From assembly GCF_040712075.1 (NCBI RefSeq), contig NZ_JBFCVL010000005.1, positions 434,001 to 498,000 of the forward strand: DNA of 64,000 nucleotides, in the 5' to 3' direction. This document shows, piece by piece, positions 1 through 64,000 of this stretch. Under the pieces are notes generated by a model. That model was given only the letters and a program-made list of their open reading frames with translations. It had not been told where the DNA came from and ran no database searches. The stretch comes from Fodinicurvata sp. EGI_FJ10296. Lineage in GTDB: Bacteria > Pseudomonadota > Alphaproteobacteria > DSM-16000 > Inquilinaceae. A program made the position numbers and the translations under genes. Numbering within the stretch: the stretch's first letter is position 1; each line of letters begins with the position of its first letter.

Positions 1-1596
1 TGGCTGGATGCCGGGCCCGCCGCCGGTCGGCCGGTCAGAGTAATAGCGATCGAAAATATGCGGCAGCTTCTCCGGGTCGACGCCGGGTCCATCGTCGGTG
101 ACGGTCATTACGGCTGTTCCACCGTCCCGTTGCAGCGCGATGTCGACCCTGCCCCCTTCCGGCGAGAAACTCACGGCGTTGTCCACCACATTCTCCACGA
201 CGGTTTCGAGCATCTCCTCGTCCCCCAGGACGCAGAGCGAGTCGGCGATCTTTATCGAGAACGAGACCCGGTGCCGGGTCTCCAGGGCGCCGAAACCTTC
301 CATCGACCGCGACAGCAGCCGTGAAAGATCGATGCGCTCCCGATCCGGTTCGACCGTGTCGGCGCTGGACTGGTCGGCGTGGCGGGCCAGCGATACCAGC
401 GTATCGAGCCGGGCAACCGCCTGCTCGACCAATTCGACCGACCGCACCGCCCGGGGCTGCTCGCCCGCCAGACGCCGCAATGGCTCAAGCGATTGACGGA
501 TGATGCCGATCGGGGTCTTGAAGGCGTGGGCGTTGTCCTCTGCAGCGCGCCGGATGCTTTCGGCGGAATCGCGCAGTCGGCTGACCAGCCGGTCGAACTC
601 GTGTGCGACATCGTGCAGTTCCGGAACCGTGTTCTGCGCGGCGAACGAGGGCGCCTCGGACGCGGCTTCCGCCCCGCGCTGTCCGTCGGTGCGCTGGATC
701 TGGCGGGCGATGCGCCCGAAACGGCGCAGATTGCTCAGGATCGCCACGAATATCGCCGTTACCAGCAGCGCCATGGTCAGATAGACAGCGCCAGCCACGC
801 GGACCTCCGGCGTCATCCAATAGGGTTGGCCGATGGACGTCTCCAGATACGAATCCGTCGAATGCGAGGTGACGAGCGCCCAGCAACCTTGAGACGAGCG
901 AACCGGCGTAATCGAGGTCAGGATTTCCACGTTCGAAGGTGTCCGCCTTTCCCGCTCGGCCGTGTCCGGGGCTTGGGGATCGGGGACATGCCCGTTTGGA
1001 ACATTGGCCAGTTGGTCGGCGATGCTCGTATCCAGGCCGTCCGGCGTTTCCAGCGGCGGAACCTCCGGGCTGGCAGTCTCCGGCTCTTCGTCGTCGGGCC
1101 GCGGAATCCTGAGCGCGATCGGCAGATTTCCGCTGCAGGTCTCGGCCAACCGCGACAGAATCCCCCTTTCGATCAGTTCAGTGCGCTCGAACTCCAGCGC
1201 CGACGTCGGAACGGACGGCGCGGCGGCGACGTAGAAGAAATCGCGCGCCGTTCCCTCGCCGGGGCTGAGCAGCAGCTTCACGCCGGTGTCCGGCCCGATC
1301 AACCCGGCAAGAAATTCGTTCAGGTCAGCGGGGATGCCGTTTTCCCGTTCCAGACGGGCGTGCAGTGCCGCGCCGATGATGGCGCCTTCCCGTTGGGAGC
1401 TTTCAAGCAACAGGTTCCGCTTCTCCGCATCGGCTGCTCTGAGCTGCTGATAAAGAAAGAACGGAACGGCTGCAAAGATGATCAGCACGAAAACAAGACG
1501 CACGACCAATGACGTCGCGAGCCACCGAACGACACCGAATTTCTGATCGGTGGGCAATCCGGCGGCCGCATCGTCATCGGAAGTCAGTTTTGCCAT
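1..1596 (-). CDS. Sensor histidine kinase, 3' end off the window
   Basis: Partial gene; the C-terminus lies beyond the left edge. From the ATG at 1596, 532 codons are visible. There is one N-terminal membrane helix (about residues 31-48), a periplasmic region of about 215 residues, and a second helix (267-290). The dimerisation box follows, with phospho-acceptor H357 in NAHAFKTPIG, then an N-box (ENVVDNAV) and a G1 box (DDGPG). The start codon overlaps the stop of the response regulator gene by 13 nt, so the two are almost certainly translationally coupled partners. The partner resembles ChvI, which suggests a ChvG-type envelope or acid sensor. The H-box HAFKTP differs from the HELKNP usual in ChvG, so the ligand is unknown. 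Confidence 0.9.
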   Translation of the reverse strand, partial: MAKLTSDDDAAAGLPTDQKFGVVRWLATSLVVRLVFVLIIFAAVPFFLYQQLRAADAEKRNLLLESSQREGAIIGAALHARLERENGIPADLNEFLAGLIGPDTGVKLLLSPGEGTARDFFYVAAAPSVPTSALEFERTELIERGILSRLAETCSGNLPIALRIPRPDDEEPETASPEVPPLETPDGLDTSIADQLANVPNGHVPDPQAPDTAERERRTPSNVEILTSITPVRSSQGCWALVTSHSTDSYLETSIGQPYWMTPEVRVAGAVYLTMALLVTAIFVAILSNLRRFGRIARQIQRTDGQRGAEAASEAPSFAAQNTVPELHDVAHEFDRLVSRLRDSAESIRRAAEDNAHAFKTPIGIIRQSLEPLRRLAGEQPRAVRSVELVEQAVARLDTLVSLARHADQSSADTVEPDRERIDLSRLLSRSMEGFGALETRHRVSFSIKIADSLCVLGDEEMLETVVENVVDNAVSFSPEGGRVDIALQRDGGTAVMTVTDDGPGVDPEKLPHIFDRYYSDRPTGGGPGIQP

Positions 1597-2330
1597 CTAT
1601 AGCCAAATCCGGGATAGTTCTCGATTGCCTCGAACGACTCGTCGATCGCCTTGAATTTCTGGCGGATCCGCTTGATGAAAGCACGAACATTCGTCCGGTA
1701 TCCGACATCACCATAGCCGGCCACGAAGCCTTCACCCCGAACCTGATCATAGATCTCGCGATATGTCGTGTCGGTACCGGGGTTGCCGGCGAGAAGCGCG
1801 ACGATCTTGTATTCGGTCAAGGTCAGGTCGACCTCCACATTCTTCCACATGGCGCGGCAATGATCGGAAAACAGTTCCAGATCGCCGACGCGGATGGTTG
1901 CATCGTCGCCCGGTTCACGCCCGGTGTCCGCTTCGGCGGTGGCGGGAAATTTCCGCCCACCGACGATCAGGTGTATGCGGCGCAAAAGAATGGGGAAATT
2001 GCGCGATTTTTCGACGAAATCGATGGCCCCGCCGGCCAGAGCCGCTTCTTCATAAATCTGATCGTTCAATACGGTCAGGAAAATCACCGGATCGTCGAAT
2101 CCTTCCGCGCGCATGGCATTGAGCACATCAATGCCATCCATGCCCGGCATCCGCCAATCCAGCAGGACGACATCGGCCGTGCCCCCGTCCCGGAACCAGG
2201 CCATCGCCTCCTCGCCGGAAGGCAGGCAGGTAACGGACATGCCGGCATCTTCCAGGTTGCCGGTCAACGCCTCCTGGAAAGCCGGATCATCATCGATGAA
2301 CGCAATCCGGCACACCTCAGCCGACGGCAT
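1584..2330 (-). CDS. Response regulator, ChvI-like (receiver plus winged helix)
   Basis: A 248-residue OmpR/PhoB-class regulator. The receiver domain shows the acidic DDD at residues 13-15 and phospho-acceptor D58 in LLDWRMPGMDG. The C-terminal half is a winged helix with WKNVEVDLTLTEYKIV and a final YPGFGYRW wing, much like ChvI of rhizobia. The ATG at 2330 is preferred: AAGGAG lies 12 nt upstream and the overlap with the preceding lipoprotein gene is only 14 nt. An upstream ATG at 2390 would add 20 poorly conserved residues. Order on this strand is lipoprotein, regulator, kinase, all overlapping, which indicates one transcript. Confidence 0.9.
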   Translation of the reverse strand: MPSAEVCRIAFIDDDPAFQEALTGNLEDAGMSVTCLPSGEEAMAWFRDGGTADVVLLDWRMPGMDGIDVLNAMRAEGFDDPVIFLTVLNDQIYEEAALAGGAIDFVEKSRNFPILLRRIHLIVGGRKFPATAEADTGREPGDDATIRVGDLELFSDHCRAMWKNVEVDLTLTEYKIVALLAGNPGTDTTYREIYDQVRGEGFVAGYGDVGYRTNVRAFIKRIRQKFKAIDESFEAIENYPGFGYRWQN

Positions 2331-2937
2331 CGGAGACCGTTGCTCCTTGCCGCTCTCGTGTAAATCGACTGGCGCATTCGCGTCTGGCATCGATATCGTC
2401 CCCCGTCAGGTCATACGATAGAACTCGAAAATCTCGGGTCGCGAGTTCCATGAAGAAGTAAACCTGTAGAACACAGTCGCCCTGTCGATAGTTCCATTCT
2501 ATCCCCGGTGGTCGTGGCGCCACCATGACCGGGTTGCCGATGCGTTCACGTACAGCAGCCTCTGATGCGCCGATTATTTGTTCCAGTTGCCGGATGGCGA
2601 CAATGCCCTGCGCGATCGTTTCCAGGTCGGTGCGGGTATCGCCGTTTTCCTCATCGTCGGTGTCGCCAATGCCAGAAACCGAGGTGTCGACCGGCACCTC
2701 TGCCGTTGGTGCGCCGCTCCCCATCGATGCCGAAGGCGCTGATCTGGTGACCCTGACGGCCGGCACGGGCCCGCTTGGTGGTGCCGGCCTGTTTGGCGGT
2801 TGCAGTGCCAATGATTCGATCGCCCCCGGAACATCCGTAAATCCGACGGATCCAAACTGCGGCATACAGCCAACGAGAACTGTCGCCAGGGCAGCGCCAG
2901 CCGCCATTTTGATCGATTTTCGACGATGGCGCATCAT
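2317..2937 (-). CDS. Lipoprotein upstream of the two-component system
   Basis: A 206-residue protein with a lipoprotein signal: basic start MMRHRRKS, hydrophobic stretch, and a lipobox ending VLVGC. A Pro/Thr-rich linker follows, then a helical segment (QLEQIIGASEAAVRERIG), then a C-terminal domain with WNYRQGDCVLQVYFF. That last pattern occurs in uncharacterised alphaproteobacterial proteins often encoded near ChvI-type regulators (from memory, unverified). It overlaps the regulator gene by 14 nt. A membrane-anchored periplasmic role linked to the kinase is plausible but inferred only from position. Confidence 0.8.
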   Translation of the reverse strand: MMRHRRKSIKMAAGAALATVLVGCMPQFGSVGFTDVPGAIESLALQPPNRPAPPSGPVPAVRVTRSAPSASMGSGAPTAEVPVDTSVSGIGDTDDEENGDTRTDLETIAQGIVAIRQLEQIIGASEAAVRERIGNPVMVAPRPPGIEWNYRQGDCVLQVYFFMELATRDFRVLSYDLTGDDIDARRECASRFTRERQGATVSDAVG

Positions 2938-3073
2938 ATTACAGAACTCCGGATACGGATCCCGATAGCGGACCCCGCCTGACAGCAGGCGGTAATTTTT
3001 TCCCGCAACCTTTCTGGCGGCACAGGATATTTTGATAGCAAACTAACTAATGAGAACGATGCCACATTTATGG

Positions 3074-3088
3074 TTAACAAATTCTTAG
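3074..3088. promoter_or_regulatory. Possible CtrA-type box, one mismatch
   Basis: TTAA, seven bases, then TTAG, against the alphaproteobacterial CtrA consensus TTAA-N7-TTAA. It lies in the AT-richer gap about 137 bp upstream of the lipoprotein/regulator/kinase operon. A single-mismatch match can arise by chance in an AT-rich stretch. Confidence 0.35.
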
Positions 3089-3134
3089 CAAGCACCACTG
3101 TGCGGATACTGCGGGGCCTGGAGACCTGAACCGA

Positions 3135-3458
3135 TCAATTTCCGGATGTTGTGAACGGCTGCCGGACCTTGATCAACCCCTTCATCTCCGAAGGGTCGAT
3201 GACCTCCCCCTTCCGCAGGATTTCCAGCGAGCCTTTTCTGGCCAGATTGGTGATCTGCTGGCGCACTGCATTCAGATATTTGCGCCAGATGTCGGGAGCG
3301 TCACCCGGCTTGCGCCGGCGGTCCGCAAATCGGCGGGCAATGGCGTCGGGCGCGACTGCCGCCCCACCGGCTGTCGCGGCCAGGATCTCCTGAACAATCG
3401 GGTCGTTGACATTGGCCAGTTCCGTATCCGCCTGCATCGGCGCGCGGTCGTCAGACAT
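3135..3458 (-). CDS. DUF3253-like small protein
   Basis: A 107-residue soluble protein. The first part (IVQEILAATAGGAAVAPDAI) and the C-terminal part (WRKYLNAVRQQITNLARKG, then LEILRKGEVIDP and GLIKVR) match the pattern of DUF3253, a small winged-helix-like family of unknown function. The start MSDDRAP at 3458 has GAGAGG about 9 nt upstream; the open frame extends further but without a better ribosome site. It is transcribed on the same strand as the downstream lipoprotein operon but separated by about 200 bp. Confidence 0.75.
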   Translation of the reverse strand: MSDDRAPMQADTELANVNDPIVQEILAATAGGAAVAPDAIARRFADRRRKPGDAPDIWRKYLNAVRQQITNLARKGSLEILRKGEVIDPSEMKGLIKVRQPFTTSGN

Positions 3459-3715
3459 CGTTTCAGCCTCTCTCGAATTTTGAAGCCTAAGCCGTTGCAT
3501 GAGGACAATAGCAGAGGCGTTTGATATTAAACAGATATCGGCATCGCAAACGGCCCGACGCACCGTGCCGGGATTGTCGCGTCCCGCCCGGTTCAATCAG
3601 CAGGATCGCAAACTATCAGGCGAAGCTTACAAGAATCGGGCGCCGATGTGACATTACTGTGGTACAGCCGCACCATCTGCGCCGCCGCCGGACGCAAAGG
3701 AATGTCCACGATAAA

Positions 3716-3997
3716 CTAATGGCCCATACGTGCAAGGATCAGAGCCACTTCCGTCCACCGGTCGCAGCGCACCGTCATGACCTTCACGGTCTCGCGCCCC
3801 GGGGACACATCGGCGTTTGCATCGGCGGCATCGACCAGTTCGCGGCCTTTGACGACCGAACGCAGACCGTCGGGGCTTTCAACAATCACCACATCGGCGC
3901 CGGAAAATTCGAGATCCGTAACACGCGCCTCGTCTTCCGGCCGCCCGGCTCCGGCTTTCTTCGGCGGCCGGTCACCCGCAGCCCCTTGATCGGTCAT
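3716..3997 (-). CDS. Hypothetical protein, 93 residues
   Basis: A small soluble protein not assigned to any family. The first 25 residues are Lys/Pro/Gly/Ala-rich and probably disordered. The rest (VTDLEFSGADVVIVESPDG, then VKVMTVRCDRWTEVALILAR) looks like a short mixed alpha/beta domain. GAGG lies about 10 nt before the ATG. It follows manC on the same strand after 44 bp and could be co-transcribed with it. Confidence 0.6.
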   Translation of the reverse strand: MTDQGAAGDRPPKKAGAGRPEDEARVTDLEFSGADVVIVESPDGLRSVVKGRELVDAADANADVSPGRETVKVMTVRCDRWTEVALILARMGH

Positions 3998-4041
3998 TAA
4001 AACTGTCCCTCGATCTGCCGTGGTTCACACGCTGGCCCGAC

Positions 4042-5544
4042 CTAGTCGGTGCGGCCGTATTGGTCGTCGAAGCGGACGATATCGTCTTCGCCGAGATATG
4101 CACCTGATTGCACCTCGATCAGGTTCAGCGGAACCTTGCCCGGATTTTCCAACCGGTGGGTGCAGCCCAGGGGAAGGTAGATCGACTCGTTCTCGCGGAC
4201 CATGATCTTTTCGTCGTCTCGCGTTACCATGGCCGTACCGTTGACGACGACCCAATGTTCGGCCCGATGATAGTGTTTTTGCAATGAAAGCTGCGCGCCC
4301 GGCGTAACAGTGATCCGTTTGACCTGAAACCTTTCCCCCCGGTGCACTGACTGGTAGAAGCCCCAGGGCCGATAGACGCGGTGCGACACCGACCCTTCGG
4401 GCCGACCCTGCCGGTTGAGCCCCTCGACGATCTTCTTCACGTCCTGCACCCGATCGCGCGAGGCCACCAGGACCGCATCATCCGTCACGACCACGACGAG
4501 ATCGTCAACGCCCACCAAAGCCGTCAGAATTTGCGGCGACTTGACAAAGTTGTTCCGGCTGTCCTGCGACAGCACGTCGCCGTCGAGGACATTTCCGTCG
4601 CCATCCTTGTCGCCGAGATCCCAAAGCGACGACCACGACCCCACATCCGACCAGCCGGGATCAACGGGTACCACAACGGCCTTGTCCGTGCGTTCCATAA
4701 CCGCATAATCGATCGACACTCCCGGCGAGCGGGCGAATCCCTCACCAAGGCGGGTGAAGTCCAGATCGCTATGCGCCTGGGCGATCGCCGTCCGGCATGC
4801 CGCCAGAATTTCTGGCTCGAACCGACCCAGCTCGCCGAGAAACGTGTCGGCTCTGAACAGAAAGATCCCGCTGTTCCAGTAATAGTCGCCGCTTGCAAGG
4901 AACCCTGTCGCTGTCTCGATGTCGGGCTTCTCGGTGAACGACGCGACATGGAAGGCCCGGCCGCTCGCGTCTGCCTTGCCCCCGGCATCGCCCGCGCCCT
5001 GCAGCCCGGTACCGCCGGCGTTCCCCTCCGCCACCGACCCGGCGCGGATATAGCCATAGCCGGTTTCCGGGTGTGACGGGTGGATGCCGAATGTGACCAG
5101 CCTGCCGTCCGCCGCCGCCGGTATGCCGGTGGCCACGGCATCGAGGAAGGCCGGCACGTCCCGGATGACATGGTCGGCCGGCGTCAGGAGCATCAGGGCT
5201 TCAGGGTCCGCTTGCGCCAATGTCATGGCGGCAATTGCGGCGGCGGGCGCGGAGTTGCGGCCCGCCGGTTCCAGGATGATGGCGTCCGGATCGATACCAG
5301 CATTACGGAGCTGCTCGGCGATGAGAAACCGGTGTTCCTGGTTACAAACGACGATCGGCGCCGAGAATGACGCATCGTCATCTATGCGGCCGCTGACCCG
5401 GCGCACCGTCTGCTGGATCAGCGATTCATCCCCGAACAGGGACAGCAGTTGTTTGGGATAGGCGGATCGGGACAGTGGCCAGAGCCTCGTTCCCGCCCCC
5501 CCGGAAAGAACAACCGGTGCAATCTTTCTGATCTGATTCCGCAT
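4042..5544 (-). CDS. manC: Mannose-1-phosphate guanylyltransferase / mannose-6-phosphate isomerase
   Basis: A bifunctional type II enzyme making GDP-mannose from mannose-1-phosphate and GTP, and interconverting fructose-6-P and mannose-6-P. The N-terminal nucleotidyltransferase domain carries GGAGTRLWPLSR with the following YPKQ. The C-terminal cupin domain carries LQKHYHRAEHW, the metal-binding motif of type II phosphomannose isomerases. At 500 residues it is slightly longer than the usual 470-480, because of a Gly/Ala-rich insertion around residues 180-210. The start MRNQIRKIAPVVLSGG at 5544 places the nucleotide loop at the usual distance from the N-terminus. It supplies GDP-mannose for exopolysaccharide or LPS; no phosphomannomutase gene is in view. 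Confidence 0.92.
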   Translation of the reverse strand: MRNQIRKIAPVVLSGGAGTRLWPLSRSAYPKQLLSLFGDESLIQQTVRRVSGRIDDDASFSAPIVVCNQEHRFLIAEQLRNAGIDPDAIILEPAGRNSAPAAAIAAMTLAQADPEALMLLTPADHVIRDVPAFLDAVATGIPAAADGRLVTFGIHPSHPETGYGYIRAGSVAEGNAGGTGLQGAGDAGGKADASGRAFHVASFTEKPDIETATGFLASGDYYWNSGIFLFRADTFLGELGRFEPEILAACRTAIAQAHSDLDFTRLGEGFARSPGVSIDYAVMERTDKAVVVPVDPGWSDVGSWSSLWDLGDKDGDGNVLDGDVLSQDSRNNFVKSPQILTALVGVDDLVVVVTDDAVLVASRDRVQDVKKIVEGLNRQGRPEGSVSHRVYRPWGFYQSVHRGERFQVKRITVTPGAQLSLQKHYHRAEHWVVVNGTAMVTRDDEKIMVRENESIYLPLGCTHRLENPGKVPLNLIEVQSGAYLGEDDIVRFDDQYGRTD

Positions 5545-6247
5545 GCAGGATATTCCCGAACTTCCGGCCGAAACTGCCGGGCTTTGTTGCGGTTCACGAT
5601 GATCCGGTCGGCGCTGCTCCTGATCATCAGTTAGAAGACAAACGATTTCCGTTGACACAATTCAGTAACATAACCGTCTCAGTCCGAATATCGAACCCAC
5701 AAGCTTCCCGAAGTCGACGATCCTGAAAACTGGATATACACAGTGTCACGGCGGCCGTTTGGCATCGACGAGTTCTGGTCGAGATGCGGCGATTTGTTCA
5801 CACAGCCCCGATGCCCGGCATCCCGTGGCCGAGTCGCGGCGCATTGGCGAAACCCAACCCAAGTAATTCCGTAACATCCTGTTATTAAATCATAATTTAA
5901 AAATGCCCAATTTTTAGGCAACCAGTTGGAAGCCAAGGGCACAGCCATACCACAATTCGTCTCCACAGAGTTATCCACAGCAATGTGGGATTTTCTGCCG
6001 ACGCTGCCGTCCGGTTCTCGTCACCACCACGCGTCCGAATCCAAACCTCGGCCGTCGGCCCTCGCTTTGGCCGCGCGGCTGTGATACACCGCCGTCGTCC
6101 ATTCCGGCAAGCGGCGGGTGCGGGTGCCGACCGGGCACAATCCGTGCGAACCGGACATGTTTCGGGTCCGAGATCGTCCCGGGCCGGCGCCGCCCCTTCC
6201 CGCCGAGGTTGTTCCCGGCACGGAACGGTAAAACGAGAAACTTCGAT
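5545..6247. other. Gene-free divergent gap, partly AT-rich
   Basis: About 700 bp between the divergent manC and prfC genes. Around 5860-5935 the sequence is clearly AT-richer than its surroundings. A perfect DnaA-box word (TTATCCACA) lies at 5971-5979. The open frames in this gap lack ribosome sites and family resemblance. The region presumably holds the promoters of both flanking genes, but I cannot place them confidently. Confidence 0.5.
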
Positions 6248-7885
6248 ATGAGTACGTCAATGGTTGCCAATCCATCGGAAGGACAGTCCCTCGTGGCGGC
6301 GCGTGAAGCCAACCACCTGCGGGAGGAGACGGAACGGCGCAGAACCTTCGCCATCATCTCCCACCCCGATGCCGGCAAGACGACCCTCACGGAAAAACTG
6401 CTGCTTCTGGGCGGCGCGATCCATCTGGCCGGACAGGTCAAGGCGCGCGGCGAACGCCGCCGGGCGCGGTCGGACTGGATGGCGATCGAACAACAGCGCG
6501 GCATTTCCGTTACCACGTCCGTCATGACCTTCGATTATGACGGCATCACTTACAATCTTCTCGACACGCCGGGCCACGAGGACTTTTCCGAAGATACGTA
6601 TCGCACGCTTACCGCCGTTGACAGCGCGATCATGGTCATCGACGCCGCCAAGGGCATCGAAACGCAGACGCGAAAGCTGTTCGAGGTCTGCCGGATGCGC
6701 GATCTTCCGATCACGACATTCGTGAACAAGATGGACCGCGAAGGCCGCGACCCGTTTGAACTCATGGACGAAATCGCCGACACATTGCAGCTGGAGACCA
6801 CTCCGGCGTCGTGGCCGGTGGGCCAGGGCATCGATTTCAAGGGCTGCTATGACCTTCGCGCCGACCGAATGCTGCTGATCGGCAAAGGCGAAACGGCCAA
6901 CGATCACAAGACCGGCCCATCCATCGCCGATCCCGCCCTGCGCGAACGCATTGGCGACGAACTCTACGATCAGCTTGCCGAAAATGCCGAACTCGTCAAA
7001 GGCGCCTGCCCGACCTTCGATCCCGAAGCCTATCGCGCCGGGAACATGACGCCGGTCTATTTCGGCTCGGCACTCAAGGATTTCGGTGTTCGCGAAGTTC
7101 TGGACGGCGTTGGCGCCCATGCTCCGGCGCCGCGGCCGCAGCCAACGACCACCCGCGTTGTTGATCCGAACGAAGAAAAAGTGACCGGGTTCGTCTTCAA
7201 GGTCCAGGCCAATATGGACAAGAACCATCGGGACCGGGTGGCCTTCATGCGGCTCTGCTCCGGAAGATTCAAACGGGGCATGAAACTCAAGCAACCACGT
7301 ACCGGCAAAACCCACCAGATATACAACCCCATCCTGTTCTTTGCGCAAAGCCGCGAACTGGCCGAAGAAGCGTTCCCCGGCGACATCATCGGTGTGCCCA
7401 ACCACGGCACCTTGCGCGTCGGCGACACCCTGACAGAAACCGAAACGCTGCGCTTTACCGGCATCCCCGACTTCGCGCCGGAAATCCTTCAGCGTGTCAG
7501 GCTCGACGACCCGCTGAAGGCCAAACAATTGCGCTCGGCGCTGGAAGATATGGCCGAAGAAGGCGTCACCCAGGTGTTCAAGCCGATGATCGGATCACAG
7601 TGGGTTGTCGGCGTCGTAGGCCAACTTCAGCTGGATGTTCTGGCGACCCGCATCGCCGCCGAATACAATGTCAAGGCCGGGTTTGAATCAGCCCCCTATG
7701 TGACGGCCCGCTGGGTCGGCGGTGATGCCAAAGAGGTTCGCGAGTTCGCGGAAAAGAACCGGGGATCGATGGCAGAAGACCGTGACGGCAATCCGGTCTA
7801 TATGGCCCGAAACAACTGGGACCTGAACCACGTCCAGCAAACGAACCCGGACCTCGTTTTCTCCACCACCAGGGAACGTGCCTGA
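6248..7885 (+). CDS. prfC: Peptide chain release factor 3
   Basis: A 545-residue translational GTPase that recycles RF1/RF2 from the ribosome after termination. The G domain is intact: P-loop SHPDAGKTTLTEKLL, DTPGHEDFSEDTYRTL (G3) and NKMDREGRDP (G4). RF3-specific downstream segments include GVREVLDGVGAHAPAP and the C-terminal GSQWVVGVVGQLQLDVL. The start MSTSMVAN at 6248 gives near-family length (about 530). It stands alone in its direction. An imperfect inverted repeat at about 7892-7928 follows the stop and may be its terminator. Confidence 0.95.
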   Translation: MSTSMVANPSEGQSLVAAREANHLREETERRRTFAIISHPDAGKTTLTEKLLLLGGAIHLAGQVKARGERRRARSDWMAIEQQRGISVTTSVMTFDYDGITYNLLDTPGHEDFSEDTYRTLTAVDSAIMVIDAAKGIETQTRKLFEVCRMRDLPITTFVNKMDREGRDPFELMDEIADTLQLETTPASWPVGQGIDFKGCYDLRADRMLLIGKGETANDHKTGPSIADPALRERIGDELYDQLAENAELVKGACPTFDPEAYRAGNMTPVYFGSALKDFGVREVLDGVGAHAPAPRPQPTTTRVVDPNEEKVTGFVFKVQANMDKNHRDRVAFMRLCSGRFKRGMKLKQPRTGKTHQIYNPILFFAQSRELAEEAFPGDIIGVPNHGTLRVGDTLTETETLRFTGIPDFAPEILQRVRLDDPLKAKQLRSALEDMAEEGVTQVFKPMIGSQWVVGVVGQLQLDVLATRIAAEYNVKAGFESAPYVTARWVGGDAKEVREFAEKNRGSMAEDRDGNPVYMARNNWDLNHVQQTNPDLVFSTTRERA

Positions 7886-8225
7886 CAGGCCGTGCCAGCG
7901 TCATGATCGTCGAGTGATGCGCCGGCACGACTCCGCAAGAAGCCTTCTTCTGCGCATGCTTCCGTCTCGTCAATGGGCGACAGACTGACAGATTGCGGGT
8001 ACATTGCCGGGGCAGGGTCAGAAGCAGGCGGAGACGGAGATGCGCAAGCTCATTGCCTGGAACATCCGCGGTTCGGGCACGCCCCTTTTTCAGGCAGGCT
8101 GGTCCAGCAAGCCGATGACCCTGCTCGAAGCGCGCTCACGAACGGCGGCGTCATTTTGCGCTATGCATCAAATCCGTAAGCCGCATCGGCGGGCAAACCT
8201 GACATTCCGCGGGCGCTGAAGGGTC
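7886..8225. other. Convergent gap with no clear gene
   Basis: 340 bp between the convergent prfC and the unknown gene at 8226-8627. The only structure I see is an imperfect inverted repeat (GTGCC...GGCAC arms at about 7892-7928), a possible terminator. A 59-codon open frame at 8040-8219 on the plus strand has a GGAG six bases upstream but no recognisable content. This is the one large convergent gap in the window without the dispersed hairpin repeat. Confidence 0.4.
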
Positions 8226-8627
8226 TTAACCATCAGGACCGGTATTCACGACCAAACGGTTTCCGCTCCGGTCGAATACTGCATAAGCGGTAAGGTCACG
8301 CCCTTGGAGCACATCGCCTGCCATTTTCTCAAGTAGCGGATTGGCATCGTCGCCGGTGGGTGCTTTACCGCCTTTGTTTTCTACGGTCGATGCCATTATC
8401 ATATCCCATGGATGACCAACGCCATCGGCCTCGTCCATAAGTGCCTTGCGGCTGACCCTGGAAGTGAGTTCGATATCGTTGACCATAACCGGGGTCAAAG
8501 TCCCGCTGGATTTGTCCGTCGCGACTTGGTCAGACATTTCAACCTTGAGCAGCACGAGCAGCAGGCGTTGGGGAACCTCGCTTCGCAGACCTTCGGCGAT
8601 CATGGCGTCGAAATCGTTGTCATACAT
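8226..8627 (-). CDS. Hypothetical protein, 133 residues
   Basis: An acidic soluble protein of no family I recognise. It starts MYDNDFDAMIAEGLRSEVPQ, contains LLLVLLKVE and VNDIELTSRVSRKALMDEA, and ends in YAVFDRSGNRLVVNTG. There is no signal peptide or membrane helix. The ATG at 8627 has GGAG six bases upstream and is preferred over an in-frame ATG at 8687, which has no ribosome site. The amino-acid composition is balanced, unlike the Arg/Pro-rich antisense frames. Confidence 0.6.
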   Translation of the reverse strand: MYDNDFDAMIAEGLRSEVPQRLLLVLLKVEMSDQVATDKSSGTLTPVMVNDIELTSRVSRKALMDEADGVGHPWDMIMASTVENKGGKAPTGDDANPLLEKMAGDVLQGRDLTAYAVFDRSGNRLVVNTGPDG

Positions 8628-8779
8628 CCGTTTCTCCACAGCGTCGGTGACCGCTACTTTTTCTCCGACCGTTCCTGAATAGAACATGTCGGACTATCGT
8701 GTGCCAACCGGTGTTGCTCGGAGCGCGTTGGCAAATGGCACCACTGGCTGATCCGGCGGATTTTTACGACGGTCCACCG

Positions 8780-9706
8780 TCAACGTGCCCCCTCAAATCC
8801 GGCGACCGATCGCGCCTCGGCATTGTCCCGGTTGAACGGATCTGCATGCGCCCAGACGCGGTTTTCGTTCATCGACGCGATCAAGGCGCCGTAGCGTTCG
8901 GGACCCCAGAGTCCATCGTAGTCCATGACAACGATCCGCTCGGCGAACGACACCGCAAGGGCGATATGATCCAGGGCGCCCGGCTCTTCGGTTCGCACCA
9001 GACGCAGAAATTCAGGCGGCGTTCCCATCGCCCGCAACAGGTAGTACTGCGCCACCGCGAAGTCTTCGCAATCGCCATATCCCACCTCAGCCGTCTGCCC
9101 TGGCGTTTTCCAGTCATCCTCGCCCTGCTGGTGCTCGACGTCTTCCCTGTAGGCAACCTGCTGCAGCACGAACCGGTTAACCATTAGTACCCGGTCGCGC
9201 AATGGCAGGGATCGGCCCTGTTGGATCACCGAACGCCATTGTGCCGTAGGGCAGGCGCTGCCGGGACAGGCAATCGGTACGGTCTCGGCCAGAATCATTC
9301 CCCAATATGTGTCAACCTCCGGCGGTCCGACATCCAGTTCGGGATCGCCGCCAAAGAAGTCCGACGCGGCCCAGGCGCCCCTGGAATTGGTATCTGGACT
9401 GGCATCGGGGGCCGAGACAATGGCGCTGGCGGCCCGCAGACCGCCGGGCGACCCCGCCGACGGTTGTGCATAAGTCTGGGTATAACCCCGGGTATAATCG
9501 GGAGAATAACTCTGGGAATAAAGCGGATCGATCGAAGCCGCCGGAGGGGTGTCACAGCCGAGCAACAGGAAAACCAGCCCCATCGCCGCCGTGGTACGCC
9601 AGCGCAATGCCGGCGCGAAGCCGCGGCGCGATCCGCTGCGGTCGGCTGGCGGCACAAATGCCCGGCTGGCTTTCCGGGTTCCGGCTGACGGCTCTCGCAC
9701 ATACAT
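8780..9706 (-). CDS. Transglutaminase-like cysteine proteinase lipoprotein (BTLCP/LapG-type)
   Basis: A 308-residue protein of the bacterial transglutaminase-like cysteine protease family (peptidase C93; LapG is the known example, cleaving a surface adhesin). The catalytic triad is visible: Cys in GYGDCEDFAVAQYYLL, His in GALDHIALAVSF, and Asp in VVMDYDGLWG. A lipobox ending LLLGC at about residue 51 suggests an anchored envelope protein. The 40 residues before it are unusually long for a signal n-region, so the true start may be downstream. After the lipid Cys comes a Tyr-every-four-residues stretch (YSQSYSPDYTRGYTQTY). It diverges from the alpha-2-macroglobulin gene; no LapD or large adhesin gene is in view. 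Confidence 0.8.
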   Translation of the reverse strand: MYVREPSAGTRKASRAFVPPADRSGSRRGFAPALRWRTTAAMGLVFLLLGCDTPPAASIDPLYSQSYSPDYTRGYTQTYAQPSAGSPGGLRAASAIVSAPDASPDTNSRGAWAASDFFGGDPELDVGPPEVDTYWGMILAETVPIACPGSACPTAQWRSVIQQGRSLPLRDRVLMVNRFVLQQVAYREDVEHQQGEDDWKTPGQTAEVGYGDCEDFAVAQYYLLRAMGTPPEFLRLVRTEEPGALDHIALAVSFAERIVVMDYDGLWGPERYGALIASMNENRVWAHADPFNRDNAEARSVAGFEGAR

Positions 9707-9845
9707 GATCGTCGCTTTCGTTGCTCGCGGGCCCCGGTGTCCGACAGTAGAGGCCTGACCGATTGCCTTGACTGAAATACAATGACAGAATTTTGTTTAA
9801 AGCATGCTAATCGGATTGTGTGGGCGGCATTCCTCGGAGATCAGA

Positions 9846-12800
9846 ATGACAAGGGTCCTTTCAGGCTTTTCTGTCGTGGCTGCGGTCACGATCCTGGGGG
9901 TGGGCATTGCTTCGGCCTCGAACGCTTTGCAAATCGTCAATCAGGAAGTGCTGTCCGATCGAGATCGCCCCGAGGTCTGCATGGTCGCCGACCGGTCCTT
10001 CGCTGCGAATAACGGGGTCGTCTGGACCGACTATCTCCGCATCGAGCCTCAACCCGTCGGTTTCGACGTCCGCAGCCAGGACAACAGGCTCTGCGCGACC
10101 GGGCTGGCGCACGGGACCACTTATAGCATCGAACTGAGGGACGGCGCCCCGGCAGCCGACGGTACGGTACTGGCGTCTTCGGTCGACATCGAAGCCTATA
10201 TCGCCGATCGAACGCCAACGGCGCGCTTCGACTCCGACGGGCACATTCTGCCGCTGGGGCTGGGGCGCGGCATTCCGCTGACCACGGTCAATGCCGACCA
10301 GGCTTCGCTCCGCCTATTGCGTATCGATCCGCGCAATATCCCCACCGTCAGCGACGAATGGATCCTTTACGGCGACCTGAACCGCTGGTCGGTCGAGGCG
10401 ATCGCCGAGGAAGACGGAGAAACCGTCTGGGCCGGCTCGATGTCCGTGGATCAGACAGAACGCAACCGCCCGGCATCGACCATCGTCCCGGTCGGAGACA
10501 TACTGGAGGATTTCTCGCCGGGGCTGTACCTGCTCACCGCCAGCATCGACGACAACCAGGAGGCGGATTGGGTTCCGGTGGCAACCCAATGGTTCGTCGC
10601 GACGGACACCGGGCTGACGACGATGGCATCCGATGCCGGTCTGCATGTCGCCGCCACCTCGCTGCGGAACAACACCCCACTGTCTGACATCGAACTGACG
10701 CTGGTCGCCCGCAACAACAGGGTCCTCGGCACCGCAACGACTGACGCCAATGGCATGGCGCAGTTCGCACCCGGGCTGATGCGCGGTACCGGCGGCGCCG
10801 AGCCGGGTATGCTCCACGCCCTGAACGGCGAAACGGATTTTGCCTTTCTCGACCTGCGCATCTCCGGGCACGACCTTCTGGACCGGGGCGGCGACGGCCG
10901 CCTGGCCCCCGCCGACCTTGACGGCTTCGCCTTCACCGACCGCGGCCTCTATCGCCCGGGAGAGCCGATCATATTGTCCGTTCTCCTGCGCGATCCCGCC
11001 GGCCGTGCCGTCACCGGATTGCCGCTGACGGTCACGACGATCAACCCCGTTCGCAACGAATTCGACCAGCGGATCGTTCACGATACCGATGGCGGCTATC
11101 GGGTGGCGATCGACCTGCCGGCAACCGCGCCGACGGGCGGCTGGACCCTCGAAGTCGCCGTTGGCGACGACGGACCGGTGGTTGCCGAAGCCAACGTGTT
11201 CGTTTCCGATTTTGTCCCGCCCCAGATCGATGTGGACGTCGACGCCCGGCGGATTGTCGCCAGCGACGGCGCATCGGCCATCGAGGCCGACATCCGGGCC
11301 GACTTCTTCTTCGGCGCGCCGGCCTCCGATCTTTCCGGATTGGTGGAGGTACTGGTTCAAGCGGCGGAGACACCCTTCCCGGCCTACCCGGACTTCCGTT
11401 TCGGGCTGGAGCAAGTACCGTTTCTGCCAGAGCAGGAAGAACCGGCGACGATTCTGCTGGACGCCGATGGCCGCGCCACGGCGACCATATTTCACCGACC
11501 GCGGCCGCTGGCTGATCGCCCGCTGGAGGCGGTCGTCACCGCCTGGGTAGACGAACCCGGCGGCCGCTCCGCCCGCGACCGGACCACGGTTCCCCTCCGC
11601 GAGGCGCCGCTTTATGTCGGCATCCGTCCCGACCGCGAGGGCGCGTGGGACATCGATGACGTCGCGGGCTTTTCGATCCTGGCGGTCGACACCGACGGCG
11701 CGCCGATGACCGGCGTCGAGATTACCTATGACCTCTATCGCGAGCAATACGACTACGTCTGGTATCGCGAATATGGTAGCTGGTACGCCGAGCAACTGGT
11801 CACCGATACGCGGGTGGGCGGCGACACCGTCACGACTGGCGCTGACGGCATGGCGCGGGTGGACGAAGCAGTCGATTGGGGCCGCTATCGGATCGAGGCC
11901 CATCCCGCCCCCTCTACCTCTGCCACCATGGCCGCTGAAGGCACCGAAACCAGCGTCCGCTTCGCCGCCGGCTATTGGGGAACCGGCGAGGACCAGGAGA
12001 ACGCGGACAACGTCACGGTATCCCTCAGCAGCGATGATTACCGCCCCGGCGACATCGCCGAGGTGCTGATCGAAACGCCCTATCCCGAAGCCGAACTGAT
12101 CGTCGCCGTTGCCGACAGGTCCATCCATAGCTTCCAGCGCGTGTCAGCGCCCGACGGCACCGCTCGCCTCGAAATACCGGTTTCCGACGATTGGGAGAAC
12201 GGCGCCTATGTCCTGGTGACCGCCATCGCGTCGGCCGACAGCGTGTCGGGCCCGCTGCCGCGCCGTGCCGTCGGCCTGCGCTGGATCGGCCTGGACCCCG
12301 CGCCCGCGACGCTGAACTTGGCACTCGACGCGCCGGATATGGTCCGACCGCAAACCGAGGTGCCTGTATCCCTGGCATTGACCGATTCCAACGGCGATCC
12401 GGCTGGCGGTCATGTCATCCTCGCCGCTGTGGACGACGCCGTTCTCGGCCTGACCGATCACAGCGTCCCGGACCCGCTCGGCCACGCCTTCGGCCAGCGC
12501 CGGGCCGCCGTTGCCATACGCGATTTGTTCGGCAACCTTATCGATCCGACCGGCGACAGGGTGGGAACACTGCGCACCGGCGGCGACTGGGCGCTGGACG
12601 ACCCCGAAGGCCTGCCCGATCCGTCGATCGAGGTGGCGGCCTGGGTGTCGGAAATCCTGACCGCCGATGCCGACGGCCGCATCGAAGCGACGCTGCCGGT
12701 TCCGGATTTCAACGGACGCCTCCGGCTTACGGCCGTGGCGTGGTCGCCCGACCGTCTCGGCGCCGCCGACAGCGATATGACCGTGCGGGCGCCGGTCGTC

Positions 12801-14651
12801 GCCAATCTGGTTCTGCCCCGTTTCCTGGCCGTCGGCGACCGTGCCGAGGCGACCCTTCAGCTTCGAAACCTGGACGGCCCGGCGGGCGACTACTCGTTGA
12901 CCCTGGACAGCGACGGCGCGGTCGCCCTGAAGGGCCCCGACGCCCGAACCCTTTCATTGGGCGAAGGCGAGGTCTGGACCGACACCCTGGAATTGCGGGC
13001 GGATCTGATCGGCAATACGACGATATCGTTGCGCCTGGAGGGACCGGACGGGCTGCTGATCGAACGCCACCGCAGCCTTGGCGTGCGTTCCGCTCATCCA
13101 CCGGAAACCCGCTCCCTCCTCAGTGAGATCCCGGTTGGTGGCGGCCTTACGCTCAGCGACGACATCACCGCCGGCTTTCTGCCGGACACCACGCGCGTGA
13201 CGCAGGTTCTGGGCAGCGGGCCGACCATTGACATCCCTGCCCTGACCGCTCAACTCGCGGATTATCCGTTCGCCTGCATCGAACAGACGACGAGCCGCGC
13301 CTTCCCGCTGCTGGTCCTTGCCGACGGCCCGTTTGCACCCGCGCTGGCCGGCCTGGAAACGCCGCGACAGGCCGTCCAGCAGGCGATCTTCCGGGTGGCG
13401 GCGCAGCAATCATCGACCGGCGCCTTTTCGCTTTGGGGTGCGGGGGGACCGGAATCGCTCTGGCTGACAGCCTATGTGTCGGACTTTCTGCTTGAAGCAG
13501 CGAAGCGCGATTTCACCGTGCCCGGCGCACCGCTGTCGGCGGCCCTGTCGTGGATCGAGCAGCAAACCGCCAATGTAGCCTCCGATAGTGATATCCTCGA
13601 TGCCCAGCTCTACGGCCTCTACGTGCTGACCATGGCCGGAAGGGACACGCTGGCCGATCTTCGCTATATCTTCGAGGCCCGGCTCGATCAGATGCAGCCG
13701 GGCGTCGGCCTGGCCGCATTGGCGGCCGCACTGGCCGAACAGGGCGACCGGACCCGGGCAGCGCAGGTCATTGATCGCGCGACAGCCCCGGAAATCGAAT
13801 TCGCGCCGTCAACGGCGTCCCACGCCTCTCGCAGGGACTATGGCTCGCCGTTGCGCGATCAGGCGGCACTGGTCGCCCTGACGGTGGGTGAATCCGACAT
13901 GCCGGACGGCACGCTCGATGCGCTCTGGGCCGACATCGCCGCCGATATCAGCGATAATCCCTACCCCAATACCCAGGAACTGGCCTGGAGCCTCCGCGCC
14001 GCTTCCGCCGCCATGGCCGATCAGGGTCCGCTATCGGTTACCATCGGATCGGAATCGGTTGTGGATCGATTGACGCCAATTACGCGCACTGTCGATCCCG
14101 ACCTTCTCCGTCAGGGCTTTCGGATCGAGAACCGGGGAGAAGCCCCTGTGAGCCACCGGCTGACCATCCGGGGCCTGCCCAAAGCCGCACCGTCGGCCAC
14201 ACAAGCCGGCGCCACCCTCTACCGCGATTTCTATTCGACCGACGGCACACCGGTTGACTTCGACGGCATGAGCCGCGGCCAGACGGTGGTCATGGTACTG
14301 AGCGGACAGGCGGATAGCGATCGGATCCGCGATCTGGTCGTGGCGCAGTGGCTGCCGGCCGGCTGGGAGGCCGAAGACCTGCGCCTCACCGGCGACACCA
14401 TCGGCTCGATCTATCCATGGATCGGAAGGGTCACACCGACGGTCAGCGTCGATATCCGCGACGACCGGGTCGTTGCCGCCCCCGATCCGTATTACGCCCC
14501 GGACAACCCCGCAGAAGCCGGATTCCGGCTGGCTTTCCTGCTCCGCGCGGTGACGCCGGGAACCTATACCCTGCCGGGCGCCTATGTTGAGGATATGTAC
14601 GACCCCGCAGTGCACGCCCGACTCGCGGGAACCACAATCGTGGTGGAGTAG
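9846..14651 (+). CDS. Bacterial alpha-2-macroglobulin (YfhM-type)
   Basis: A 1601-residue secreted protein that traps attacking proteases in the periplasm through an internal thioester. A Sec signal peptide (MTRVLSGFSVVAAVTILGVG, cleavage near ASA-SNA) is followed by macroglobulin-like beta domains. The bait region and thioester domain follow, with CIEQTTSRAFPL near residue 1140, matching the CxEQ thioester. Repeated ESLWLTAYVSDFLLEA-type helices of the TED domain and a C-terminal receptor-like domain complete it. The ATG at 9846 has GGAG seven bases upstream and gives the cleanest signal peptide. E. coli's version is a lipoprotein beside pbpC; this one has no lipobox and no pbpC neighbour. 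Confidence 0.93.
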   Translation: MTRVLSGFSVVAAVTILGVGIASASNALQIVNQEVLSDRDRPEVCMVADRSFAANNGVVWTDYLRIEPQPVGFDVRSQDNRLCATGLAHGTTYSIELRDGAPAADGTVLASSVDIEAYIADRTPTARFDSDGHILPLGLGRGIPLTTVNADQASLRLLRIDPRNIPTVSDEWILYGDLNRWSVEAIAEEDGETVWAGSMSVDQTERNRPASTIVPVGDILEDFSPGLYLLTASIDDNQEADWVPVATQWFVATDTGLTTMASDAGLHVAATSLRNNTPLSDIELTLVARNNRVLGTATTDANGMAQFAPGLMRGTGGAEPGMLHALNGETDFAFLDLRISGHDLLDRGGDGRLAPADLDGFAFTDRGLYRPGEPIILSVLLRDPAGRAVTGLPLTVTTINPVRNEFDQRIVHDTDGGYRVAIDLPATAPTGGWTLEVAVGDDGPVVAEANVFVSDFVPPQIDVDVDARRIVASDGASAIEADIRADFFFGAPASDLSGLVEVLVQAAETPFPAYPDFRFGLEQVPFLPEQEEPATILLDADGRATATIFHRPRPLADRPLEAVVTAWVDEPGGRSARDRTTVPLREAPLYVGIRPDREGAWDIDDVAGFSILAVDTDGAPMTGVEITYDLYREQYDYVWYREYGSWYAEQLVTDTRVGGDTVTTGADGMARVDEAVDWGRYRIEAHPAPSTSATMAAEGTETSVRFAAGYWGTGEDQENADNVTVSLSSDDYRPGDIAEVLIETPYPEAELIVAVADRSIHSFQRVSAPDGTARLEIPVSDDWENGAYVLVTAIASADSVSGPLPRRAVGLRWIGLDPAPATLNLALDAPDMVRPQTEVPVSLALTDSNGDPAGGHVILAAVDDAVLGLTDHSVPDPLGHAFGQRRAAVAIRDLFGNLIDPTGDRVGTLRTGGDWALDDPEGLPDPSIEVAAWVSEILTADADGRIEATLPVPDFNGRLRLTAVAWSPDRLGAADSDMTVRAPVVANLVLPRFLAVGDRAEATLQLRNLDGPAGDYSLTLDSDGAVALKGPDARTLSLGEGEVWTDTLELRADLIGNTTISLRLEGPDGLLIERHRSLGVRSAHPPETRSLLSEIPVGGGLTLSDDITAGFLPDTTRVTQVLGSGPTIDIPALTAQLADYPFACIEQTTSRAFPLLVLADGPFAPALAGLETPRQAVQQAIFRVAAQQSSTGAFSLWGAGGPESLWLTAYVSDFLLEAAKRDFTVPGAPLSAALSWIEQQTANVASDSDILDAQLYGLYVLTMAGRDTLADLRYIFEARLDQMQPGVGLAALAAALAEQGDRTRAAQVIDRATAPEIEFAPSTASHASRRDYGSPLRDQAALVALTVGESDMPDGTLDALWADIAADISDNPYPNTQELAWSLRAASAAMADQGPLSVTIGSESVVDRLTPITRTVDPDLLRQGFRIENRGEAPVSHRLTIRGLPKAAPSATQAGATLYRDFYSTDGTPVDFDGMSRGQTVVMVLSGQADSDRIRDLVVAQWLPAGWEAEDLRLTGDTIGSIYPWIGRVTPTVSVDIRDDRVVAAPDPYYAPDNPAEAGFRLAFLLRAVTPGTYTLPGAYVEDMYDPAVHARLAGTTIVVE

Positions 14652-14687
14652 CGACGACTGTCTCGTGCGGCGGCTGAGAATTGGCGA

Positions 14688-15050
14688 GGGTGGCAACGCG
14701 CGACGCTCCTGATCGTCCCGACACCGGTCCTACGGGATTCACAGATTGTCGGTGCAGCGCCAACTGTACTTGTTAAGCCGAAATCCGCTTTTCATTCCCT
14801 CCCCGGAGGCGCGAAGCGCCATCCGGGGTCCACACGCGCCGCGAGAGCGTTGGCAGTATGGGCCCCGGATCTGCGAAGCACCATTTCATGGTGCATCGCG
14901 TCCGGGGCGGGGGAATTTTTTGGGCGCTGTCCCGTTGTCCATTCGCCAGGAAACGAAAAGCGCCCGGGACGATCAGGGTGGGGAAAGCACCATCCACCGT
15001 AATCGATCTCGATGTGTGAATCTCGTAGAGGCAGCCCCAGGGAGTTCCAA
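14688..15050. repeat. Dispersed mosaic repeat, copy A
   Basis: Non-coding repeat between the convergent alpha-2-macroglobulin and pleD genes; it shares most of its length with copy B at 29707-30290. It holds hairpin module 1 at 14801-14828 (arms CCCCGGA/TCCGGGG enclosing GGCGC-GAA-GCGCC). Hairpin module 2 is at 14878-14894 (GCACCAT-TTC-ATGGTGC). A shared segment (CGTTGGCAGTATGGGCCCCG) precedes module 2. A tail around 14900-15030 is also shared with copy B. There is no open frame common to the copies, so this is a structured intergenic repeat rather than a gene. Confidence 0.85.
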
Positions 15051-15069
15051 GGACGTCAGGCGCGCGACG

Positions 15070-16455
15070 TCAGATGTCGTCGAGGCCGTCGGCGACGACG
15101 CAGTTGCGGCCCTTGTGTTTGGCCGCATACAACGCCTTATCTGCCCGTTCGATCAGCGCTTCCGGGCGTGCGCCGGCGTCATGGACCGACGCGACGCCGA
15201 GGCTGACGGAAACGTCGAGTTGCCCGACCGGCGCGTTGACCTTGAAGGGCTCGTTGGCGATACGCATACGCAACCGCTCCGCCACGAAGGACGCGGCCTC
15301 CAGCGGCGCTTCCGGCATTATGATAACGAATTCCTCGCCGCCCATCCGCGCCACCATGTCGAAATTGCGAAGGTTCCGGCTGACGCGATCGGCGATTTCC
15401 TTGAGCACTTCGTCGCCCACAGCGTGGCCGTACGTGTCATTGACGATCTTGAAATGGTCGATATCGAAAAGGATCGCGGAAACCGGTTTGCGGGTCTCGG
15501 ATATGCGCTGGATGATCCGTTCAAGATGTGTGGTCAGATAGCGGCGATTGAACAGCCCGGTCAGGCTGTCGGTCAGCGCCATCGACAGGCTTTCCTCGTA
15601 ATTCTGGCGCAGGCGGTCCTGATAGCGCTTCCGGCGAATCTGGGTTCGGACTCGGGCCAGCAGCTCGCTCCGCTCGATCGGCTTGACCAGATAATCGTTC
15701 GCGCCGAGTTCCAGGCCCTTGGCGGTACGGTCGAGATCGCCGTCATCAGCCAATAACAGAATGGGTATCTGACGGCTGCGTTCCTGGCTGCGAATCTGGG
15801 AACAAAGGCGAAGTCCGTCCTCGTCGATCAAGGTCAGGCTGATGATGATCAGATCGAACATGTCCGCGGACAGCGTCTGAAGGCCCTCCACACCCGTCTC
15901 CACAAGTGTGAGATTGTGATCCTGCTGCGCCAGGGTCGTTTCGATCCGATCACGATCCATGGCACTGTCTTCGATGACCAGGATCCCGGCACGGGTTCCG
16001 TCTTCTTCGATTTCGCAGGGACCACGCTCGATGACGCCAAGTTCGTTGCTGGTGCTCTCCCGTGCCCGCCACTCGTCCATCATCATTTTCAGCCGCGTCA
16101 GCGAGCGGACGCGGGAAAACAACGCCGTATCATTGACCGGCTTGGTCAGAAAATCATCTGCGCCGACTTCCAGCCCCCGAACCTTGTCGGCCGTATCGCT
16201 GAGCGCCGTTACCATGACCACCGGCAGATGCTGGGTCGCCGGATTCGCCTTGAGCTTTTCGCACACCTCGAAACCGTCCATGCCGGGCATCATAACATCC
16301 AGAAGTATGATGTCGGGTTGCTCGGCCTCGGCTTTTTCGAGGGCCTGATAACCATCGGACGCGGTCAATACATCGAAATACTCACGCGTAAGCTTTGCTT
16401 CGAGTAGCTTGACATTGGCCGATACGTCATCGACGACCAGAACCCGTGCCGACAT
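15070..16455 (-). CDS. pleD: PleD: response regulator diguanylate cyclase
   Basis: A 461-residue Rec-Rec-GGDEF protein that makes cyclic di-GMP on phosphorylation and promotes polar development. Rec1 carries phospho-acceptor D53 in ILLDVMMPGMDGFE. In Rec2 the acceptor position is not Asp (DLIIISLTLIDEDG), as in the adaptor domain of Caulobacter PleD. The GGDEF domain has the intact active-site loop RMGGEEF and the product-inhibition site RxxD (RNFD) just upstream. The gene begins 8 bp after divK, the classic divK-pleD operon. Confidence 0.96.
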   Translation of the reverse strand: MSARVLVVDDVSANVKLLEAKLTREYFDVLTASDGYQALEKAEAEQPDIILLDVMMPGMDGFEVCEKLKANPATQHLPVVMVTALSDTADKVRGLEVGADDFLTKPVNDTALFSRVRSLTRLKMMMDEWRARESTSNELGVIERGPCEIEEDGTRAGILVIEDSAMDRDRIETTLAQQDHNLTLVETGVEGLQTLSADMFDLIIISLTLIDEDGLRLCSQIRSQERSRQIPILLLADDGDLDRTAKGLELGANDYLVKPIERSELLARVRTQIRRKRYQDRLRQNYEESLSMALTDSLTGLFNRRYLTTHLERIIQRISETRKPVSAILFDIDHFKIVNDTYGHAVGDEVLKEIADRVSRNLRNFDMVARMGGEEFVIIMPEAPLEAASFVAERLRMRIANEPFKVNAPVGQLDVSVSLGVASVHDAGARPEALIERADKALYAAKHKGRNCVVADGLDDI

Positions 16456-16463
16456 CGCTTACC

Positions 16464-16829
16464 CTAACCCAGATATTTTTGAACGGTCTCAAGGAATTTC
16501 GAAACGGAGATCGGTTTGGCTATGTAGTCTTCACAGCCTCCTTCCCGTATTTTCTCCTCGTCGCCGCGCATAGCGAAAGCGGTCACGGCAACCACCGGTA
16601 TGGACTTCAGGTTGTCATCCTCTTTGATCCACTTGGTAACTTCCAGACCGGACACTTCCGGCAACTGAATATCCATCAGAATCAAATCCGGCTTTTCTTT
16701 TCTGGTAATTTTCAGCGCCTCCATACCGTCCTTGGTCTGAAGGGTCGTATATCCATGCGCTTCGAGCAAGTCGTTGAATAACTTCATATTGAGTTCATTG
16801 TCTTCAACGATCAAAACCGTCTTTGACAT
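16464..16829 (-). CDS. divK: DivK: single-domain cell-cycle response regulator
   Basis: A 121-residue stand-alone receiver domain. Acidic pocket E9-D10, phospho-acceptor D53 ([13 protein letters not shown]), conserved Thr/Ala segment VVAVTAFAM and Lys in YIAKPISV are all present. In Caulobacter and relatives DivK binds DivL and controls the CckA-CtrA relay. It is followed after 8 bp by pleD. Its promoter region contains a perfect 9-bp inverted repeat about 70 bp upstream. Confidence 0.96.
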
Positions 16830-17198
16830 ATTGTTTTTTCCTCGGCAAAGGCGAATAGGTAGATCAGGTGATTATACGCTGACTTTTGTCAGGTAACAAT
16901 GACTGCCACAGACACTTATATTCTGGCAGTCACCGTGGCAAATAAGGCGTAGAAATTATCGCTGGCTGAACCCGGCGCCCCCTCGGTAGTCGGATCGGGT
17001 GGAATATTGACTGTCATCGGTCGCTATCCCCACTCAAGATACACGCCATAGCATCGACCTCCCCCTCCGGGCGGAGAACCAGTCTCCCGAAGATAGCCCG
17101 ATCGGAAATCGAACCACCATGCGCACCATCTGTCACCCCTAAGGGTTTTCCGTTAACATCATATGATCAACCCGTTCTTATCTCATGATAGCCGTACC
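16830..17198. promoter_or_regulatory. Divergent divK/dinB promoter region with an inverted repeat
   Basis: 369 bp between divergent divK and dinB. It holds a perfect 9-bp inverted repeat, TGACTGCCA at 16900-16908 and TGGCAGTCA at 16924-16932, separated by an AT-rich 15-bp spacer. That geometry could be an operator or a hairpin. I found no TTAA-N7-TTAA CtrA box and no GTTC-N7-GTTC LexA box here. Confidence 0.5.
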
Positions 17199-18485
17199 AT
17201 GTCGATCAATGACAATTGGTTAACATCCCTGTGCCGGGATTGCGATTCCACAGCCGATCACGACGGTCGGCTACCCGCACGATGCCCGCATTGCGGATCG
17301 CCCCGTCTTGTGGCGCACCGCGAATTGAAGACCCTGACGATTGCCCACCTGGACTGCGACGCCTTTTATGCTGCCGTCGAAAAGCGCGATGACCCCACGA
17401 TTGCGCAGCGCCCGGTCATTGTCGGCGGCGGCCGTCGCGGGGTCGTCACCTCTGCCTGCTATATCGCCCGGATGTCGGAGGTACGGTCGGCCATGCCGAT
17501 GTTCAAGGCACTCGAAGCGTGCCCCGATGCCATCGTCGTCCGGCCGGATATGGCGAAGTACAAGTCAACCGGCCGCGCGATTCGCTCAATACTCGAAGCT
17601 GCAACGCCGCTGGTCGAGCCGCTGTCCATCGATGAGGCGTTCCTGGACCTGAGCGGCACCGAGCGCCTGCACGGCGCATGTCCGGCGGTCGTCTCGGCGA
17701 GGCTGGTGCGCCGGATCGAAGCTGAAACCGGCATTTCCGTGTCCGTTGGCCTAAGCCACAACAAGCTTCTGGCGAAAATGGCGTCGGACCTGGACAAGCC
17801 GCGCGGTTTCGCGATCATCGGCCGCGCTGAGACGCTGGATTTTCTGGGCCCCCGGCGCGTCTCGGATTTGTGGGGCGTCGGTCAGGCCCTGGCCCGCAAG
17901 CTGGCATCCGACAATATCAGGACGATCGCCGACCTGCGCCTTCGCGATCCAGCGCGGCTGGTGGCCCGCTATGGCTCGGTCGGAACGCGACTGGCGGCCT
18001 TCTCAATGGGCCGCGACGATCGCGCGGTCTCTCCGGGACGCGCGGCCAAATCGATTTCAGCCGAACAGACATTCGACCGTGACATCAACGACATCGACGC
18101 CCTGCTCGACCGGTTGTGGCCACTTTCGGAAAAAGTCGCCCGGCGGCTGGTGACCCTTGACCTCTGCGGCCGCACCGTCGTCCTGAAACTGAAAACCGGA
18201 TCCTTCCGTACGGTAACCCGCAACCGGCGGCTCCACTCGCCGACGCAACTGGCCGGACGGCTGTTCGACACGGCCTCGGCAATGGCGCGCGAAGCCGCCG
18301 CCGGCAGCGGATTCCGGCTGATCGGAGTCGGCGTATCGGAATTGGCGCCCGGCTGTGACGCCGATCCGGCCGATCTCGCCGATCCGGGCCTGGCAAAGCG
18401 AAAATCCGTCGAATCGGCCATGACGGCGATCCGCGGAAAGCTCGGCGATCGAGCGATCGTCACCGGTCGGTCGCTGCCGAAATAG
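17199..18485 (+). CDS. dinB: DNA polymerase IV with N-terminal zinc-ribbon-like extension
   Basis: A 428-residue Y-family translesion polymerase. Palm-domain acidic motifs are present: IAHLDCDAFYAAVE and LVEPLSIDEAFLDLSG. The thumb (helix-hairpin-helix, VSDLWGVGQALARKLAS) and little-finger domain follow. Before the polymerase is a 40-residue extension with two Cys pairs (LCRDC and CPHCG), a likely zinc ribbon typical of one alphaproteobacterial DinB subgroup. An in-frame ATG at 17163 is an alternative start. No imuA/imuB/dnaE2 partners are in view. Confidence 0.92.
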   Translation: MSINDNWLTSLCRDCDSTADHDGRLPARCPHCGSPRLVAHRELKTLTIAHLDCDAFYAAVEKRDDPTIAQRPVIVGGGRRGVVTSACYIARMSEVRSAMPMFKALEACPDAIVVRPDMAKYKSTGRAIRSILEAATPLVEPLSIDEAFLDLSGTERLHGACPAVVSARLVRRIEAETGISVSVGLSHNKLLAKMASDLDKPRGFAIIGRAETLDFLGPRRVSDLWGVGQALARKLASDNIRTIADLRLRDPARLVARYGSVGTRLAAFSMGRDDRAVSPGRAAKSISAEQTFDRDINDIDALLDRLWPLSEKVARRLVTLDLCGRTVVLKLKTGSFRTVTRNRRLHSPTQLAGRLFDTASAMAREAAAGSGFRLIGVGVSELAPGCDADPADLADPGLAKRKSVESAMTAIRGKLGDRAIVTGRSLPK

Positions 18486-18514
18486 GCGATGTCGGCAAGC
18501 GGGACGTGGCGGGC

Positions 18515-19456
18515 CTATCCCTCGCAGGACGGCTCGGGAAGGCGCTCCAGTTCCGTCAGCGTGGCGTCGACGACGAAATCGCCATAGTCCAGTGCGAGCC
18601 GGTCGGCGACACCGTTCCCGAACAGCCGCATCGTCGTTTGGAACTCCGGCGACATGAGTTCCGCATCCGACGAGAAATGGGCCAGGACGATGCGCCAGGC
18701 TTCGGCTTCACGAAGGCTGTCATCGATTCTTTCATCGGTTTCGGATCCGGTTTCAGGTCCGGCTTGCAGCCCGGCGGCAGAAACCGTCGCGCTGATGTCG
18801 AAAGCGCTGCCCTTCTGTTCCCAATCCATCTCGGTGCCATCGAACACGGTGGCCGCATAGAACGGTTCGCCCGCTGCGGCGCGCTCGATCAGCTCGACCG
18901 TGTGCGCGACCGGAAAGATGATACCGGCCGGCAAGGTCTCGCTGCCCTCTGTCGGGGAACGGTACTCCACGGCAACTCGCCCCTCACCCCCGTCATTTCC
19001 GTCGCGCCGGGTAGCGGTTCCACGCAGGGTCTGGCTACCGGTCACATCGGAATCCTGTGCCAGCCGGAAGCTGAACGACGATCCGTCGAAAGCCTCCCAC
19101 GTGGCATAGGTGGACGCGATCTCGATCGCACCGCCCATTCGGTCATAGAGCACCATGTCGACGGTTTGCGCGATCGTCCAGCCTTCGCAATCATGCGACC
19201 ACTCAGCGGACATCGTGCCGGAAATGCTCTCCAACCCGCCGCGCGCGCCGGACTCGGCCAGCGAAAACTCGTATAAGGTCCGGTGAGAGGCCAGCCCTCC
19301 GGGGCCACCGACCCCGCTGTTCGGGGTGTCGGCGACCACATCGGCGATCGGCGCACCGGTCAGCAACAGCGCCGCCGCCAGCCCCACGCCGCCAAGCGGC
19401 CGCTTCCAGTCGATTGCCGGGTTCGGGCGCCCGCTCGCGTGAAATACGATTGTCAT
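18515..19456 (-). CDS. eipB: EipB-family (DUF1849) periplasmic envelope protein
   Basis: A 313-residue exported protein with an N-terminal signal/anchor (VGLAAALLLTGAPIADVVA). The mature part begins LASHRTLYEFSLAESG and includes ISGTMSAEWSHDCEGWTIAQ, the hallmark of EipB, a beta-spiral protein needed for envelope integrity in Brucella. The Cys in HDCEGW and the Cys three residues from the C-terminus (PSCEG) match the disulfide known in that family. It converges on dinB with a 29-bp gap and diverges from the dehydrogenase gene. Confidence 0.88.
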   Translation of the reverse strand: MTIVFHASGRPNPAIDWKRPLGGVGLAAALLLTGAPIADVVADTPNSGVGGPGGLASHRTLYEFSLAESGARGGLESISGTMSAEWSHDCEGWTIAQTVDMVLYDRMGGAIEIASTYATWEAFDGSSFSFRLAQDSDVTGSQTLRGTATRRDGNDGGEGRVAVEYRSPTEGSETLPAGIIFPVAHTVELIERAAAGEPFYAATVFDGTEMDWEQKGSAFDISATVSAAGLQAGPETGSETDERIDDSLREAEAWRIVLAHFSSDAELMSPEFQTTMRLFGNGVADRLALDYGDFVVDATLTELERLPEPSCEG

Positions 19457-19546
19457 GATCCCCTCGCTTCAAAGGCCGTGCAGGACATACGCTTGGCGGT
19501 TAGACTCATCCAGACGTCAACACAATCATCGAATAACGGCACCAAC

Positions 19547-20551
19547 ATGGAAAGCGACGCCGAAATGACGGAAAATGCAGCCGAAAGCCGGCCCCGGCCG
19601 CGGGTTCTGGTAACGCGCAGGTTACCCGCGGATGTGGAGGCCCGGCTGCGGACCGAGTTCTCGCCCCTGCTATACGAAGATGGCGGCCCGATCGGCCTCG
19701 ACAAGATCGCCGCCGAAGCGGAAAAGGCAGACGCGCTGTTGATCACCGGCAGCGAGAAGATGACCGGGGACGCCTTTGCCGCGCTGCCGAAATCGATCAG
19801 GATCGTTGCGACGCTGTCCGTCGGCACCGACCATATCGATCTGGACGCGGCTCGCAAGCTCGGCTTCGTCGTTACCAACACCCCCGACGTCCTGACCGAC
19901 GCGACCGCGGATATCACGCTGCTGGTCATGCTGGGCGCCGCAAGGCGGGCCTATGAGGGGCAGAAGATCCTGCGCGAAGGGCGTTGGACGGGCTGGGCGC
20001 CGACCCAGTTTCTGGGCACCGATCTGAGGGGCAAGCGCCTGGGCGTTCTGGGCATGGGACGGATCGGCCAGGCGGTCGCCGCCCGTGCCCGCGCATTCGG
20101 CATGAAGATCCACTATCACAACCGCCGCCCGGTCGCCGAGGCCGAAGCCCTGGCAGCCACCTATCACGACACCGTTGAATCGCTGCTGCGCGTATCGGAT
20201 GTCCTGTCGCTCAACTGCCCCGGCACTCCGGAGACCCATCACCTGATCAACGATCGGACCATCGACATGATGCCGCCGAACGCCATTCTGGTGAACACGG
20301 CGCGCGGCAGCGTCGTCGATGACGAAGCACTGATCCGGGCCCTGAAATCGGGTCGGCTGCAGTCGGCCGGGCTGGACGTTTTCGAGGGCGAGCCCAAGGT
20401 CAATCCCGGCTACTTCGACATCGATAACTGCTACATCCTGCCACACATGGGCAGCGCGACGGTCGAGACACGCAACGCCATGGGCTTCTGCTGCCTCGAC
20501 AACATCGCGGCCTATTTCAGCGGACAGGAACCGCCGGCCCGGGTCGCCTGA
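19547..20551 (+). CDS. D-2-hydroxyacid dehydrogenase (glyoxylate/hydroxypyruvate reductase type)
   Basis: A 334-residue NAD(P)-dependent dehydrogenase. The Rossmann motif GVLGMGRIGQAVAARARAFG is followed by catalytic residues in the expected order: Arg (NTARGSVVDDEAL), Glu (GLDVFEGEPKVNPGYF) and His (LPHMGSAT). GTDHIDLDAARKLGF and TPDVLTDATAD are typical of GyaR-like glyoxylate reductases. The start MESDAEM at 19547 is chosen by length; ATG 19565 is possible. It converges on aspS with 25 bp between stops. Confidence 0.88.
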   Translation: MESDAEMTENAAESRPRPRVLVTRRLPADVEARLRTEFSPLLYEDGGPIGLDKIAAEAEKADALLITGSEKMTGDAFAALPKSIRIVATLSVGTDHIDLDAARKLGFVVTNTPDVLTDATADITLLVMLGAARRAYEGQKILREGRWTGWAPTQFLGTDLRGKRLGVLGMGRIGQAVAARARAFGMKIHYHNRRPVAEAEALAATYHDTVESLLRVSDVLSLNCPGTPETHHLINDRTIDMMPPNAILVNTARGSVVDDEALIRALKSGRLQSAGLDVFEGEPKVNPGYFDIDNCYILPHMGSATVETRNAMGFCCLDNIAAYFSGQEPPARVA

Positions 20552-20576
20552 CGAGTCACGACAGGTCGGCGCAGGC

Positions 20577-22412
20577 TCAGCCCTCCGCCGGCTTCTTCGC
20601 GGTGGTCGGCGGGGGCGCCGGCCGGATATGCAGTTCGCGCAGCCGCGCGTCGTCCACCGCGTTGGGGGCGCCCATCATCAGATCCTCCGCACGCTGGTTG
20701 AGCGGGAAGGCAATGACCTCGCGGATATTCGGCACATCGGCCAGCAGCATGACAATGCGGTCAATACCCGGCGCCGAGCCACCATGGGGCGGAGCGCCGA
20801 ATTTCATCGCCGACAGCATGCCGCCGAACCGCTCTTCGAGCACCTCGGCCGGGTATCCGGCAATATCGAAGGCCTTGTACATGATGTCGGCGCGGTGGTT
20901 CCGGATCGCACCGGACGACAGTTCCACGCCGTTGCAGACGATGTCGTACTGGAAGGCCTTGATCGTCAGCGGATCCTGGTTTTCCAGCGCCTCCAGCCCG
21001 CCCTGCGGCATCGAGAACGGGTTGTGGCTGAAATCGACCCGGCCGGTATCCTCGTTCAGCTCGAACATCGGGAAGTCGACGATCCAGCAGAAATCGAAAC
21101 GGTTGTGGTCGATCAGCTCCATTTCCTCGCCGATGCGGGTCCGGGCCAGCCCGGCCATCCGCGCAGCCTGCGTCGGCTGATCGCAAACGAAGAACACCGC
21201 ATCGCCGTCCTCAAGCCCGGCGATCTCGCGCAGCGCCGCCTGGGCGGCCTCGGGCACGAATTTTGCGATCGGTCCCTTGCCTTGCCCGTCGGCGAACAGG
21301 ATATAGCCGAGCCCAGGCGCGCCCTGATCCTGCGCCCACGCATTCAGCTTGTCGAAGAACGACCGCGGCCGGTCGCCGACTGCCGGCGCCCGGATGGCCC
21401 GCACGACGCCGCCCTTTTCGATGGTCGAGCGGAACGCCTTGAAGGCGACGTCCTCGCGCTGGAAAATCTCCGTAACATCGGTAATCACCAGCGGGTTGCG
21501 CAGATCCGGCTTGTCGGAGCCGTATTTCAGCATCGCCTCGTCATAGGGAATACGGGGGAACGGGGGCGGCGTCACCGGACGACGGCTGCCGGTGAAACCG
21601 GCGAACTCCTCGAACACACCGTGCAGGACGGGCTCGATCGCCGCGAACACATCGTCCTGGGTCACGAAGCTCATCTCGAAATCGAGCTGATAGAACTCAC
21701 CCGGCGACCGGTCGGCGCGGCTGTCCTCGTCGCGGAAACATGGCGCGATCTGGAAATATTTGTCGAACCCGGCCATCATCAACAGCTGCTTGAACTGCTG
21801 CGGCGCCTGGGGCAGCGCGTAGAATTTGCCGGGATGCAGCCTGGACGGGACCAGAAAGTCGCGCGCGCCTTCCGGGCTCGATGCCGTCAGGATGGGGGTC
21901 TGGAACTCGTTGAAGCCCTGCTCGATCATGCGCCGGCGAATCGACGAAATGATCTCGCTGCGCAGCCAGATATTACGCTGCATCTTGATCCGGCGGAGGT
22001 CCAGATAGCGGTGGCGAAGGCGGATTTCCTCGCCCGCATCCGCATCGCTGTTGACCTGCAGCGGCACCTGGTCCGCCGCCGACTGCAGCACCACGTCACG
22101 GATCCGCAACTCGACCCGGCCGGTGGGGTTGTTCTCGTTGATGGTATCCTCGGTCCGGCGCACGACCTCGCCCGTCACCGTCACGACGCTTTCCAGACGA
22201 TAGCTTTCGGCCATTTCCATCAGGGCCGCATCGCTGCCCGTCTTGTCGCCCATATCGATCACGCATTGCGTGATGCCGAAATGATCGCGCAGATCAACGA
22301 AGAGCAACCCGCCATGGTCGCGCTTGCGGTGGATCCAGCCGGAAAGGCGCACGGTTTCTCCGGCGTCGGTATCGCGGAGGTCGCCACAAGTATGGGTGCG
22401 GAACGGATGCAT
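20577..22412 (-). CDS. aspS: Aspartyl-tRNA synthetase
   Basis: A 611-residue class IIb synthetase charging tRNA-Asp. The N-terminal OB anticodon-binding fold ([20 protein letters not shown]), motif 2 ([19 protein letters not shown]), the bacterial-type GAD insertion (residues about 300-420) and motif 3 ([16 protein letters not shown]) are all visible. The start [10 protein letters not shown] at 22412 is the usual family start. Whether it also mischarges tRNA-Asn (the non-discriminating type common where AsnRS is absent) cannot be decided from this window. Confidence 0.96.
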
Positions 22413-22523
22413 CACTATGAACTGCTTTCGTGACAATAGGGACGGGCTGAAATAGGCGAACGAATCCGCCGTCGCAAGACGGGCCGAAACGCCCGCGAAA
22501 ACCACACCGAACGGGCCTCAATG

Positions 22524-23321
22524 TCAAGCATCGCCAGCGCCATGCGGCCCCGAGCCACGCGCATTGTCCGAATGCCCCGCCCCGGAATACCCCAGCGCCC
22601 CGGAGATCGCCGACGCCGTGGCCAGAACATCGCCGCTGAACGCCCGCAGCCGGGTAACGGTGAGCCGTTGCCGGGGACCGGAGATGCCGACGCCCGCCAC
22701 CGCCTGTCCGGTGGCGTCGAAGATCGGCGCGGCCAGCCCGCACACGCTCTCGCGCCATTCACCGCGATTGATCGCATAGCCCTGGCGGCGAATCCGGTCC
22801 AGCTCCGCCGCGAAGGCCGTGGGGTCGGTAATGCTGTGCGGCGTGTGGGCGTACAGATAGCGGGAAATCTGCTCCGCCCCCATCGGCGCCTGAAAGGCAA
22901 GCAGCGCCTTGCCGGTGGCGACGCACGATGCCGGCGCGCGCCCGCCGACGCGGGAATAGGCCCGCACCGGCTGCGGGCTGTCAATCTTCTGGACATAGAC
23001 GACGTCGGTATCGTCGAGGACGGACAGGTGGACTGTCTCCTCTGATTTCTCCGCCAGGGCTTGAATGAAGGGACCGGCGACACTCGCGACGTCGATCCGG
23101 CCAATCACCGCGTTCCCCAGCTCGAATACCTTCAAGCTGCAGTCATATCGACCGTCCGGGCATTGGCGGGCGTATCCGGCCGCGACCAGCGTCTGCAGCG
23201 TGCGATGCGCGTTGCTGCGGGTCAGGCCGGTGGCCTGTGCCAGATCGCTGACTCCCCGCGGCGACGGGCCGCGGGCCAGAACTTCCAGCAAAGTCAGCCC
23301 CTTGATCAATGTCTTGTCCAT
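22524..23321 (-). CDS. IclR-family transcriptional regulator
   Basis: A 265-residue regulator. The N-terminal winged helix includes SDLAQATGLTRSNAHRTLQTLV. The C-terminal effector domain shows the IclR pattern GRAPASCVATGKALLAF and CGLAAPIFDATGQAVAGVGIS. It is transcribed divergently from a five-gene acyl-CoA catabolic operon, 126 bp away, with a perfect palindrome between them, so it is probably their local regulator. GAGGGTGA lies 7 bases before the ATG. The inducer is unknown but likely a pathway acid or CoA ester. Confidence 0.93.
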   Translation of the reverse strand: MDKTLIKGLTLLEVLARGPSPRGVSDLAQATGLTRSNAHRTLQTLVAAGYARQCPDGRYDCSLKVFELGNAVIGRIDVASVAGPFIQALAEKSEETVHLSVLDDTDVVYVQKIDSPQPVRAYSRVGGRAPASCVATGKALLAFQAPMGAEQISRYLYAHTPHSITDPTAFAAELDRIRRQGYAINRGEWRESVCGLAAPIFDATGQAVAGVGISGPRQRLTVTRLRAFSGDVLATASAISGALGYSGAGHSDNARGSGPHGAGDA

Positions 23322-23382
23322 GACGGGTCACCCTCGGGTCTCGACCGTTCTTGACACATGAACGCGCATATGCCCAAAATAT

Positions 23383-23395
23383 AGGACATTGTCCT
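23383..23395. promoter_or_regulatory. Perfect palindrome, candidate IclR operator
   Basis: AGGACA-T-TGTCCT, a 13-bp perfect palindrome flanked by AT-rich arms, in the divergent promoter between the iclR-type gene and the CoA operon. It lies 53 bp upstream of the GTG start of the first operon gene. IclR-family proteins usually bind short palindromes in exactly this position. Confidence 0.6.
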
Positions 23396-23447
23396 GAATA
23401 TTAGAACACCTGAAAAACCGGACCAACGCAAGTCAGGAAACAGCCCC

Positions 23448-24599
23448 GTGACGTCACCCCTCCACGGAATCCGCGTGATCGAATTCTGCAATGTTGCCGC
23501 CGGCCCATTCTGCGGCATGTTGCTGGCCGACATGGGCGCGGACGTGATCAAGGTCGAAAACCCGAAGGGCGGCGACAGCCTTCGCAGCTGGCCGCCGCTG
23601 AACGAGGGCTTCAGCGAGAATTTTGCCTCTCTGAACCGCAACAAGCGTTCGGTCGCCCTGAACCTGAAAGACCCTGAGGATTGCGAGCGGACACTGGCCC
23701 TGATGCGCGACGCCCATGTGGTGATTGAAAACAATCGCCCCGGTGTGATGGATCGTCTGGGGCTGGGCTTCGAGGCAGTCCACAAGGACAACCCGTCGCT
23801 GATCTATTGCTCGATCTCGGCCTATGGCCAATCGGGACCGCGCGCGCAGGAAGGCGGCTTCGACCTGACGGTCCAGGCCATGGCCGGCATCATGAGCGTG
23901 ACCGGCGAAGCCGATGGCGGTCCGGTCAAATGCGGGGTGCCGGTCGCTGATTTCTCGTCGGGGCTCTATGCGGCGTTCTCGATCTGCGCGGCCCTGCGCG
24001 GTGTGGCCGCGGGCGGTCCGGGAACGCATATCGACGTGTCGATGCTGGGCGCGACGCTGGGGATCGCGGCGCTGCAGACCTCGGAATATTTCGGCAGCGG
24101 CAAGGATCCCGGCCGCATGGGCTCTGCTCATCCCCGCAATGCCCCCTATCAGGCGTTCCAGGCGCGGGATACATATTTCGGCATGGCGGCCGGCAACGAC
24201 GCCTTGTGGCACAGCGTCTGCGCCACGGTGGAGCGGCCCGATCTGGCGAGCGATCCCCGGTTCACCGACACATCGGCCCGCGCCGCCCACCAGATTGTAC
24301 TGCGGGAGATCCTTGAGGAAATCTTCGCCACGGCGGATGCCGCCGACTGGCTCGAACGATTCCGCGCGGCGGGCGTCCCCTGCGCACCCATCAACGCATA
24401 CTCACAAGTGCTGGACGATCCGCAGGTCGCGCATATGGGCTGGGTTCAGCCGATCGACCTGCCCAATGGTCAACGGACCCGGACTTTCGGCCCGCCGGTG
24501 GCGTTCTCCGATCAGCAGACCGCGATTCGGCGCGGGCCGCCGGCGCTGGGTGAGCATACCGAAGAAGTGCTGGGTGCCTTGCCACGGGGCAAAACCTGA
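23448..24599 (+). CDS. Family III CoA-transferase (CaiB/BaiF type)
   Basis: A 383-residue CoA-transferase of the interlocked-ring family, moving CoA between carboxylic acids. It begins LHGIRVIEFCNVAAGPFCGMLLADMGADVIKVE and has the NLNRNKRSV-like segment (SLNRNKRSVALNL). The catalytic Asp region is FDLTVQAMAGIMSVTGE, followed by GPVKCGVPVADFSSGLYAA. The start is GTG at 23448 with AGGAAA 8 bases upstream. It is the first gene of the operon, and its stop overlaps the next start (TGATG). The substrate is not predictable from sequence alone. Confidence 0.9.
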   Translation: MTSPLHGIRVIEFCNVAAGPFCGMLLADMGADVIKVENPKGGDSLRSWPPLNEGFSENFASLNRNKRSVALNLKDPEDCERTLALMRDAHVVIENNRPGVMDRLGLGFEAVHKDNPSLIYCSISAYGQSGPRAQEGGFDLTVQAMAGIMSVTGEADGGPVKCGVPVADFSSGLYAAFSICAALRGVAAGGPGTHIDVSMLGATLGIAALQTSEYFGSGKDPGRMGSAHPRNAPYQAFQARDTYFGMAAGNDALWHSVCATVERPDLASDPRFTDTSARAAHQIVLREILEEIFATADAADWLERFRAAGVPCAPINAYSQVLDDPQVAHMGWVQPIDLPNGQRTRTFGPPVAFSDQQTAIRRGPPALGEHTEEVLGALPRGKT

Positions 24600-25324
24600 T
24601 GACCGCCGGTCTCAGCATCGACCGCCGCGACGACGTCTGCACGGTCACGCTCGACCGGCCCGAGAAGCGGAACGCCCTTGGCGCCGACGTCGTCGAAGCC
24701 CTGATCCGGACGGTTACCGAAGCATACGGCGACAGCACCCGCTTGCTGGTGCTGCAGGGCACGGGCCGGAACTTCAGCGCCGGCTTTGATTTTGGCGGCA
24801 TCGACCAATCGAGTGATGGCGAATTGCTGTTGCGATTCGTGCGCATCGAGGTGCTGCTGCAAATGATCGACCGGGCCCCGTTCCTGACCCTCGGCCTTGC
24901 CCATGGCCGCACGTTCGGCGCCGGGGCCGACCTGTTCGCCGCCTGCAAGTGGCGCATCGCAGCCGAGGGTGCAGAGTTCCGGATGCCGGGCCTGAAATTC
25001 GGCATCGTGCTCGGAACGCGGCGATTTGCGAAATTGGTCGGCCGCGACATGGCACGGGGTATACTGGAGACGGCACGCCCATTCGACGCGGCCGAGGCGC
25101 GCAAGATCGGCTTCGCGACCCGGATCGCCGATCAGCCTGCATGGCCCGAAATCATTGCTGAGGCCGCCGATGCCGCGCGCAGCCTTCCCGATACCAGCCG
25201 GTCGCAGCTTTACGAGGCGCTTGGCGACGACGGATCCGACGGCGATCTCGCCCGGCTCGTCCGGTCGGCCGCGGAACCGGGTTTGGTGGACCGCATTCGC
25301 CAGCACCTCGCCGCGCCGCGATAA
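24599..25324 (+). CDS. Enoyl-CoA hydratase/isomerase family protein
   Basis: A 241-residue crotonase-fold enzyme. Recognisable parts are the LDRPEKRNAL entry strand, the first oxyanion-hole segment (GTGRNFSAGFDFGGI) and the second (LAHGRTFGAGADLFAACKWRIA). It is short for the family, and the region usually carrying the two catalytic glutamates is MPGLKFGIVLGTRRFAKLVG, where an active-site Glu pair is not obvious. It may therefore be a hydrolase or isomerase rather than a hydratase. It overlaps the previous gene by one base. Confidence 0.85.
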   Translation: MTAGLSIDRRDDVCTVTLDRPEKRNALGADVVEALIRTVTEAYGDSTRLLVLQGTGRNFSAGFDFGGIDQSSDGELLLRFVRIEVLLQMIDRAPFLTLGLAHGRTFGAGADLFAACKWRIAAEGAEFRMPGLKFGIVLGTRRFAKLVGRDMARGILETARPFDAAEARKIGFATRIADQPAWPEIIAEAADAARSLPDTSRSQLYEALGDDGSDGDLARLVRSAAEPGLVDRIRQHLAAPR

Positions 25325-25339
25325 CGCAGGAGACCGCTC

Positions 25340-26158
25340 ATGGCCCTCAGATTCATCGACAAGAACAAGCAGGTCTCGCTGGCCGAGCTGGCGGCCAGGG
25401 TGCCGGACGGCGCCTCGGTGGCGCTGGGCGGCAGCTTTCTGCACCGGGGGCCGTTCGCCTTCGTGCGCGAGTTGATCCGCCAGGGCCGCCGCGACCTGGA
25501 GATCATCAAGCAATCGCCAGGCTATGATCTGGATATTCTGTGCCGGGCCGGTGCCGCCCGCAAGGCACGGGCCGGCATCGTGGCGATGGAGGGCAATTTC
25601 GGTCTGGCGCGGGGCTATCGCAAAGCCGTGGAAAGCGGTGCGCTGGAACTGGAGGAACACGCCTGCGCCAGTCTGACGGCGGGGCTGCGGGCCGCTGCCT
25701 TCGGCGTTCCGTTTCAGCCCTGCGGCGGCCTGCACGGCAGCGACATTCCCGAACTGAACGGGTGGAAGGCGCTGGCCGACCCCTATGGCTCCAACAGCGA
25801 TGTCTGGGTCATCCCGGCTATCGCACCGGATTTCGCGGTCATCCACGCGACCGAGGTCGACACCGAGGGCAATGTCCGCGTCGCCGGCACCAGCCATTGG
25901 GACCGGATCATGACCCGTGCCGCCAAAAGCGTGCTGGTCGTGGCCGAACGCGAGGTCGACACGCGCGAATTCAAAGCCCGGCCGGAATGGACTCTCGTGC
26001 CGTATTTCATGGTCGAAGCCGTAACCGTCGTGCCGAACGGCGCCTGGCCCGGATCGGCCTGGCCGGACTATGGAATCGATTATCCGGCGGTCGAGGCCTA
26101 TGTCGCCGACAAGGATCTCTCCCGCCATCTCGATGCCGCACCGGAAAGCAGGGCTTGA
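25340..26158 (+). CDS. CoA-transferase-like enzyme, alpha subunit (GctA/IpdA family)
   Basis: A 272-residue class I CoA-transferase alpha subunit. It shows the start VSLAELAARVPDGASVALGG, the ELEEHACASLTAGLRAAAFG helix with a Glu cluster at residues 103-106, and VDTEGNVRVAGTSHWDRIM, then the KSVLVVAEREVDT strand. It is followed by its beta subunit after 3 bp. Annotation as glutaconate CoA-transferase is common for this family, but the beta partner lacks the catalytic Glu, which points to an IpdAB-like hydrolase instead (see findings). Confidence 0.85.
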   Translation: MALRFIDKNKQVSLAELAARVPDGASVALGGSFLHRGPFAFVRELIRQGRRDLEIIKQSPGYDLDILCRAGAARKARAGIVAMEGNFGLARGYRKAVESGALELEEHACASLTAGLRAAAFGVPFQPCGGLHGSDIPELNGWKALADPYGSNSDVWVIPAIAPDFAVIHATEVDTEGNVRVAGTSHWDRIMTRAAKSVLVVAEREVDTREFKARPEWTLVPYFMVEAVTVVPNGAWPGSAWPDYGIDYPAVEAYVADKDLSRHLDAAPESRA

Positions 26159-26161
26159 TCG

Positions 26162-26896
26162 ATGACTGATACCTGGACGGGCTTTTCCTATATCGTCACC
26201 AATCTCGCCCGCTTCATTCGGCCCGGCGAAGTCACCTTCAGCGGCGTCAACTCGACGCTGCCGATGCTGGCCTGCCTGATGGCCAAGCGCGCCTATGACT
26301 GGGATTTCATCTATATCAACGTCGCCGGCGGCGTCGATCCGGAGCCCTCGGCAATTCCGCTGTCGAGTTCCGATCCGCTCCTGGCCGAACAGTCGGCGTC
26401 GATTTTCTCGAATGAGGATTTCTACGACCTGTGCACGCGCGGGCAGATGGATCTGGCCTATCTGGGCGCTGCCCAGATCGACGGTGAGGGGTCGGCGAAC
26501 AACTCGGTCATCGGCGACTGGCATGCGCCCAAGGTGCGGCTGCCCGGCGGTGGCGGCGGGGCCGTCATGCTGCCGACGGCCAATCGCGCCTGCACCTGGC
26601 GAACCGAGCACTCGCCCCGCACGCTGGTCGAAAGGCTGGATTTCGTGACCTCGTGGGGCGGATTCCACGGCGTCGCCACGCCGATCGCCGTCTTCGTCAA
26701 GCGCGACGGTCGACTGGCGCTGGAGTCCTGGCATCCGGAAGCCAGCCTGGACGAAGTGCGCGACCGGACCGGTTTTGCGTTCGACGCAACCTCCGCCAGA
26801 CCCACGCCGTTGCCGACCGATCGCGAGCGCGCGGCGCTGGCCGCACTGGACCCGGAACAGCGCTTCGAACGCGATGCGGCGATCGAATTGCGGTGA
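26162..26896 (+). CDS. CoA-transferase-like enzyme, beta subunit, catalytic Glu replaced
   Basis: A 244-residue beta subunit of the GctB/IpdB family: LGAAQIDGEGSANNSVIGDW, PGGGGGAVMLPTANR and the C-terminal LPTDRERAALAALDPEQRF are family landmarks. The position of the nucleophilic Glu (E54 in VESG of Acidaminococcus GctB) aligns without gaps to V54 in NVAGGVDP here, counting from the ATG at 26162. Classical CoA transfer through a glutamyl-CoA intermediate would then be impossible. IpdB of steroid-degrading bacteria also lacks this Glu, and IpdAB is a ring-opening hydrolase. The comparison sequences are recalled, not searched. Confidence 0.85.
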   Translation: MTDTWTGFSYIVTNLARFIRPGEVTFSGVNSTLPMLACLMAKRAYDWDFIYINVAGGVDPEPSAIPLSSSDPLLAEQSASIFSNEDFYDLCTRGQMDLAYLGAAQIDGEGSANNSVIGDWHAPKVRLPGGGGGAVMLPTANRACTWRTEHSPRTLVERLDFVTSWGGFHGVATPIAVFVKRDGRLALESWHPEASLDEVRDRTGFAFDATSARPTPLPTDRERAALAALDPEQRFERDAAIELR

Positions 26897-26901
26897 CCTT
26901 C

Positions 26902-28395
26902 ATGAATTTTCAGTGGCCCTCCCTTCCCGAAGCCTGCTACCGGCAATGGCACTCGTCGGATCTGCGGGAGCGCATTGCGCTGGTCTCGGACTCCGAACAG
27001 CTGGATTATGCCGCGCTGGCCGAACGAACGGCAGCAGCGGCGGCGGCGCTCGTCACGATGGGGACGGCGCGCGGCGATATCGTCGCCATCGCCATGAACC
27101 GGTCGATCGATGCGGTGATTGCCATCCTCGGGGCCCTCTGGGCCGGCGCCTGCCCCTGCCCGCTCGACAGCCAGCTATCGGCCGGGCAATTGCGCGCCAT
27201 GCTGTCGGCGGTCGGGGCGGCGTGGATCGTGGCCGACGACGATCACATGGATTGTGCCCGGGACCTTGGATATGGCGCCAGCCGTCTGATCGCGGCGGAT
27301 TTCAGTACAGCGGCCGCCTATCGCGACCTCGACCTCGGACCCGACAACCGGGCGCTGTTGCTGTTCACCTCGGGCAGCACAGGCCACCCGAAAGGGGTAA
27401 TGCTTTCACACCGCAATCTGCTCAGCAATGCCGATGGCGTCATTCGTCATACGCAGCTGACGGACAGAGACCGGTTGCTGCACAGCATGCCGCTCCATCA
27501 CACCAACGGCCTGAACAATCAGATATTCGCGCCATTGCTGGCGGGCGCCACCGTCGTCCTGGGCGGACGCTTCAAGGCCGACACCTTTCCCGATCTGGTC
27601 GACCGGCACCGCCCGACGATCATAACCGGCGTGCCCACCATGTATGCGCGCCTTCTGGACCAGCCATTCAACCGCGAGGCGTTGCAGGGCCTGCGCATGG
27701 CCCGCTGCGGGTCGGCCCCGATCACCGAGGATCTTCACCGGCGGGTCGAGGCTCATATGGGTTGTGATCTCGTCGTCTCGTACGGATTGTCGGAGGCGAC
27801 CTGCACCAGCCTGATGAATCCGCCGGGCAGGCGCCGGATCGGTACCGTCGGGACGGTGCTGCACGGCCAGCAGGTGTCGCTGCTGAAGCCCGGCAGCAGC
27901 GAGCCGGTGGCCGACGGCGAGGAAGGAGAGATTGCGATCTCGGGGCCCAGCCTCATGACCGGTTATCTCGGCGCCGATCCCCAGGCCGACCGCGCCGTCG
28001 TCGATGGGCGGCTTCGCACCGGCGATCTTGGCCGATTCGACGCCGACGGCTACCTGACCATCACCGGCCGCCTGAAAGAAGTCATCATTCGGGGCGGCGA
28101 GAATCTGTCGCCGCAGGCGATCGAACAGGCGCTTGCCGCCGACCCGGGTGTCCGGACCTGCTGCGTTGTCGGCCGCGCCCACCATGATCTGGGCCAGGTG
28201 CCGGTCGCCTTCGTCGTTTTGGCGGACGGCACCCCCCGCGATGCCGACCGTCTGTGCGATCTGGTGGCTTCGTCGCTGTCGCGGACCCACCGGCCCGCCG
28301 AGATCATCTTTCTGGACGCGCTTCCCGAAACTTCCGTCGGCAAGATCGACCGCAAGGCGCTGGCGACCCGCGTAAAGCAAGCCGCCGACGGATGA
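26902..28395 (+). CDS. AMP-forming acyl-CoA synthetase
   Basis: A 497-residue adenylate-forming enzyme activating a carboxylic acid to its CoA thioester. The AMP-binding P-loop LLLFTSGSTGHPKGVMLSH, the A5-like VSYGLSEAT, the hinge GDLGRFDADGYLTITGRLKE and the catalytic Lys in ETSVGKIDRKAL are all intact. It is the last gene of the IclR-controlled operon. ATG 26902 is used; an in-frame GTG at 26893 overlapping the previous stop is equally possible. Residues around LHSMPLHHTNGLNNQ would line the acyl pocket; substrate unknown. Confidence 0.92.
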   Translation: MNFQWPSLPEACYRQWHSSDLRERIALVSDSEQLDYAALAERTAAAAAALVTMGTARGDIVAIAMNRSIDAVIAILGALWAGACPCPLDSQLSAGQLRAMLSAVGAAWIVADDDHMDCARDLGYGASRLIAADFSTAAAYRDLDLGPDNRALLLFTSGSTGHPKGVMLSHRNLLSNADGVIRHTQLTDRDRLLHSMPLHHTNGLNNQIFAPLLAGATVVLGGRFKADTFPDLVDRHRPTIITGVPTMYARLLDQPFNREALQGLRMARCGSAPITEDLHRRVEAHMGCDLVVSYGLSEATCTSLMNPPGRRRIGTVGTVLHGQQVSLLKPGSSEPVADGEEGEIAISGPSLMTGYLGADPQADRAVVDGRLRTGDLGRFDADGYLTITGRLKEVIIRGGENLSPQAIEQALAADPGVRTCCVVGRAHHDLGQVPVAFVVLADGTPRDADRLCDLVASSLSRTHRPAEIIFLDALPETSVGKIDRKALATRVKQAADG

Positions 28396-28476
28396 CAGAT
28401 CAAAGCGTCTTTGGATTTTCGACAACTGCACCGGAGGCTGTACCGGGCGGCTGTGACGTGGCATAACGCTGCCACC

Positions 28477-29658
28477 ATGACACTCATCACCGATCAAAAA
28501 TCTCTTGACGCCTTCTGCTCCGCGATGACGCGGGAGCCGTACGTCACCGTCGACACCGAGTTCCTGCGCGAAAGCACTTATTGGCCCAAGCTCTGCCTCG
28601 TGCAGATCGCCGGCGCCGATCAGGCCGCGGCGATCGACCCGCTGGCCGATGGCATCGATCTGGCGCCGGTCCTTGACCTGCTGGCCGATCCCAACGTGCT
28701 CAAGGTATTCCACTCCGCCCGGCAGGACATCGAGATATTCGTGCAATTGACCGGGACCGTGCCTGCACCGGTGTTCGATACCCAGATTGCCGCCATGGTG
28801 TGCGGCTTCGGCGAAAGCATCGGGTTCGAGGCGCTGGTCACACGGCTGACCGACCACCGGGTCGACAAGTCGTCGCGTTTCACCGACTGGTCGCTCCGGC
28901 CGCTGTCGGAAAAGCAACTGGCCTATGCGCTGGCGGACGTCACCCTGCTGCGACCGGCCTACGAGGCGCTGCGCGACGATCTGGCCCGCAACGGCCGCGA
29001 GGCCTGGCTGTCGGAAGAAGTCCAGACGCTGACCGACAAGGAAACCTATGTAACCCGGCCGGAGGATGCGTGGCGGAGGATCAAGACGCGCTCCACCGAC
29101 CGAAAGGCACTGTCTGTTCTGAAACACGTCGCGGCGTGGCGCGAACGCGAGGCCCAGGCGCGCGACCTGCCGCGTGGCCGGGTCCTGCGCGACGAACCGC
29201 TGGTGGATATCGCCATGCGGACACCGAAAACGGTCGAGGAACTGGCCAAGACGCGCGGCATCGCCCCGACCATGGCGCGCGGCAAACAGGGGACCGCCAT
29301 TCTGGCGGCTATCGCCGACGGCCTTGCGGTCCCGGCCGACCAGCGCCCCAAAGTCGCCGGACGGCCGCCGGTTGCCGATAATGGCGGCGGCGTGCTGGAA
29401 ATGCTGAAGGTGCTGCTGAAAATGACCTGCGAGCAGCACAAGGTCGCGCAGAAGCTCGTGGCCAATTCCGCTGACCTCGAACGGATCGTGGCCGAAGACA
29501 ATCCCGATGTGCCGGCCCTTTCCGGCTGGCGGCGCGAGATTTTCGGCCAGCAGGCGCTCGACCTGAAGGCCGGCCGGCTGGCGCTGTCGGTCAATGGCGG
29601 CACGGTCCGGGTTCATGACCTGAGCAAGATGGACGCCCTTTCCACCGGCGGCGACTGA
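28477..29658 (+). CDS. rnd: Ribonuclease D
   Basis: A 393-residue 3'-5' exoribonuclease involved in tRNA 3' maturation. DEDDy motifs are present: VDTEFLRE (ExoI), VFHSARQDIEIF (ExoII) and YALADVTLL (ExoIII with Tyr and Asp). An HRDC domain follows (LKHVAAWREREAQARDLPRG), then a second helical domain. The ATG at 28477 starts the conserved MTLITDQKSL segment. It stands alone after the CoA operon; the mosaic repeat copy B follows its stop. Confidence 0.94.
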   Translation: MTLITDQKSLDAFCSAMTREPYVTVDTEFLRESTYWPKLCLVQIAGADQAAAIDPLADGIDLAPVLDLLADPNVLKVFHSARQDIEIFVQLTGTVPAPVFDTQIAAMVCGFGESIGFEALVTRLTDHRVDKSSRFTDWSLRPLSEKQLAYALADVTLLRPAYEALRDDLARNGREAWLSEEVQTLTDKETYVTRPEDAWRRIKTRSTDRKALSVLKHVAAWREREAQARDLPRGRVLRDEPLVDIAMRTPKTVEELAKTRGIAPTMARGKQGTAILAAIADGLAVPADQRPKVAGRPPVADNGGGVLEMLKVLLKMTCEQHKVAQKLVANSADLERIVAEDNPDVPALSGWRREIFGQQALDLKAGRLALSVNGGTVRVHDLSKMDALSTGGD

Positions 29659-29706
29659 CCTCCTCCCCAGTGCTGCGGTTGGCGCTCTGCACCTCCATTC
29701 CGGAGT

Positions 29707-30290
29707 CGGTGGCAACGGGTCACCCTCCTGATCGCCCCCGACATCGATCCTGCTCGATTCACAGATCGTCCGTGCTGCGCCAACTGTACTTTTTAACCCG
29801 AACTCCGCGTCCTATCCCCTCCCCGGAGGCGCGAAGCGCCATCCGGCGACTGTGTTTATTGCCTCAGCATCCGCCCCTGTCTCATCCCCGGAAGCACGAA
29901 GTGCTGTCCGGGGTCCACACGTTCCGCGAGAGCCCGGCCCGCGTTTCGCCCGCCGAGAGCCACGGCACCCGATCCCGGGTCTGCAGCCCGTCACTTCGCG
30001 CCGCGCTGCGCACGGGAATTGGAGAAGGTGGAAAGCGCCCCGGACCACCTTTTCCTGCCCCGAAAGCGCGAAGCGCCACCCAGGATCAACAACCTCAGAG
30101 AGAGCGTTGGCAGTATGGGCCCCGGCCCTGCGAAGCAGCATTTCATGCTGCATCGCGTCCGGGGCGGGGGAGTTCTTTGGGCGCTGTCCCCTTGTCCGTT
30201 CGCCAGGAAAGGAAAAAGCGCCCGGGACGATCAGGAGATCGGAAGCGCATTGTGTGAATACCGTAGAGATGGGACAGGGGATCTTCCCTG
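29707..30290. repeat. Dispersed mosaic repeat, copy B (largest)
   Basis: Non-coding, between the convergent rnd and the HEPN-like gene; it fills almost the whole 633-bp gap. Modules in order: a head shared with copy A; hairpin 1 at 29821-29846 (GGCGC/GCGCC); an ACTGTGTTTATTG segment shared inverted with copy D; hairpin 1 again at 29886-29913 (AGCAC-GAA-GTGCT); an inverted piece of the copy C unit around 29970-30035; a degenerate hairpin near 30060; and hairpin 2 at 30135-30151 (GCAGCAT-TTC-ATGCTGC) with the tail shared with copy A. The mosaic order suggests repeated rearrangement of small modules. Confidence 0.85.
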
Positions 30291-30291
30291 A

Positions 30292-30723
30292 CTACCGTGT
30301 AAGCGCCAGAGCAACCAGGCGCAGGGCATCACGGGCGTCCTGCTCGAAGACCTCGCCGTGACTCCAGTGCATATCGGGCGTCAATGTCGGACTTCCGGGC
30401 TGCACATGGACGAGCCGGTTGCGCAGCAAGCGCAATTCCTCGAACTCCGCCGGCAGGCCCAGCCGATGGAAAAGGTCGCGGGTGTTCTCCAGCGCATTGC
30501 CCGGGGCGGCGGTTTCCCGGAGATGAGCCTCGATGACAGCCGTGGACAGGATCACGGCCGACAGCCATGCCCCGACGCAAAACACGTCCTCCAGTTCGGC
30601 AAGCAGCGCCTCTGCCTGCTGGCCCGGCTGGGCGGCGGCATCGTCCAGTGCGCGGGTCACCGTTTCGGCGAACCAGCGCCGCCGCGCGGTCCAATCGGCT
30701 TGTGTCGGTCGCTCGGACGTCAC
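30292..30723 (-). CDS. Small HEPN-like protein overlapping pccA
   Basis: A 143-residue, mostly helical protein of no firm family. It has LEDVFCVGAWLSAVILSTAV, then FEELRLLRNRLVHVQPGS, in which RNRLVH fits the R-x4-H motif of HEPN domains (often RNase toxins or nucleotide-binding helical bundles). The start is a GTG at 30723 overlapping the pccA stop (GTGA), which indicates translational coupling. A HEPN assignment rests on this single motif plus helical character. A role tied to the carboxylase is suggested only by position. Confidence 0.65.
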   Translation of the reverse strand: MTSERPTQADWTARRRWFAETVTRALDDAAAQPGQQAEALLAELEDVFCVGAWLSAVILSTAVIEAHLRETAAPGNALENTRDLFHRLGLPAEFEELRLLRNRLVHVQPGSPTLTPDMHWSHGEVFEQDARDALRLVALALTR

Positions 30724-32705
30724 TCGAACTCCATGATCTTGCCGTCGACGGACAGGCTGTCGCCGGGCCTGGCATGAAAAGCGGTCACGGTACCTTCCCG
30801 CTCGGCACGCAGGATGTTTTCCATCTTCATCGCTTCGACCACGCAGAGCGCCTCGCCGACCTGCACCTGCTGGCCCTCCTCGACCATCAGTGACACCAGA
30901 AGGCCTGGCATCGGCGACAGCAGGAATTTGGACATATCCGGCGCCTCGCGCACCGGCATCAGATCGGCGAGTTCCGCCGTGCGCGGCGACAGGACCTCGA
31001 TATCCACGATCGCCCCGGCGTGGTACATGCGATAGCCGATACCGAGCCGGTCGATCTGTATGGCCACATCGCTGCCATCGACCGACCCTTCCCACAGCGT
31101 CAGGCCGGGCCGCCAGGTGTCTTCCACCAGAACCTGCTGTCCTTCGACCGTCACCGTGAACGCGCCGCCGGACCGGCGCACGATAACCGGCAGGTTGGCC
31201 CGATTAATCCGGATCGCCCAATCGCTCTGCGTCGGCGTATCGGTATTGGCGATCCGGCCGGTGAGGCTGCGCTCGCGGTCCGCAATTCGCCAATGAACGC
31301 TGGCAGCAACTGCCATGACCCGCATAAGGGCATCGCCGTTAAGTTCCGCCGGCCTGACACCGCCGGGAAATTCTTCTGCGATGAAGTTGGTCGTCATGTC
31401 GCCGGCGCGGAATCGGGGGTGAAGCATCAGCTGCGCCAGAAATCCGGCGTTGTGCTGGATGCCCCGAACCTCCAGCCGATCGAGCGCGCCGATCATGGCG
31501 TCGATCGCCTCGATCCGGGATTGGCCGCTGGTCACCACCTTGGCGATCATCGGATCGTAGTACATGGTTATCTCTGATCCCTCGGCGACACCGGTATCGA
31601 TTCGGACCGTGCCGGTGGCCGGCGGCGTACGATAGCGGGTCAGGCGGCCGATCGAGGGCAGAAATCCGCGATAGGGGTCTTCGGCATAGAGCCTCGTTTC
31701 CATCGCCCATCCGCGCAGAACGACGTCTTCCTGCCCGAAGCTCAGCGCCTCGCCCGCCGCAATGCGGATCATCCATTCGACGAGGTCGGTATCGGTGACC
31801 ATTTCCGTGACCGGGTGCTCGACCTGGAGCCGGGTATTCATTTCCAGGAAGTAGAAGTTGCGATCCTTGTCGACGATGAACTCCACCGTTCCGGCCGACA
31901 CATAGCCGACGGCCCGTGCCAGCGCGACCGCCTGCTCGCCCATCGCCTTGCGGGTGGCGGCGTCCAGAAACGGAGACGGAGCCTCCTCGACCACTTTCTG
32001 GTGGCGGCGCTGAATCGAGCACTCGCGCTCGCCCAGATAGACGACGTTGCCATGGGTGTCGGCCAGCACCTGAATCTCGATATGCCGGGGTTGCTCGACG
32101 AATTTCTCGATGAAAACCCTGTCGTCGCCGAAACTGCTGCGCGCCTCGCCGGTCGCGCCGTTGAAGCCGTCGACCACCTCCGCCGCGGCGTTCACGACGC
32201 GCATGCCCTTGCCGCCACCGCCCGCCGACGCCTTCAGCATGACCGGGAAGCCGATCTCCTCGGCGATGCGCTGGGCCGACTCGACATCGGCGACGGCGTC
32301 GGGATGGCCGGGCACGGTGCTGACCCCCGCCTTGGCAGCGAGCTTCTTCGAGGTAATCTTGTCGCCCATGGCGGCGATCGCCTCGGCGCCCGGGCCGATG
32401 AAGACGATGCCGGCTTCGGCCAGGGCTTCGGCGAAGCGGGTGTTTTCCGACAGGAAGCCATAGCCCGGATGGACGGCCTCGGCGCCGGTATCGCGGCACG
32501 CCCGAACGATGTTCTCGATGACCAGATAGCTCTCGGCCGCCGGCGCCGGGCCGATGGCCACGGCCTCGTCGGCCATGCGCACATGCACGGCGTCACGGTC
32601 GGCGTCGGAATAGACCGCCACCGTGGCAATGCCCATGGCGCGCGCAGACCGGATCACCCGGCAGGCAATTTCCCCGCGATTGGCTATCAGGATCTTGGTG
32701 AACAT
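30720..32705 (-). CDS. pccA: Propionyl-CoA carboxylase alpha subunit (biotin carboxylase plus BCCP)
   Basis: A 661-residue subunit that carboxylates biotin with bicarbonate and ATP. The biotin carboxylase domain has ANRGEIACRVIRSARAMG, HPGYGFLSEN, the glycine loop SAGGGGKGMR and EMNTRLQVEHPVTE. A linker (BT) domain follows, then the C-terminal biotinyl site EAMKMEN. Length and linker fit PccA better than the 450-residue AccC or MccA. The start MFTKILIANRG at 32705 has GAGG about 9 bases upstream. No carboxyltransferase (pccB) gene is in the window. Product use: propionyl-CoA to methylmalonyl-CoA. Confidence 0.9.
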   Translation of the reverse strand: MFTKILIANRGEIACRVIRSARAMGIATVAVYSDADRDAVHVRMADEAVAIGPAPAAESYLVIENIVRACRDTGAEAVHPGYGFLSENTRFAEALAEAGIVFIGPGAEAIAAMGDKITSKKLAAKAGVSTVPGHPDAVADVESAQRIAEEIGFPVMLKASAGGGGKGMRVVNAAAEVVDGFNGATGEARSSFGDDRVFIEKFVEQPRHIEIQVLADTHGNVVYLGERECSIQRRHQKVVEEAPSPFLDAATRKAMGEQAVALARAVGYVSAGTVEFIVDKDRNFYFLEMNTRLQVEHPVTEMVTDTDLVEWMIRIAAGEALSFGQEDVVLRGWAMETRLYAEDPYRGFLPSIGRLTRYRTPPATGTVRIDTGVAEGSEITMYYDPMIAKVVTSGQSRIEAIDAMIGALDRLEVRGIQHNAGFLAQLMLHPRFRAGDMTTNFIAEEFPGGVRPAELNGDALMRVMAVAASVHWRIADRERSLTGRIANTDTPTQSDWAIRINRANLPVIVRRSGGAFTVTVEGQQVLVEDTWRPGLTLWEGSVDGSDVAIQIDRLGIGYRMYHAGAIVDIEVLSPRTAELADLMPVREAPDMSKFLLSPMPGLLVSLMVEEGQQVQVGEALCVVEAMKMENILRAEREGTVTAFHARPGDSLSVDGKIMEFE

Positions 32706-33022
32706 CGGGTGGGGCCTCATGGCGTTGTTGTGGGCATTGTTACGGTATGGTCCTGGAACGAACCGTCAAATGGCGGGTTGCCGGATTGGACCATCGGCCA
32801 CACCATCCGGCAACAGGGAATCAGCATGCTACAGCACCGATGCGCACCGCTCATCCCCACAGTTATCCACCGATCCATACACAAGATCATGTAACATCGG
32901 GCCGTCAAGGCACATAATCTGGTTGCCAGCCGGAGGTGCCAGGGCCTATCGTGGCCGCCGCATCGGTGATTGCCGCTTCGGCCCGCACCGATGCCGGGGT
33001 GCTGGCGGTTCTTCCCGGCTCG

Positions 33023-33037
33023 TTAGCGCTCTATTAA
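33023..33037. promoter_or_regulatory. CtrA-like box upstream of nrdJ, one mismatch
   Basis: TTAG, seven bases, TTAA: one mismatch from the CtrA consensus. It lies 19 bp upstream of the first NrdR-type box and about 140 bp before the nrdJ start. Confidence 0.4.
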
Positions 33038-33055
33038 CACTTGTCGGATCCCAAA

Positions 33056-33071
33056 TCACTAGATATAGTAT
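33056..33071. promoter_or_regulatory. NrdR box 1
   Basis: TCACTAGATATAGTAT, 13 of 16 positions fitting the NrdR consensus ACACwAtATaTwGTGT. It is paired with a second box exactly 31 bp downstream, the three-turn spacing typical of NrdR repressor sites. Confidence 0.7.
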
Positions 33072-33086
33072 GGTTGGTCCGTTTGC

Positions 33087-33102
33087 TCACTAAATATTGG
33101 AG
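33087..33102. promoter_or_regulatory. NrdR box 2
   Basis: TCACTAAATATTGGAG keeps the CACwA-AtATwG core but has a weaker right end. It lies in phase with box 1 and 74 bp upstream of the nrdJ start codon. Confidence 0.6.
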
Positions 33103-33175
33103 CAAATCCCGGCTAATTTTGGTTCCGGCCGACGGCCCACATCTATTCACGATCTTTCGAAGAAGAGGCACGGCA

Positions 33176-36100
33176 ATGCGTATCGATCGGCGATTCACCG
33201 CTGACATTCACGCCGACGGCAAGGATGTCTATGACGGCATTCCCTTCCGCAAGGGATCGTCGGAGATCCGGAATCCGAATGGTTCCGTGGTGTTCCGCCA
33301 GACCGATATCGACGTGCCCGAGGACTGGTCCCAGGTCGCCTGCGATATCATCGCCCAGAAATATTTCCGCAAGGCCGGCGTCCCGGCCCGCCTGAAACCC
33401 GTTCCCGAGGACGGCGTGCCTGAATGGCTGTGGCGTTCGACCGCCGACACCAAGGCGCTGGCCCATCTGCCGGAAGACCAGCGCTATGTCGGCGAGACGA
33501 CGGCAACGCAAGTGTTCGACCGCATGGCCGGCACCTGGACCTATTGGGGCTGGAAGGGCGGCTATTTCAACACCGAGGATGACGCCAAAGCCTATCGCGA
33601 CGAGATGCGCTATATGCTGGCCCGCCAGATGGCGGCGCCGAACAGCCCGCAATGGTTCAACACGGGGCTGCACTGGGCCTATGGCATCGACGGCCCGGCT
33701 CAGGGTCATTACTACGTCGACCACAAGACGGGCGAGGTGCTCCGTTCGACCAGCGCCTACGAACGTCCGCAGCCCCATGCCTGTTTCATCCAGTCGATCC
33801 AGGACGATCTGGTGAACGAAGGCGGCATCATGGATCTGTGGGTCCGGGAAGCCCGCTTGTTCAAATACGGATCAGGCACGGGCTCGAACTTCTCGTCGCT
33901 GCGTGCCGAGGGTGAGCCGCTTTCCGGTGGCGGACGGTCGTCCGGCCTGATGAGCTTCCTGAAGATCGGCGACCGCGCCGCCGGGGCGATCAAGTCGGGC
34001 GGCACCACGCGCCGCGCCGCCAAGATGGTCAGCGTCGACGTCGATCACCCCGATATCGAAGCCTACATCGACTGGAAGGTCGTCGAGGAACAGAAGGTCG
34101 CTGCACTGGTCGCCGGTTCCAAGCTGGCCGACCGCCACCTGAACGCGATCATGGATGCCTGCCATGGCCGTGGCGACGGCACGATCGGCAATCAGGGCGA
34201 CGAGCGTTTCGACCCCAAGGCCAATCCGGCGCTGAAGGCCTCGATCAAGGCCGCCCGAAAGATGATGATCCCCGACAACTACATCCAGCGGGTCATCCAG
34301 TTCGCGCGCCAGGGCTATGACGACATCGAATTCCGGGTCTACGACACCGACTGGGATTCCGAGGCCTATCTGACTGTTGCCGGCCAGAATTCCAACAACT
34401 CCGTGCGTCTGTCGCAGGATTTTCTGGAACAGGTGCTGGCCGACGGCGAATGGGCACTGACCCGTCGCACCGACGGCAAGGTCGCCAAGACCATCCAGGC
34501 CCGCGATCTTTGGGAAAAGATCGGCCATGCCGCCTGGGCGTCGGCCGATCCGGGTCTGCAGTTCGATACCACGATCAACGAGTGGCACACCTGCCCGGAA
34601 TCGGGCCGGATCAAGGCATCGAATCCGTGTTCGGAATACATGTTCCTCGATGACACGGCCTGCAATCTGGCATCGATGAACCTGATGCAGTTCCGCACCC
34701 CGAATGGCGGCATCGATGTCGACGCCTATCGCCACGCCTGCCGGCTGTGGACGGTCACGCTGGAAATCGCCGTGCTGATGGCGCAGTTCCCGTCGAAAGA
34801 AATCGCCCAGCGTTCCTACGACTATCGCACCCTGGGGCTTGGTTACGCCAATCTGGGCGGCCTGCTGATGGCGACCGGCTATTCCTATGACAGCGACGAA
34901 GGCCGGGCGATCGCCGCCTCGCTGACGGCGATCATGACCGGGGTCGCCTATGCGACGTCGGCCGAGATGGCCGGCGAACTTGGCCCCTTCCCCGGCTACG
35001 AGCAGAACCGCGAGGCCATGCTGCGGGTGATGCGCAACCATCGCCGCGCCGCCTATGGCGAGATCGAAGGCTACGAGGCGCTGTCGGTGACGCCGGTACC
35101 GCTGAAAGCCGGCGAATGCCCGCAGGCTGAGCTTGGCAAGGCCGCCCGCCATGCCTGGGACGAGGCGCTGGAGCTGGGCGAGGTCCACGGCTATCGCAAC
35201 GCCCAGTCGACGGTGATCGCGCCGACCGGCACCATCGGTCTGGTCATGGATTGCGACACCACCGGGATCGAACCCGACTTCGCTCTGGTCAAGTTCAAGA
35301 AGCTGGCCGGCGGCGGCTATTTCAAGATCATCAACCGCGTCGTTCCCGAGGCACTGCGCTGCCTGGGCTATGGCAAGGACGAGGTCACGGGGATGATCCG
35401 CTATGCCGTGGGTAACGGCACGCTGGCAGGCGCTCCGGCGATCAACCACAAGACCCTGACGGCAAAGGGCTTCACGCCTGAAGCGCTGGAATCGCTCGAA
35501 GCCGCGGTCAAATCGGCCTTCGACATCAAGTTTGCGTTCAACAAATGGACGCTGGGCGAGGCTTTCTGCATCGACACGCTGGGCATTCCCGCGGAGAAGC
35601 TGGAAGAAGTCGGCTTCGACATGCTCGCCTGGCTCGGCTTCACGCGCAAGGAGATCGAGAACGCCAATACCTTTGCCTGCGGGGCCATGACGCTGGAAGG
35701 CGCGCCGGGGCTCAAGGACGAACATCTGCCGGTGTTCGACTGCGCCAATCCGTGCGGCAAGATCGGCAAGCGGTTCCTGACCGCCGAAGCGCATATCCGC
35801 ATGATGGCGGCCGCGCAGCCGTTCATCTCCGGGGCGATTTCCAAGACCATCAACATGCCCAATGCGGCCACGGTCGAGGATTGCAAGGACGCCTATATGC
35901 TGTCCTGGCGCCTGGGGCTGAAGGCCAACGCCCTCTATCGCGACGGCTCCAAGCTCAGCCAGCCGCTGGCTTCCAGCATCATCGAAGACGATGAAGAAGA
36001 CGCCGACGGCGACACCTTTACCGACCGGCTGATCGACGCCCCCACCGGCGCTCGCGCACCGATGATCGCCGAACGGATCGTGGAGCGGGTGATCGAAAAG

Positions 36101-36976
36101 ATCGTTGAAAAGCCTCAGGGCCGCCAGAGCCTGCCGGGCCGCCGCAAGGGCTATACGCAAAAGGCGGTGGTCGGTGGCCACAAGGTCTATCTGCGTACGG
36201 GCGAGTACGACGACGGCAAGCTGGGCGAGATCTTCATCGACATGCACAAGGAAGGTGCCGCCTTCCGCAGTCTGATGAACAACTTCGCCATCGCGGTGTC
36301 GATCGGGCTGCAATACGGCGTGCCGCTTGAGGAATTCGTCGAGGCGTTCACCTTCACCCGGTTCGAGCCCGCAGGACCGGTGCAGGGCAACGACGCCATC
36401 AAGATGGCGACGTCGATCCTGGACTATATGTTCCGCGAGCTGGCGGTGTCCTATCTGGGCCGTCACGATCTGGCCCATGTCCAGACCGACGACCTGATGC
36501 CCGACAGCATGGGCACCGGCGAGCAGCAGTCCGAGATGAACCCGGAAATGACCGAGGTCAGCCGCAAGATCGACGAGACGCTGCAGCGCATTGCCTCGAC
36601 CGGGTATACCCGCGGCAACCATCTGCGGGTGCTCGATGGCGGTAATGATGGAAGCCGGGACGGCAGCCGGGATCGCGACGAGGTAAAGAGCCGGGCGACC
36701 GGTACCGACGGCCCGACGGCCTATTCGACCACGACGATCTCGACCGAACGAGTCGACGCCACGGTCTCTCGCCGGGAGGAAGGCCCCGCATCAGGCGCCA
36801 GCACCACCACATCCGCCAGCGTCTCCGCCGCGTCACAACGGCGCCAGGACATGCTGATGGCCCGCGCCAAGGGCTATGAAGGCGACCCCTGCCCGGAATG
36901 CCAGAACATGACTCTGGTCAGAAACGGCACCTGCCTGAAATGCGATACCTGCGGCGGTACGACGGGCTGCAGCTGA
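33176..36976 (+). CDS. nrdJ: Adenosylcobalamin-dependent (class II) ribonucleotide reductase
   Basis: A 1266-residue reductase making dNTP precursors without oxygen-dependent metal cofactors. It begins [20 protein letters not shown]. Landmarks are [15 protein letters not shown], the substrate/effector segment [20 protein letters not shown], the active-site [20 protein letters not shown] and [21 protein letters not shown] long C-terminal tail ends in a zinc-ribbon-like [23 protein letters not shown], as in the alphaproteobacterial NrdJ subgroup. The start at 33176 follows AGAGG by 8 bases. Two NrdR boxes upstream imply repression by NrdR when dATP is plentiful. Confidence 0.96.
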
Positions 36977-37014
36977 GGCATTTCGCGCCGTTGGCGGGAC
37001 GCACCCGCTAAAGC

Positions 37015-37045
37015 CCCCCGGAGGCGCTTCGAGGCGCCTTCCGGG
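37015..37045 (+). terminator. GC-rich hairpin after nrdJ
   Basis: The arms CCCGGAGGCGC and GCGCCTTCCGGG form a strong hairpin about 40 bp after the nrdJ stop, between convergent genes. No T-run follows, so it may be a Rho-assisted or bidirectional 3'-end structure. Its arms closely resemble hairpin module 1 of the dispersed repeat, with a different loop. Confidence 0.5.
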
Positions 37046-37070
37046 ACCTAATGGATGAATTCTGACTGGC

Positions 37071-37268
37071 CTAGAAAGCGCTACCCGGATTTTCGTCCCG
37101 GCAAAGAGTGCAGGACGACCCGCAAAGCTCTGGCGAAGCACATACGTTGGCTTTAACAGCTTTCAGCCGGGTCAGGGTTTTCCGGGCACTGGGGCGGTGT
37201 GGAGGCGGAAGATCATCAATGTTCCGTTGCAGCGTCTCGATGGCGTCGTCGAGCAGTGGTCGTTTCAT
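37071..37268 (-). CDS. Small Cys-rich protein, 65 residues
   Basis: A small soluble protein, unrecognised. The N-terminal helix (MKRPLLDDAIETLQRNID) is followed by PPPHRPSARKTLTRLKAVKA and a C-terminal four-Cys cluster, NVCASPELCGSSCTLCRDE (C-x5-C-x3-C-x2-C), which could bind zinc or an Fe-S cluster. AAGGA lies 6 bases before the ATG at 37268. It is a single gene converging on nrdJ, with an AT-rich upstream region (37330-37400). Confidence 0.6.
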   Translation of the reverse strand: MKRPLLDDAIETLQRNIDDLPPPHRPSARKTLTRLKAVKANVCASPELCGSSCTLCRDENPGSAF

Positions 37269-37493
37269 GCTGTGTCCTTGAATTTTTGGTCCGGCCCTGC
37301 TTAGAAACCTGCCCCGCCACCGGCGTTGATCTGAATCAATTCGCTGGCACACAACCCGTTTTTAGAAAATTATTTTGATTAATAAATTTCAGGTTGCGCG
37401 TATGCGTTCGGCTGCATAACTCCATGCTTGCCAACGGATGCGCGCCTGGAGTTTTCTTCTGATCTATCGCAATGGACAGATCAGGGAACGATC

Positions 37494-38360
37494 ATGGATT
37501 GGTATCCGGGGTTCCGAACTCAGGAAGATCTCGACGCCGCTTACGATCTGGCGGCAGCCGCTCCCGACTATGCGACCTGGACCGCATTCTATCGCGACCA
37601 GAGCGCCTCGGCCCGGGACGAGTTGCCCTGCGCCCTCGGCCAGCGGTTCGGTCCGACGGTTGAGGAATATGTCGACGTGTTTCCCGCAGACAAGCCGAAT
37701 GCGCCAGTCATGGTCTACATACATGGCGGCTATTGGCGGCGTCTGAGCGCGCGGGAGTTCAGCTTTGCCGCCCGTGGGTTCACGCGCGCGGGCTTCACGA
37801 CCGTCGTGACCAATTACGCCCTGTGCCCAAAGGTCACGATCAGGGAAATCACGCGCCAGAGCCGGGCCGCCCTGGCCTGGGTCTATCAATCCATTGCCGA
37901 TTTCAACGGCGACCGAAACCGCGTTTTCGTCACCGGCCATTCCGCCGGCGGCCAGCAGGCGATGCGCGTCGGCGTCACCGATTGGGCTGGCGAGTACGAC
38001 CTGCCCGCCGATCTGGTCAAAGGCGTCGTTCCGGTCAGCGGTGTCTTCGACCTGCGGCCCCTGCCCTATAGCTATTTGGCCACGGCACTGCGTCTCGACC
38101 TGGAGACCATCCGGCTTGAAAGCCCGATGCTGCATGGGCCTGCGGGCGCTCCGCCGGTTCTGCTGTCGGTCGGCGGGCAGGAGCCGGGGCCGTTCCGGCA
38201 GCAAACGCTCGATTTTCTGAAATTGTGCCAGGACACCGGTCACGACGTCAGCTTTTTCGACCAGCCGGACCGGCACCATTTCTCGGGCATTGCCGATTTC
38301 AATGATGCCAACGCGCCGCTGGCTCGGGCAGTTGCGGATTTCGTCGCCGCCAATTCCTAG
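37494..38360 (+). CDS. Alpha/beta hydrolase (kynurenine formamidase/carboxylesterase-like)
   Basis: A 288-residue hydrolase of the HGGYW/HSAGG type found in BNA7-like arylformamidases and small carboxylesterases. The oxyanion-hole segment is VMVYIHGGYWRRLS and the nucleophile elbow VFVTGHSAGGQQAM. The catalytic His lies in DRHHFSGI near the C-terminus. AGGGA lies 6 bases before the ATG at 37494. No tryptophan-catabolism neighbours are present, so the substrate stays open. Confidence 0.85.
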   Translation: MDWYPGFRTQEDLDAAYDLAAAAPDYATWTAFYRDQSASARDELPCALGQRFGPTVEEYVDVFPADKPNAPVMVYIHGGYWRRLSAREFSFAARGFTRAGFTTVVTNYALCPKVTIREITRQSRAALAWVYQSIADFNGDRNRVFVTGHSAGGQQAMRVGVTDWAGEYDLPADLVKGVVPVSGVFDLRPLPYSYLATALRLDLETIRLESPMLHGPAGAPPVLLSVGGQEPGPFRQQTLDFLKLCQDTGHDVSFFDQPDRHHFSGIADFNDANAPLARAVADFVAANS

Positions 38361-38421
38361 ACAGGCCTTCCGGTCACAGTCGCGAACCGGGTGCATCCGG
38401 CTCGGGGTCCCCGATCGGTCG

Positions 38422-38853
38422 GGTTTCCACCTTCTCCAATTCCCGGGCGCAGCGCGGAACGAAGTGACGCGGTGCGACCCGGGATCTCGCGCAGCAACTT
38501 ACCGCCAGCGAAACGCGGGCCGAGCTTAGACGCAGAGCTGAGGTCCACACCATCAGCGCACTCGTGGCGCGTGTGGACCCCGGACAACGCTTCGCGTTTC
38601 CGGGGACAAAATAAGGGGTGCGGCGGTTTCCACCTTCTCCAATTCCCGGGCGCGGCGCGGAACGAAGTGACGCGGTGCGACCCGGGATCTCGCGCAGCAA
38701 CTTACCGCCAGCGAAACACGGGCCGAGCTTAGACGCAGAGCTGAGGTCCACACCATCAGCGCACTCGTGGCGCGTGTGGACCCCGGACAACGATTCGCGT
38801 TTCCGGGGAAAAGGTAAGGGTGCGGCGGTTTCCACCTTCTCCAATTCCCGGGT
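38422..38853. repeat. Dispersed repeat, copy C: tandem 202-bp direct repeat
   Basis: Two full units and a 27-bp third start, beginning at 38422, 38625 and 38827 (period 203 then 202 bp), nearly identical to each other. Each unit begins GGTTTCCACCTTCTCCAATT. The first two end with hairpin module 1: 38578-38605 (CCCCGGA, AACGC-TTC-GCGTT, TCCGGGG) and 38781-38808 with one stem mismatch. Part of the unit occurs inverted in copy B. It fills the gap between the convergent hydrolase and S-formylglutathione hydrolase genes and has no coding content. Confidence 0.9.
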
Positions 38854-38860
38854 CGGCACG

Positions 38861-39721
38861 CTATTTCCGCAAGTGTTCGCCGTGATAGCGGAGGTGATCC
38901 TCGATAAAGCTGGCGATAAAGAAATAGCTGTGATCATAGCCCGTCTGTCGGCGCATCATCAGCGGGTGGTCGTGCTTTTCGCACACATCCTCCAGCCGCT
39001 CTGGCTTGAGTTGTTCGTCAAGGAAACCATCGGCCTCGCCCTGATCGATGAATAGCGGCTGGCGCGGATTGCCGGCCTTTGCCCCCGCTTCGACAAGCGC
39101 GCAGGCGTCATAGGCCTCCCATTCTTCGCGGTCGTCGCCGAGATAGGCCGTGAACGCCTTTTCGCCCCATGGACAGTCCATCGGGTTGACGATGGGCGCA
39201 AAAGCCGAGACCGAGCGGTAGCGGCCGGGCTGGCGCAGCGCCAGCACCAGCGCGCCATGGCCGCCCATGGAATGCCCGCTGATCGCGGCGCGCATCGGAT
39301 CGACCGGCAGCAAACCGCCGACCACGTCCGGCAACTCCGCCGCCACATAGTCGAACATCCGGTAGTGCCGGGACCACGGCTCGCGGGTCGCATTCACGTA
39401 GAAACCCGCCCCCGACCCCAGATCGTAGCTGTCATGTTCGCCCGGCAGATCGGTGCCGCGCGGGCTGGTGTCCGGGCAGACGATTGCGATACCGAGGTCC
39501 GCCGCCACCCGATGGGCGCCGGCCTTCTGCATGAAATTCTCGTCGGTGCAGGTCAGGCCGGACAGCCACCAGAAGACCGGTACGGTTTCGGTTTCCGCCT
39601 GCGGGGGAAGAAAGGCGGCGAAGGTCATGTCGCAGTTCAGCACTTCGGATCGGTGGCTGAACCGCCGGTGCCATCCGCCGAAGCTCCTGTTTTCCGAGAC
39701 AAGGTCGGGGGTCGCGGTCAT
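38861..39721 (-). CDS. fghA: S-formylglutathione hydrolase
   Basis: A 286-residue esterase-D-type hydrolase cleaving S-formylglutathione to formate and glutathione. It shows FWWLSGLTCTDENFMQKAG, the nucleophile S151 in AAISGHSMGGHGALVLAL, the Asp region LFIDQGEADGFL, and His264 in GYDHSYFFI. It follows the class III alcohol dehydrogenase gene with a 24-bp gap, forming the two-step glutathione-dependent formaldehyde oxidation operon. Confidence 0.95.
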   Translation of the reverse strand: MTATPDLVSENRSFGGWHRRFSHRSEVLNCDMTFAAFLPPQAETETVPVFWWLSGLTCTDENFMQKAGAHRVAADLGIAIVCPDTSPRGTDLPGEHDSYDLGSGAGFYVNATREPWSRHYRMFDYVAAELPDVVGGLLPVDPMRAAISGHSMGGHGALVLALRQPGRYRSVSAFAPIVNPMDCPWGEKAFTAYLGDDREEWEAYDACALVEAGAKAGNPRQPLFIDQGEADGFLDEQLKPERLEDVCEKHDHPLMMRRQTGYDHSYFFIASFIEDHLRYHGEHLRK

Positions 39722-39745
39722 CGCCGGTATCCTTTTATGGATGTA

Positions 39746-40969
<1,224 letters not shown>

Positions 40970-41779
40970 TCACTGAGCGACACGCATCCGCGCCGTGGTT
41001 GCCAGACCATGTTCGCCAAAACCGATCAGGCTGACGCGATAGCTGTCATCGGCCTCGCGGTAGGCAAATCGGACCGCCGTCGGCTGGCCGGCTTCTGTGC
41101 CGTCGGCAACGGGCGGAACATCGAGAACGAAGCTCTCCCGCGCCAGCAGATGCTCCAGGGTCACCATCGGTTCGAGGAAGATATACTGCCCGCCATAGTA
41201 CCCCAGGATCATGGTTGCATCGAACGGGTTCTCCGACTGGATCTCGTCCAGGGCGGCCGCATGATACCCCATTGCCGGAACACAGGCATGGGGATCGTCG
41301 AGCGGCGGCAGGACATAACCGGCCGGTACGATCGCGGCGTCCGGCATCGTGGCGTCGGTGCAATCGATGGCAGCGATGGTTTCCGGGTCGTCGAAGTAGA
41401 AGTGGATGTCGAAATGCGGAACGCTGAACCGGGCCGGTGGATGGCCAAACGGCCCCCAATCGACGGAAACATGGTCGATCGACGTCGAGTCGCGAACCTC
41501 GTCGGAGAAACGCTCCAGAGCCATGATCGTCATCGGCGGCGCGCTCGTATCGGTTGGATCGAGCGCTTCGACCATCGCCAGCGGCAGATCGAATCCGGCG
41601 ATCCGAATGGTTCCGTCGTTGGTGGTTTCGTCCCAGACCGCCACGGTGCCGACGGGCATCCCGGCCGCATCGTGGCCGCTGGCCAGGTGTGTGGCGGCGA
41701 TCGTCAGCGCGAAGACGGAAATCGCCATGGCCGATACGGTGGCCGTCCCAATCCCTCTTCTTGTTTTTCTCGCGTCCAT
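40970..41779 (-). CDS. Secreted protein, possibly TTHB210/DUF5602-like
   Basis: A 269-residue exported protein with a signal segment (VSAMAISVFALTIAATHLASG). The most striking part is FSVPHFDIHFYFDDP, a His-x-His pattern I associate with the TTHB210-like (DUF5602) family, whose function is unclear. Two Cys (AIDCTDATMP and PHACVPAMGYH) may form a disulfide. His-rich sites suggest metal binding. AAGGGA lies 8 bases before the ATG. It is a single gene, 114 bp upstream of adhC on the same strand. Confidence 0.7.
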   Translation of the reverse strand: MDARKTRRGIGTATVSAMAISVFALTIAATHLASGHDAAGMPVGTVAVWDETTNDGTIRIAGFDLPLAMVEALDPTDTSAPPMTIMALERFSDEVRDSTSIDHVSVDWGPFGHPPARFSVPHFDIHFYFDDPETIAAIDCTDATMPDAAIVPAGYVLPPLDDPHACVPAMGYHAAALDEIQSENPFDATMILGYYGGQYIFLEPMVTLEHLLARESFVLDVPPVADGTEAGQPTAVRFAYREADDSYRVSLIGFGEHGLATTARMRVAQ

Positions 41780-41942
41780 TTCAGTGATCCCTTGACGAAA
41801 TAATCCGCCTCAAAACTCCCGGGTTGTGCTCCCCAGGGAGCCGGGCCAGCAATTCCACACCGAATGGCCAGCCGGAATCAAGTGAGCTTAAGGGGGACGA
41901 ATCTGCCTTCAGCCGGGTGCCATTTCCACTTTGACGCCGTTT

Positions 41943-44339
41943 TCAAGCTGATGACTGCCCCTCGGCGTCGGCAACGATCCGCTTGACCGAAACGAAGCTG
42001 TCCGGCGTTACCGATATCGAGTCGATTCCACATGCCACGAGGAAGGCGGCAAACTCCGGATGATCGCTGGGTGCCTGGCCGCAGAGCCCGATCTTGATGC
42101 CGGCCTTGTGAGCACCCTTGATCGCGCGCTCGATCATCCATGTCACAGCCGGATCGCGTTCATCGAACACGCCGGACAGGGCATCGCTATCGCGGTCGAC
42201 GCCGAGAACCAGTTGCGTCAGATCGTTGCTGCCGATGGAAAAGCCGTCGAACCGGCGGGCGAATTCCTCGGCCCGAATGACGTTGGATGGAATTTCGCAC
42301 ATCATATAGACCTGCAATCCGTCGCGCCCGCGCTCCAGACCGTTCTCGGCCATCACACGCAGCACGCCGTCGGCCTCCTCCGGCGTTCGGCAGAACGGGA
42401 TCATCACCACGACATTGGTGAAACCCATGTCGGTGCGAAGACGCCGGATGGCCTGGCATTCCAGCGCGAAGCCCTCGCGGTAGCGGTCGCTGTCGTAGCG
42501 CGATGCGCCCCGGAACCCCAGCATCGGATTTTCCTCGTGCGGCTCGAAGCCGGCGCCACCCAGCAGGTTCGCGTATTCGTTGGTTTTGAAATCGCTCATC
42601 CGGACGATTACGGGGTTCGGATACGCCACGGCCGCGATCCGGGACAGCCCCTTGGACAGCCGGTCGACGAAGTATTCCGCGCCGCTTTCATAGCCCGCGA
42701 TCAGGTCGGCGATCGCCGAACGGGCTTCTTTATCGACCTGCTCGGGATGGATCAGCGCCATGGGATGCGCCTTGATCGCATTGGAAACGACGAACTCCAT
42801 CCGCGCGAGACCGACGCCGTCGGCCGGCAAGCGCCACCAGCGCATCGCAGCCGCCGGGTTGCCGATGTTCAGCATGACCCGGGTTTTGGTCGCCGGGATA
42901 TCACCGATGGCGATTTCCTCGACCGAGATATCGCCGAACCCTTCGTAAACCGTGCCGACATCGCCCTCGGCACAGCACACCGTGACGTCCTGCTGGTCAT
43001 GCAGCAGCTTGGTGGCATTGCCGGTGCCGACGATCGCGGGCAAGCCGAGCTCGCGGCTGACGATCGCGGCGTGCGAGGTGCGGCCGCCATGGTCGGTGAC
43101 GATCGCCGCCGCCTTTTTCATGATCGGCACCCAGTCCGGATCGGTGGTGTCTGTTACCAGCACGGAACCCTCGACGAACCGGTCAATCTCCTTGACGTCG
43201 CGGATCAGGCAGACACGGCCGGTGACGATCTGGTCGCCGATACTAAGGCCAGTCGCCAGCGTCTCGCCCCGATTGTCCAGGCTATAGCTTTTGAGAACCT
43301 CGGCCCCCCGGCGTGACTGCACCGTCTCCGGCCGGGCCTGAACGATATAAAGCGGGCCGCCGCGGCCTTCGCGGGCCCATTCCATATCCATCGGCATGCC
43401 GTAATGGTCTTCGATGATGCAGGCCCAACGCGCCAGAGCGACGATCTCGTCGTCGTTCAGGACATAGCGCCGCCGCTCGGCCTCCGAGGTCGGGACGGTC
43501 CGCGTTGGTTTGCCGTCGGAAGCGGGATCGCCGCTGCCGGCATAGATCATCTTGCGGTCCTTGGCGCCAAGCCGCCGCTCGATGATCGGCGACAGCGCCG
43601 GGTCGGACAACAGCGGCTTGAAGACCTGATATTCGTCGGGGTCGACAGCGCCTTGCACGACCGTCTCTCCCAGCCCCCAGGCGCCAGTGATCAGGACGAC
43701 GCTGTCGAAACCGGTTTCGGTGTCAATGGAGAACATCACGCCGGCGCCGCCCTTGTCGGCCCGCACCATCTTCTGGACGCCGACCGACAGCGCGATCTTC
43801 ATATGATCGAAGTCTTTGGCCTTGCGATAGCTGATCGCCCGATCGGTGAACAGCGACGCATAACAGCGGCGGCAGGCGTCGAGCACGGCCGCCTCGCCGG
43901 CGATATTCAGATAGCTTTCCTGCTGTCCCGCGAAACTGGCGTCGGGCAGATCTTCCGCCGTCGCGCTGGAGCGCACGGCCACCGCCGTATCGGTCTCGCC
44001 GGTTCTTTTGCCCAGTTCGCGATAGGCGCCGAGAATCGCTTCGGCGCTTTCGGGGGGCCAATCGCCGTGCACGATCGCTGACCGGATCATCCGGCCGATT
44101 TCGGCCAGCGATTTCTTGCCCGCCTCCCAATCGGAAAGCGCGCCGCGGATCGTTTCGGTGAGCGTGTTATGCTCGATGAACCGCCAATACGCATCGGCCG
44201 TCGTCGCGAAACCCGGTGGGATCGGAACTCCCTTGGCCGCCAGGTTGCGCGTCATCTCGCCCAGCGACGCATTCTTGCCGCCGACGACGGCGACCTGCTC
44301 GCGGTCGATGTCATCGAACCACAATACGGAATTGGCCAT
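41943..44339 (-). CDS. ppsA: Phosphoenolpyruvate synthase
   Basis: A 798-residue enzyme converting pyruvate, ATP and water to PEP, AMP and phosphate in gluconeogenesis. The N-terminal ATP-grasp domain begins WFDDIDREQVAVVGGKNASL. The phospho-His swivel domain carries TDHGGRTSHAAIVSRELG. The C-terminal PEP-binding TIM barrel has LARMEFVVSN and GSNDLTQLVLGVDRDS with CGQAPSD. The start at 44339 has GAGGGGG upstream. No PEP synthase regulatory protein gene is seen here. It is divergent from the MFS gene. Confidence 0.95.
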   Translation of the reverse strand: MANSVLWFDDIDREQVAVVGGKNASLGEMTRNLAAKGVPIPPGFATTADAYWRFIEHNTLTETIRGALSDWEAGKKSLAEIGRMIRSAIVHGDWPPESAEAILGAYRELGKRTGETDTAVAVRSSATAEDLPDASFAGQQESYLNIAGEAAVLDACRRCYASLFTDRAISYRKAKDFDHMKIALSVGVQKMVRADKGGAGVMFSIDTETGFDSVVLITGAWGLGETVVQGAVDPDEYQVFKPLLSDPALSPIIERRLGAKDRKMIYAGSGDPASDGKPTRTVPTSEAERRRYVLNDDEIVALARWACIIEDHYGMPMDMEWAREGRGGPLYIVQARPETVQSRRGAEVLKSYSLDNRGETLATGLSIGDQIVTGRVCLIRDVKEIDRFVEGSVLVTDTTDPDWVPIMKKAAAIVTDHGGRTSHAAIVSRELGLPAIVGTGNATKLLHDQQDVTVCCAEGDVGTVYEGFGDISVEEIAIGDIPATKTRVMLNIGNPAAAMRWWRLPADGVGLARMEFVVSNAIKAHPMALIHPEQVDKEARSAIADLIAGYESGAEYFVDRLSKGLSRIAAVAYPNPVIVRMSDFKTNEYANLLGGAGFEPHEENPMLGFRGASRYDSDRYREGFALECQAIRRLRTDMGFTNVVVMIPFCRTPEEADGVLRVMAENGLERGRDGLQVYMMCEIPSNVIRAEEFARRFDGFSIGSNDLTQLVLGVDRDSDALSGVFDERDPAVTWMIERAIKGAHKAGIKIGLCGQAPSDHPEFAAFLVACGIDSISVTPDSFVSVKRIVADAEGQSSA

Positions 44340-44511
44340 GGGATCCCCCTCGCGCCTTGCAAACCGACTATTCGGGTGTGAGGTCAAAGGATAACCAATG
44401 CAGTCGCGCCGTCGTTGATACAGATCAACGGCTTGGAACCCATTGGCGACAGGCGTACAACACACACTCGCGTCACCTCGTGGCACCTTGCTCGCTGATA
44501 CCGGAAACTCC

Positions 44512-45720
44512 ATGACGACCGAAGACCTCAAGACAAGCAGTCCCCGGGGAGGATTGATGCTGATCCTCGGAACGGTGACCGGCATTCAGGCTTTGGCCAG
44601 CCTCGCCGTTCTGGCCCTGGCAACGGTGGCGCCGGTCGCGTCGGCCAGTTTCGGCATTGGCGCCGAGATGATCGGCTATCAGGTCAGCCTGATGTATATC
44701 GCGGCGTCGTCCACTTCAGCCGTCGGCGGAACACTGGTGCGGCGGTGGGGCGCAGGTACTGTCAGCCAGGTGACACTACTGGTCGGGATTGTCGGCGTCC
44801 TGGGTGTCGCCAGCGCCAACCTCGTTCTGCTGGTCATCGGATCGCTGTTGATCGGCATCGCCTATGGCTTGCCCAATCCGGCCGCGTCCCATCTGCTGTT
44901 CAAGGCGACCCCGTCTCATCTGCGGAACTTCGTGTTTTCGCTCAAGCAGACCGGCGTCCCGATCGGCGGCATCCTGGCGGGCTTGCTGCTGCCGGCGGTG
45001 ACGGTGCTGGCCGGCTGGCAGGCGGCGATGATCACGACGGCGGCCCTGCTGGGCCTGCTGGCCATCGCGATGATACCACTGCGCGCCCGCTGGGACACCG
45101 ACCGCGACCCATCCGCCCGAATATCGGGTTCCCTGCTCGATGGCATCCTGCTGATCTGGCGCCTGCGGGCTCTTCGCGGACTTGCAATCATGGGATTCTG
45201 CTTCGCCGCGCTACAGTTGTCGCTGCTGACCTTCGTCATCACCATGCTGGTTAAGGATCTGGGCTGGTCGCTGGTACTGGCGGGCGGCGTCGTCGCCATC
45301 ATGCAGGTGTTCGGCGCCGGCGGGCGCATCGTCTGGGGGGTGGTTGCCGACCGTCTGGGTAACGGACGTTACGTTCTCGGCATTATCGGGCTTCTGTCCT
45401 GCGTTGCCACGCTGGTGACCGCGATGCTGGCCCCCTACTGGCCGATTTGGGCCGTCGCGGCTCTGCTGTGCTTTTTCGGCATCTGCTCGATCGGCTGGAA
45501 CGGCGTTTTTCTGGCCGAGGTCGCCCGCCTGGCCAATCGCAACGAGGTCGGAACCGCAACCGGTGGCGCGTTGTCGCTCACCTTTCTGGGTGTGGTGCTT
45601 GCACCGTCGCTGTTCTCTACCGTCTATCCTCTCACCGGCGCCTATACCACGACCTTCGCCCTCATGACGATCTTTCCAGCCATTGGGACTATTGCACTCA
45701 TCGTCTTTCGCCCTCGTTAA
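44512..45720 (+). CDS. MFS transporter
   Basis: A 402-residue major facilitator with about 12 hydrophobic segments. It shows the inter-helix 2-3 region GGTLVRRWGAG (a loose form of the family loop) and the later GRIVWGVVADRLGNGR, a clear copy between helices 8 and 9. LKQTGVPIGGILAGLLLP in helix 5 is typical of cyanate/sugar-like permeases. GGAAAC lies upstream of the ATG. The substrate is unknown; no regulator is adjacent. Confidence 0.88.
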   Translation: MTTEDLKTSSPRGGLMLILGTVTGIQALASLAVLALATVAPVASASFGIGAEMIGYQVSLMYIAASSTSAVGGTLVRRWGAGTVSQVTLLVGIVGVLGVASANLVLLVIGSLLIGIAYGLPNPAASHLLFKATPSHLRNFVFSLKQTGVPIGGILAGLLLPAVTVLAGWQAAMITTAALLGLLAIAMIPLRARWDTDRDPSARISGSLLDGILLIWRLRALRGLAIMGFCFAALQLSLLTFVITMLVKDLGWSLVLAGGVVAIMQVFGAGGRIVWGVVADRLGNGRYVLGIIGLLSCVATLVTAMLAPYWPIWAVAALLCFFGICSIGWNGVFLAEVARLANRNEVGTATGGALSLTFLGVVLAPSLFSTVYPLTGAYTTTFALMTIFPAIGTIALIVFRPR

Positions 45721-45731
45721 CGATAGTTTAA
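45717..45731. promoter_or_regulatory. Perfect CtrA box TTAA-N7-TTAA
   Basis: TTAA-CGATAGT-TTAA, a full match to the alphaproteobacterial CtrA site. It begins at the MFS stop codon and lies 70 bp upstream of the small membrane protein and chemoreceptor genes. A short GATAG/CTATC repeat overlaps its right half. Confidence 0.6.
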
Positions 45732-45800
45732 TTGCTATCTAATTATTTTTGGGCCGATGTTCTCGACCAATACAGTCGATGTTGAGCAAAGGCGACTCCA

Positions 45801-46100
45801 ATGTCCGTCAAGCTGCCGGCAATCTGGATTTTTGGCGTTCTGGCCGTCCTGTTGACCGGCCTTCGCTATCCAACAGAAGGGAGCACGGTCACCGTTGTCT
45901 TCGCCTCGCCGCCAACGGCGATGCTGGCGATCCAGCGGCTGGCGAAACTCGACGCCGTTGCCGTGGGCACTTCGGCCACCGGCCGCTTCGTCACCGCCCG
46001 GTTCGATGCAACGCCGTCGCCGGGTGCCCTTCGGTCCGCCGGAATTCTCCTCGTCCTGCCCGGCGGGGGCGCGGGATGCCGAGGCGGGGCTGAAGCCTGA
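45801..46100 (+). CDS. Small membrane-anchored protein upstream of the chemoreceptor
   Basis: A 99-residue protein with a single N-terminal hydrophobic helix ([17 protein letters not shown]). A presumably periplasmic domain follows, rich in short strands ([20 protein letters not shown], then [20 protein letters not shown]), with a Gly/Cys-rich end. AAAGG lies 8 bases before the ATG. It precedes the chemoreceptor by 86 bp and shares the CtrA box. Family unknown; it may be a partner of the receptor, by position only. Confidence 0.6.
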
Positions 46101-46186
46101 CCCGAATTTCTTGCCCGGGTATTCTGAAGCCATCCTGGATCTGCCGTTCCCACCGTCGCTCGTCACAGTATTGCGGAATTCGTTTC

Positions 46187-47644
46187 ATGACCTCACTCGA
46201 TCAGATCCGCCAACGCGTGGCGTGGGCCTTCGCCATTCTCGTTGCCCTTCATCTTCCGATCGTGATTATCCTGGGATGGGCAGTTGAGGTGACGTGGATG
46301 CCGGCCGCCACGGGGACGGCGATCCTGTCGGCACTGCTGACGGCGACCACGTGGACGGCGCCGCGCGCGACGACGACCCATGCCCTGGCTGCGGTCAGCC
46401 ATGTGGCCGTCATCGCCATTCTGGTGGCCATGCTGAACGGCCACCCCTGGCAGATCGACATGCACATGTACTTCTTCGCCGGGATCGCTCTGATCGGCAT
46501 GTTCTGCAACTGGCGGCTGATCGTCATGGCCGGCGGGCTGATCGCCGTACACCATCTCGGCCTCAATATCCTGATTCCGGCAGCCGTGTTCCCCGGCGGC
46601 GGCGATATTGGCCGCGTTCTGCTGCATGCGCTGATCGTCGTCGTCGAAGTCGGCGCGTTGTCGTGGCTTGCCGTCCGCCTGGTCGCCGCCTTCGCCGGCG
46701 CCGAAGCGGCCATCGCCGACGCCCGCGCGGCACAGGCCGAAACTGCCCGTCTGGCCGCCGAACAGGCGGATTACGAGGCCACGATCCAACGGACAGCCAC
46801 CCAGCTCCGCTGCGAAATCGCCGCCGGGTTCGAGGCCGATATCGGCGGCATCGTACGCGAGATGGCCATCGCCGGACGAGACCTGCAAGGCGCGGCCAGG
46901 GGGCTGACGGATGTGGCAGAGAACACCCGCCAGGGAGCAGCAGGCGCCAACCGCAGCGGAGAGAACGCTGCGGTCAACATCGATGCCATCGCTCTGGCGT
47001 CCGACGAACTGTTGCAGTCGATCTCGGAAATTGCCCGCCAGATCAACCATTCCGAGACCGGTGCGCGCGATACGGCCGCGAAGGCCGGGCAGGCCGCCGA
47101 AACGGTTCGCCAGTTGGGCGAGCGCACCGCCGAGATATCATCGATCGTGGACCTGATCGACGACATCGCCGAGCGCACCAATCTTCTGGCCCTGAATGCC
47201 ACGATCGAGGCAGCGAGAGCCGGAGAGGCCGGCCGCGGCTTCGCCATCGTGGCGGGCGAGGTCAAGGCACTGGCACGCCAGACGGCGGAAGCCACGCGCG
47301 GCATCCAGCGCCAGGTCGAGGATGTTCAGGCGGTCAGCAAGCAGGTTGAGGCGGCCATCTCCACCATTGATGGTGGCATTCGCGCCGTTCTGTCGGCGGT
47401 CGGCGCGATATCGAGTGCGGCCGAAGAACAGGAAGCCGCCACCCGCGAGATCGCCAACAAAGTGCAAGCGGCCGCCGACGGTACAAGGGATGTGTCAGCC
47501 GCGATCGCGGGCGTCGATGCCGTCGCGGTCACGGGCGAAGAGCGATCCGGCGTGGTTCTGCAGGCGTCGACGGCGTTAAATGACATTTCCGGGCGTCTGC
47601 GTGCCGCCATGACCGACTTTGTCGACCGCATCAAAGCTGCCTGA
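46187..47644 (+). CDS. Methyl-accepting chemotaxis protein with multi-helix membrane sensor
   Basis: A 485-residue chemoreceptor. Instead of a periplasmic ligand domain it has five or six N-terminal membrane helices (about residues 12-165). These include the conserved-looking [19 protein letters not shown] and [14 protein letters not shown], rich in His and aromatic residues within the membrane. A cytoplasmic coiled coil leads to the signalling tip [20 protein letters not shown] and [16 protein letters not shown]. There is no C-terminal methyltransferase-docking pentapeptide. An intramembrane sensor suggests redox, light, or membrane-state sensing, but the cue is unknown. Confidence 0.9.
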
Positions 47645-47744
47645 CCAGCCGGGCTCCGCGACCATGGACCGAGAACCGGCTTGACCCGCCTTTGCCAAGG
47701 CAGAGACACTCTGGTCGCATATAAGAACAGGAAAAGGCGTACCC

Positions 47745-49253
47745 ATGTCCAGAATGCCGCTGTCCGTCATTTCGCACGCTTCGCTCGCCGCCGCTGCGGC
47801 CCTGATGTCACTCACGGTGGTTCCACCAACCGCCGGCGCGCAGTCGGTCGCCGAGGTCTCGGAGTCCTTCGCCCATGTCGCCGGATATCGGCCGATCGAT
47901 GTCGAGGGATTCACGAACGCCATCATCGATGATTTCGAATGGCACGGCACACCCAGCATCACGCCGGTGCGAACGATCGGCCCGCTGGCGATGGCCATTC
48001 TGGCGGTCGAGGCCTATGAAGCGCCGTTGGAGCGCGTCAGATACCGCATCGAGTACGGCATGGCACAAGGCGGCGGCGAGCCACCGAACGGGCCGACCAA
48101 TGTCAGCCTTATCCGGATCGACCGCATCAATCTGGGCCCTGCGATACGCGAAGACATCATCGACAGCTATGGCCGGGAGAATGCCCCGCCGCCGGGCGTC
48201 TTCGGCGACGGTCCCCATGTTTCCTACCGGTTCGCCATGAGCCCGATACAAGGCACGCCGGCCTCGATCAACGCGATCTCCCGCGCGGAAATGCCGGACG
48301 CCCAGGTGGCTTCGCTGGATTGCTTCGGATCGCCATGCATGACAACGGCGTCGGTGATCGAAGATGCCGCGTCCTGGCAGAACGAACGCACCGCGGCGAT
48401 GAACTTCGACCAGCCATACGGCGTCTATCGCGACAATGTGATTTCGCCGGCCGCCGCCATGGATCTCATTTCGCTGCAGCACGGTCTGGCAGTCAACCAC
48501 GAAGGCTGGATCAGCTGGAACGGCTTCGAGGCGCGGGAAGGCGTCCCGGAGGGCGAATCTTTTGCCGAAGCCGTGATCGAAATCAATCTGGGGCAGGAAG
48601 AAGCTGTCGATTCGGCGCTCCGCGACACCCATCTGATGGATCACACCACCGACACCTTATGGCGGCGAATCGCTGCCGTATCCATGGGCCCCAATGCCGT
48701 ACCGCACATAACGGCATTCGACGCGGTCGAACCCCGCATGCAGCAAGCTGGCCCTGCCCCGCGCGCCGATCGTGATTCTTCGCCAACCCGGCCCCGGAAC
48801 GCGCCCGGCCCCTCAATCGACGACATCGTTCCGGACGAAGCCTTGAAGATGCCAGCCTATCGGCCCGACGGCGCCCATCTGCCGCCGGTCGCGGCAGCGG
48901 ATCTCGTTGATTGCGGCGCCATCGACCAGAGCCGTCCGGGTGGTATCATTGCGTTTCCGAATGCCCGGGGTCGAAACTGGACCGAAGCCGGTATGGGACC
49001 GGTGACCGTCGGTTTCGTCGGCTGCTCCAACACCTTCGAAGCCAATATCCAGTACGAAGCGTTTCACGGCCAGGACGAGGATCCGACGATCGAGGGTTTC
49101 ACCATGGGCGGCACGCTCGGCGACTGGCGAGCCTTCGAATTCGAGGAGAGGTTCTGGACGGCAGGGGAATGGACATTGGTCGTCTTCGAATACGATGCCG
49201 CAAGCGGGGACCGGCTGGAATATGATAGCGTCACGTTCACCGTCGAGCGGTGA
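47745..49253 (+). CDS. Secreted protein of unknown function, 502 residues
   Basis: An exported protein with a Sec signal (LAAAAALMSLTVVPPTAGAQS). The mature part is beta-rich and includes LDCFGSPCMTTASVIEDAA, a Pro/Arg-rich linker near residues 340-370, and a C-terminal domain (GPVTVGFVGCSNTFEANIQY, then WTAGEWTLVVFEYDAASGDR) that resembles an immunoglobulin-like carbohydrate or protein-binding fold. Cys pairs suggest disulfides. No family recognised. AAAGG lies before the ATG; it follows the chemoreceptor by 100 bp and may belong to the same transcript. Confidence 0.75.
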   Translation: MSRMPLSVISHASLAAAAALMSLTVVPPTAGAQSVAEVSESFAHVAGYRPIDVEGFTNAIIDDFEWHGTPSITPVRTIGPLAMAILAVEAYEAPLERVRYRIEYGMAQGGGEPPNGPTNVSLIRIDRINLGPAIREDIIDSYGRENAPPPGVFGDGPHVSYRFAMSPIQGTPASINAISRAEMPDAQVASLDCFGSPCMTTASVIEDAASWQNERTAAMNFDQPYGVYRDNVISPAAAMDLISLQHGLAVNHEGWISWNGFEAREGVPEGESFAEAVIEINLGQEEAVDSALRDTHLMDHTTDTLWRRIAAVSMGPNAVPHITAFDAVEPRMQQAGPAPRADRDSSPTRPRNAPGPSIDDIVPDEALKMPAYRPDGAHLPPVAAADLVDCGAIDQSRPGGIIAFPNARGRNWTEAGMGPVTVGFVGCSNTFEANIQYEAFHGQDEDPTIEGFTMGGTLGDWRAFEFEERFWTAGEWTLVVFEYDAASGDRLEYDSVTFTVER

Positions 49254-49329
49254 CGCCGTCCCGTTCGCCCGAACCCAACGACCGATCCGACCGAATTCCA
49301 GTTCCGCAACCGAGAGCCGACGACCGCCA

Positions 49330-49779
49330 ATGACCCGCAATACGCTACACAGCCTCGTCATTCCGTCGGAATGGATCGATTACAATGGTCATATGAGCGA
49401 GGGCTACTATGCCCTCGTTTTCAGCGACGCAACCGACGCCCTCTATCTGCATGTCGGCGCCGATGCCGACTGGCGGGCAGCAAATCGGCAATCCCTCTAT
49501 ACCGTCGAAACCCATATCCGCTATCTACGCGAAGTCACAGAAGGCGCGACGGTCTCGGTCGTCACCATGGTCGTCGGACTCGACCGCAAGCGGATCCACC
49601 TGGCTCACGAACTGATGCTGGGCGAGGACTGTGTCGCCACGCAGGAGGCCATGGCCCTGGCCGTGGACCTGGAAACCGGGAAAAGCACGGCCATCGAGTC
49701 CGGCCTGTTCGACACCCTGGAGGACCTGGTCGTGGACGAGGCGCCGAGCTATGTCGGACGCCGGATCGCCCTGCCTTGA
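49330..49779 (+). CDS. Hot-dog thioesterase, betainyl/carnitine-CoA type
   Basis: A 149-residue hot-dog fold acyl-CoA thioesterase. The start IPSEWIDYNGHMSEGYYALVF has the Asp-Tyr-Asn-Gly-His-Met active-site helix, and TVETHIRYLREVTEG is the central strand-loop. This pattern matches the thioesterase found alone or fused to L-carnitine dehydrogenase (betainyl-CoA hydrolysis), recalled not searched. No carnitine genes are next to it. It converges on fosX with a 39-bp gap. Confidence 0.8.
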   Translation: MTRNTLHSLVIPSEWIDYNGHMSEGYYALVFSDATDALYLHVGADADWRAANRQSLYTVETHIRYLREVTEGATVSVVTMVVGLDRKRIHLAHELMLGEDCVATQEAMALAVDLETGKSTAIESGLFDTLEDLVVDEAPSYVGRRIALP

Positions 49780-49818
49780 GGCTATTCCTGTACGCAGCCC
49801 AGGCTCGCAAAAGGGGGG

Positions 49819-50238
49819 TCAGCCGCCCTCGGCGTACCGCTTCAACCGGTCATTGATCGTTCCTGTATGAAGCTCAAACATATGATTGTCGTCATCGTAG
49901 AAATATATCGAACGCCCTTCGCCCTCAACGCGTGACCGGCCCTCCCGGACCTCCAGGCCAAGTTCGCAAATGCGTTCCAGATAGCGCTCGTACTCGGCGT
50001 CGTCGATCTTGAAGGCAATGTGGTTGTAGGTCCGCGTCGGCAGCGGGTCGCCCTCCATTGTCGCCATCCAGATCGGCTCTGCGCCTTCGCCAACGAGGAA
50101 AAAGCGCTCCCTCGACAAAGAGAACGTCTCCGGGCCGCTGTCGTAGACCATTTTCGCGTCCAGAACCGTCGTCAGGATTTCTTGCATCCGGTCGAGATCG
50201 CGCACGATGAACGTCATGTGGCTGAGACCCTGAACCAG
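49819..50238 (-). CDS. fosX: FosX-type fosfomycin hydrolase, CTG start
   Basis: A 139-residue glyoxalase-superfamily enzyme closely resembling FosX, a Mn-dependent hydrolase opening the fosfomycin epoxide with water. Shared segments include SGPETFSLSRERFFLV, MEGDPLPTRTYNHIAFKI and VEGEGRSIYFYDDDNHMFEL. Metal ligands would be H7, H73 and E122. The first ATG (50217) would exclude H7. An in-frame CTG at 50238 sits 5 bases after a perfect AGGAGG and adds LVQGLSH, matching the family start; no ATG, GTG or TTG lies between it and the upstream in-frame stop. Confidence 0.85.
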   Translation of the reverse strand: MVQGLSHMTFIVRDLDRMQEILTTVLDAKMVYDSGPETFSLSRERFFLVGEGAEPIWMATMEGDPLPTRTYNHIAFKIDDAEYERYLERICELGLEVREGRSRVEGEGRSIYFYDDDNHMFELHTGTINDRLKRYAEGG

Positions 50239-50320
50239 ATTTTCCTCCTGTTGCCGGAAAAGACGGCGTCACCGATGCATAAGCGCCCCGGTCAGCAAGA
50301 CATAATGAAGCTGGCGATGA

Positions 50321-51190
50321 CTAATAGCGCACCGAAAGTTGCACGCCGACTTCATCGCCGCTGTGATAGGCATTGAGCGAGACGTTGTCGTTGTCGAAGG
50401 GGCTCATTCCGGTGGTCAGGCGGCCGATGCCGTATCCAACCAGCGCACCACCGACGACATCCGACAGGAAATGACCGTCGTCGTTGATCCGCGAAAGCGC
50501 GACGCCGGTGGCAAGACCATAGCTGACGATGGGAACCACCGGCGTGTCGCGGTATTGTTCCGCGACCACCGATGCGGCCGCGAACGCGGCGGCGGCATGC
50601 CCTGAAACGAAGGACGAATTTCTGAGTGACCCCGGCCCACCCCAGTCCCACGCGTCGTCACCGTCGCCGGGACGTCGGCGGCCACCGACCCACTTGATGC
50701 CTTCGACCGTGGCGGCCGTGATCAAAAGGCTCTGAGCCGCCAGCAATGCCGTCGACTGAAGGCGGCGGTTGCCGGAAACCGCACCGACCAGATAGGCCGA
50801 ACCGGTTCCGATCGCCATGTTCTGAACGACGCCCATCTCGTAGAACGGCTCGGAGACATCGTCCGATCCGTTGCTGCGCAGATCGTTCTGCCACGACCGC
50901 TGAACGCTCTCGTCCAGGGCGAAGGCGAGCCCGATCCCCGCCAGCGCCAGCGCATTCTGCGTCAGCCCCTCGCGGTCCGTGCGAAACGGCTGCCGCAACG
51001 CCTGTCCTGCCACTCTTGGATAGTTGAGCAGGTATTCGGTGTCGAACGGGTTCACGATGCGCGACGTTTCGGCGCCGGCTTCCTGGGCGCTTGCAGCGCC
51101 GGGAACCGCCAACCCGCCGATCAGCGGGATGCACAGGATCATGGCCCGGCAGACACATCCGCCCATGCGGGAAAGCAGGCGCAACGGCAT
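50321..51190 (-). CDS. PAP2-superfamily phosphatase, exported
   Basis: A 289-residue lipid phosphatase-like protein with a signal peptide (cleaved near GAASA-QEAG). All three PAP2 signature motifs are present: K-x6-RP (KWVGGRRRP), SGH (NSSFVSGHAAAAF) and SR-x5-H-x3-D (SRINDDGHFLSDVVGG). It probably dephosphorylates lipid phosphates (undecaprenyl-PP, phosphatidic acid or lipid A) on the periplasmic side. AAGGA lies upstream of the ATG. It diverges from the glycosyltransferase cluster, which also works on membrane lipids. Confidence 0.9.
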   Translation of the reverse strand: MPLRLLSRMGGCVCRAMILCIPLIGGLAVPGAASAQEAGAETSRIVNPFDTEYLLNYPRVAGQALRQPFRTDREGLTQNALALAGIGLAFALDESVQRSWQNDLRSNGSDDVSEPFYEMGVVQNMAIGTGSAYLVGAVSGNRRLQSTALLAAQSLLITAATVEGIKWVGGRRRPGDGDDAWDWGGPGSLRNSSFVSGHAAAAFAAASVVAEQYRDTPVVPIVSYGLATGVALSRINDDGHFLSDVVGGALVGYGIGRLTTGMSPFDNDNVSLNAYHSGDEVGVQLSVRY

Positions 51191-51437
51191 TGGTCTTTTT
51201 CCTTTTGGTCGGTCGAAGGGGGATGTGTAGAAGGCGGGTATTACTTTTGCGTGAATGAGCGGGGCGGTCCGGCTGGACGCTGTCTCCTACTTTTGAGGTA
51301 GAATCGATGTACCACAGAAGCTGGTCGTCCGGAAGAACGCGGAACAGGATTCGGCCCACCCACGTTACCCGAACATTCCGGAACCGAACATCCAGGAGCT
51401 TCTGCGCAACTTGCTGTTCAGCGGTCCGCCAGCTTTC

Positions 51438-53042
51438 ATGAATACCATCGCTACCGCCGTTCCCCGAAAATGGGTCGGGACCGACATCTGGTCACCGCGC
51501 GCCGTCGCCATGATCATGGGCGCCTATTTCGTCCTGCATGCCGTGACCCGGCTGCTCATGGGTCCGGTACTCGGAATCGACGACGCCGAACAGACATTGT
51601 TCGCCCAGCACCTGAATTGGGGCTACCGATTCGCTCAACCGCCTCTGTTCACATGGATCTATGTCGGCCTTGGGAACGCGATAGGATTCGGCATCGTCGC
51701 GGCGACGATCATGCGCTACGCATTGCTGGGGCTGACGGCGTTCTTTCTTTATTCGACGGCACGCCGCCTGATCCCGGACCGGCGACTGGCTGCGCTGGCG
51801 CTCTTCAGCTTCGGCCTGATCTATGTATTTGCCGTCTATTCCCACCACGACCTGACACACACGACGACTCTCGCCGCCACGATCGCGGCAACGCTCTACG
51901 TCGTCTGCCGACTGACCGAATCCCCCCGGTGGCGCTGGTATGCGGCGCTCGGGATATGCGTGGGGCTCGGCGTGCTCGCCAAATGGAACTATGTAATGCT
52001 GCCGGCGGCATTGTTCCTGGCCGCCGTGGCGCGGCGGGAAACGCGGGAGTTGGTCTTGACGCCGAAGCTGGCCGCAGTCCTGCTCCCCGCCGCAGCGATC
52101 CTGGCCGGGCCGCTGGTCTGGGTGTTCTCACATATCGACAGCTTTGCGTCGGTACAGAGCTCGGTCCTTTCCGAAGGCGGCGCTCCGCCGACGTTTCTAC
52201 AGACGCTGGCCTCTGGAACGGCCGATTTCCTCGTCGCCCTGGCAGCGTTCCCCCAGCCCTTGCTGGTCATCTTCGCAGCCGTTTTCCTGCCCGGTCTTTG
52301 GTTCCTCCGGCACGGCCGGCGGGACGCGAGCCCGCGTCCCGCCTCGCACCCCCGCGGCGCGTGGGATCGCCGTCACCGCCTGCTGCTGTCGACGATCGTC
52401 GCCGGTATCATTCTCCATTGGGCACTGGTTCCGGTACTGGGCGCGGTGTCGTTCAACGAACGCTGGATGCATCCCGTTCTGATGCCGGCGCCGCTGCTGG
52501 CTTTCGCCGCACTTGCGTGTCGGCCACCAACCGACCGGGCTGTGCGCATCTTCATCGCCATTCTGGTCGGCGTCACGGCACTGGCCTGGACGGGGCTGGT
52601 CGTGCGCCATCTTCTGGGCGCCGACGCCTGCGGAAGCTGCCGAACGCTGACACCGATTCCGGAGCTGGCCGAACAGATCGCCGATGAAACCGCCTTCGAC
52701 AACGGAACCATCGTGACGAGCGGATTTCATCTGGGCGGCAATCTTCGCGTCGCTTTTCCGGGCGCGCGCGTGATAGAAACCGGCTATCCCGATGCCGTCT
52801 GGCCTCCATCGACGGGCGCCGACGGGCAATGTCTCGCCGTCTGGACGGTATCGCCGGGATCCGACGCATCCGCACCGCGGGTCCCGGAAGCGATAATGAA
52901 CCGGCTGGGCGTATCTCTGGGCATCAGCGCCGCACAGTCGCCTCAACACCACGGCACTGTGGAAACGTTGATGCATGGATCGGAAACCCGCCGCTACGCA
53001 CTCGGCTACGCCCTGTTCGACAATGAAGAAGCGACCTGCTGA
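51438..53042 (+). CDS. GT39/ArnT-like membrane glycosyltransferase
   Basis: A 534-residue polytopic protein with about 10-12 membrane helices and a C-terminal periplasmic domain. The first periplasmic loop has the PMT/ArnT-type acidic motif GIDDAEQTLFAQHLNWGY, followed by QPPLFTWIYVG. Such enzymes transfer a sugar from a polyprenyl-phosphate donor to lipid or protein outside the membrane. The C-terminal domain has paired Cys (GADACGSCRTL). ATG 51438 is used; an in-frame TTG at 51411 with GGAG upstream is possible. Its stop overlaps the next start (TGATG). Confidence 0.87.
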   Translation: MNTIATAVPRKWVGTDIWSPRAVAMIMGAYFVLHAVTRLLMGPVLGIDDAEQTLFAQHLNWGYRFAQPPLFTWIYVGLGNAIGFGIVAATIMRYALLGLTAFFLYSTARRLIPDRRLAALALFSFGLIYVFAVYSHHDLTHTTTLAATIAATLYVVCRLTESPRWRWYAALGICVGLGVLAKWNYVMLPAALFLAAVARRETRELVLTPKLAAVLLPAAAILAGPLVWVFSHIDSFASVQSSVLSEGGAPPTFLQTLASGTADFLVALAAFPQPLLVIFAAVFLPGLWFLRHGRRDASPRPASHPRGAWDRRHRLLLSTIVAGIILHWALVPVLGAVSFNERWMHPVLMPAPLLAFAALACRPPTDRAVRIFIAILVGVTALAWTGLVVRHLLGADACGSCRTLTPIPELAEQIADETAFDNGTIVTSGFHLGGNLRVAFPGARVIETGYPDAVWPPSTGADGQCLAVWTVSPGSDASAPRVPEAIMNRLGVSLGISAAQSPQHHGTVETLMHGSETRRYALGYALFDNEEATC

Positions 53043-54127
53043 TGCCCAACGAAAGCCGCGCCCCGATCTCGGCCCCCGGCACCAAACCCGATACCAGCAA
53101 TGGCACCGACCCGCGGCCCACCATCGCGGTTGTGGTTCCCGTCTTCGATGAAGAAGACAGCCTCGGGCCACTGGTGGACGAATTGCTGGCGGTCGCTGCG
53201 GAGCATAATCTCGCGCTCCGCCGCATCGTCATGGTCGATGACGGCAGCCGGGACGGCAGTTGGAGCGCGATACGAACACTGTCGACGACTCATCCGGTGG
53301 TATCGGGCCTGCGGATGCGCCGGAACTTCGGCAAATCGCTCGCCCTGGACGCCGGTATCCGCACCGTCGACACAGACATCATCGTGACCATGGACGCCGA
53401 CCTGCAGGACGATCCGTCGGAACTGCCGCGCTTCATCGCCGAGATTGACGCAGGGTGGGATCTGGTATCGGGCTGGAAGCGCCAGCGCAACGATCCGACC
53501 TCGAAAACCCTGCCGTCGCGCCTGTTCAACCGCGTCACGGCCGCAGCCAGCGGTGTAAAGCTCAACGATTTCAACTGCGGGTACAAGGCGTACCGGCGTG
53601 AAGTCTTTCACCGCGTGCAGCTTTACGGCGAATTGCACCGCTATGTGCCGGTGCTGGCCCACTACAACGGCTTTACCGTCACGGAAATTCCGGTCAACCA
53701 CCGGGCCCGGCGGTTCGGGCGATCGAAATTCGGCGCCGAGCGCTTCATAAAGGGGTTCCTTGACCTGCTGACGGTCATGGCGATCACACGTTTTGCCCAG
53801 CGCCCCGGGCATCTGTTCGGCGGCGCCGGCATTCTGATGATGCTGCTGGGCGGCGGCACGCTGACCTATCTGACGCTGCTGAAACTGATCACGGGGGCCG
53901 ATATCGGCGGACGGCCGCTTCTGATGTTCGGCGTCATGATGACGATCATCAGCGTCCAGTTGATCGTGTTCGGCATGCTGGCGGAAATATTCAATGCCCG
54001 GATGCGGCCGGGCACGTCGCTCGACGCGGTCAAGGAACGGACCGGCCCGCCCGCATCCAGACCCCCGATGCCGGAGTCTCCCGCACCGACATCCCCTGTC
54101 GCAGGCGAAACCGAACGCCATGGCTGA
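53042..54127 (+). CDS. GT2 polyprenyl-phosphate glycosyltransferase (ArnC/GtrB/DPM1-like)
   Basis: A 361-residue GT-A enzyme: VVVPVFDEEDSL, MVDDGSRDGSW, the DxD-type TMDADLQDDPSEL and NCGYKAYRREVF. Two C-terminal membrane helices (about 275-300 and 310-335) anchor it. It would make the polyprenyl-P-sugar donor used by the GT39 enzyme encoded just upstream. It overlaps both neighbours (TGATG before, 8 bp after). The N-terminal 25 residues and C-terminal 35 are Pro/Ser/Thr-rich and probably disordered. Confidence 0.9.
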   Translation: MPNESRAPISAPGTKPDTSNGTDPRPTIAVVVPVFDEEDSLGPLVDELLAVAAEHNLALRRIVMVDDGSRDGSWSAIRTLSTTHPVVSGLRMRRNFGKSLALDAGIRTVDTDIIVTMDADLQDDPSELPRFIAEIDAGWDLVSGWKRQRNDPTSKTLPSRLFNRVTAAASGVKLNDFNCGYKAYRREVFHRVQLYGELHRYVPVLAHYNGFTVTEIPVNHRARRFGRSKFGAERFIKGFLDLLTVMAITRFAQRPGHLFGGAGILMMLLGGGTLTYLTLLKLITGADIGGRPLLMFGVMMTIISVQLIVFGMLAEIFNARMRPGTSLDAVKERTGPPASRPPMPESPAPTSPVAGETERHG

Positions 54128-55196
54128 TCCTGCGCGTGTGGGCGCGCCGCCTTCGCGATCCCGCATCTGGCTTCGGCGCGCGGCGTTCAGCCTTGCCGGC
54201 CTCGCTATGGCCGCAGCGATGCTGTGGGTTCTGATCACGCCGGAGTCCGCGGCCGCCATGCGATCAGCCGTGCGTGGCGCGTCTCACATCTGGTTTCTCG
54301 CCGCCCTGGCGCTGATGCCACTGATCCAGACCATCCGGGCGGCGCGTTTCGGTCGGCTTCTGTTCGGCAGCGACCGCCGACGGCCGGGGCTCTGGGCCGT
54401 CACCACGACATTGCTGGCGGTGAACACCATCCTGCCGTTCAAATTGGGCGAAGCCAGCTTTCCGGTCATGACACGGCGCCTTTATGACGTTCCACTCGCA
54501 GACGGAACCGGCGTCATTCTGTTTGCCCGGTTCCTGGACCTCGCCGCAACGCTGACCCTTTTGGGTCTGGCGGTCATGCTGGCCGATATCGACACCGGCA
54601 TCGGTATTCCCCGGTGGCTATCGATCGCCGCCGTAAGCCTGACGGCCACCCTCAGCCTCGCGCCGTTTGCACTCGTCCCCGCCGCCCCGCCGAACACGCC
54701 GCCAGCGGCACAGGCTGGCCGATTGCCGAGCCGCCTGAAGACGATCCTCGCCGACATAACGCGGCTGCACACCCGTATTACGAACGCCAGGACGGCGGGC
54801 GCGATCGTGGTGTCGAGCTATGGCATCTGGGTCCTGCACGCCCTGGCCGCGATGTGTGCCGTTGAGGCCGTCGACGCCACCCTTCGCGTTCATATCAACG
54901 CCGGAACGTCCGCCGCCGCTGGTCTGGTGACCAATATCGCCTTTGCCTTGCCGATAACGGGGGTCGCCGGGCTCGGCGCGCCCCAAGCCGCCTGGGTCGC
55001 ACTGGCGCGGCTGGCCGATATACCGATGGCCGACGCCGTTGTGGGCGCATTCGCCTATACCGCGGTGACGCTGACAGCGACTGCCGTTCTGGGGGCGACC
55101 GGCGCCACTCTGCTGTCCTGGCGGCTCGCCCGACAGCCGGCGCACCGGCGCGACGCGGACGGCAATGGTATTCCCCCGCGCCCTGATCGGCGTTAG
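54120..55196 (+). CDS. Lysylphosphatidylglycerol-synthase-type membrane protein (UPF0104/AglD-like)
   Basis: A 358-residue polytopic protein with seven or eight helices. The family marks are IRAARFGRLL, the VNTILPFKLGEASFPVMTRR loop (the conserved P-x-R/K-x-GE motif) and ITGVAGLGAPQAAW late in the protein. It lacks the cytoplasmic catalytic domain of MprF, so it is a stand-alone membrane domain, a type often encoded with GT2/GT39 enzymes and thought to flip or supply lipid-linked substrates. It overlaps the GT2 gene by 8 bp, third in a coupled trio. Confidence 0.85.
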   Translation: MADPARVGAPPSRSRIWLRRAAFSLAGLAMAAAMLWVLITPESAAAMRSAVRGASHIWFLAALALMPLIQTIRAARFGRLLFGSDRRRPGLWAVTTTLLAVNTILPFKLGEASFPVMTRRLYDVPLADGTGVILFARFLDLAATLTLLGLAVMLADIDTGIGIPRWLSIAAVSLTATLSLAPFALVPAAPPNTPPAAQAGRLPSRLKTILADITRLHTRITNARTAGAIVVSSYGIWVLHALAAMCAVEAVDATLRVHINAGTSAAAGLVTNIAFALPITGVAGLGAPQAAWVALARLADIPMADAVVGAFAYTAVTLTATAVLGATGATLLSWRLARQPAHRRDADGNGIPPRPDRR

Positions 55197-55241
55197 CCTT
55201 CACCGCGAACCCTGCTCCTGAGCCCGATCGATGGACACCCA

Positions 55242-56618
55242 ATGCTGGAAATCCTGACCAATCGCACTTATCGCCACCTGTTTGCAGCACAGATTTTCTC
55301 GCTGATCGGCACAGGCCTGACCACGGTGGCGCTGGGCCTGCTGGCCTACGATCTCGCCGGCGCCAATGCCGGCGCAGTCCTCGGCACCGCGCTGGCGCTG
55401 AAAATGGTCGCGTATGTCGGCATTGCCCCAATCGCGGGGCCGATTGCGGCACGCCTGCCACGACGGCAGCTGCTGGTGACGCTCGACGCCATCAGGGCGG
55501 GGTTCGTGCTGCTGCTGCCCTTTGTTTCCGAGATCTGGCAGATCTATGCGCTGGTCTTCCTGTTTCAGGCGTGTTCGGCAATATTCACCCCGACCTTCCA
55601 GGCGACGATCCCGGAAATCCTCCCCGACGAACGGCAATATACCCGTGCGCTGTCGTTATCCCGGCTGGCTTACGATCTGGAATCGCTGGTCAGCCCCCTG
55701 CTGGCTGGATTGCTGCTCACGGTTATCACCTTTCAGTGGCTGTTCATCGGCACGACGCTGGGTTTCCTCGCCTCTGCCCTGCTGGTCGTATCGGCCGGCG
55801 TGCCGAGCCTGGTCAAGCGACTGGCCGACGAAACCTCCTTTTGGGAGCGGGTGACGCGCGGCTTGAAGATCTATCTGAAAACGCCGCGGCTGAGGGCATT
55901 GCTGGCGCTCAATTTCGCCGTTTCCGCGGCCGGGGCGATGATAATCGTCAATACGGTCGTTCATGTCCGTGCCAGTCTCGGCGGCAGCGACAGCGATGTC
56001 GCAATGCTGTTCGCCGCCTATGGTCTGGGCTCGATGGCGGTGGCGCTGTCGCTGCCCCGGCTGTTCGACCATCTGACGCCGCGATCGATCATGCTGCCGG
56101 CGGGGGCTGTGCTCGCTGTGTTGACCGCGTTGGGCGCGACCGCAGACACCTTCGCCATCAGCCTCATTTTGTGGCCCGCCATGGGCGCCGCCGTTTCGGC
56201 GGTCATGACGCCGGGCGGGCTGTTGCTCCGGCGTTCGTCCCATAGTGACGACCGCCCCGCCCTGTTCTCGGCACACTTCGCCCTGTCCCATGCCGGCTGG
56301 CTGATCACTTACCCGCTGGCAGGGTGGCTCGGCGCCCGCGCCGGGCTGGATGTCACGTTCCTCGTCATGGCGGTGCTGGCGCTGGCGGGTGTCGGACTGG
56401 CGGCCGCGCTGTGGCCCCGTCCGGATGAGGAAACGTTGGAACACGCTCACCCGGTTCAAGAACACACGCATACGCATGTGCATGATGAGCATCACCAGCA
56501 CGACCACGAGGGCTGGGAGGGGCCGGAGCCGCACAGCCATCCTCATCGCCACGGTATGCTGCGCCATGCCCACCCGTTCGTGATCGACGATCATCACCCG
56601 GTCTGGCCGTCCGGGTAG
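55242..56618 (+). CDS. nreB: NreB-like MFS nickel exporter with His-rich tail
   Basis: A 458-residue MFS transporter. The body (ILTNRTYRHLFAAQIFSLIG, LGLLAYDLAGANAGAVLGTA, TPTFQATIPEILPDE) closely matches NreB, the nickel-resistance exporter, as I recall it. The C-terminal 65 residues are cytoplasmic and His-dense (about 20 His, as in EHTHTHVHDEHHQHDHEG and PHSHPHRHGMLRHAHP), a metal-binding tail characteristic of NreB. No nickel regulator (NreA/RcnR) is adjacent. It starts 45 bp after the lipid-sugar trio on the same strand. Confidence 0.8.
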   Translation: MLEILTNRTYRHLFAAQIFSLIGTGLTTVALGLLAYDLAGANAGAVLGTALALKMVAYVGIAPIAGPIAARLPRRQLLVTLDAIRAGFVLLLPFVSEIWQIYALVFLFQACSAIFTPTFQATIPEILPDERQYTRALSLSRLAYDLESLVSPLLAGLLLTVITFQWLFIGTTLGFLASALLVVSAGVPSLVKRLADETSFWERVTRGLKIYLKTPRLRALLALNFAVSAAGAMIIVNTVVHVRASLGGSDSDVAMLFAAYGLGSMAVALSLPRLFDHLTPRSIMLPAGAVLAVLTALGATADTFAISLILWPAMGAAVSAVMTPGGLLLRRSSHSDDRPALFSAHFALSHAGWLITYPLAGWLGARAGLDVTFLVMAVLALAGVGLAAALWPRPDEETLEHAHPVQEHTHTHVHDEHHQHDHEGWEGPEPHSHPHRHGMLRHAHPFVIDDHHPVWPSG

Positions 56619-56629
56619 CGGTTCGGCGC

Positions 56630-56905
56630 CGGCGTCACGCGCTGCAGACCCGGGCCCACGCTATCAACGCTCTCGCTGAGGTTGTGGACCCCGGATGACG
56701 CTTCGCGTCTCCGGGGATGAGATAGGGGGCGGATACTGTGTCAATAAACACAGTTGCCGGGGATGGGTAAGGGGCGGCGACGCCCCACAAAGCCACCCTG
56801 CCCCGGACGCGATGCAACATGAAATGTTGCTTCGCAGAGCCGGGGACCACACTTTCAACGCTCGCGCGGAGCGTGTGGACCCTGGATGACGCTTCGTGTC
56901 TCCCG
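56630..56905. repeat. Dispersed mosaic repeat, copy D
   Basis: Non-coding, between the convergent nreB and ABC ATPase genes, oriented opposite to copies A and B. Hairpin 1 lies at 56689-56716 (CCCCGGA, GACGC-TTC-GCGTC, TCCGGGG). A palindromic ACTGTGTCAATAAACACAGT lies near 56736-56755. Hairpin 2 is at 56814-56830 (GCAACAT-GAA-ATGTTGC), and a degenerate hairpin 1 lies at about 56878-56908. Segments match copies A and B in reverse complement. Confidence 0.85.
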
Positions 56906-58006
56906 TCAGGTCTTGAGAACCGCCATCCGCGCGGCATTCCAGCCGATCCAGATCCGGTCGTCGTCGATCCGGTCCAGAATGAACGGATCGACCGAGGCCT
57001 GCAGGGTGGCATCGCCGCGATCGGGCAAAGCAATATCAATGGTGGTGCGATTGCCCTTGAAGACGCGCCGGATGACCCGGCCCTCCAGAACATTGGTGGT
57101 GCTGGGCGCCGTGTCCGGTCGATAGGACTGACACAGAATGTTCTCCGGGCGCACCGCGGCTTCGACCCGCGTCCCGACCGCGACCGTTCGGCCGGCGCCA
57201 GTCGCCCTCAACTCGGCGCCGTGCCAGTCGAGCACGATCTCGTCGCCGTCCCTGCCCTTGACCGTGCAGTCGATGAAATTCGTTTCGCCGATGAATCCGG
57301 CGACGAAACGGCTGAGCGGTTGGTGATAAAGCTCCTCCGGCGTTCCGTCCTGTTCGATGCGGCCCTCGTTCATGACCACGATCCGGTCCGACATGGTCAG
57401 CGCTTCTTCCTGATCATGGGTCACGAAGATGAACGTCTTGCCGGTGCTGCGCTGGATGGACTTCAATTCGACCTGAACCTGACTGCGCAGCTTGGCATCC
57501 AGAGCGCCCAGCGGCTCGTCCAGCAACAGCACCTTGGGATCGGGCGCCAGCGCCCGCGCAAGCGCGGCCCGCTGCCGCTGACCGCCGGAGAGCTGGTCCG
57601 GCATCCGCCGCGCGTGCTCGCTCAGTTGAAGGAAGTCTAGAAGCGATTCGACACGTTCGTCGATCTGCCGGCGATTCCGGCCCTGTAATTCCAGACCGAA
57701 CGCCACGTTGCGATGGACCGTCATATGGGGAAACAGGGCATAATCCTGGAACACCATGTTGACGTTGCGTTTGTTCGGCGGCACCCGAGTTACGTCGCTG
57801 CCATCGAGCAGAATGCGCCCCCGGTCGGGAACCTCGAAGCCGCCCAGCAGACGAAGCGTGGTCGACTTCCCGCAGCCGGACGGCCCCAGCAGCGTCACGA
57901 ACTGGCCCTCGGCGATTGACAGGTCCAGATCGGCCACGGCTTTGGTGGCACCAAAACTCTTGGTGATGCCGTCGAGACGGACGATAGCGCCAGCTTCATC
58001 ATTCAT
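56906..58006 (-). CDS. Spermidine/putrescine-type ABC transporter ATPase (PotA-like)
   Basis: A 366-residue ATPase: Walker A (LLGPSGCGKSTTLRLLGG), Q-loop VFQDYALFPHM, signature LSGGQRQRAALARAL, Walker B VLLLDEPLGALD, H-loop FVTHDQEEAL, and a C-terminal TOBE-type regulatory domain (VRPENILCQ). It is the last gene of a five-gene operon (dehydrogenase, binding protein, two permeases, ATPase), 7 bp after the second permease. Confidence 0.92.
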   Translation of the reverse strand: MNDEAGAIVRLDGITKSFGATKAVADLDLSIAEGQFVTLLGPSGCGKSTTLRLLGGFEVPDRGRILLDGSDVTRVPPNKRNVNMVFQDYALFPHMTVHRNVAFGLELQGRNRRQIDERVESLLDFLQLSEHARRMPDQLSGGQRQRAALARALAPDPKVLLLDEPLGALDAKLRSQVQVELKSIQRSTGKTFIFVTHDQEEALTMSDRIVVMNEGRIEQDGTPEELYHQPLSRFVAGFIGETNFIDCTVKGRDGDEIVLDWHGAELRATGAGRTVAVGTRVEAAVRPENILCQSYRPDTAPSTTNVLEGRVIRRVFKGNRTTIDIALPDRGDATLQASVDPFILDRIDDDRIWIGWNAARMAVLKT

Positions 58007-58013
58007 GTTTTTC

Positions 58014-58799
58014 TCAACTCCGATTCAATCGTCGCATCGACCGTTCCGCCCACAGGCCGCCCAGCGCGGTCAGCAGCAGCACGACCGTCGCGATGGCATT
58101 GATTTCCGGCGACATGCCCGATCGCAGTTCGGCGAAGATCAGCACCGGCAGCGTCGGCTGATACCCTCCCAGGAAGAACGAGCGGACGAAATCGTCGAAA
58201 CTGAGCAGCAGGCAGAACACGGTGCCGCCAACGAGCGCGGGCTTCAGATAGGGCAGCGTGATCCGCAGGAAAGTGATCAGGTTGTCCGCGCCGAGATCGC
58301 GGGCGGCATCCAGATGGCTCTGGCGCAACGACGACAGCCTCGCCATCACCAGCAACGCCACGAACGGCACATTGTGGATGGTGTGGCCGAAGATAATCGC
58401 CCCCATCCCCGGCTCGATACCGATCAGGCGAATAAAGATCCTGAGCGCAATGGCCGAGATCACACCCGGCACGACGGCCGGCAGGCACATCAGGCCGAAG
58501 ACCGCGAGCTTGCCCCAGAACCGCGTCGGGCCCAGCAACAGGGCCACCCAGGTGCCGATGAAAAGCGAAAGTACCGTCGAGACGACCGCGATCGTGATGG
58601 AATAGATAAACGTCGATCTGATCGTGGGGTCCGTCAGGGCGGTGTAATACCAGTCGGTCGTCCATTCGTTGATCGGAAAGCCGATGAACTGGGAATCCTT
58701 GAACCCCATCAGCGTCATCATCGCCAGCGGCAGAAACAGATAGGCGACAAAGGCCCAATAGATGAAGGTGAGCGTATTCGGACCGCTGGTTCTCGTCAT
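58014..58799 (-). CDS. ABC transporter permease (PotC/YdcV-like)
   Basis: A 261-residue inner-membrane permease with six hydrophobic segments. The ATPase-coupling EAA loop is LDAARDLGADNLITFLRITLP. DWYYTALTDPTIRSTFIYSI near the N-terminus is typical of PotC. It overlaps the other permease gene by 4 bp (ATGA) and pairs with it to form the channel. Confidence 0.92.
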   Translation of the reverse strand: MTRTSGPNTLTFIYWAFVAYLFLPLAMMTLMGFKDSQFIGFPINEWTTDWYYTALTDPTIRSTFIYSITIAVVSTVLSLFIGTWVALLLGPTRFWGKLAVFGLMCLPAVVPGVISAIALRIFIRLIGIEPGMGAIIFGHTIHNVPFVALLVMARLSSLRQSHLDAARDLGADNLITFLRITLPYLKPALVGGTVFCLLLSFDDFVRSFFLGGYQPTLPVLIFAELRSGMSPEINAIATVVLLLTALGGLWAERSMRRLNRS

Positions 58800-59773
58800 T
58801 TCAGGAGCCCTCCGCCCTTGCGGCCCATGACCTTAAGAAAGATGCCGGTAAGCGTGAGCGCACTGATCAGCATGATGCTTGAGAACGCGGCGCCGACCGG
58901 CCACTGGTCGCCGGCGACGTGGAAGAACCGGGCCACTGTCTGAGCAAAGACGGTCGTATTGGGGCCGCCCAGAAGGACCGGTGTGGCGTAATAACCCGTC
59001 GACAGCAGGAATACCAGGGTACAGCCAGAGGCGATGCCGTCGCGCGACAACGGCAGGATTATCCGGCGGAACCGGGTGAACGCCCCGGCGCCGAGGTCGG
59101 ACGCCGCCTCAAGATAGTTGTTCGGGATTTTTTCCAGCGCCGAATACAGCGGCAGCAGCATATAAAGCGAGGTCAGATAGATCACGCCCATGCCGAGCGA
59201 GAAGTTCGTGTACATGAAGGGTATCGGCCGGTCGATCAGCCCCATCCAGTCCAGCACAATGTTCACGAAGCCGCGATTGCCGAGCAAAATCATGATTGCA
59301 TAGGTACGGACGATCTCACCGGCCCAGAACGGCACCAGCAAAAGCAACAGGAACAGCAACCGTCGATCCGCCGGCACCAGCTTGGCGATGTAATACGCCA
59401 CCGGATACATGATGATCAGCGTGATGAAGGTCAGCGTCGCCGCAAATACGAATGTCCGCACAAATGTCGAGACATGGATGGGGTTGCTGAAGAACTGCGC
59501 CCAGTTGTCCAACGTCCACGATGGCGTCTGCCCGGAGCTTGGCGGATAGGCATCGAGAAAGCTGATCTGGAACATCTGGACGATCGGGCCCAGATGCATC
59601 GCGAATATCCAGAACAGCGGAAAGAGCGCCAGCAACCAGAAACGGCGGCGTTCGGTGGCCAGCAGCGGACCGGTGATGGACAGATACACCGGATTGCCGG
59701 TCAGGCGTGCCCATACTCCCCGCCTGGACGGAGTGCCTGCTCGCCCACCGGGCCGATCCCTCGTAACATCCAT
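58796..59773 (-). CDS. ABC transporter permease (PotB/YdcU-like)
   Basis: A 325-residue permease with six membrane segments after a charged N-terminus. The EAA-type loop is LEAASDLGAGAFTRFRRIILPL. QMFQISFLDAYPP and VRTYAIMILLGNRG are typical PotB/PotH segments. The ATG at 59773 follows a GAGGG; an upstream TTG at 59821 would add 16 residues. A strong hairpin lies between this gene and the binding-protein gene before it. Confidence 0.9.
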   Translation of the reverse strand: MDVTRDRPGGRAGTPSRRGVWARLTGNPVYLSITGPLLATERRRFWLLALFPLFWIFAMHLGPIVQMFQISFLDAYPPSSGQTPSWTLDNWAQFFSNPIHVSTFVRTFVFAATLTFITLIIMYPVAYYIAKLVPADRRLLFLLLLLVPFWAGEIVRTYAIMILLGNRGFVNIVLDWMGLIDRPIPFMYTNFSLGMGVIYLTSLYMLLPLYSALEKIPNNYLEAASDLGAGAFTRFRRIILPLSRDGIASGCTLVFLLSTGYYATPVLLGGPNTTVFAQTVARFFHVAGDQWPVGAAFSSIMLISALTLTGIFLKVMGRKGGGLLK

Positions 59774-59845
59774 TGCGGAAAAGCCCTCGGCCCTGAACGG
59801 GAACAAAAATCCCCGCACCAACAGGGCCCGGTGCCGGGAATGGGA

Positions 59846-59880
59846 CGCCCGCGGACCGTCATCGACGGATTCCGCGGGCG
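59846..59880 (-). terminator. Strong hairpin between binding-protein and permease genes
   Basis: Arms CGCCCGCGGA and TCCGCGGGCG (10 bp) with an inner CCGTC/GACGG stem and loop ATC. There is no T-run, so this is more likely an mRNA-stabilising or partially terminating structure than a full terminator. Such hairpins after binding-protein genes keep that protein in excess over the permeases. Confidence 0.6.
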
Positions 59881-59914
59881 CTTCTGCGTTTCGATGCTAT
59901 GGCTTACGCGCGCA

Positions 59915-61027
59915 TCATCCAGCCTGAATTTCTTCAACGGCGGGATCGACCAGTTCATACTTCATTTCGTTGGCGTCGGCCCTGAAGAAGCGCAGCCCCG
60001 ACAACTCTTCCTCGGTGAACGACGACGCCTGCTGTTCCAGTTCGGTCAAATGCTGCTCCACACCACGGAACGTCGAGATGAAGCCCGACGCGCGGGTCAT
60101 TGCCGCGCCCACTTCCGGACTGGCCAGAATGGCGTCGAGCAGACGATAGGCGTTCTCTTCGTTGGGCGCGTTGTTCGTTACGTTGAAGTTATAGACGAAA
60201 CCATAGGTGCCTTCCTGAGGGATCGTCATGTCGACCGGGAAGCCATCCATGATCAGGCGGGAGATGGGGCCCGACCAGGCATGCGCCAGCACGATATCCT
60301 GGTTGACGAACATCTGCTGCACTTCGGCGCCGGCGGAATAGAAGTTTCGCACCATGTCCTTGTGCTCGATCAGGAAGTCGCGGGTTTCGTTTACGATCTC
60401 CTGGGCCCGTTCGCGGTCTCCCATATATTCGATCATGTTGCCGTCATAGCCCAGATAGAGCATCGCCACCGACATCATGTCCTGAATGATATAGGCCGTC
60501 TGTCCGCGATACTTGGGATCGAACATCACGTCCCAGCTGCGGGTTTCCGATTCGTCGACGATCTCGGTGTTCCAGGCCAGCACCTCCGCGCCGGTCAGAA
60601 TGGGCACACCCCATTTTTCGCCATTGATGACGATCCAGTCGCTGTCCCTGTAAATCGGATTGACCGTGCTCCAGTTCTGCAGCCGGTCTTCGTCGATCGG
60701 GACCAGCAGATCGCTGTCGATGAACTGGCGGAACCGGTGACCGGCAATGGTCATCAGGTCGACTGATGGTTCCGGTGCTTCGGCGGCCAAAAGATTGAAC
60801 TGCTGCCCCTGGTCTTCCACCAGCCGAATTCTGATCTCGATGCCGGTTTCATCCTGGAACTGCTCGCGGAATGCATCCGGAATGAAATTGGCATAGGTCC
60901 AGACATTCACGACGTTATTCTGTGAAAACGCCGACCGCGACCGGATGATGGCGGGCGCCGCCAGGATACTCGCACCGATCGAGGAGTTCTTGATGAATCC
61001 GCGCCGGGTAGTTTGGAATTTTGACAT
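59915..61027 (-). CDS. Periplasmic substrate-binding protein (PotD/PotF-like), Tat signal
   Basis: A 370-residue extracellular binding protein. The N-terminus TTRRGFIKNSSIGASILAAP is a twin-arginine signal, cleaved near RSAFS-QNN. The mature start NVVNVWTYANFIPDAF is typical of spermidine/putrescine-class (SBP_bac_2/8) proteins, and WGVPILTGAEVLAWNTEIV lies in the hinge region. It captures the solute for the two permeases and ATPase downstream. Given the adjacent opine-type dehydrogenase, an opine-like amino-acid conjugate is one candidate besides polyamines. Confidence 0.9.
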   Translation of the reverse strand: MSKFQTTRRGFIKNSSIGASILAAPAIIRSRSAFSQNNVVNVWTYANFIPDAFREQFQDETGIEIRIRLVEDQGQQFNLLAAEAPEPSVDLMTIAGHRFRQFIDSDLLVPIDEDRLQNWSTVNPIYRDSDWIVINGEKWGVPILTGAEVLAWNTEIVDESETRSWDVMFDPKYRGQTAYIIQDMMSVAMLYLGYDGNMIEYMGDRERAQEIVNETRDFLIEHKDMVRNFYSAGAEVQQMFVNQDIVLAHAWSGPISRLIMDGFPVDMTIPQEGTYGFVYNFNVTNNAPNEENAYRLLDAILASPEVGAAMTRASGFISTFRGVEQHLTELEQQASSFTEEELSGLRFFRADANEMKYELVDPAVEEIQAG

Positions 61028-61069
61028 TGTCGTGCCCCCTTGTTGATGAGTGTTATTGCCGTACGAGAA

Positions 61070-62158
61070 TCAAACGGCCGTGTCCGGCGTGTATCCCGCC
61101 GTTGCAAGCCGCTTCAGGTCTTCAGGTCCGAGTCCGTCCAGCCCCACCGCCGGCAGCAGATCGTTCTCGCCGGCGAAATCGCGCCCATAGGCAGCGCCGA
61201 ATATGGCAATGCCCGACTCATGCAATCGCGCAGGAACGCCGGCCAGTGAAGCCAGACGCGCCGTGGGAACAAGCCCGAACGGAACGTCTTCCAGCACATA
61301 GCGGCTTTCCAGCGTGTCGGGACCGATACCTCCGCGGCCGGCGGCATGCATTTCCTGGTTCATCGCCGACACCGACGCCATGGGAACGTGAAACGACAGC
61401 GAGAAGTGCTCGAAGATCGTTCGGACCTGAACACCGAAAGCTTCGGCAACGGCCAGACGTTCAGCGTCGAGCGCCTCCAGCAAACGGCCGACGGCCGGCG
61501 TCACGTTCTCGCCCTGCCCCCATTTCTCGCCGCGCTCCATGCGCGTCAGATTGCACAGCGCGATGCCCATATGGTTCTGCGGGTTCAGATTGGAAAGCGC
61601 GATCGCCAGGAGTCCGTCGCGCCGCACAAATCGGTCGCCGAACAGTTCGGTGCAGATCGCGTGGCCGGCGTCAATCGACGCTGCAGGAACGGTCGCCAGA
61701 TCGATCCGCTGGCGCACCGTGTTGACGTTCACCTGTGTATCGCTGGTCTGGCGCCCGGTGGTCAGCGTGGTTCCCCAGGCGACGATCGGGACCGAAACGC
61801 CGCGGCGCGCCAGCAGACGGGAAAGATAAAGTGCCCCGAACGAGGCATGCGACGATATCACGACGATCTGCCCGGCCTGAAGATGGGGTGCAATGGCATC
61901 CATCGCCATCTTGTGGCCATTGCCGGGAAGCGCCAGTAGAACGACGTCCTGATCGGCGACCGCCTCGGCAGCGTCAGCGGCGACCCGGGGAACGAAGCTT
62001 GTCTCGATCGCACCCGTTGCAACCAGCGGCGCGCCACCGGCAAGCGTTCGCGTCCGCTGCCCTGACGGCGACCAAATGGTGGGCCGGTGGCCGGCATCGT
62101 TCAGAAATGCCGCCATGCCGAAGCCTATGGCACCGGCGCCCAGTATTCCCACACGCAT
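61070..62158 (-). CDS. Octopine/nopaline-type dehydrogenase family protein
   Basis: A 362-residue NAD(P)-dependent enzyme. The N-terminal Rossmann motif is VGILGAGAIGFGMAAFLNDAG. The opine dehydrogenase C-terminal helical domain contains ALSNLNPQNHMGIALCNLTR, where the catalytic His lies in NPQNHMG. Such enzymes reversibly join or split an amino acid and a 2-oxoacid. AAGGAG lies 9 bases before the ATG at 62158. It is the first gene of the transporter operon, 42 bp before the binding protein, suggesting uptake and oxidation of the same compound. Confidence 0.83.
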   Translation of the reverse strand: MRVGILGAGAIGFGMAAFLNDAGHRPTIWSPSGQRTRTLAGGAPLVATGAIETSFVPRVAADAAEAVADQDVVLLALPGNGHKMAMDAIAPHLQAGQIVVISSHASFGALYLSRLLARRGVSVPIVAWGTTLTTGRQTSDTQVNVNTVRQRIDLATVPAASIDAGHAICTELFGDRFVRRDGLLAIALSNLNPQNHMGIALCNLTRMERGEKWGQGENVTPAVGRLLEALDAERLAVAEAFGVQVRTIFEHFSLSFHVPMASVSAMNQEMHAAGRGGIGPDTLESRYVLEDVPFGLVPTARLASLAGVPARLHESGIAIFGAAYGRDFAGENDLLPAVGLDGLGPEDLKRLATAGYTPDTAV

Positions 62159-62520
62159 CAACGACGCTCCTTCCGGCCGTCACCTCGATCAGAATGAGCC
62201 GCGGAAAGGTTCACCCTTCATGCCGCGCAAGACCGCCGGCAAGGCGGACAAGCGAAGGATGTCGGGCAAACCCCATGCGGCATGACCCTCCGCCTTCCGA
62301 TGTCCTGAAGTCGCTTCCAGCCCCGACATCACTTACGTACCGGATCACGACTGAAATCCGTCGATCGAGGCCTTGACGCTGCGAGGACCGCAACACAGTG
62401 GTATTACGAAAACCCTAGGAGAAGTGTCGGCGGGAAGTCAACGCCGATCCATCGTCTGTCGGCAAGGGCCCCATTCACAATCTGTTTGATGATATGGACG
62501 GTGTTTCACGTTCCCGTCCG
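62159..62520. promoter_or_regulatory. Gap upstream of the opine/ABC operon
   Basis: 362 bp between the dddL stop and the dehydrogenase start, both on the minus strand, so it should contain the operon promoter. I see no convincing -35/-10 pair. A 21-codon basic open frame on the plus strand (62220-62285, start MPRKTAGKADKRRM) has AAAGG upstream, but I do not call it a gene. Confidence 0.4.
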
Positions 62521-63333
62521 CTAGATTCCGCGTGCCATCCGGGCTTTCCGGGTCGACGACATCTTCATCCCCGGGGCGGTGAGGCGAGCCTCCGGCCCGA
62601 TCCATGCATAGGCCAGCAGGCAGGGTTCGCGATCCGCCGTCGTAATGCGGTGCTCGTCGCCGGGCCGATTGAGGATCAGCGACCCCGGCGCATAGACAGC
62701 GACATCGTTCTCGGACCATGCGCCCGCGACCGAAACATAGCTTTCCTCGATCTCTTCGTGGCTATGCTGTGGATAGGTCGTCTTCGGTGCGAATAGAACG
62801 AATCCAAGCACCAGCCGGTCTGACTGCACCGGCCCCCGTGGCCCGAGAATTTCGCAATAGGCGTATTTCTTCTCAAGCGCCCTGGGAACCTTCTTGTAGC
62901 CGTACGCCCACGTCAATTGGTCGGAAACCCGCGACAACGCACGGGCCAGACCCTGGACGACGCCCCGCTCGCCCAGATCGAGTGCGCGAGGCAGATGAGC
63001 GGAGACCGGCTTGCACTCGCAGGGGCGCGTCAAAATTTCCGGGTTGGCGTCGATGACCGCGGAGAGCGTTTCTCGAACGCGTTTACGGTGGCTGCGGATC
63101 AACTTGCTGCCGCCGGCAGAGCCGTGGCGGTAGAGCGACTCAAACTCCCGCAGCAGGTAGACCCAACTTGGGCGGTCCATCAGCCGCGGCTGTGACGACG
63201 TTGGCGCCTGGGCGGGTTCGCAGCCGGAGTCGGGGCCGGAATCGGGGCCGGAATCGGGGCCGGGCTTCTGGGCCGGCTCCGTCATCGAGGGGAGTTCAGC
63301 AGCCATCTGAGCGCCGTCAAAACAGATATGCAT
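62521..63333 (-). CDS. dddL: Dimethylsulfoniopropionate lyase, DddL family
   Basis: A cupin-fold enzyme cleaving DMSP to dimethyl sulfide and acrylate. The catalytic cupin shows YPQHSHEEIEESYVSVAG (metal-binding His, His, Glu and the catalytic Tyr), AVYAPGSLILNRPGDEHRI (third His) and LLAYAWIGPEA, which together are the DddL pattern. At 270 residues it is about 40 longer than typical; the extra N-terminus contains three PDSG repeats encoded by a 12-bp tandem repeat. A start at 63180 (MDRPSWVYLLREF) would give the usual length; no start has a clear ribosome site. It lies just downstream of tRNA-Phe. Confidence 0.85.
   Translation of the reverse strand: MHICFDGAQMAAELPSMTEPAQKPGPDSGPDSGPDSGCEPAQAPTSSQPRLMDRPSWVYLLREFESLYRHGSAGGSKLIRSHRKRVRETLSAVIDANPEILTRPCECKPVSAHLPRALDLGERGVVQGLARALSRVSDQLTWAYGYKKVPRALEKKYAYCEILGPRGPVQSDRLVLGFVLFAPKTTYPQHSHEEIEESYVSVAGAWSENDVAVYAPGSLILNRPGDEHRITTADREPCLLAYAWIGPEARLTAPGMKMSSTRKARMARGI
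63223..63264. repeat. 12-bp tandem repeat in the dddL 5' end
   Basis: Three and a half copies of GCCGGAATCGGG (first copy with one change), in frame and encoding PDSG repeats in the N-terminal extension of the DMSP lyase. Copy number could vary between strains. Confidence 0.8.
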
Positions 63334-63349
63334 TCGGGGGGGATGGAAG

Positions 63350-63425
63350 TGGTGCCCAGGGACGGAATCGAACCGCCGACACGGAGATTTTCAGTCCCCT
63401 GCTCTACCGACTGAGCTACCTGGGC
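63350..63425 (-). tRNA. tRNA-Phe (anticodon GAA)
   Basis: A 76-nt gene. The acceptor stem is GCCCAGG/CCTGGGC with discriminator A and an encoded CCA end. The D arm reads GTAGCTCAGTCGGTAGAGC, the anticodon loop CTGAAAA (GAA), and the T arm GGTTCGATTCC. It lies between yacG and dddL on the same strand, the usual alphaproteobacterial context after yacG. Confidence 0.97.
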
Positions 63426-63429
63426 CACC

Positions 63430-63452
63430 GCGTTTCGGCCGGGGCCGAACGC
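63430..63452 (-). other. GC-rich hairpin between yacG and tRNA-Phe
   Basis: Arms GCGTTTCGGC and GCCGAACGC (one bulged T) around CGGG, directly before the tRNA 5' end. It could end the yacG message or help tRNA processing. There is no adjacent T-run on the minus strand. Confidence 0.4.
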
Positions 63453-63546
63453 GCCCCCTCGTATAGAAAACGCGGGTTCCGCTGTCCAGCCGAATTTTGC
63501 CTATGGCTGAAATTCTATTGCCCAGGGTCGGGAAGCGGCGTCGGCT

Positions 63547-63768
63547 TCAGCCGCGTTCGGGATCGTCCCCGTCCTCGTTTGCCGATCTTGCGAGGGCTTC
63601 ATCGCTCTCGTCGGGTGCCTCGACCGCCGGTATGCGATAGTCTTCGCCGAACCAGCGGGCGAGGTCGACATCGCGGCAGCGATTCGAGCAGAAGGGACGG
63701 GTTGCGAGGCTTGCGGCCTTTCCGCAGATCGGGCAGGCAGCGGCTCGTTTCTTCGGTTCCGATTGCAT
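63547..63768 (-). CDS. yacG: YacG: DNA gyrase inhibitor, zinc-ribbon protein
   Basis: A 73-residue zinc protein that binds GyrB and inhibits gyrase in E. coli. The zinc ligands are CPICGK and PFCSNRCRDVDLARWF, the YacG signature. An acidic disordered tail (DESDEALARSANEDGDDPE) follows. The start MQSEPKKRAA at 63768 gives the normal length; the open frame continues upstream into the RNase gene. It follows that gene in the familiar maf-rng-yacG order. Confidence 0.93.
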   Translation of the reverse strand: MQSEPKKRAAACPICGKAASLATRPFCSNRCRDVDLARWFGEDYRIPAVEAPDESDEALARSANEDGDDPERG

Positions 63769-63820
63769 GAACAAGGTCTTCCAGCTCCGTCGTTCAGACG
63801 CGGGCACACCAGGGCACCGC

Positions 63821-64000
63821 TTAGATATCATCCGGGCTCAGAATCGCCGACAGGGGCATGCCCCGGCGTTCGCGCGCAAACTGTATCAGACCCAAAGGCG
63901 ACGGGCCGTCCAGCGCGTGGATACGGCGGGGGTCGCCAGCGAGGGCCGATTCCAGCCGCGAGCGAATTCCCGTCAGCGGCTTGCGCGACCGATCGGTCAG
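63821..64000 (-). CDS. Ribonuclease E/G family protein, C-terminal end only
   Basis: The last 59 codons of a gene entering from the right edge. The visible end, PLTGIRSRLESALAGDP and then SPLGLIQFARERRGMPLSAIL, fits the C-terminus of RNase E/G-like proteins in alphaproteobacteria, and the following yacG and tRNA-Phe are its usual neighbours. Catalytic domains are outside the window, so the call rests on the tail and context. Confidence 0.65.
   Translation of the reverse strand: MTDRSRKPLTGIRSRLESALAGDPRRIHALDGPSPLGLIQFARERRGMPLSAILSPDDI

Follow-up and report, generated by a model that had tools for sequence, protein, structure and literature searches.

A protein pair of CoA-transferase fold lacking the nucleophilic glutamate, encoded in a conserved gene cassette of Fodinicurvata sp. 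EGI_FJ10296

The window (here the whole stretch of 64,000 nucleotides that was analysed) encodes two adjacent proteins, alpha and beta, which have the fold of glutaconate CoA-transferase and appear, to judge from their sequences, to form a heterodimer that is no longer a transferase. Such proteins are ordinarily named CoA-transferase subunits; the residue that gives them this name is absent in all 81 sequences compared. In the reading that we favour, to which we give about an even chance, the pair is a CoA-ester decarboxylase working like AibA/AibB (AibAB), while the family III CoA-transferase of the same operon loads CoA on a di- or tricarboxylate, all within a mobile cassette. Should the pair indeed be a decarboxylase, AibAB would be joined by a second, or a deeply diverged, case in which the transferase fold has been turned into a cofactor-free decarboxylase; there would also be a way into an unassigned carboxylate pathway of bacteria associated with plants and soil.

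The cassette, its conservation and its distribution

Table 1. Features of the cassette (positions of the window)
Feature	Position	Strand	Remarks
Six-gene cassette between aspS and rnd	22410..28476		bounds approximate
IclR-family regulator	22524..23321	-	PF01614 + PF09339; divergent from operon
Family III (CaiB/Frc-type) CoA-transferase	23448..24599	+	PF02515, 426 bits
Divergent crotonase	24599..25324	+	PF00378, 91.8 bits
Alpha subunit, CoA-transferase fold, 272 aa	25340..26158	+	PF01144, 75.6 bits (cut-off 23)
Alpha Cys109 codon	25664-25666		IpdA Glu105 position
Beta subunit, CoA-transferase fold, 244 aa	26162..26896	+	PF01144, 53.9 bits (cut-off 23)
Beta V54 codon	26321-26323		nucleophile position of family I CoA-transferases
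AMP-forming acyl-CoA synthetase	26902..28395	+	PF00501 + PF13193; start ATG at 26902

Profile matches recovered every member that an earlier note, made from the letters alone, had assigned to the operon (family III CoA-transferase, crotonase, acyl-CoA synthetase and IclR regulator), and in the whole genome the alpha and beta ORFs are the only ones for which PF01144 matches were found. Against the NCBIfam 3-oxoacid CoA-transferase models the alpha and beta proteins reach 45.6 of 128.5 and 31.4 of 243.55 bits, far below the cut-off. The nearest solved relatives of the family III enzyme are 9br6 (SUGCT) and 4ed9, and its alignment (78 sequences) keeps the stretch GFDLT, the Asp of which we take to be the catalytic one of this family. 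The crotonase is nearest to 3isa (E 4e-79), which is named merely putative enoyl-CoA hydratase/isomerase; the active-site stretches of the window's crotonase look unlike those of classical hydratases, and GAGAD and FRMPG suggest that both catalytic Glu residues of classical enoyl-CoA hydratase may be missing. Among solved structures the acyl-CoA synthetase is nearest to malonyl-CoA synthetase (4gxr/4fuq, E about 1e-66), as found at a cut-off of E 1e-30 (a cut-off of 1e-70 gave no match).

Comparison with 80 homologous loci reveals that the genes for the CaiB-type enzyme, crotonase, alpha, beta and ligase occur in this order and on the same strand in 71 of them, the exceptions being L047, L058, L059, L061, L064, L075, L080, L087 and L093. 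Two of these, L087 and L093, possess the pair and the ligase, but the stretch fetched for them yields no match to the CaiB-type enzyme or to the crotonase, which counts against a reading along the lines of AibAB. In 69 of the 80 loci the fetched stretch also contains a homologue of the IclR regulator with at least 45% identity. Median identity to the window, calculated over the loci in which at least 80% of the length is covered, is 79% for beta (80 loci), 72% for alpha (80) and for the family III enzyme (76), 54% for the crotonase (77), 53% for the ligase (77) and 52% for IclR (69). The family III enzyme and the alpha/beta pair, as the best-conserved members, thus make up a tightly conserved core, which looks like a couple of a CoA-loading and a CoA-ester-cleaving enzyme; its logic is presumably comparable to that of formyl-CoA transferase with oxalyl-CoA decarboxylase, or of CaiB/CaiC/CaiD.

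The members compared include Burkholderiales, Methylobacterium, Luteibacter and others, and the cassette is common to many soil and plant bacteria; in a sample of the phylum an orthologue was found in 3 of 398 genomes, the window's own counted. None of 16 genomes of the same family contains a comparably close match (the best has 6.2e-23, against 5.5e-168 for the window's own), and in 8 of these 16 relatives aspS and rnd are divergent neighbours within about 220 bp, whereas here they lie about 6 kb apart; for these two reasons the cassette has probably been acquired horizontally, by insertion between aspS and rnd. As to the other relatives in this survey, 7 of the 16 lack aspS within the flank that was fetched (one contig being truncated), and 1 has it about 1.4 kb away. 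We found no tRNA in positions 17000-34000 of the window and no clear shift of GC content at the cassette. The suggestion that the pathway could be undescribed agrees with a survey of the open-access literature, in which we found no description of operon or pair; since subscription papers fall mostly outside that coverage, the survey is no proof of novelty.

The nucleophile position of beta and the acid position of alpha

The earlier note had set V54 of beta, without gaps, at the position of the nucleophilic E54 of GctB. Three alignment methods (tblastn, MAFFT and HHalign) confirm this placement, aligning V54 gaplessly with the Glu of the YESG/EAG stretch in transferase-type relatives; the HHalign profile-profile comparison lays INVAGG over IYESG with E 6e-35, and GctB (1poi) has ESG at this place. 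None of the three brings a Glu of beta into the nucleophile position. Residue 54 is Val in 81 of 81 sequences, i.e. in the window and in the 80 loci, which come from GTDB species genomes and were fetched (75-83% identity) by six peptide patterns that leave residue 54 uncovered. Val is also present here in L098, L103 and L104, orthologues that came from other searches.

In the transferase-type relatives the same column holds Glu in 38 cases out of 38, a count that comprises L004-L014 (n=11) and L105-L131 (n=27) and omits the aligned relatives of other kinds (L096, L132, L135, L136, L095, L099, L100, AibB, L097, L133 and L134). The first group stems from the search within the same family, where 28 matches yielded 12 loci (the window's own and L004-L014), and the second from the phylum sample of 398 genomes, where 30 of 53 matches were aligned as loci (the window's own, L103, L104 and L105-L131). 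Among the relatives of other kinds, Glu is present in L096, L132, L135 and L136, Ile in L095, Gly in the IpdB-type L099 and L100, and Cys in AibB; L097, L133 and L134 have a shifted stretch, EGATY or AGATY, with no Glu in this column.

Among the neighbouring beta columns counted in the 81 sequences, no conserved acid was found that replaces the Glu. Residue 48 is D in 70 of 81, residue 59 varies among D (54 sequences), N (26) and Q (1), and residue 61 is mostly other than Glu; D71, kept in 80 of 81, corresponds to the Asp of SIGD, which occurs in Glu-bearing enzymes too. As Val at position 54 is universal in the set and no acid takes over, we regard the loss as a feature of the family and not as a sequencing error or the decay of a single gene. 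The pair's family, L095 and AibB also share the absence of a segment of about 20 residues that follows DFVTSxG in the Glu-bearing enzymes, which we count in favour of an AibAB-like reading.

In alpha the motif EEHAC is invariant, and so are H35, K57, E105, H107 and C109 (the pair's own numbering), the last two in 81 of 81 sequences each. Comparison of 6coj (titled IpdAB E105A) with 6co6 reveals A versus E at one place, which aligns with alpha Cys109. We take Glu105 of IpdA to be catalytic; with V54 in beta and Cys109 in alpha, both known catalytic acids of the fold are therefore absent from the pair, as they are from AibAB.

Relationships to AibAB, IpdAB and the transferases

Searches against the PDB gave AibB as the best match of beta (7.8e-27 for a C56V chain and 3.6e-26 for the wild type), followed by GctB (8e-19), with IpdB at only 1.1e-5; for alpha, AibA (5.9e-26) is narrowly ahead of GctA (3.2e-25) and IpdA (1.5e-24). 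Models of the subunits, each built singly, point the same way. The alpha model (pLDDT 88.4) has Z 32.2 to AibA, 31.2 to IpdA and 29.1 to GctA, the first two being practically tied, and the low-confidence beta model (pLDDT 68.2, poor at residues 82-135 and under 50 at 87-135) matches the C56V entry of AibB with Z 16.1, GctB with 14.8 and IpdB with 13.7. This comparison, which the earlier note had proposed for the heterodimer, bears out the likeness of fold to IpdA and GctA and places AibA and AibB at the top in both subunits.

AibA/AibB is a decarboxylase of 3-methylglutaconyl-CoA with the CoA-transferase fold, also without the nucleophilic Glu (PMC7756340). The absent Glu does not, then, by itself imply ring hydrolysis, to which the earlier note had taken it to point. 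The Myxococcus xanthus enzyme (5mzw to 5n03) shares with the pair the fold, the missing beta nucleophile, the missing acid at the position of IpdA E105 and the missing segment of about 20 residues. It differs in having Cys56 of AibB where the pair has V54 and Glu72 of AibB where the pair has S69 (with D71 nearby), two differences that speak against an AibAB-like reading, and in having Gly in AibA where the pair has alpha Cys109; its gene neighbours differ as well, and no AibC-like dehydrogenase was found by Pfam among the six cassette genes, which likewise counts against that reading. The calculations reported for AibAB favour direct decarboxylation via an enolate, the protons being supplied by Cys56 and Glu72 (PMC7756340). 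In favour of the AibAB-like reading, the same paper, citing Bock 2017, states that replacing Cys56 by Ala, Ser, Asn or Val did not eliminate decarboxylation.

To place the pair we used trees of beta, of alpha and of the concatenated subunits, which took in part of the 80 loci (9 in one analysis, 6 in the other). The earlier note would have given up its proposal had the pair branched inside proven transferases; in all three trees it lies outside the clade of Glu-bearing transferases, which leaves it out with support of 98.8/99. Together with the distant L095 it forms a separate clade (99/93 in the beta tree, 97.8/97 in the concatenated tree and only 84/20 in the alpha tree). The IpdA/IpdB types form a clade of their own (100/100), which joins the transferases in the beta tree (91/86), while the adjoining fork of the concatenated tree is unsupported (40.5/60). 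Three results argue against a close tie to AibAB: AibA joins the clade of the pair in the alpha tree at only 84/78, AibB, on a very long branch, groups with L097, L133 and L134 in the beta tree (96/89), and the placement of AibAB in the concatenated tree has support of only 41/59. Since AibAB is not a supported sister group, we say that the pair may work like AibAB and not that it is AibAB.

The reading closest to the earlier note's own idea is a hydrolase like IpdA/IpdB, the COCHEA-CoA hydrolase (6con, 6co6 and 6coj), which would add water to a CoA ester of the beta-keto or vinylogous type and open a ring or cut a chain without loss of CO2. As a guide IpdAB has held in part: the fold is the same, with alpha within about 1 Z unit of the top match, both have lost the Glu of beta (L099 and L100 have Gly there, and PMC5380842 gives Gly57 of beta for the R. 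jostii RHA1 enzyme), and IpdAB, too, has a crotonase and an acyl-CoA ligase as partners, in the steroid pathway. It has failed where the Glu exchanged in 6coj corresponds to a cysteine in 81 of 81 alpha sequences, where beta is so much closer to wild-type AibB than to IpdB, and in the trees, where the IpdAB types stand apart and are not a supported sister of the pair; moreover, no IpdC-like (FabK-like) gene was found by Pfam among the six cassette genes, and the transporters that accompany some orthologues hint at carboxylates that are small and polar. With the alpha Glu105 gone, we rejected ring hydrolysis as the main reading and now think it unlikely.

Similarly unlikely, in our estimate, is some other reaction of a CoA ester, i.e. 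an isomerisation, a retro-aldol or lyase cleavage, or an intramolecular shift of CoA by a different mechanism. Enzymes of this fold already catalyse reactions as different as CoA transfer, hydrolysis and decarboxylation, and the separate clade with L095, together with the invariant alpha residues of its own, would suit such a novelty; no sign in sequence or context speaks positively for any single one of these reactions. L095 itself (from Acetoanaerobium) has the EHAC motif with Cys109 and Ile at position 54, and it differs from the pair in its identity of merely 37-39%, its gene cluster and its long branch.

Glutaconate CoA-transferase (1poi), L135 and L136 resemble the pair in fold, in the order of alpha and beta genes and in the gapless nucleophile region, and differ from it in the Glu at the V54 position and in the extra segment of about 20 residues; L135 and L136 lie within protocatechuate (pca) clusters and are plausible 3-oxoadipate CoA-transferases. 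That the pair itself is still a CoA-transferase, or a thioesterase, with another nucleophile such as alpha Cys109 fits its fold, its PF01144 membership and the invariance of that cysteine, but we hold it to be very unlikely: the titles of CtfAB entries call the Glu-to-Ser variant "inactive" (9cry) and the Glu-to-Asp variant a "hydrolase" (9cq2), the operon already holds a family III CoA-transferase, the cysteine belongs to alpha and takes the position of IpdA Glu105, not that of the beta nucleophile, and a simple transferase we reject outright on account of the absent Glu and of the branching outside the transferase clade.

Two groups of distant relatives have neighbours of a different kind. 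Around the L095 pair (L095:7121-8699, Acetoanaerobium noterae) the neighbouring ORFs look by eye like aldolase, aldehyde dehydrogenase, PduL and methylthioribose kinase/isomerase types. The pairs in L097:7057-8828, L133:4066-5813 and L134:3985-5807 are CoA-transferase-like, plasmid-borne and located beside genes of the coenzyme M/epoxide type, with phosphosulfolactate synthase and SDRs nearby and, in L134, 2-oxopropyl-CoM reductase; their alpha proteins also have Cys at the IpdA Glu105 position.

Proposed reaction, possible substrates and genomic neighbours

Since the operon encodes a family III CoA-transferase, the pair need not transfer CoA itself. In the decarboxylase reading, the family III enzyme would move CoA from a donor, either succinyl-CoA or the CoA ester of the product, to a small polycarboxylic acid, and the crotonase may either prepare a double bond beforehand or process the product afterwards. 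The presumed alpha/beta heterodimer would bind the thioester so that the distal carboxylate occupies the space that the absent Glu leaves free, and CO2 would be lost from an unsaturated (vinylogous) dicarboxylyl- or tricarboxylyl-CoA to give a dienolate, by analogy with AibA/AibB. This dienolate would then be protonated, candidate donors being alpha Cys109 or His107. The AMP-forming ligase might prime or top up the CoA cycle, and IclR would control expression.

Hints at the substrate come from the genes near the operon in the 80 loci. Clustering reveals a TcuC-type symporter in 18 of them, and each of the six proteins tested scores above the cut-off of NF011656. By clustering, Bug-type receptors occur in 46 of the 80 loci, the one representative tested having a terephthalate-binding protein as its best match; Bug genes are abundant in Alcaligenaceae, so their nearness to the operon may be due to chance. 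L090 has a TAXI-TRAP system, i.e. a TAXI receptor and a DctM gene. These transporters suggest a carboxylate, without telling which one. In the window's genome no TcuC homologue was found, and its cassette has no transporter, which counts against the AibAB-like reading; elsewhere in this genome we found four matches to the HpcH/HpaI family and seven other family III matches, which are uninformative on the substrate. Taken with the nearest solved relatives of the ligase and the family III enzyme (malonyl-CoA synthetase and SUGCT), the neighbours point to small polar acids, most naturally di- or tricarboxylates.

A more specific version, which we put forward as a doubtful guess, is an undescribed, horizontally mobile tricarboxylate pathway. 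In it the family III enzyme would convert e.g. trans-aconitate or a citrate analogue into aconityl-CoA, which is 3-carboxyglutaconyl-CoA and thus the 3-carboxy analogue of the AibAB substrate; alpha/beta, as a new decarboxylase family, would yield itaconyl- or mesaconyl-CoA, with the proton coming from the alpha Cys and not from a counterpart of AibB Cys56. The accessible portion of PMC12290011 deals with itaconate and methylsuccinate and not with the present operon. HMG or 3-methylglutaconate, suggested by SUGCT as the nearest solved family III enzyme, is kept as an alternative only, because HMG-CoA lyase would be the direct route.

Another candidate, the catabolism of thiodipropionate or mercapto acids, had been considered from CDO-like cupins and Bug receptors in Alcaligenaceae flanks and was dropped: PMC6370202 nowhere uses the word glutaconate in its main text, and the cupin is absent from the cassette of the window. 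The CDO-like cupin lies by the operon in 25 of the 80 loci (by clustering), mainly in Alcaligenaceae (e.g. L039:818-3977); the L039 protein has no Pfam match, and a separate protein from L019 has a weak match to PF05995.

In Paralcaligenes (L059:10198-12880) there are genes of LarA type (PF09861) and LarC type (PF01969), of the nickel racemase family, and a LarA-type gene was found by clustering only in L058 (Candidimonas) and in L090:14860-16251 (Filomicrobium); these neighbours could hint that a 2-hydroxy acid takes part in the pathway. An FAD/NAD(P)-binding protein (PF13454) is encoded beside the operon in 29 of the 80 loci, again mainly in Alcaligenaceae.
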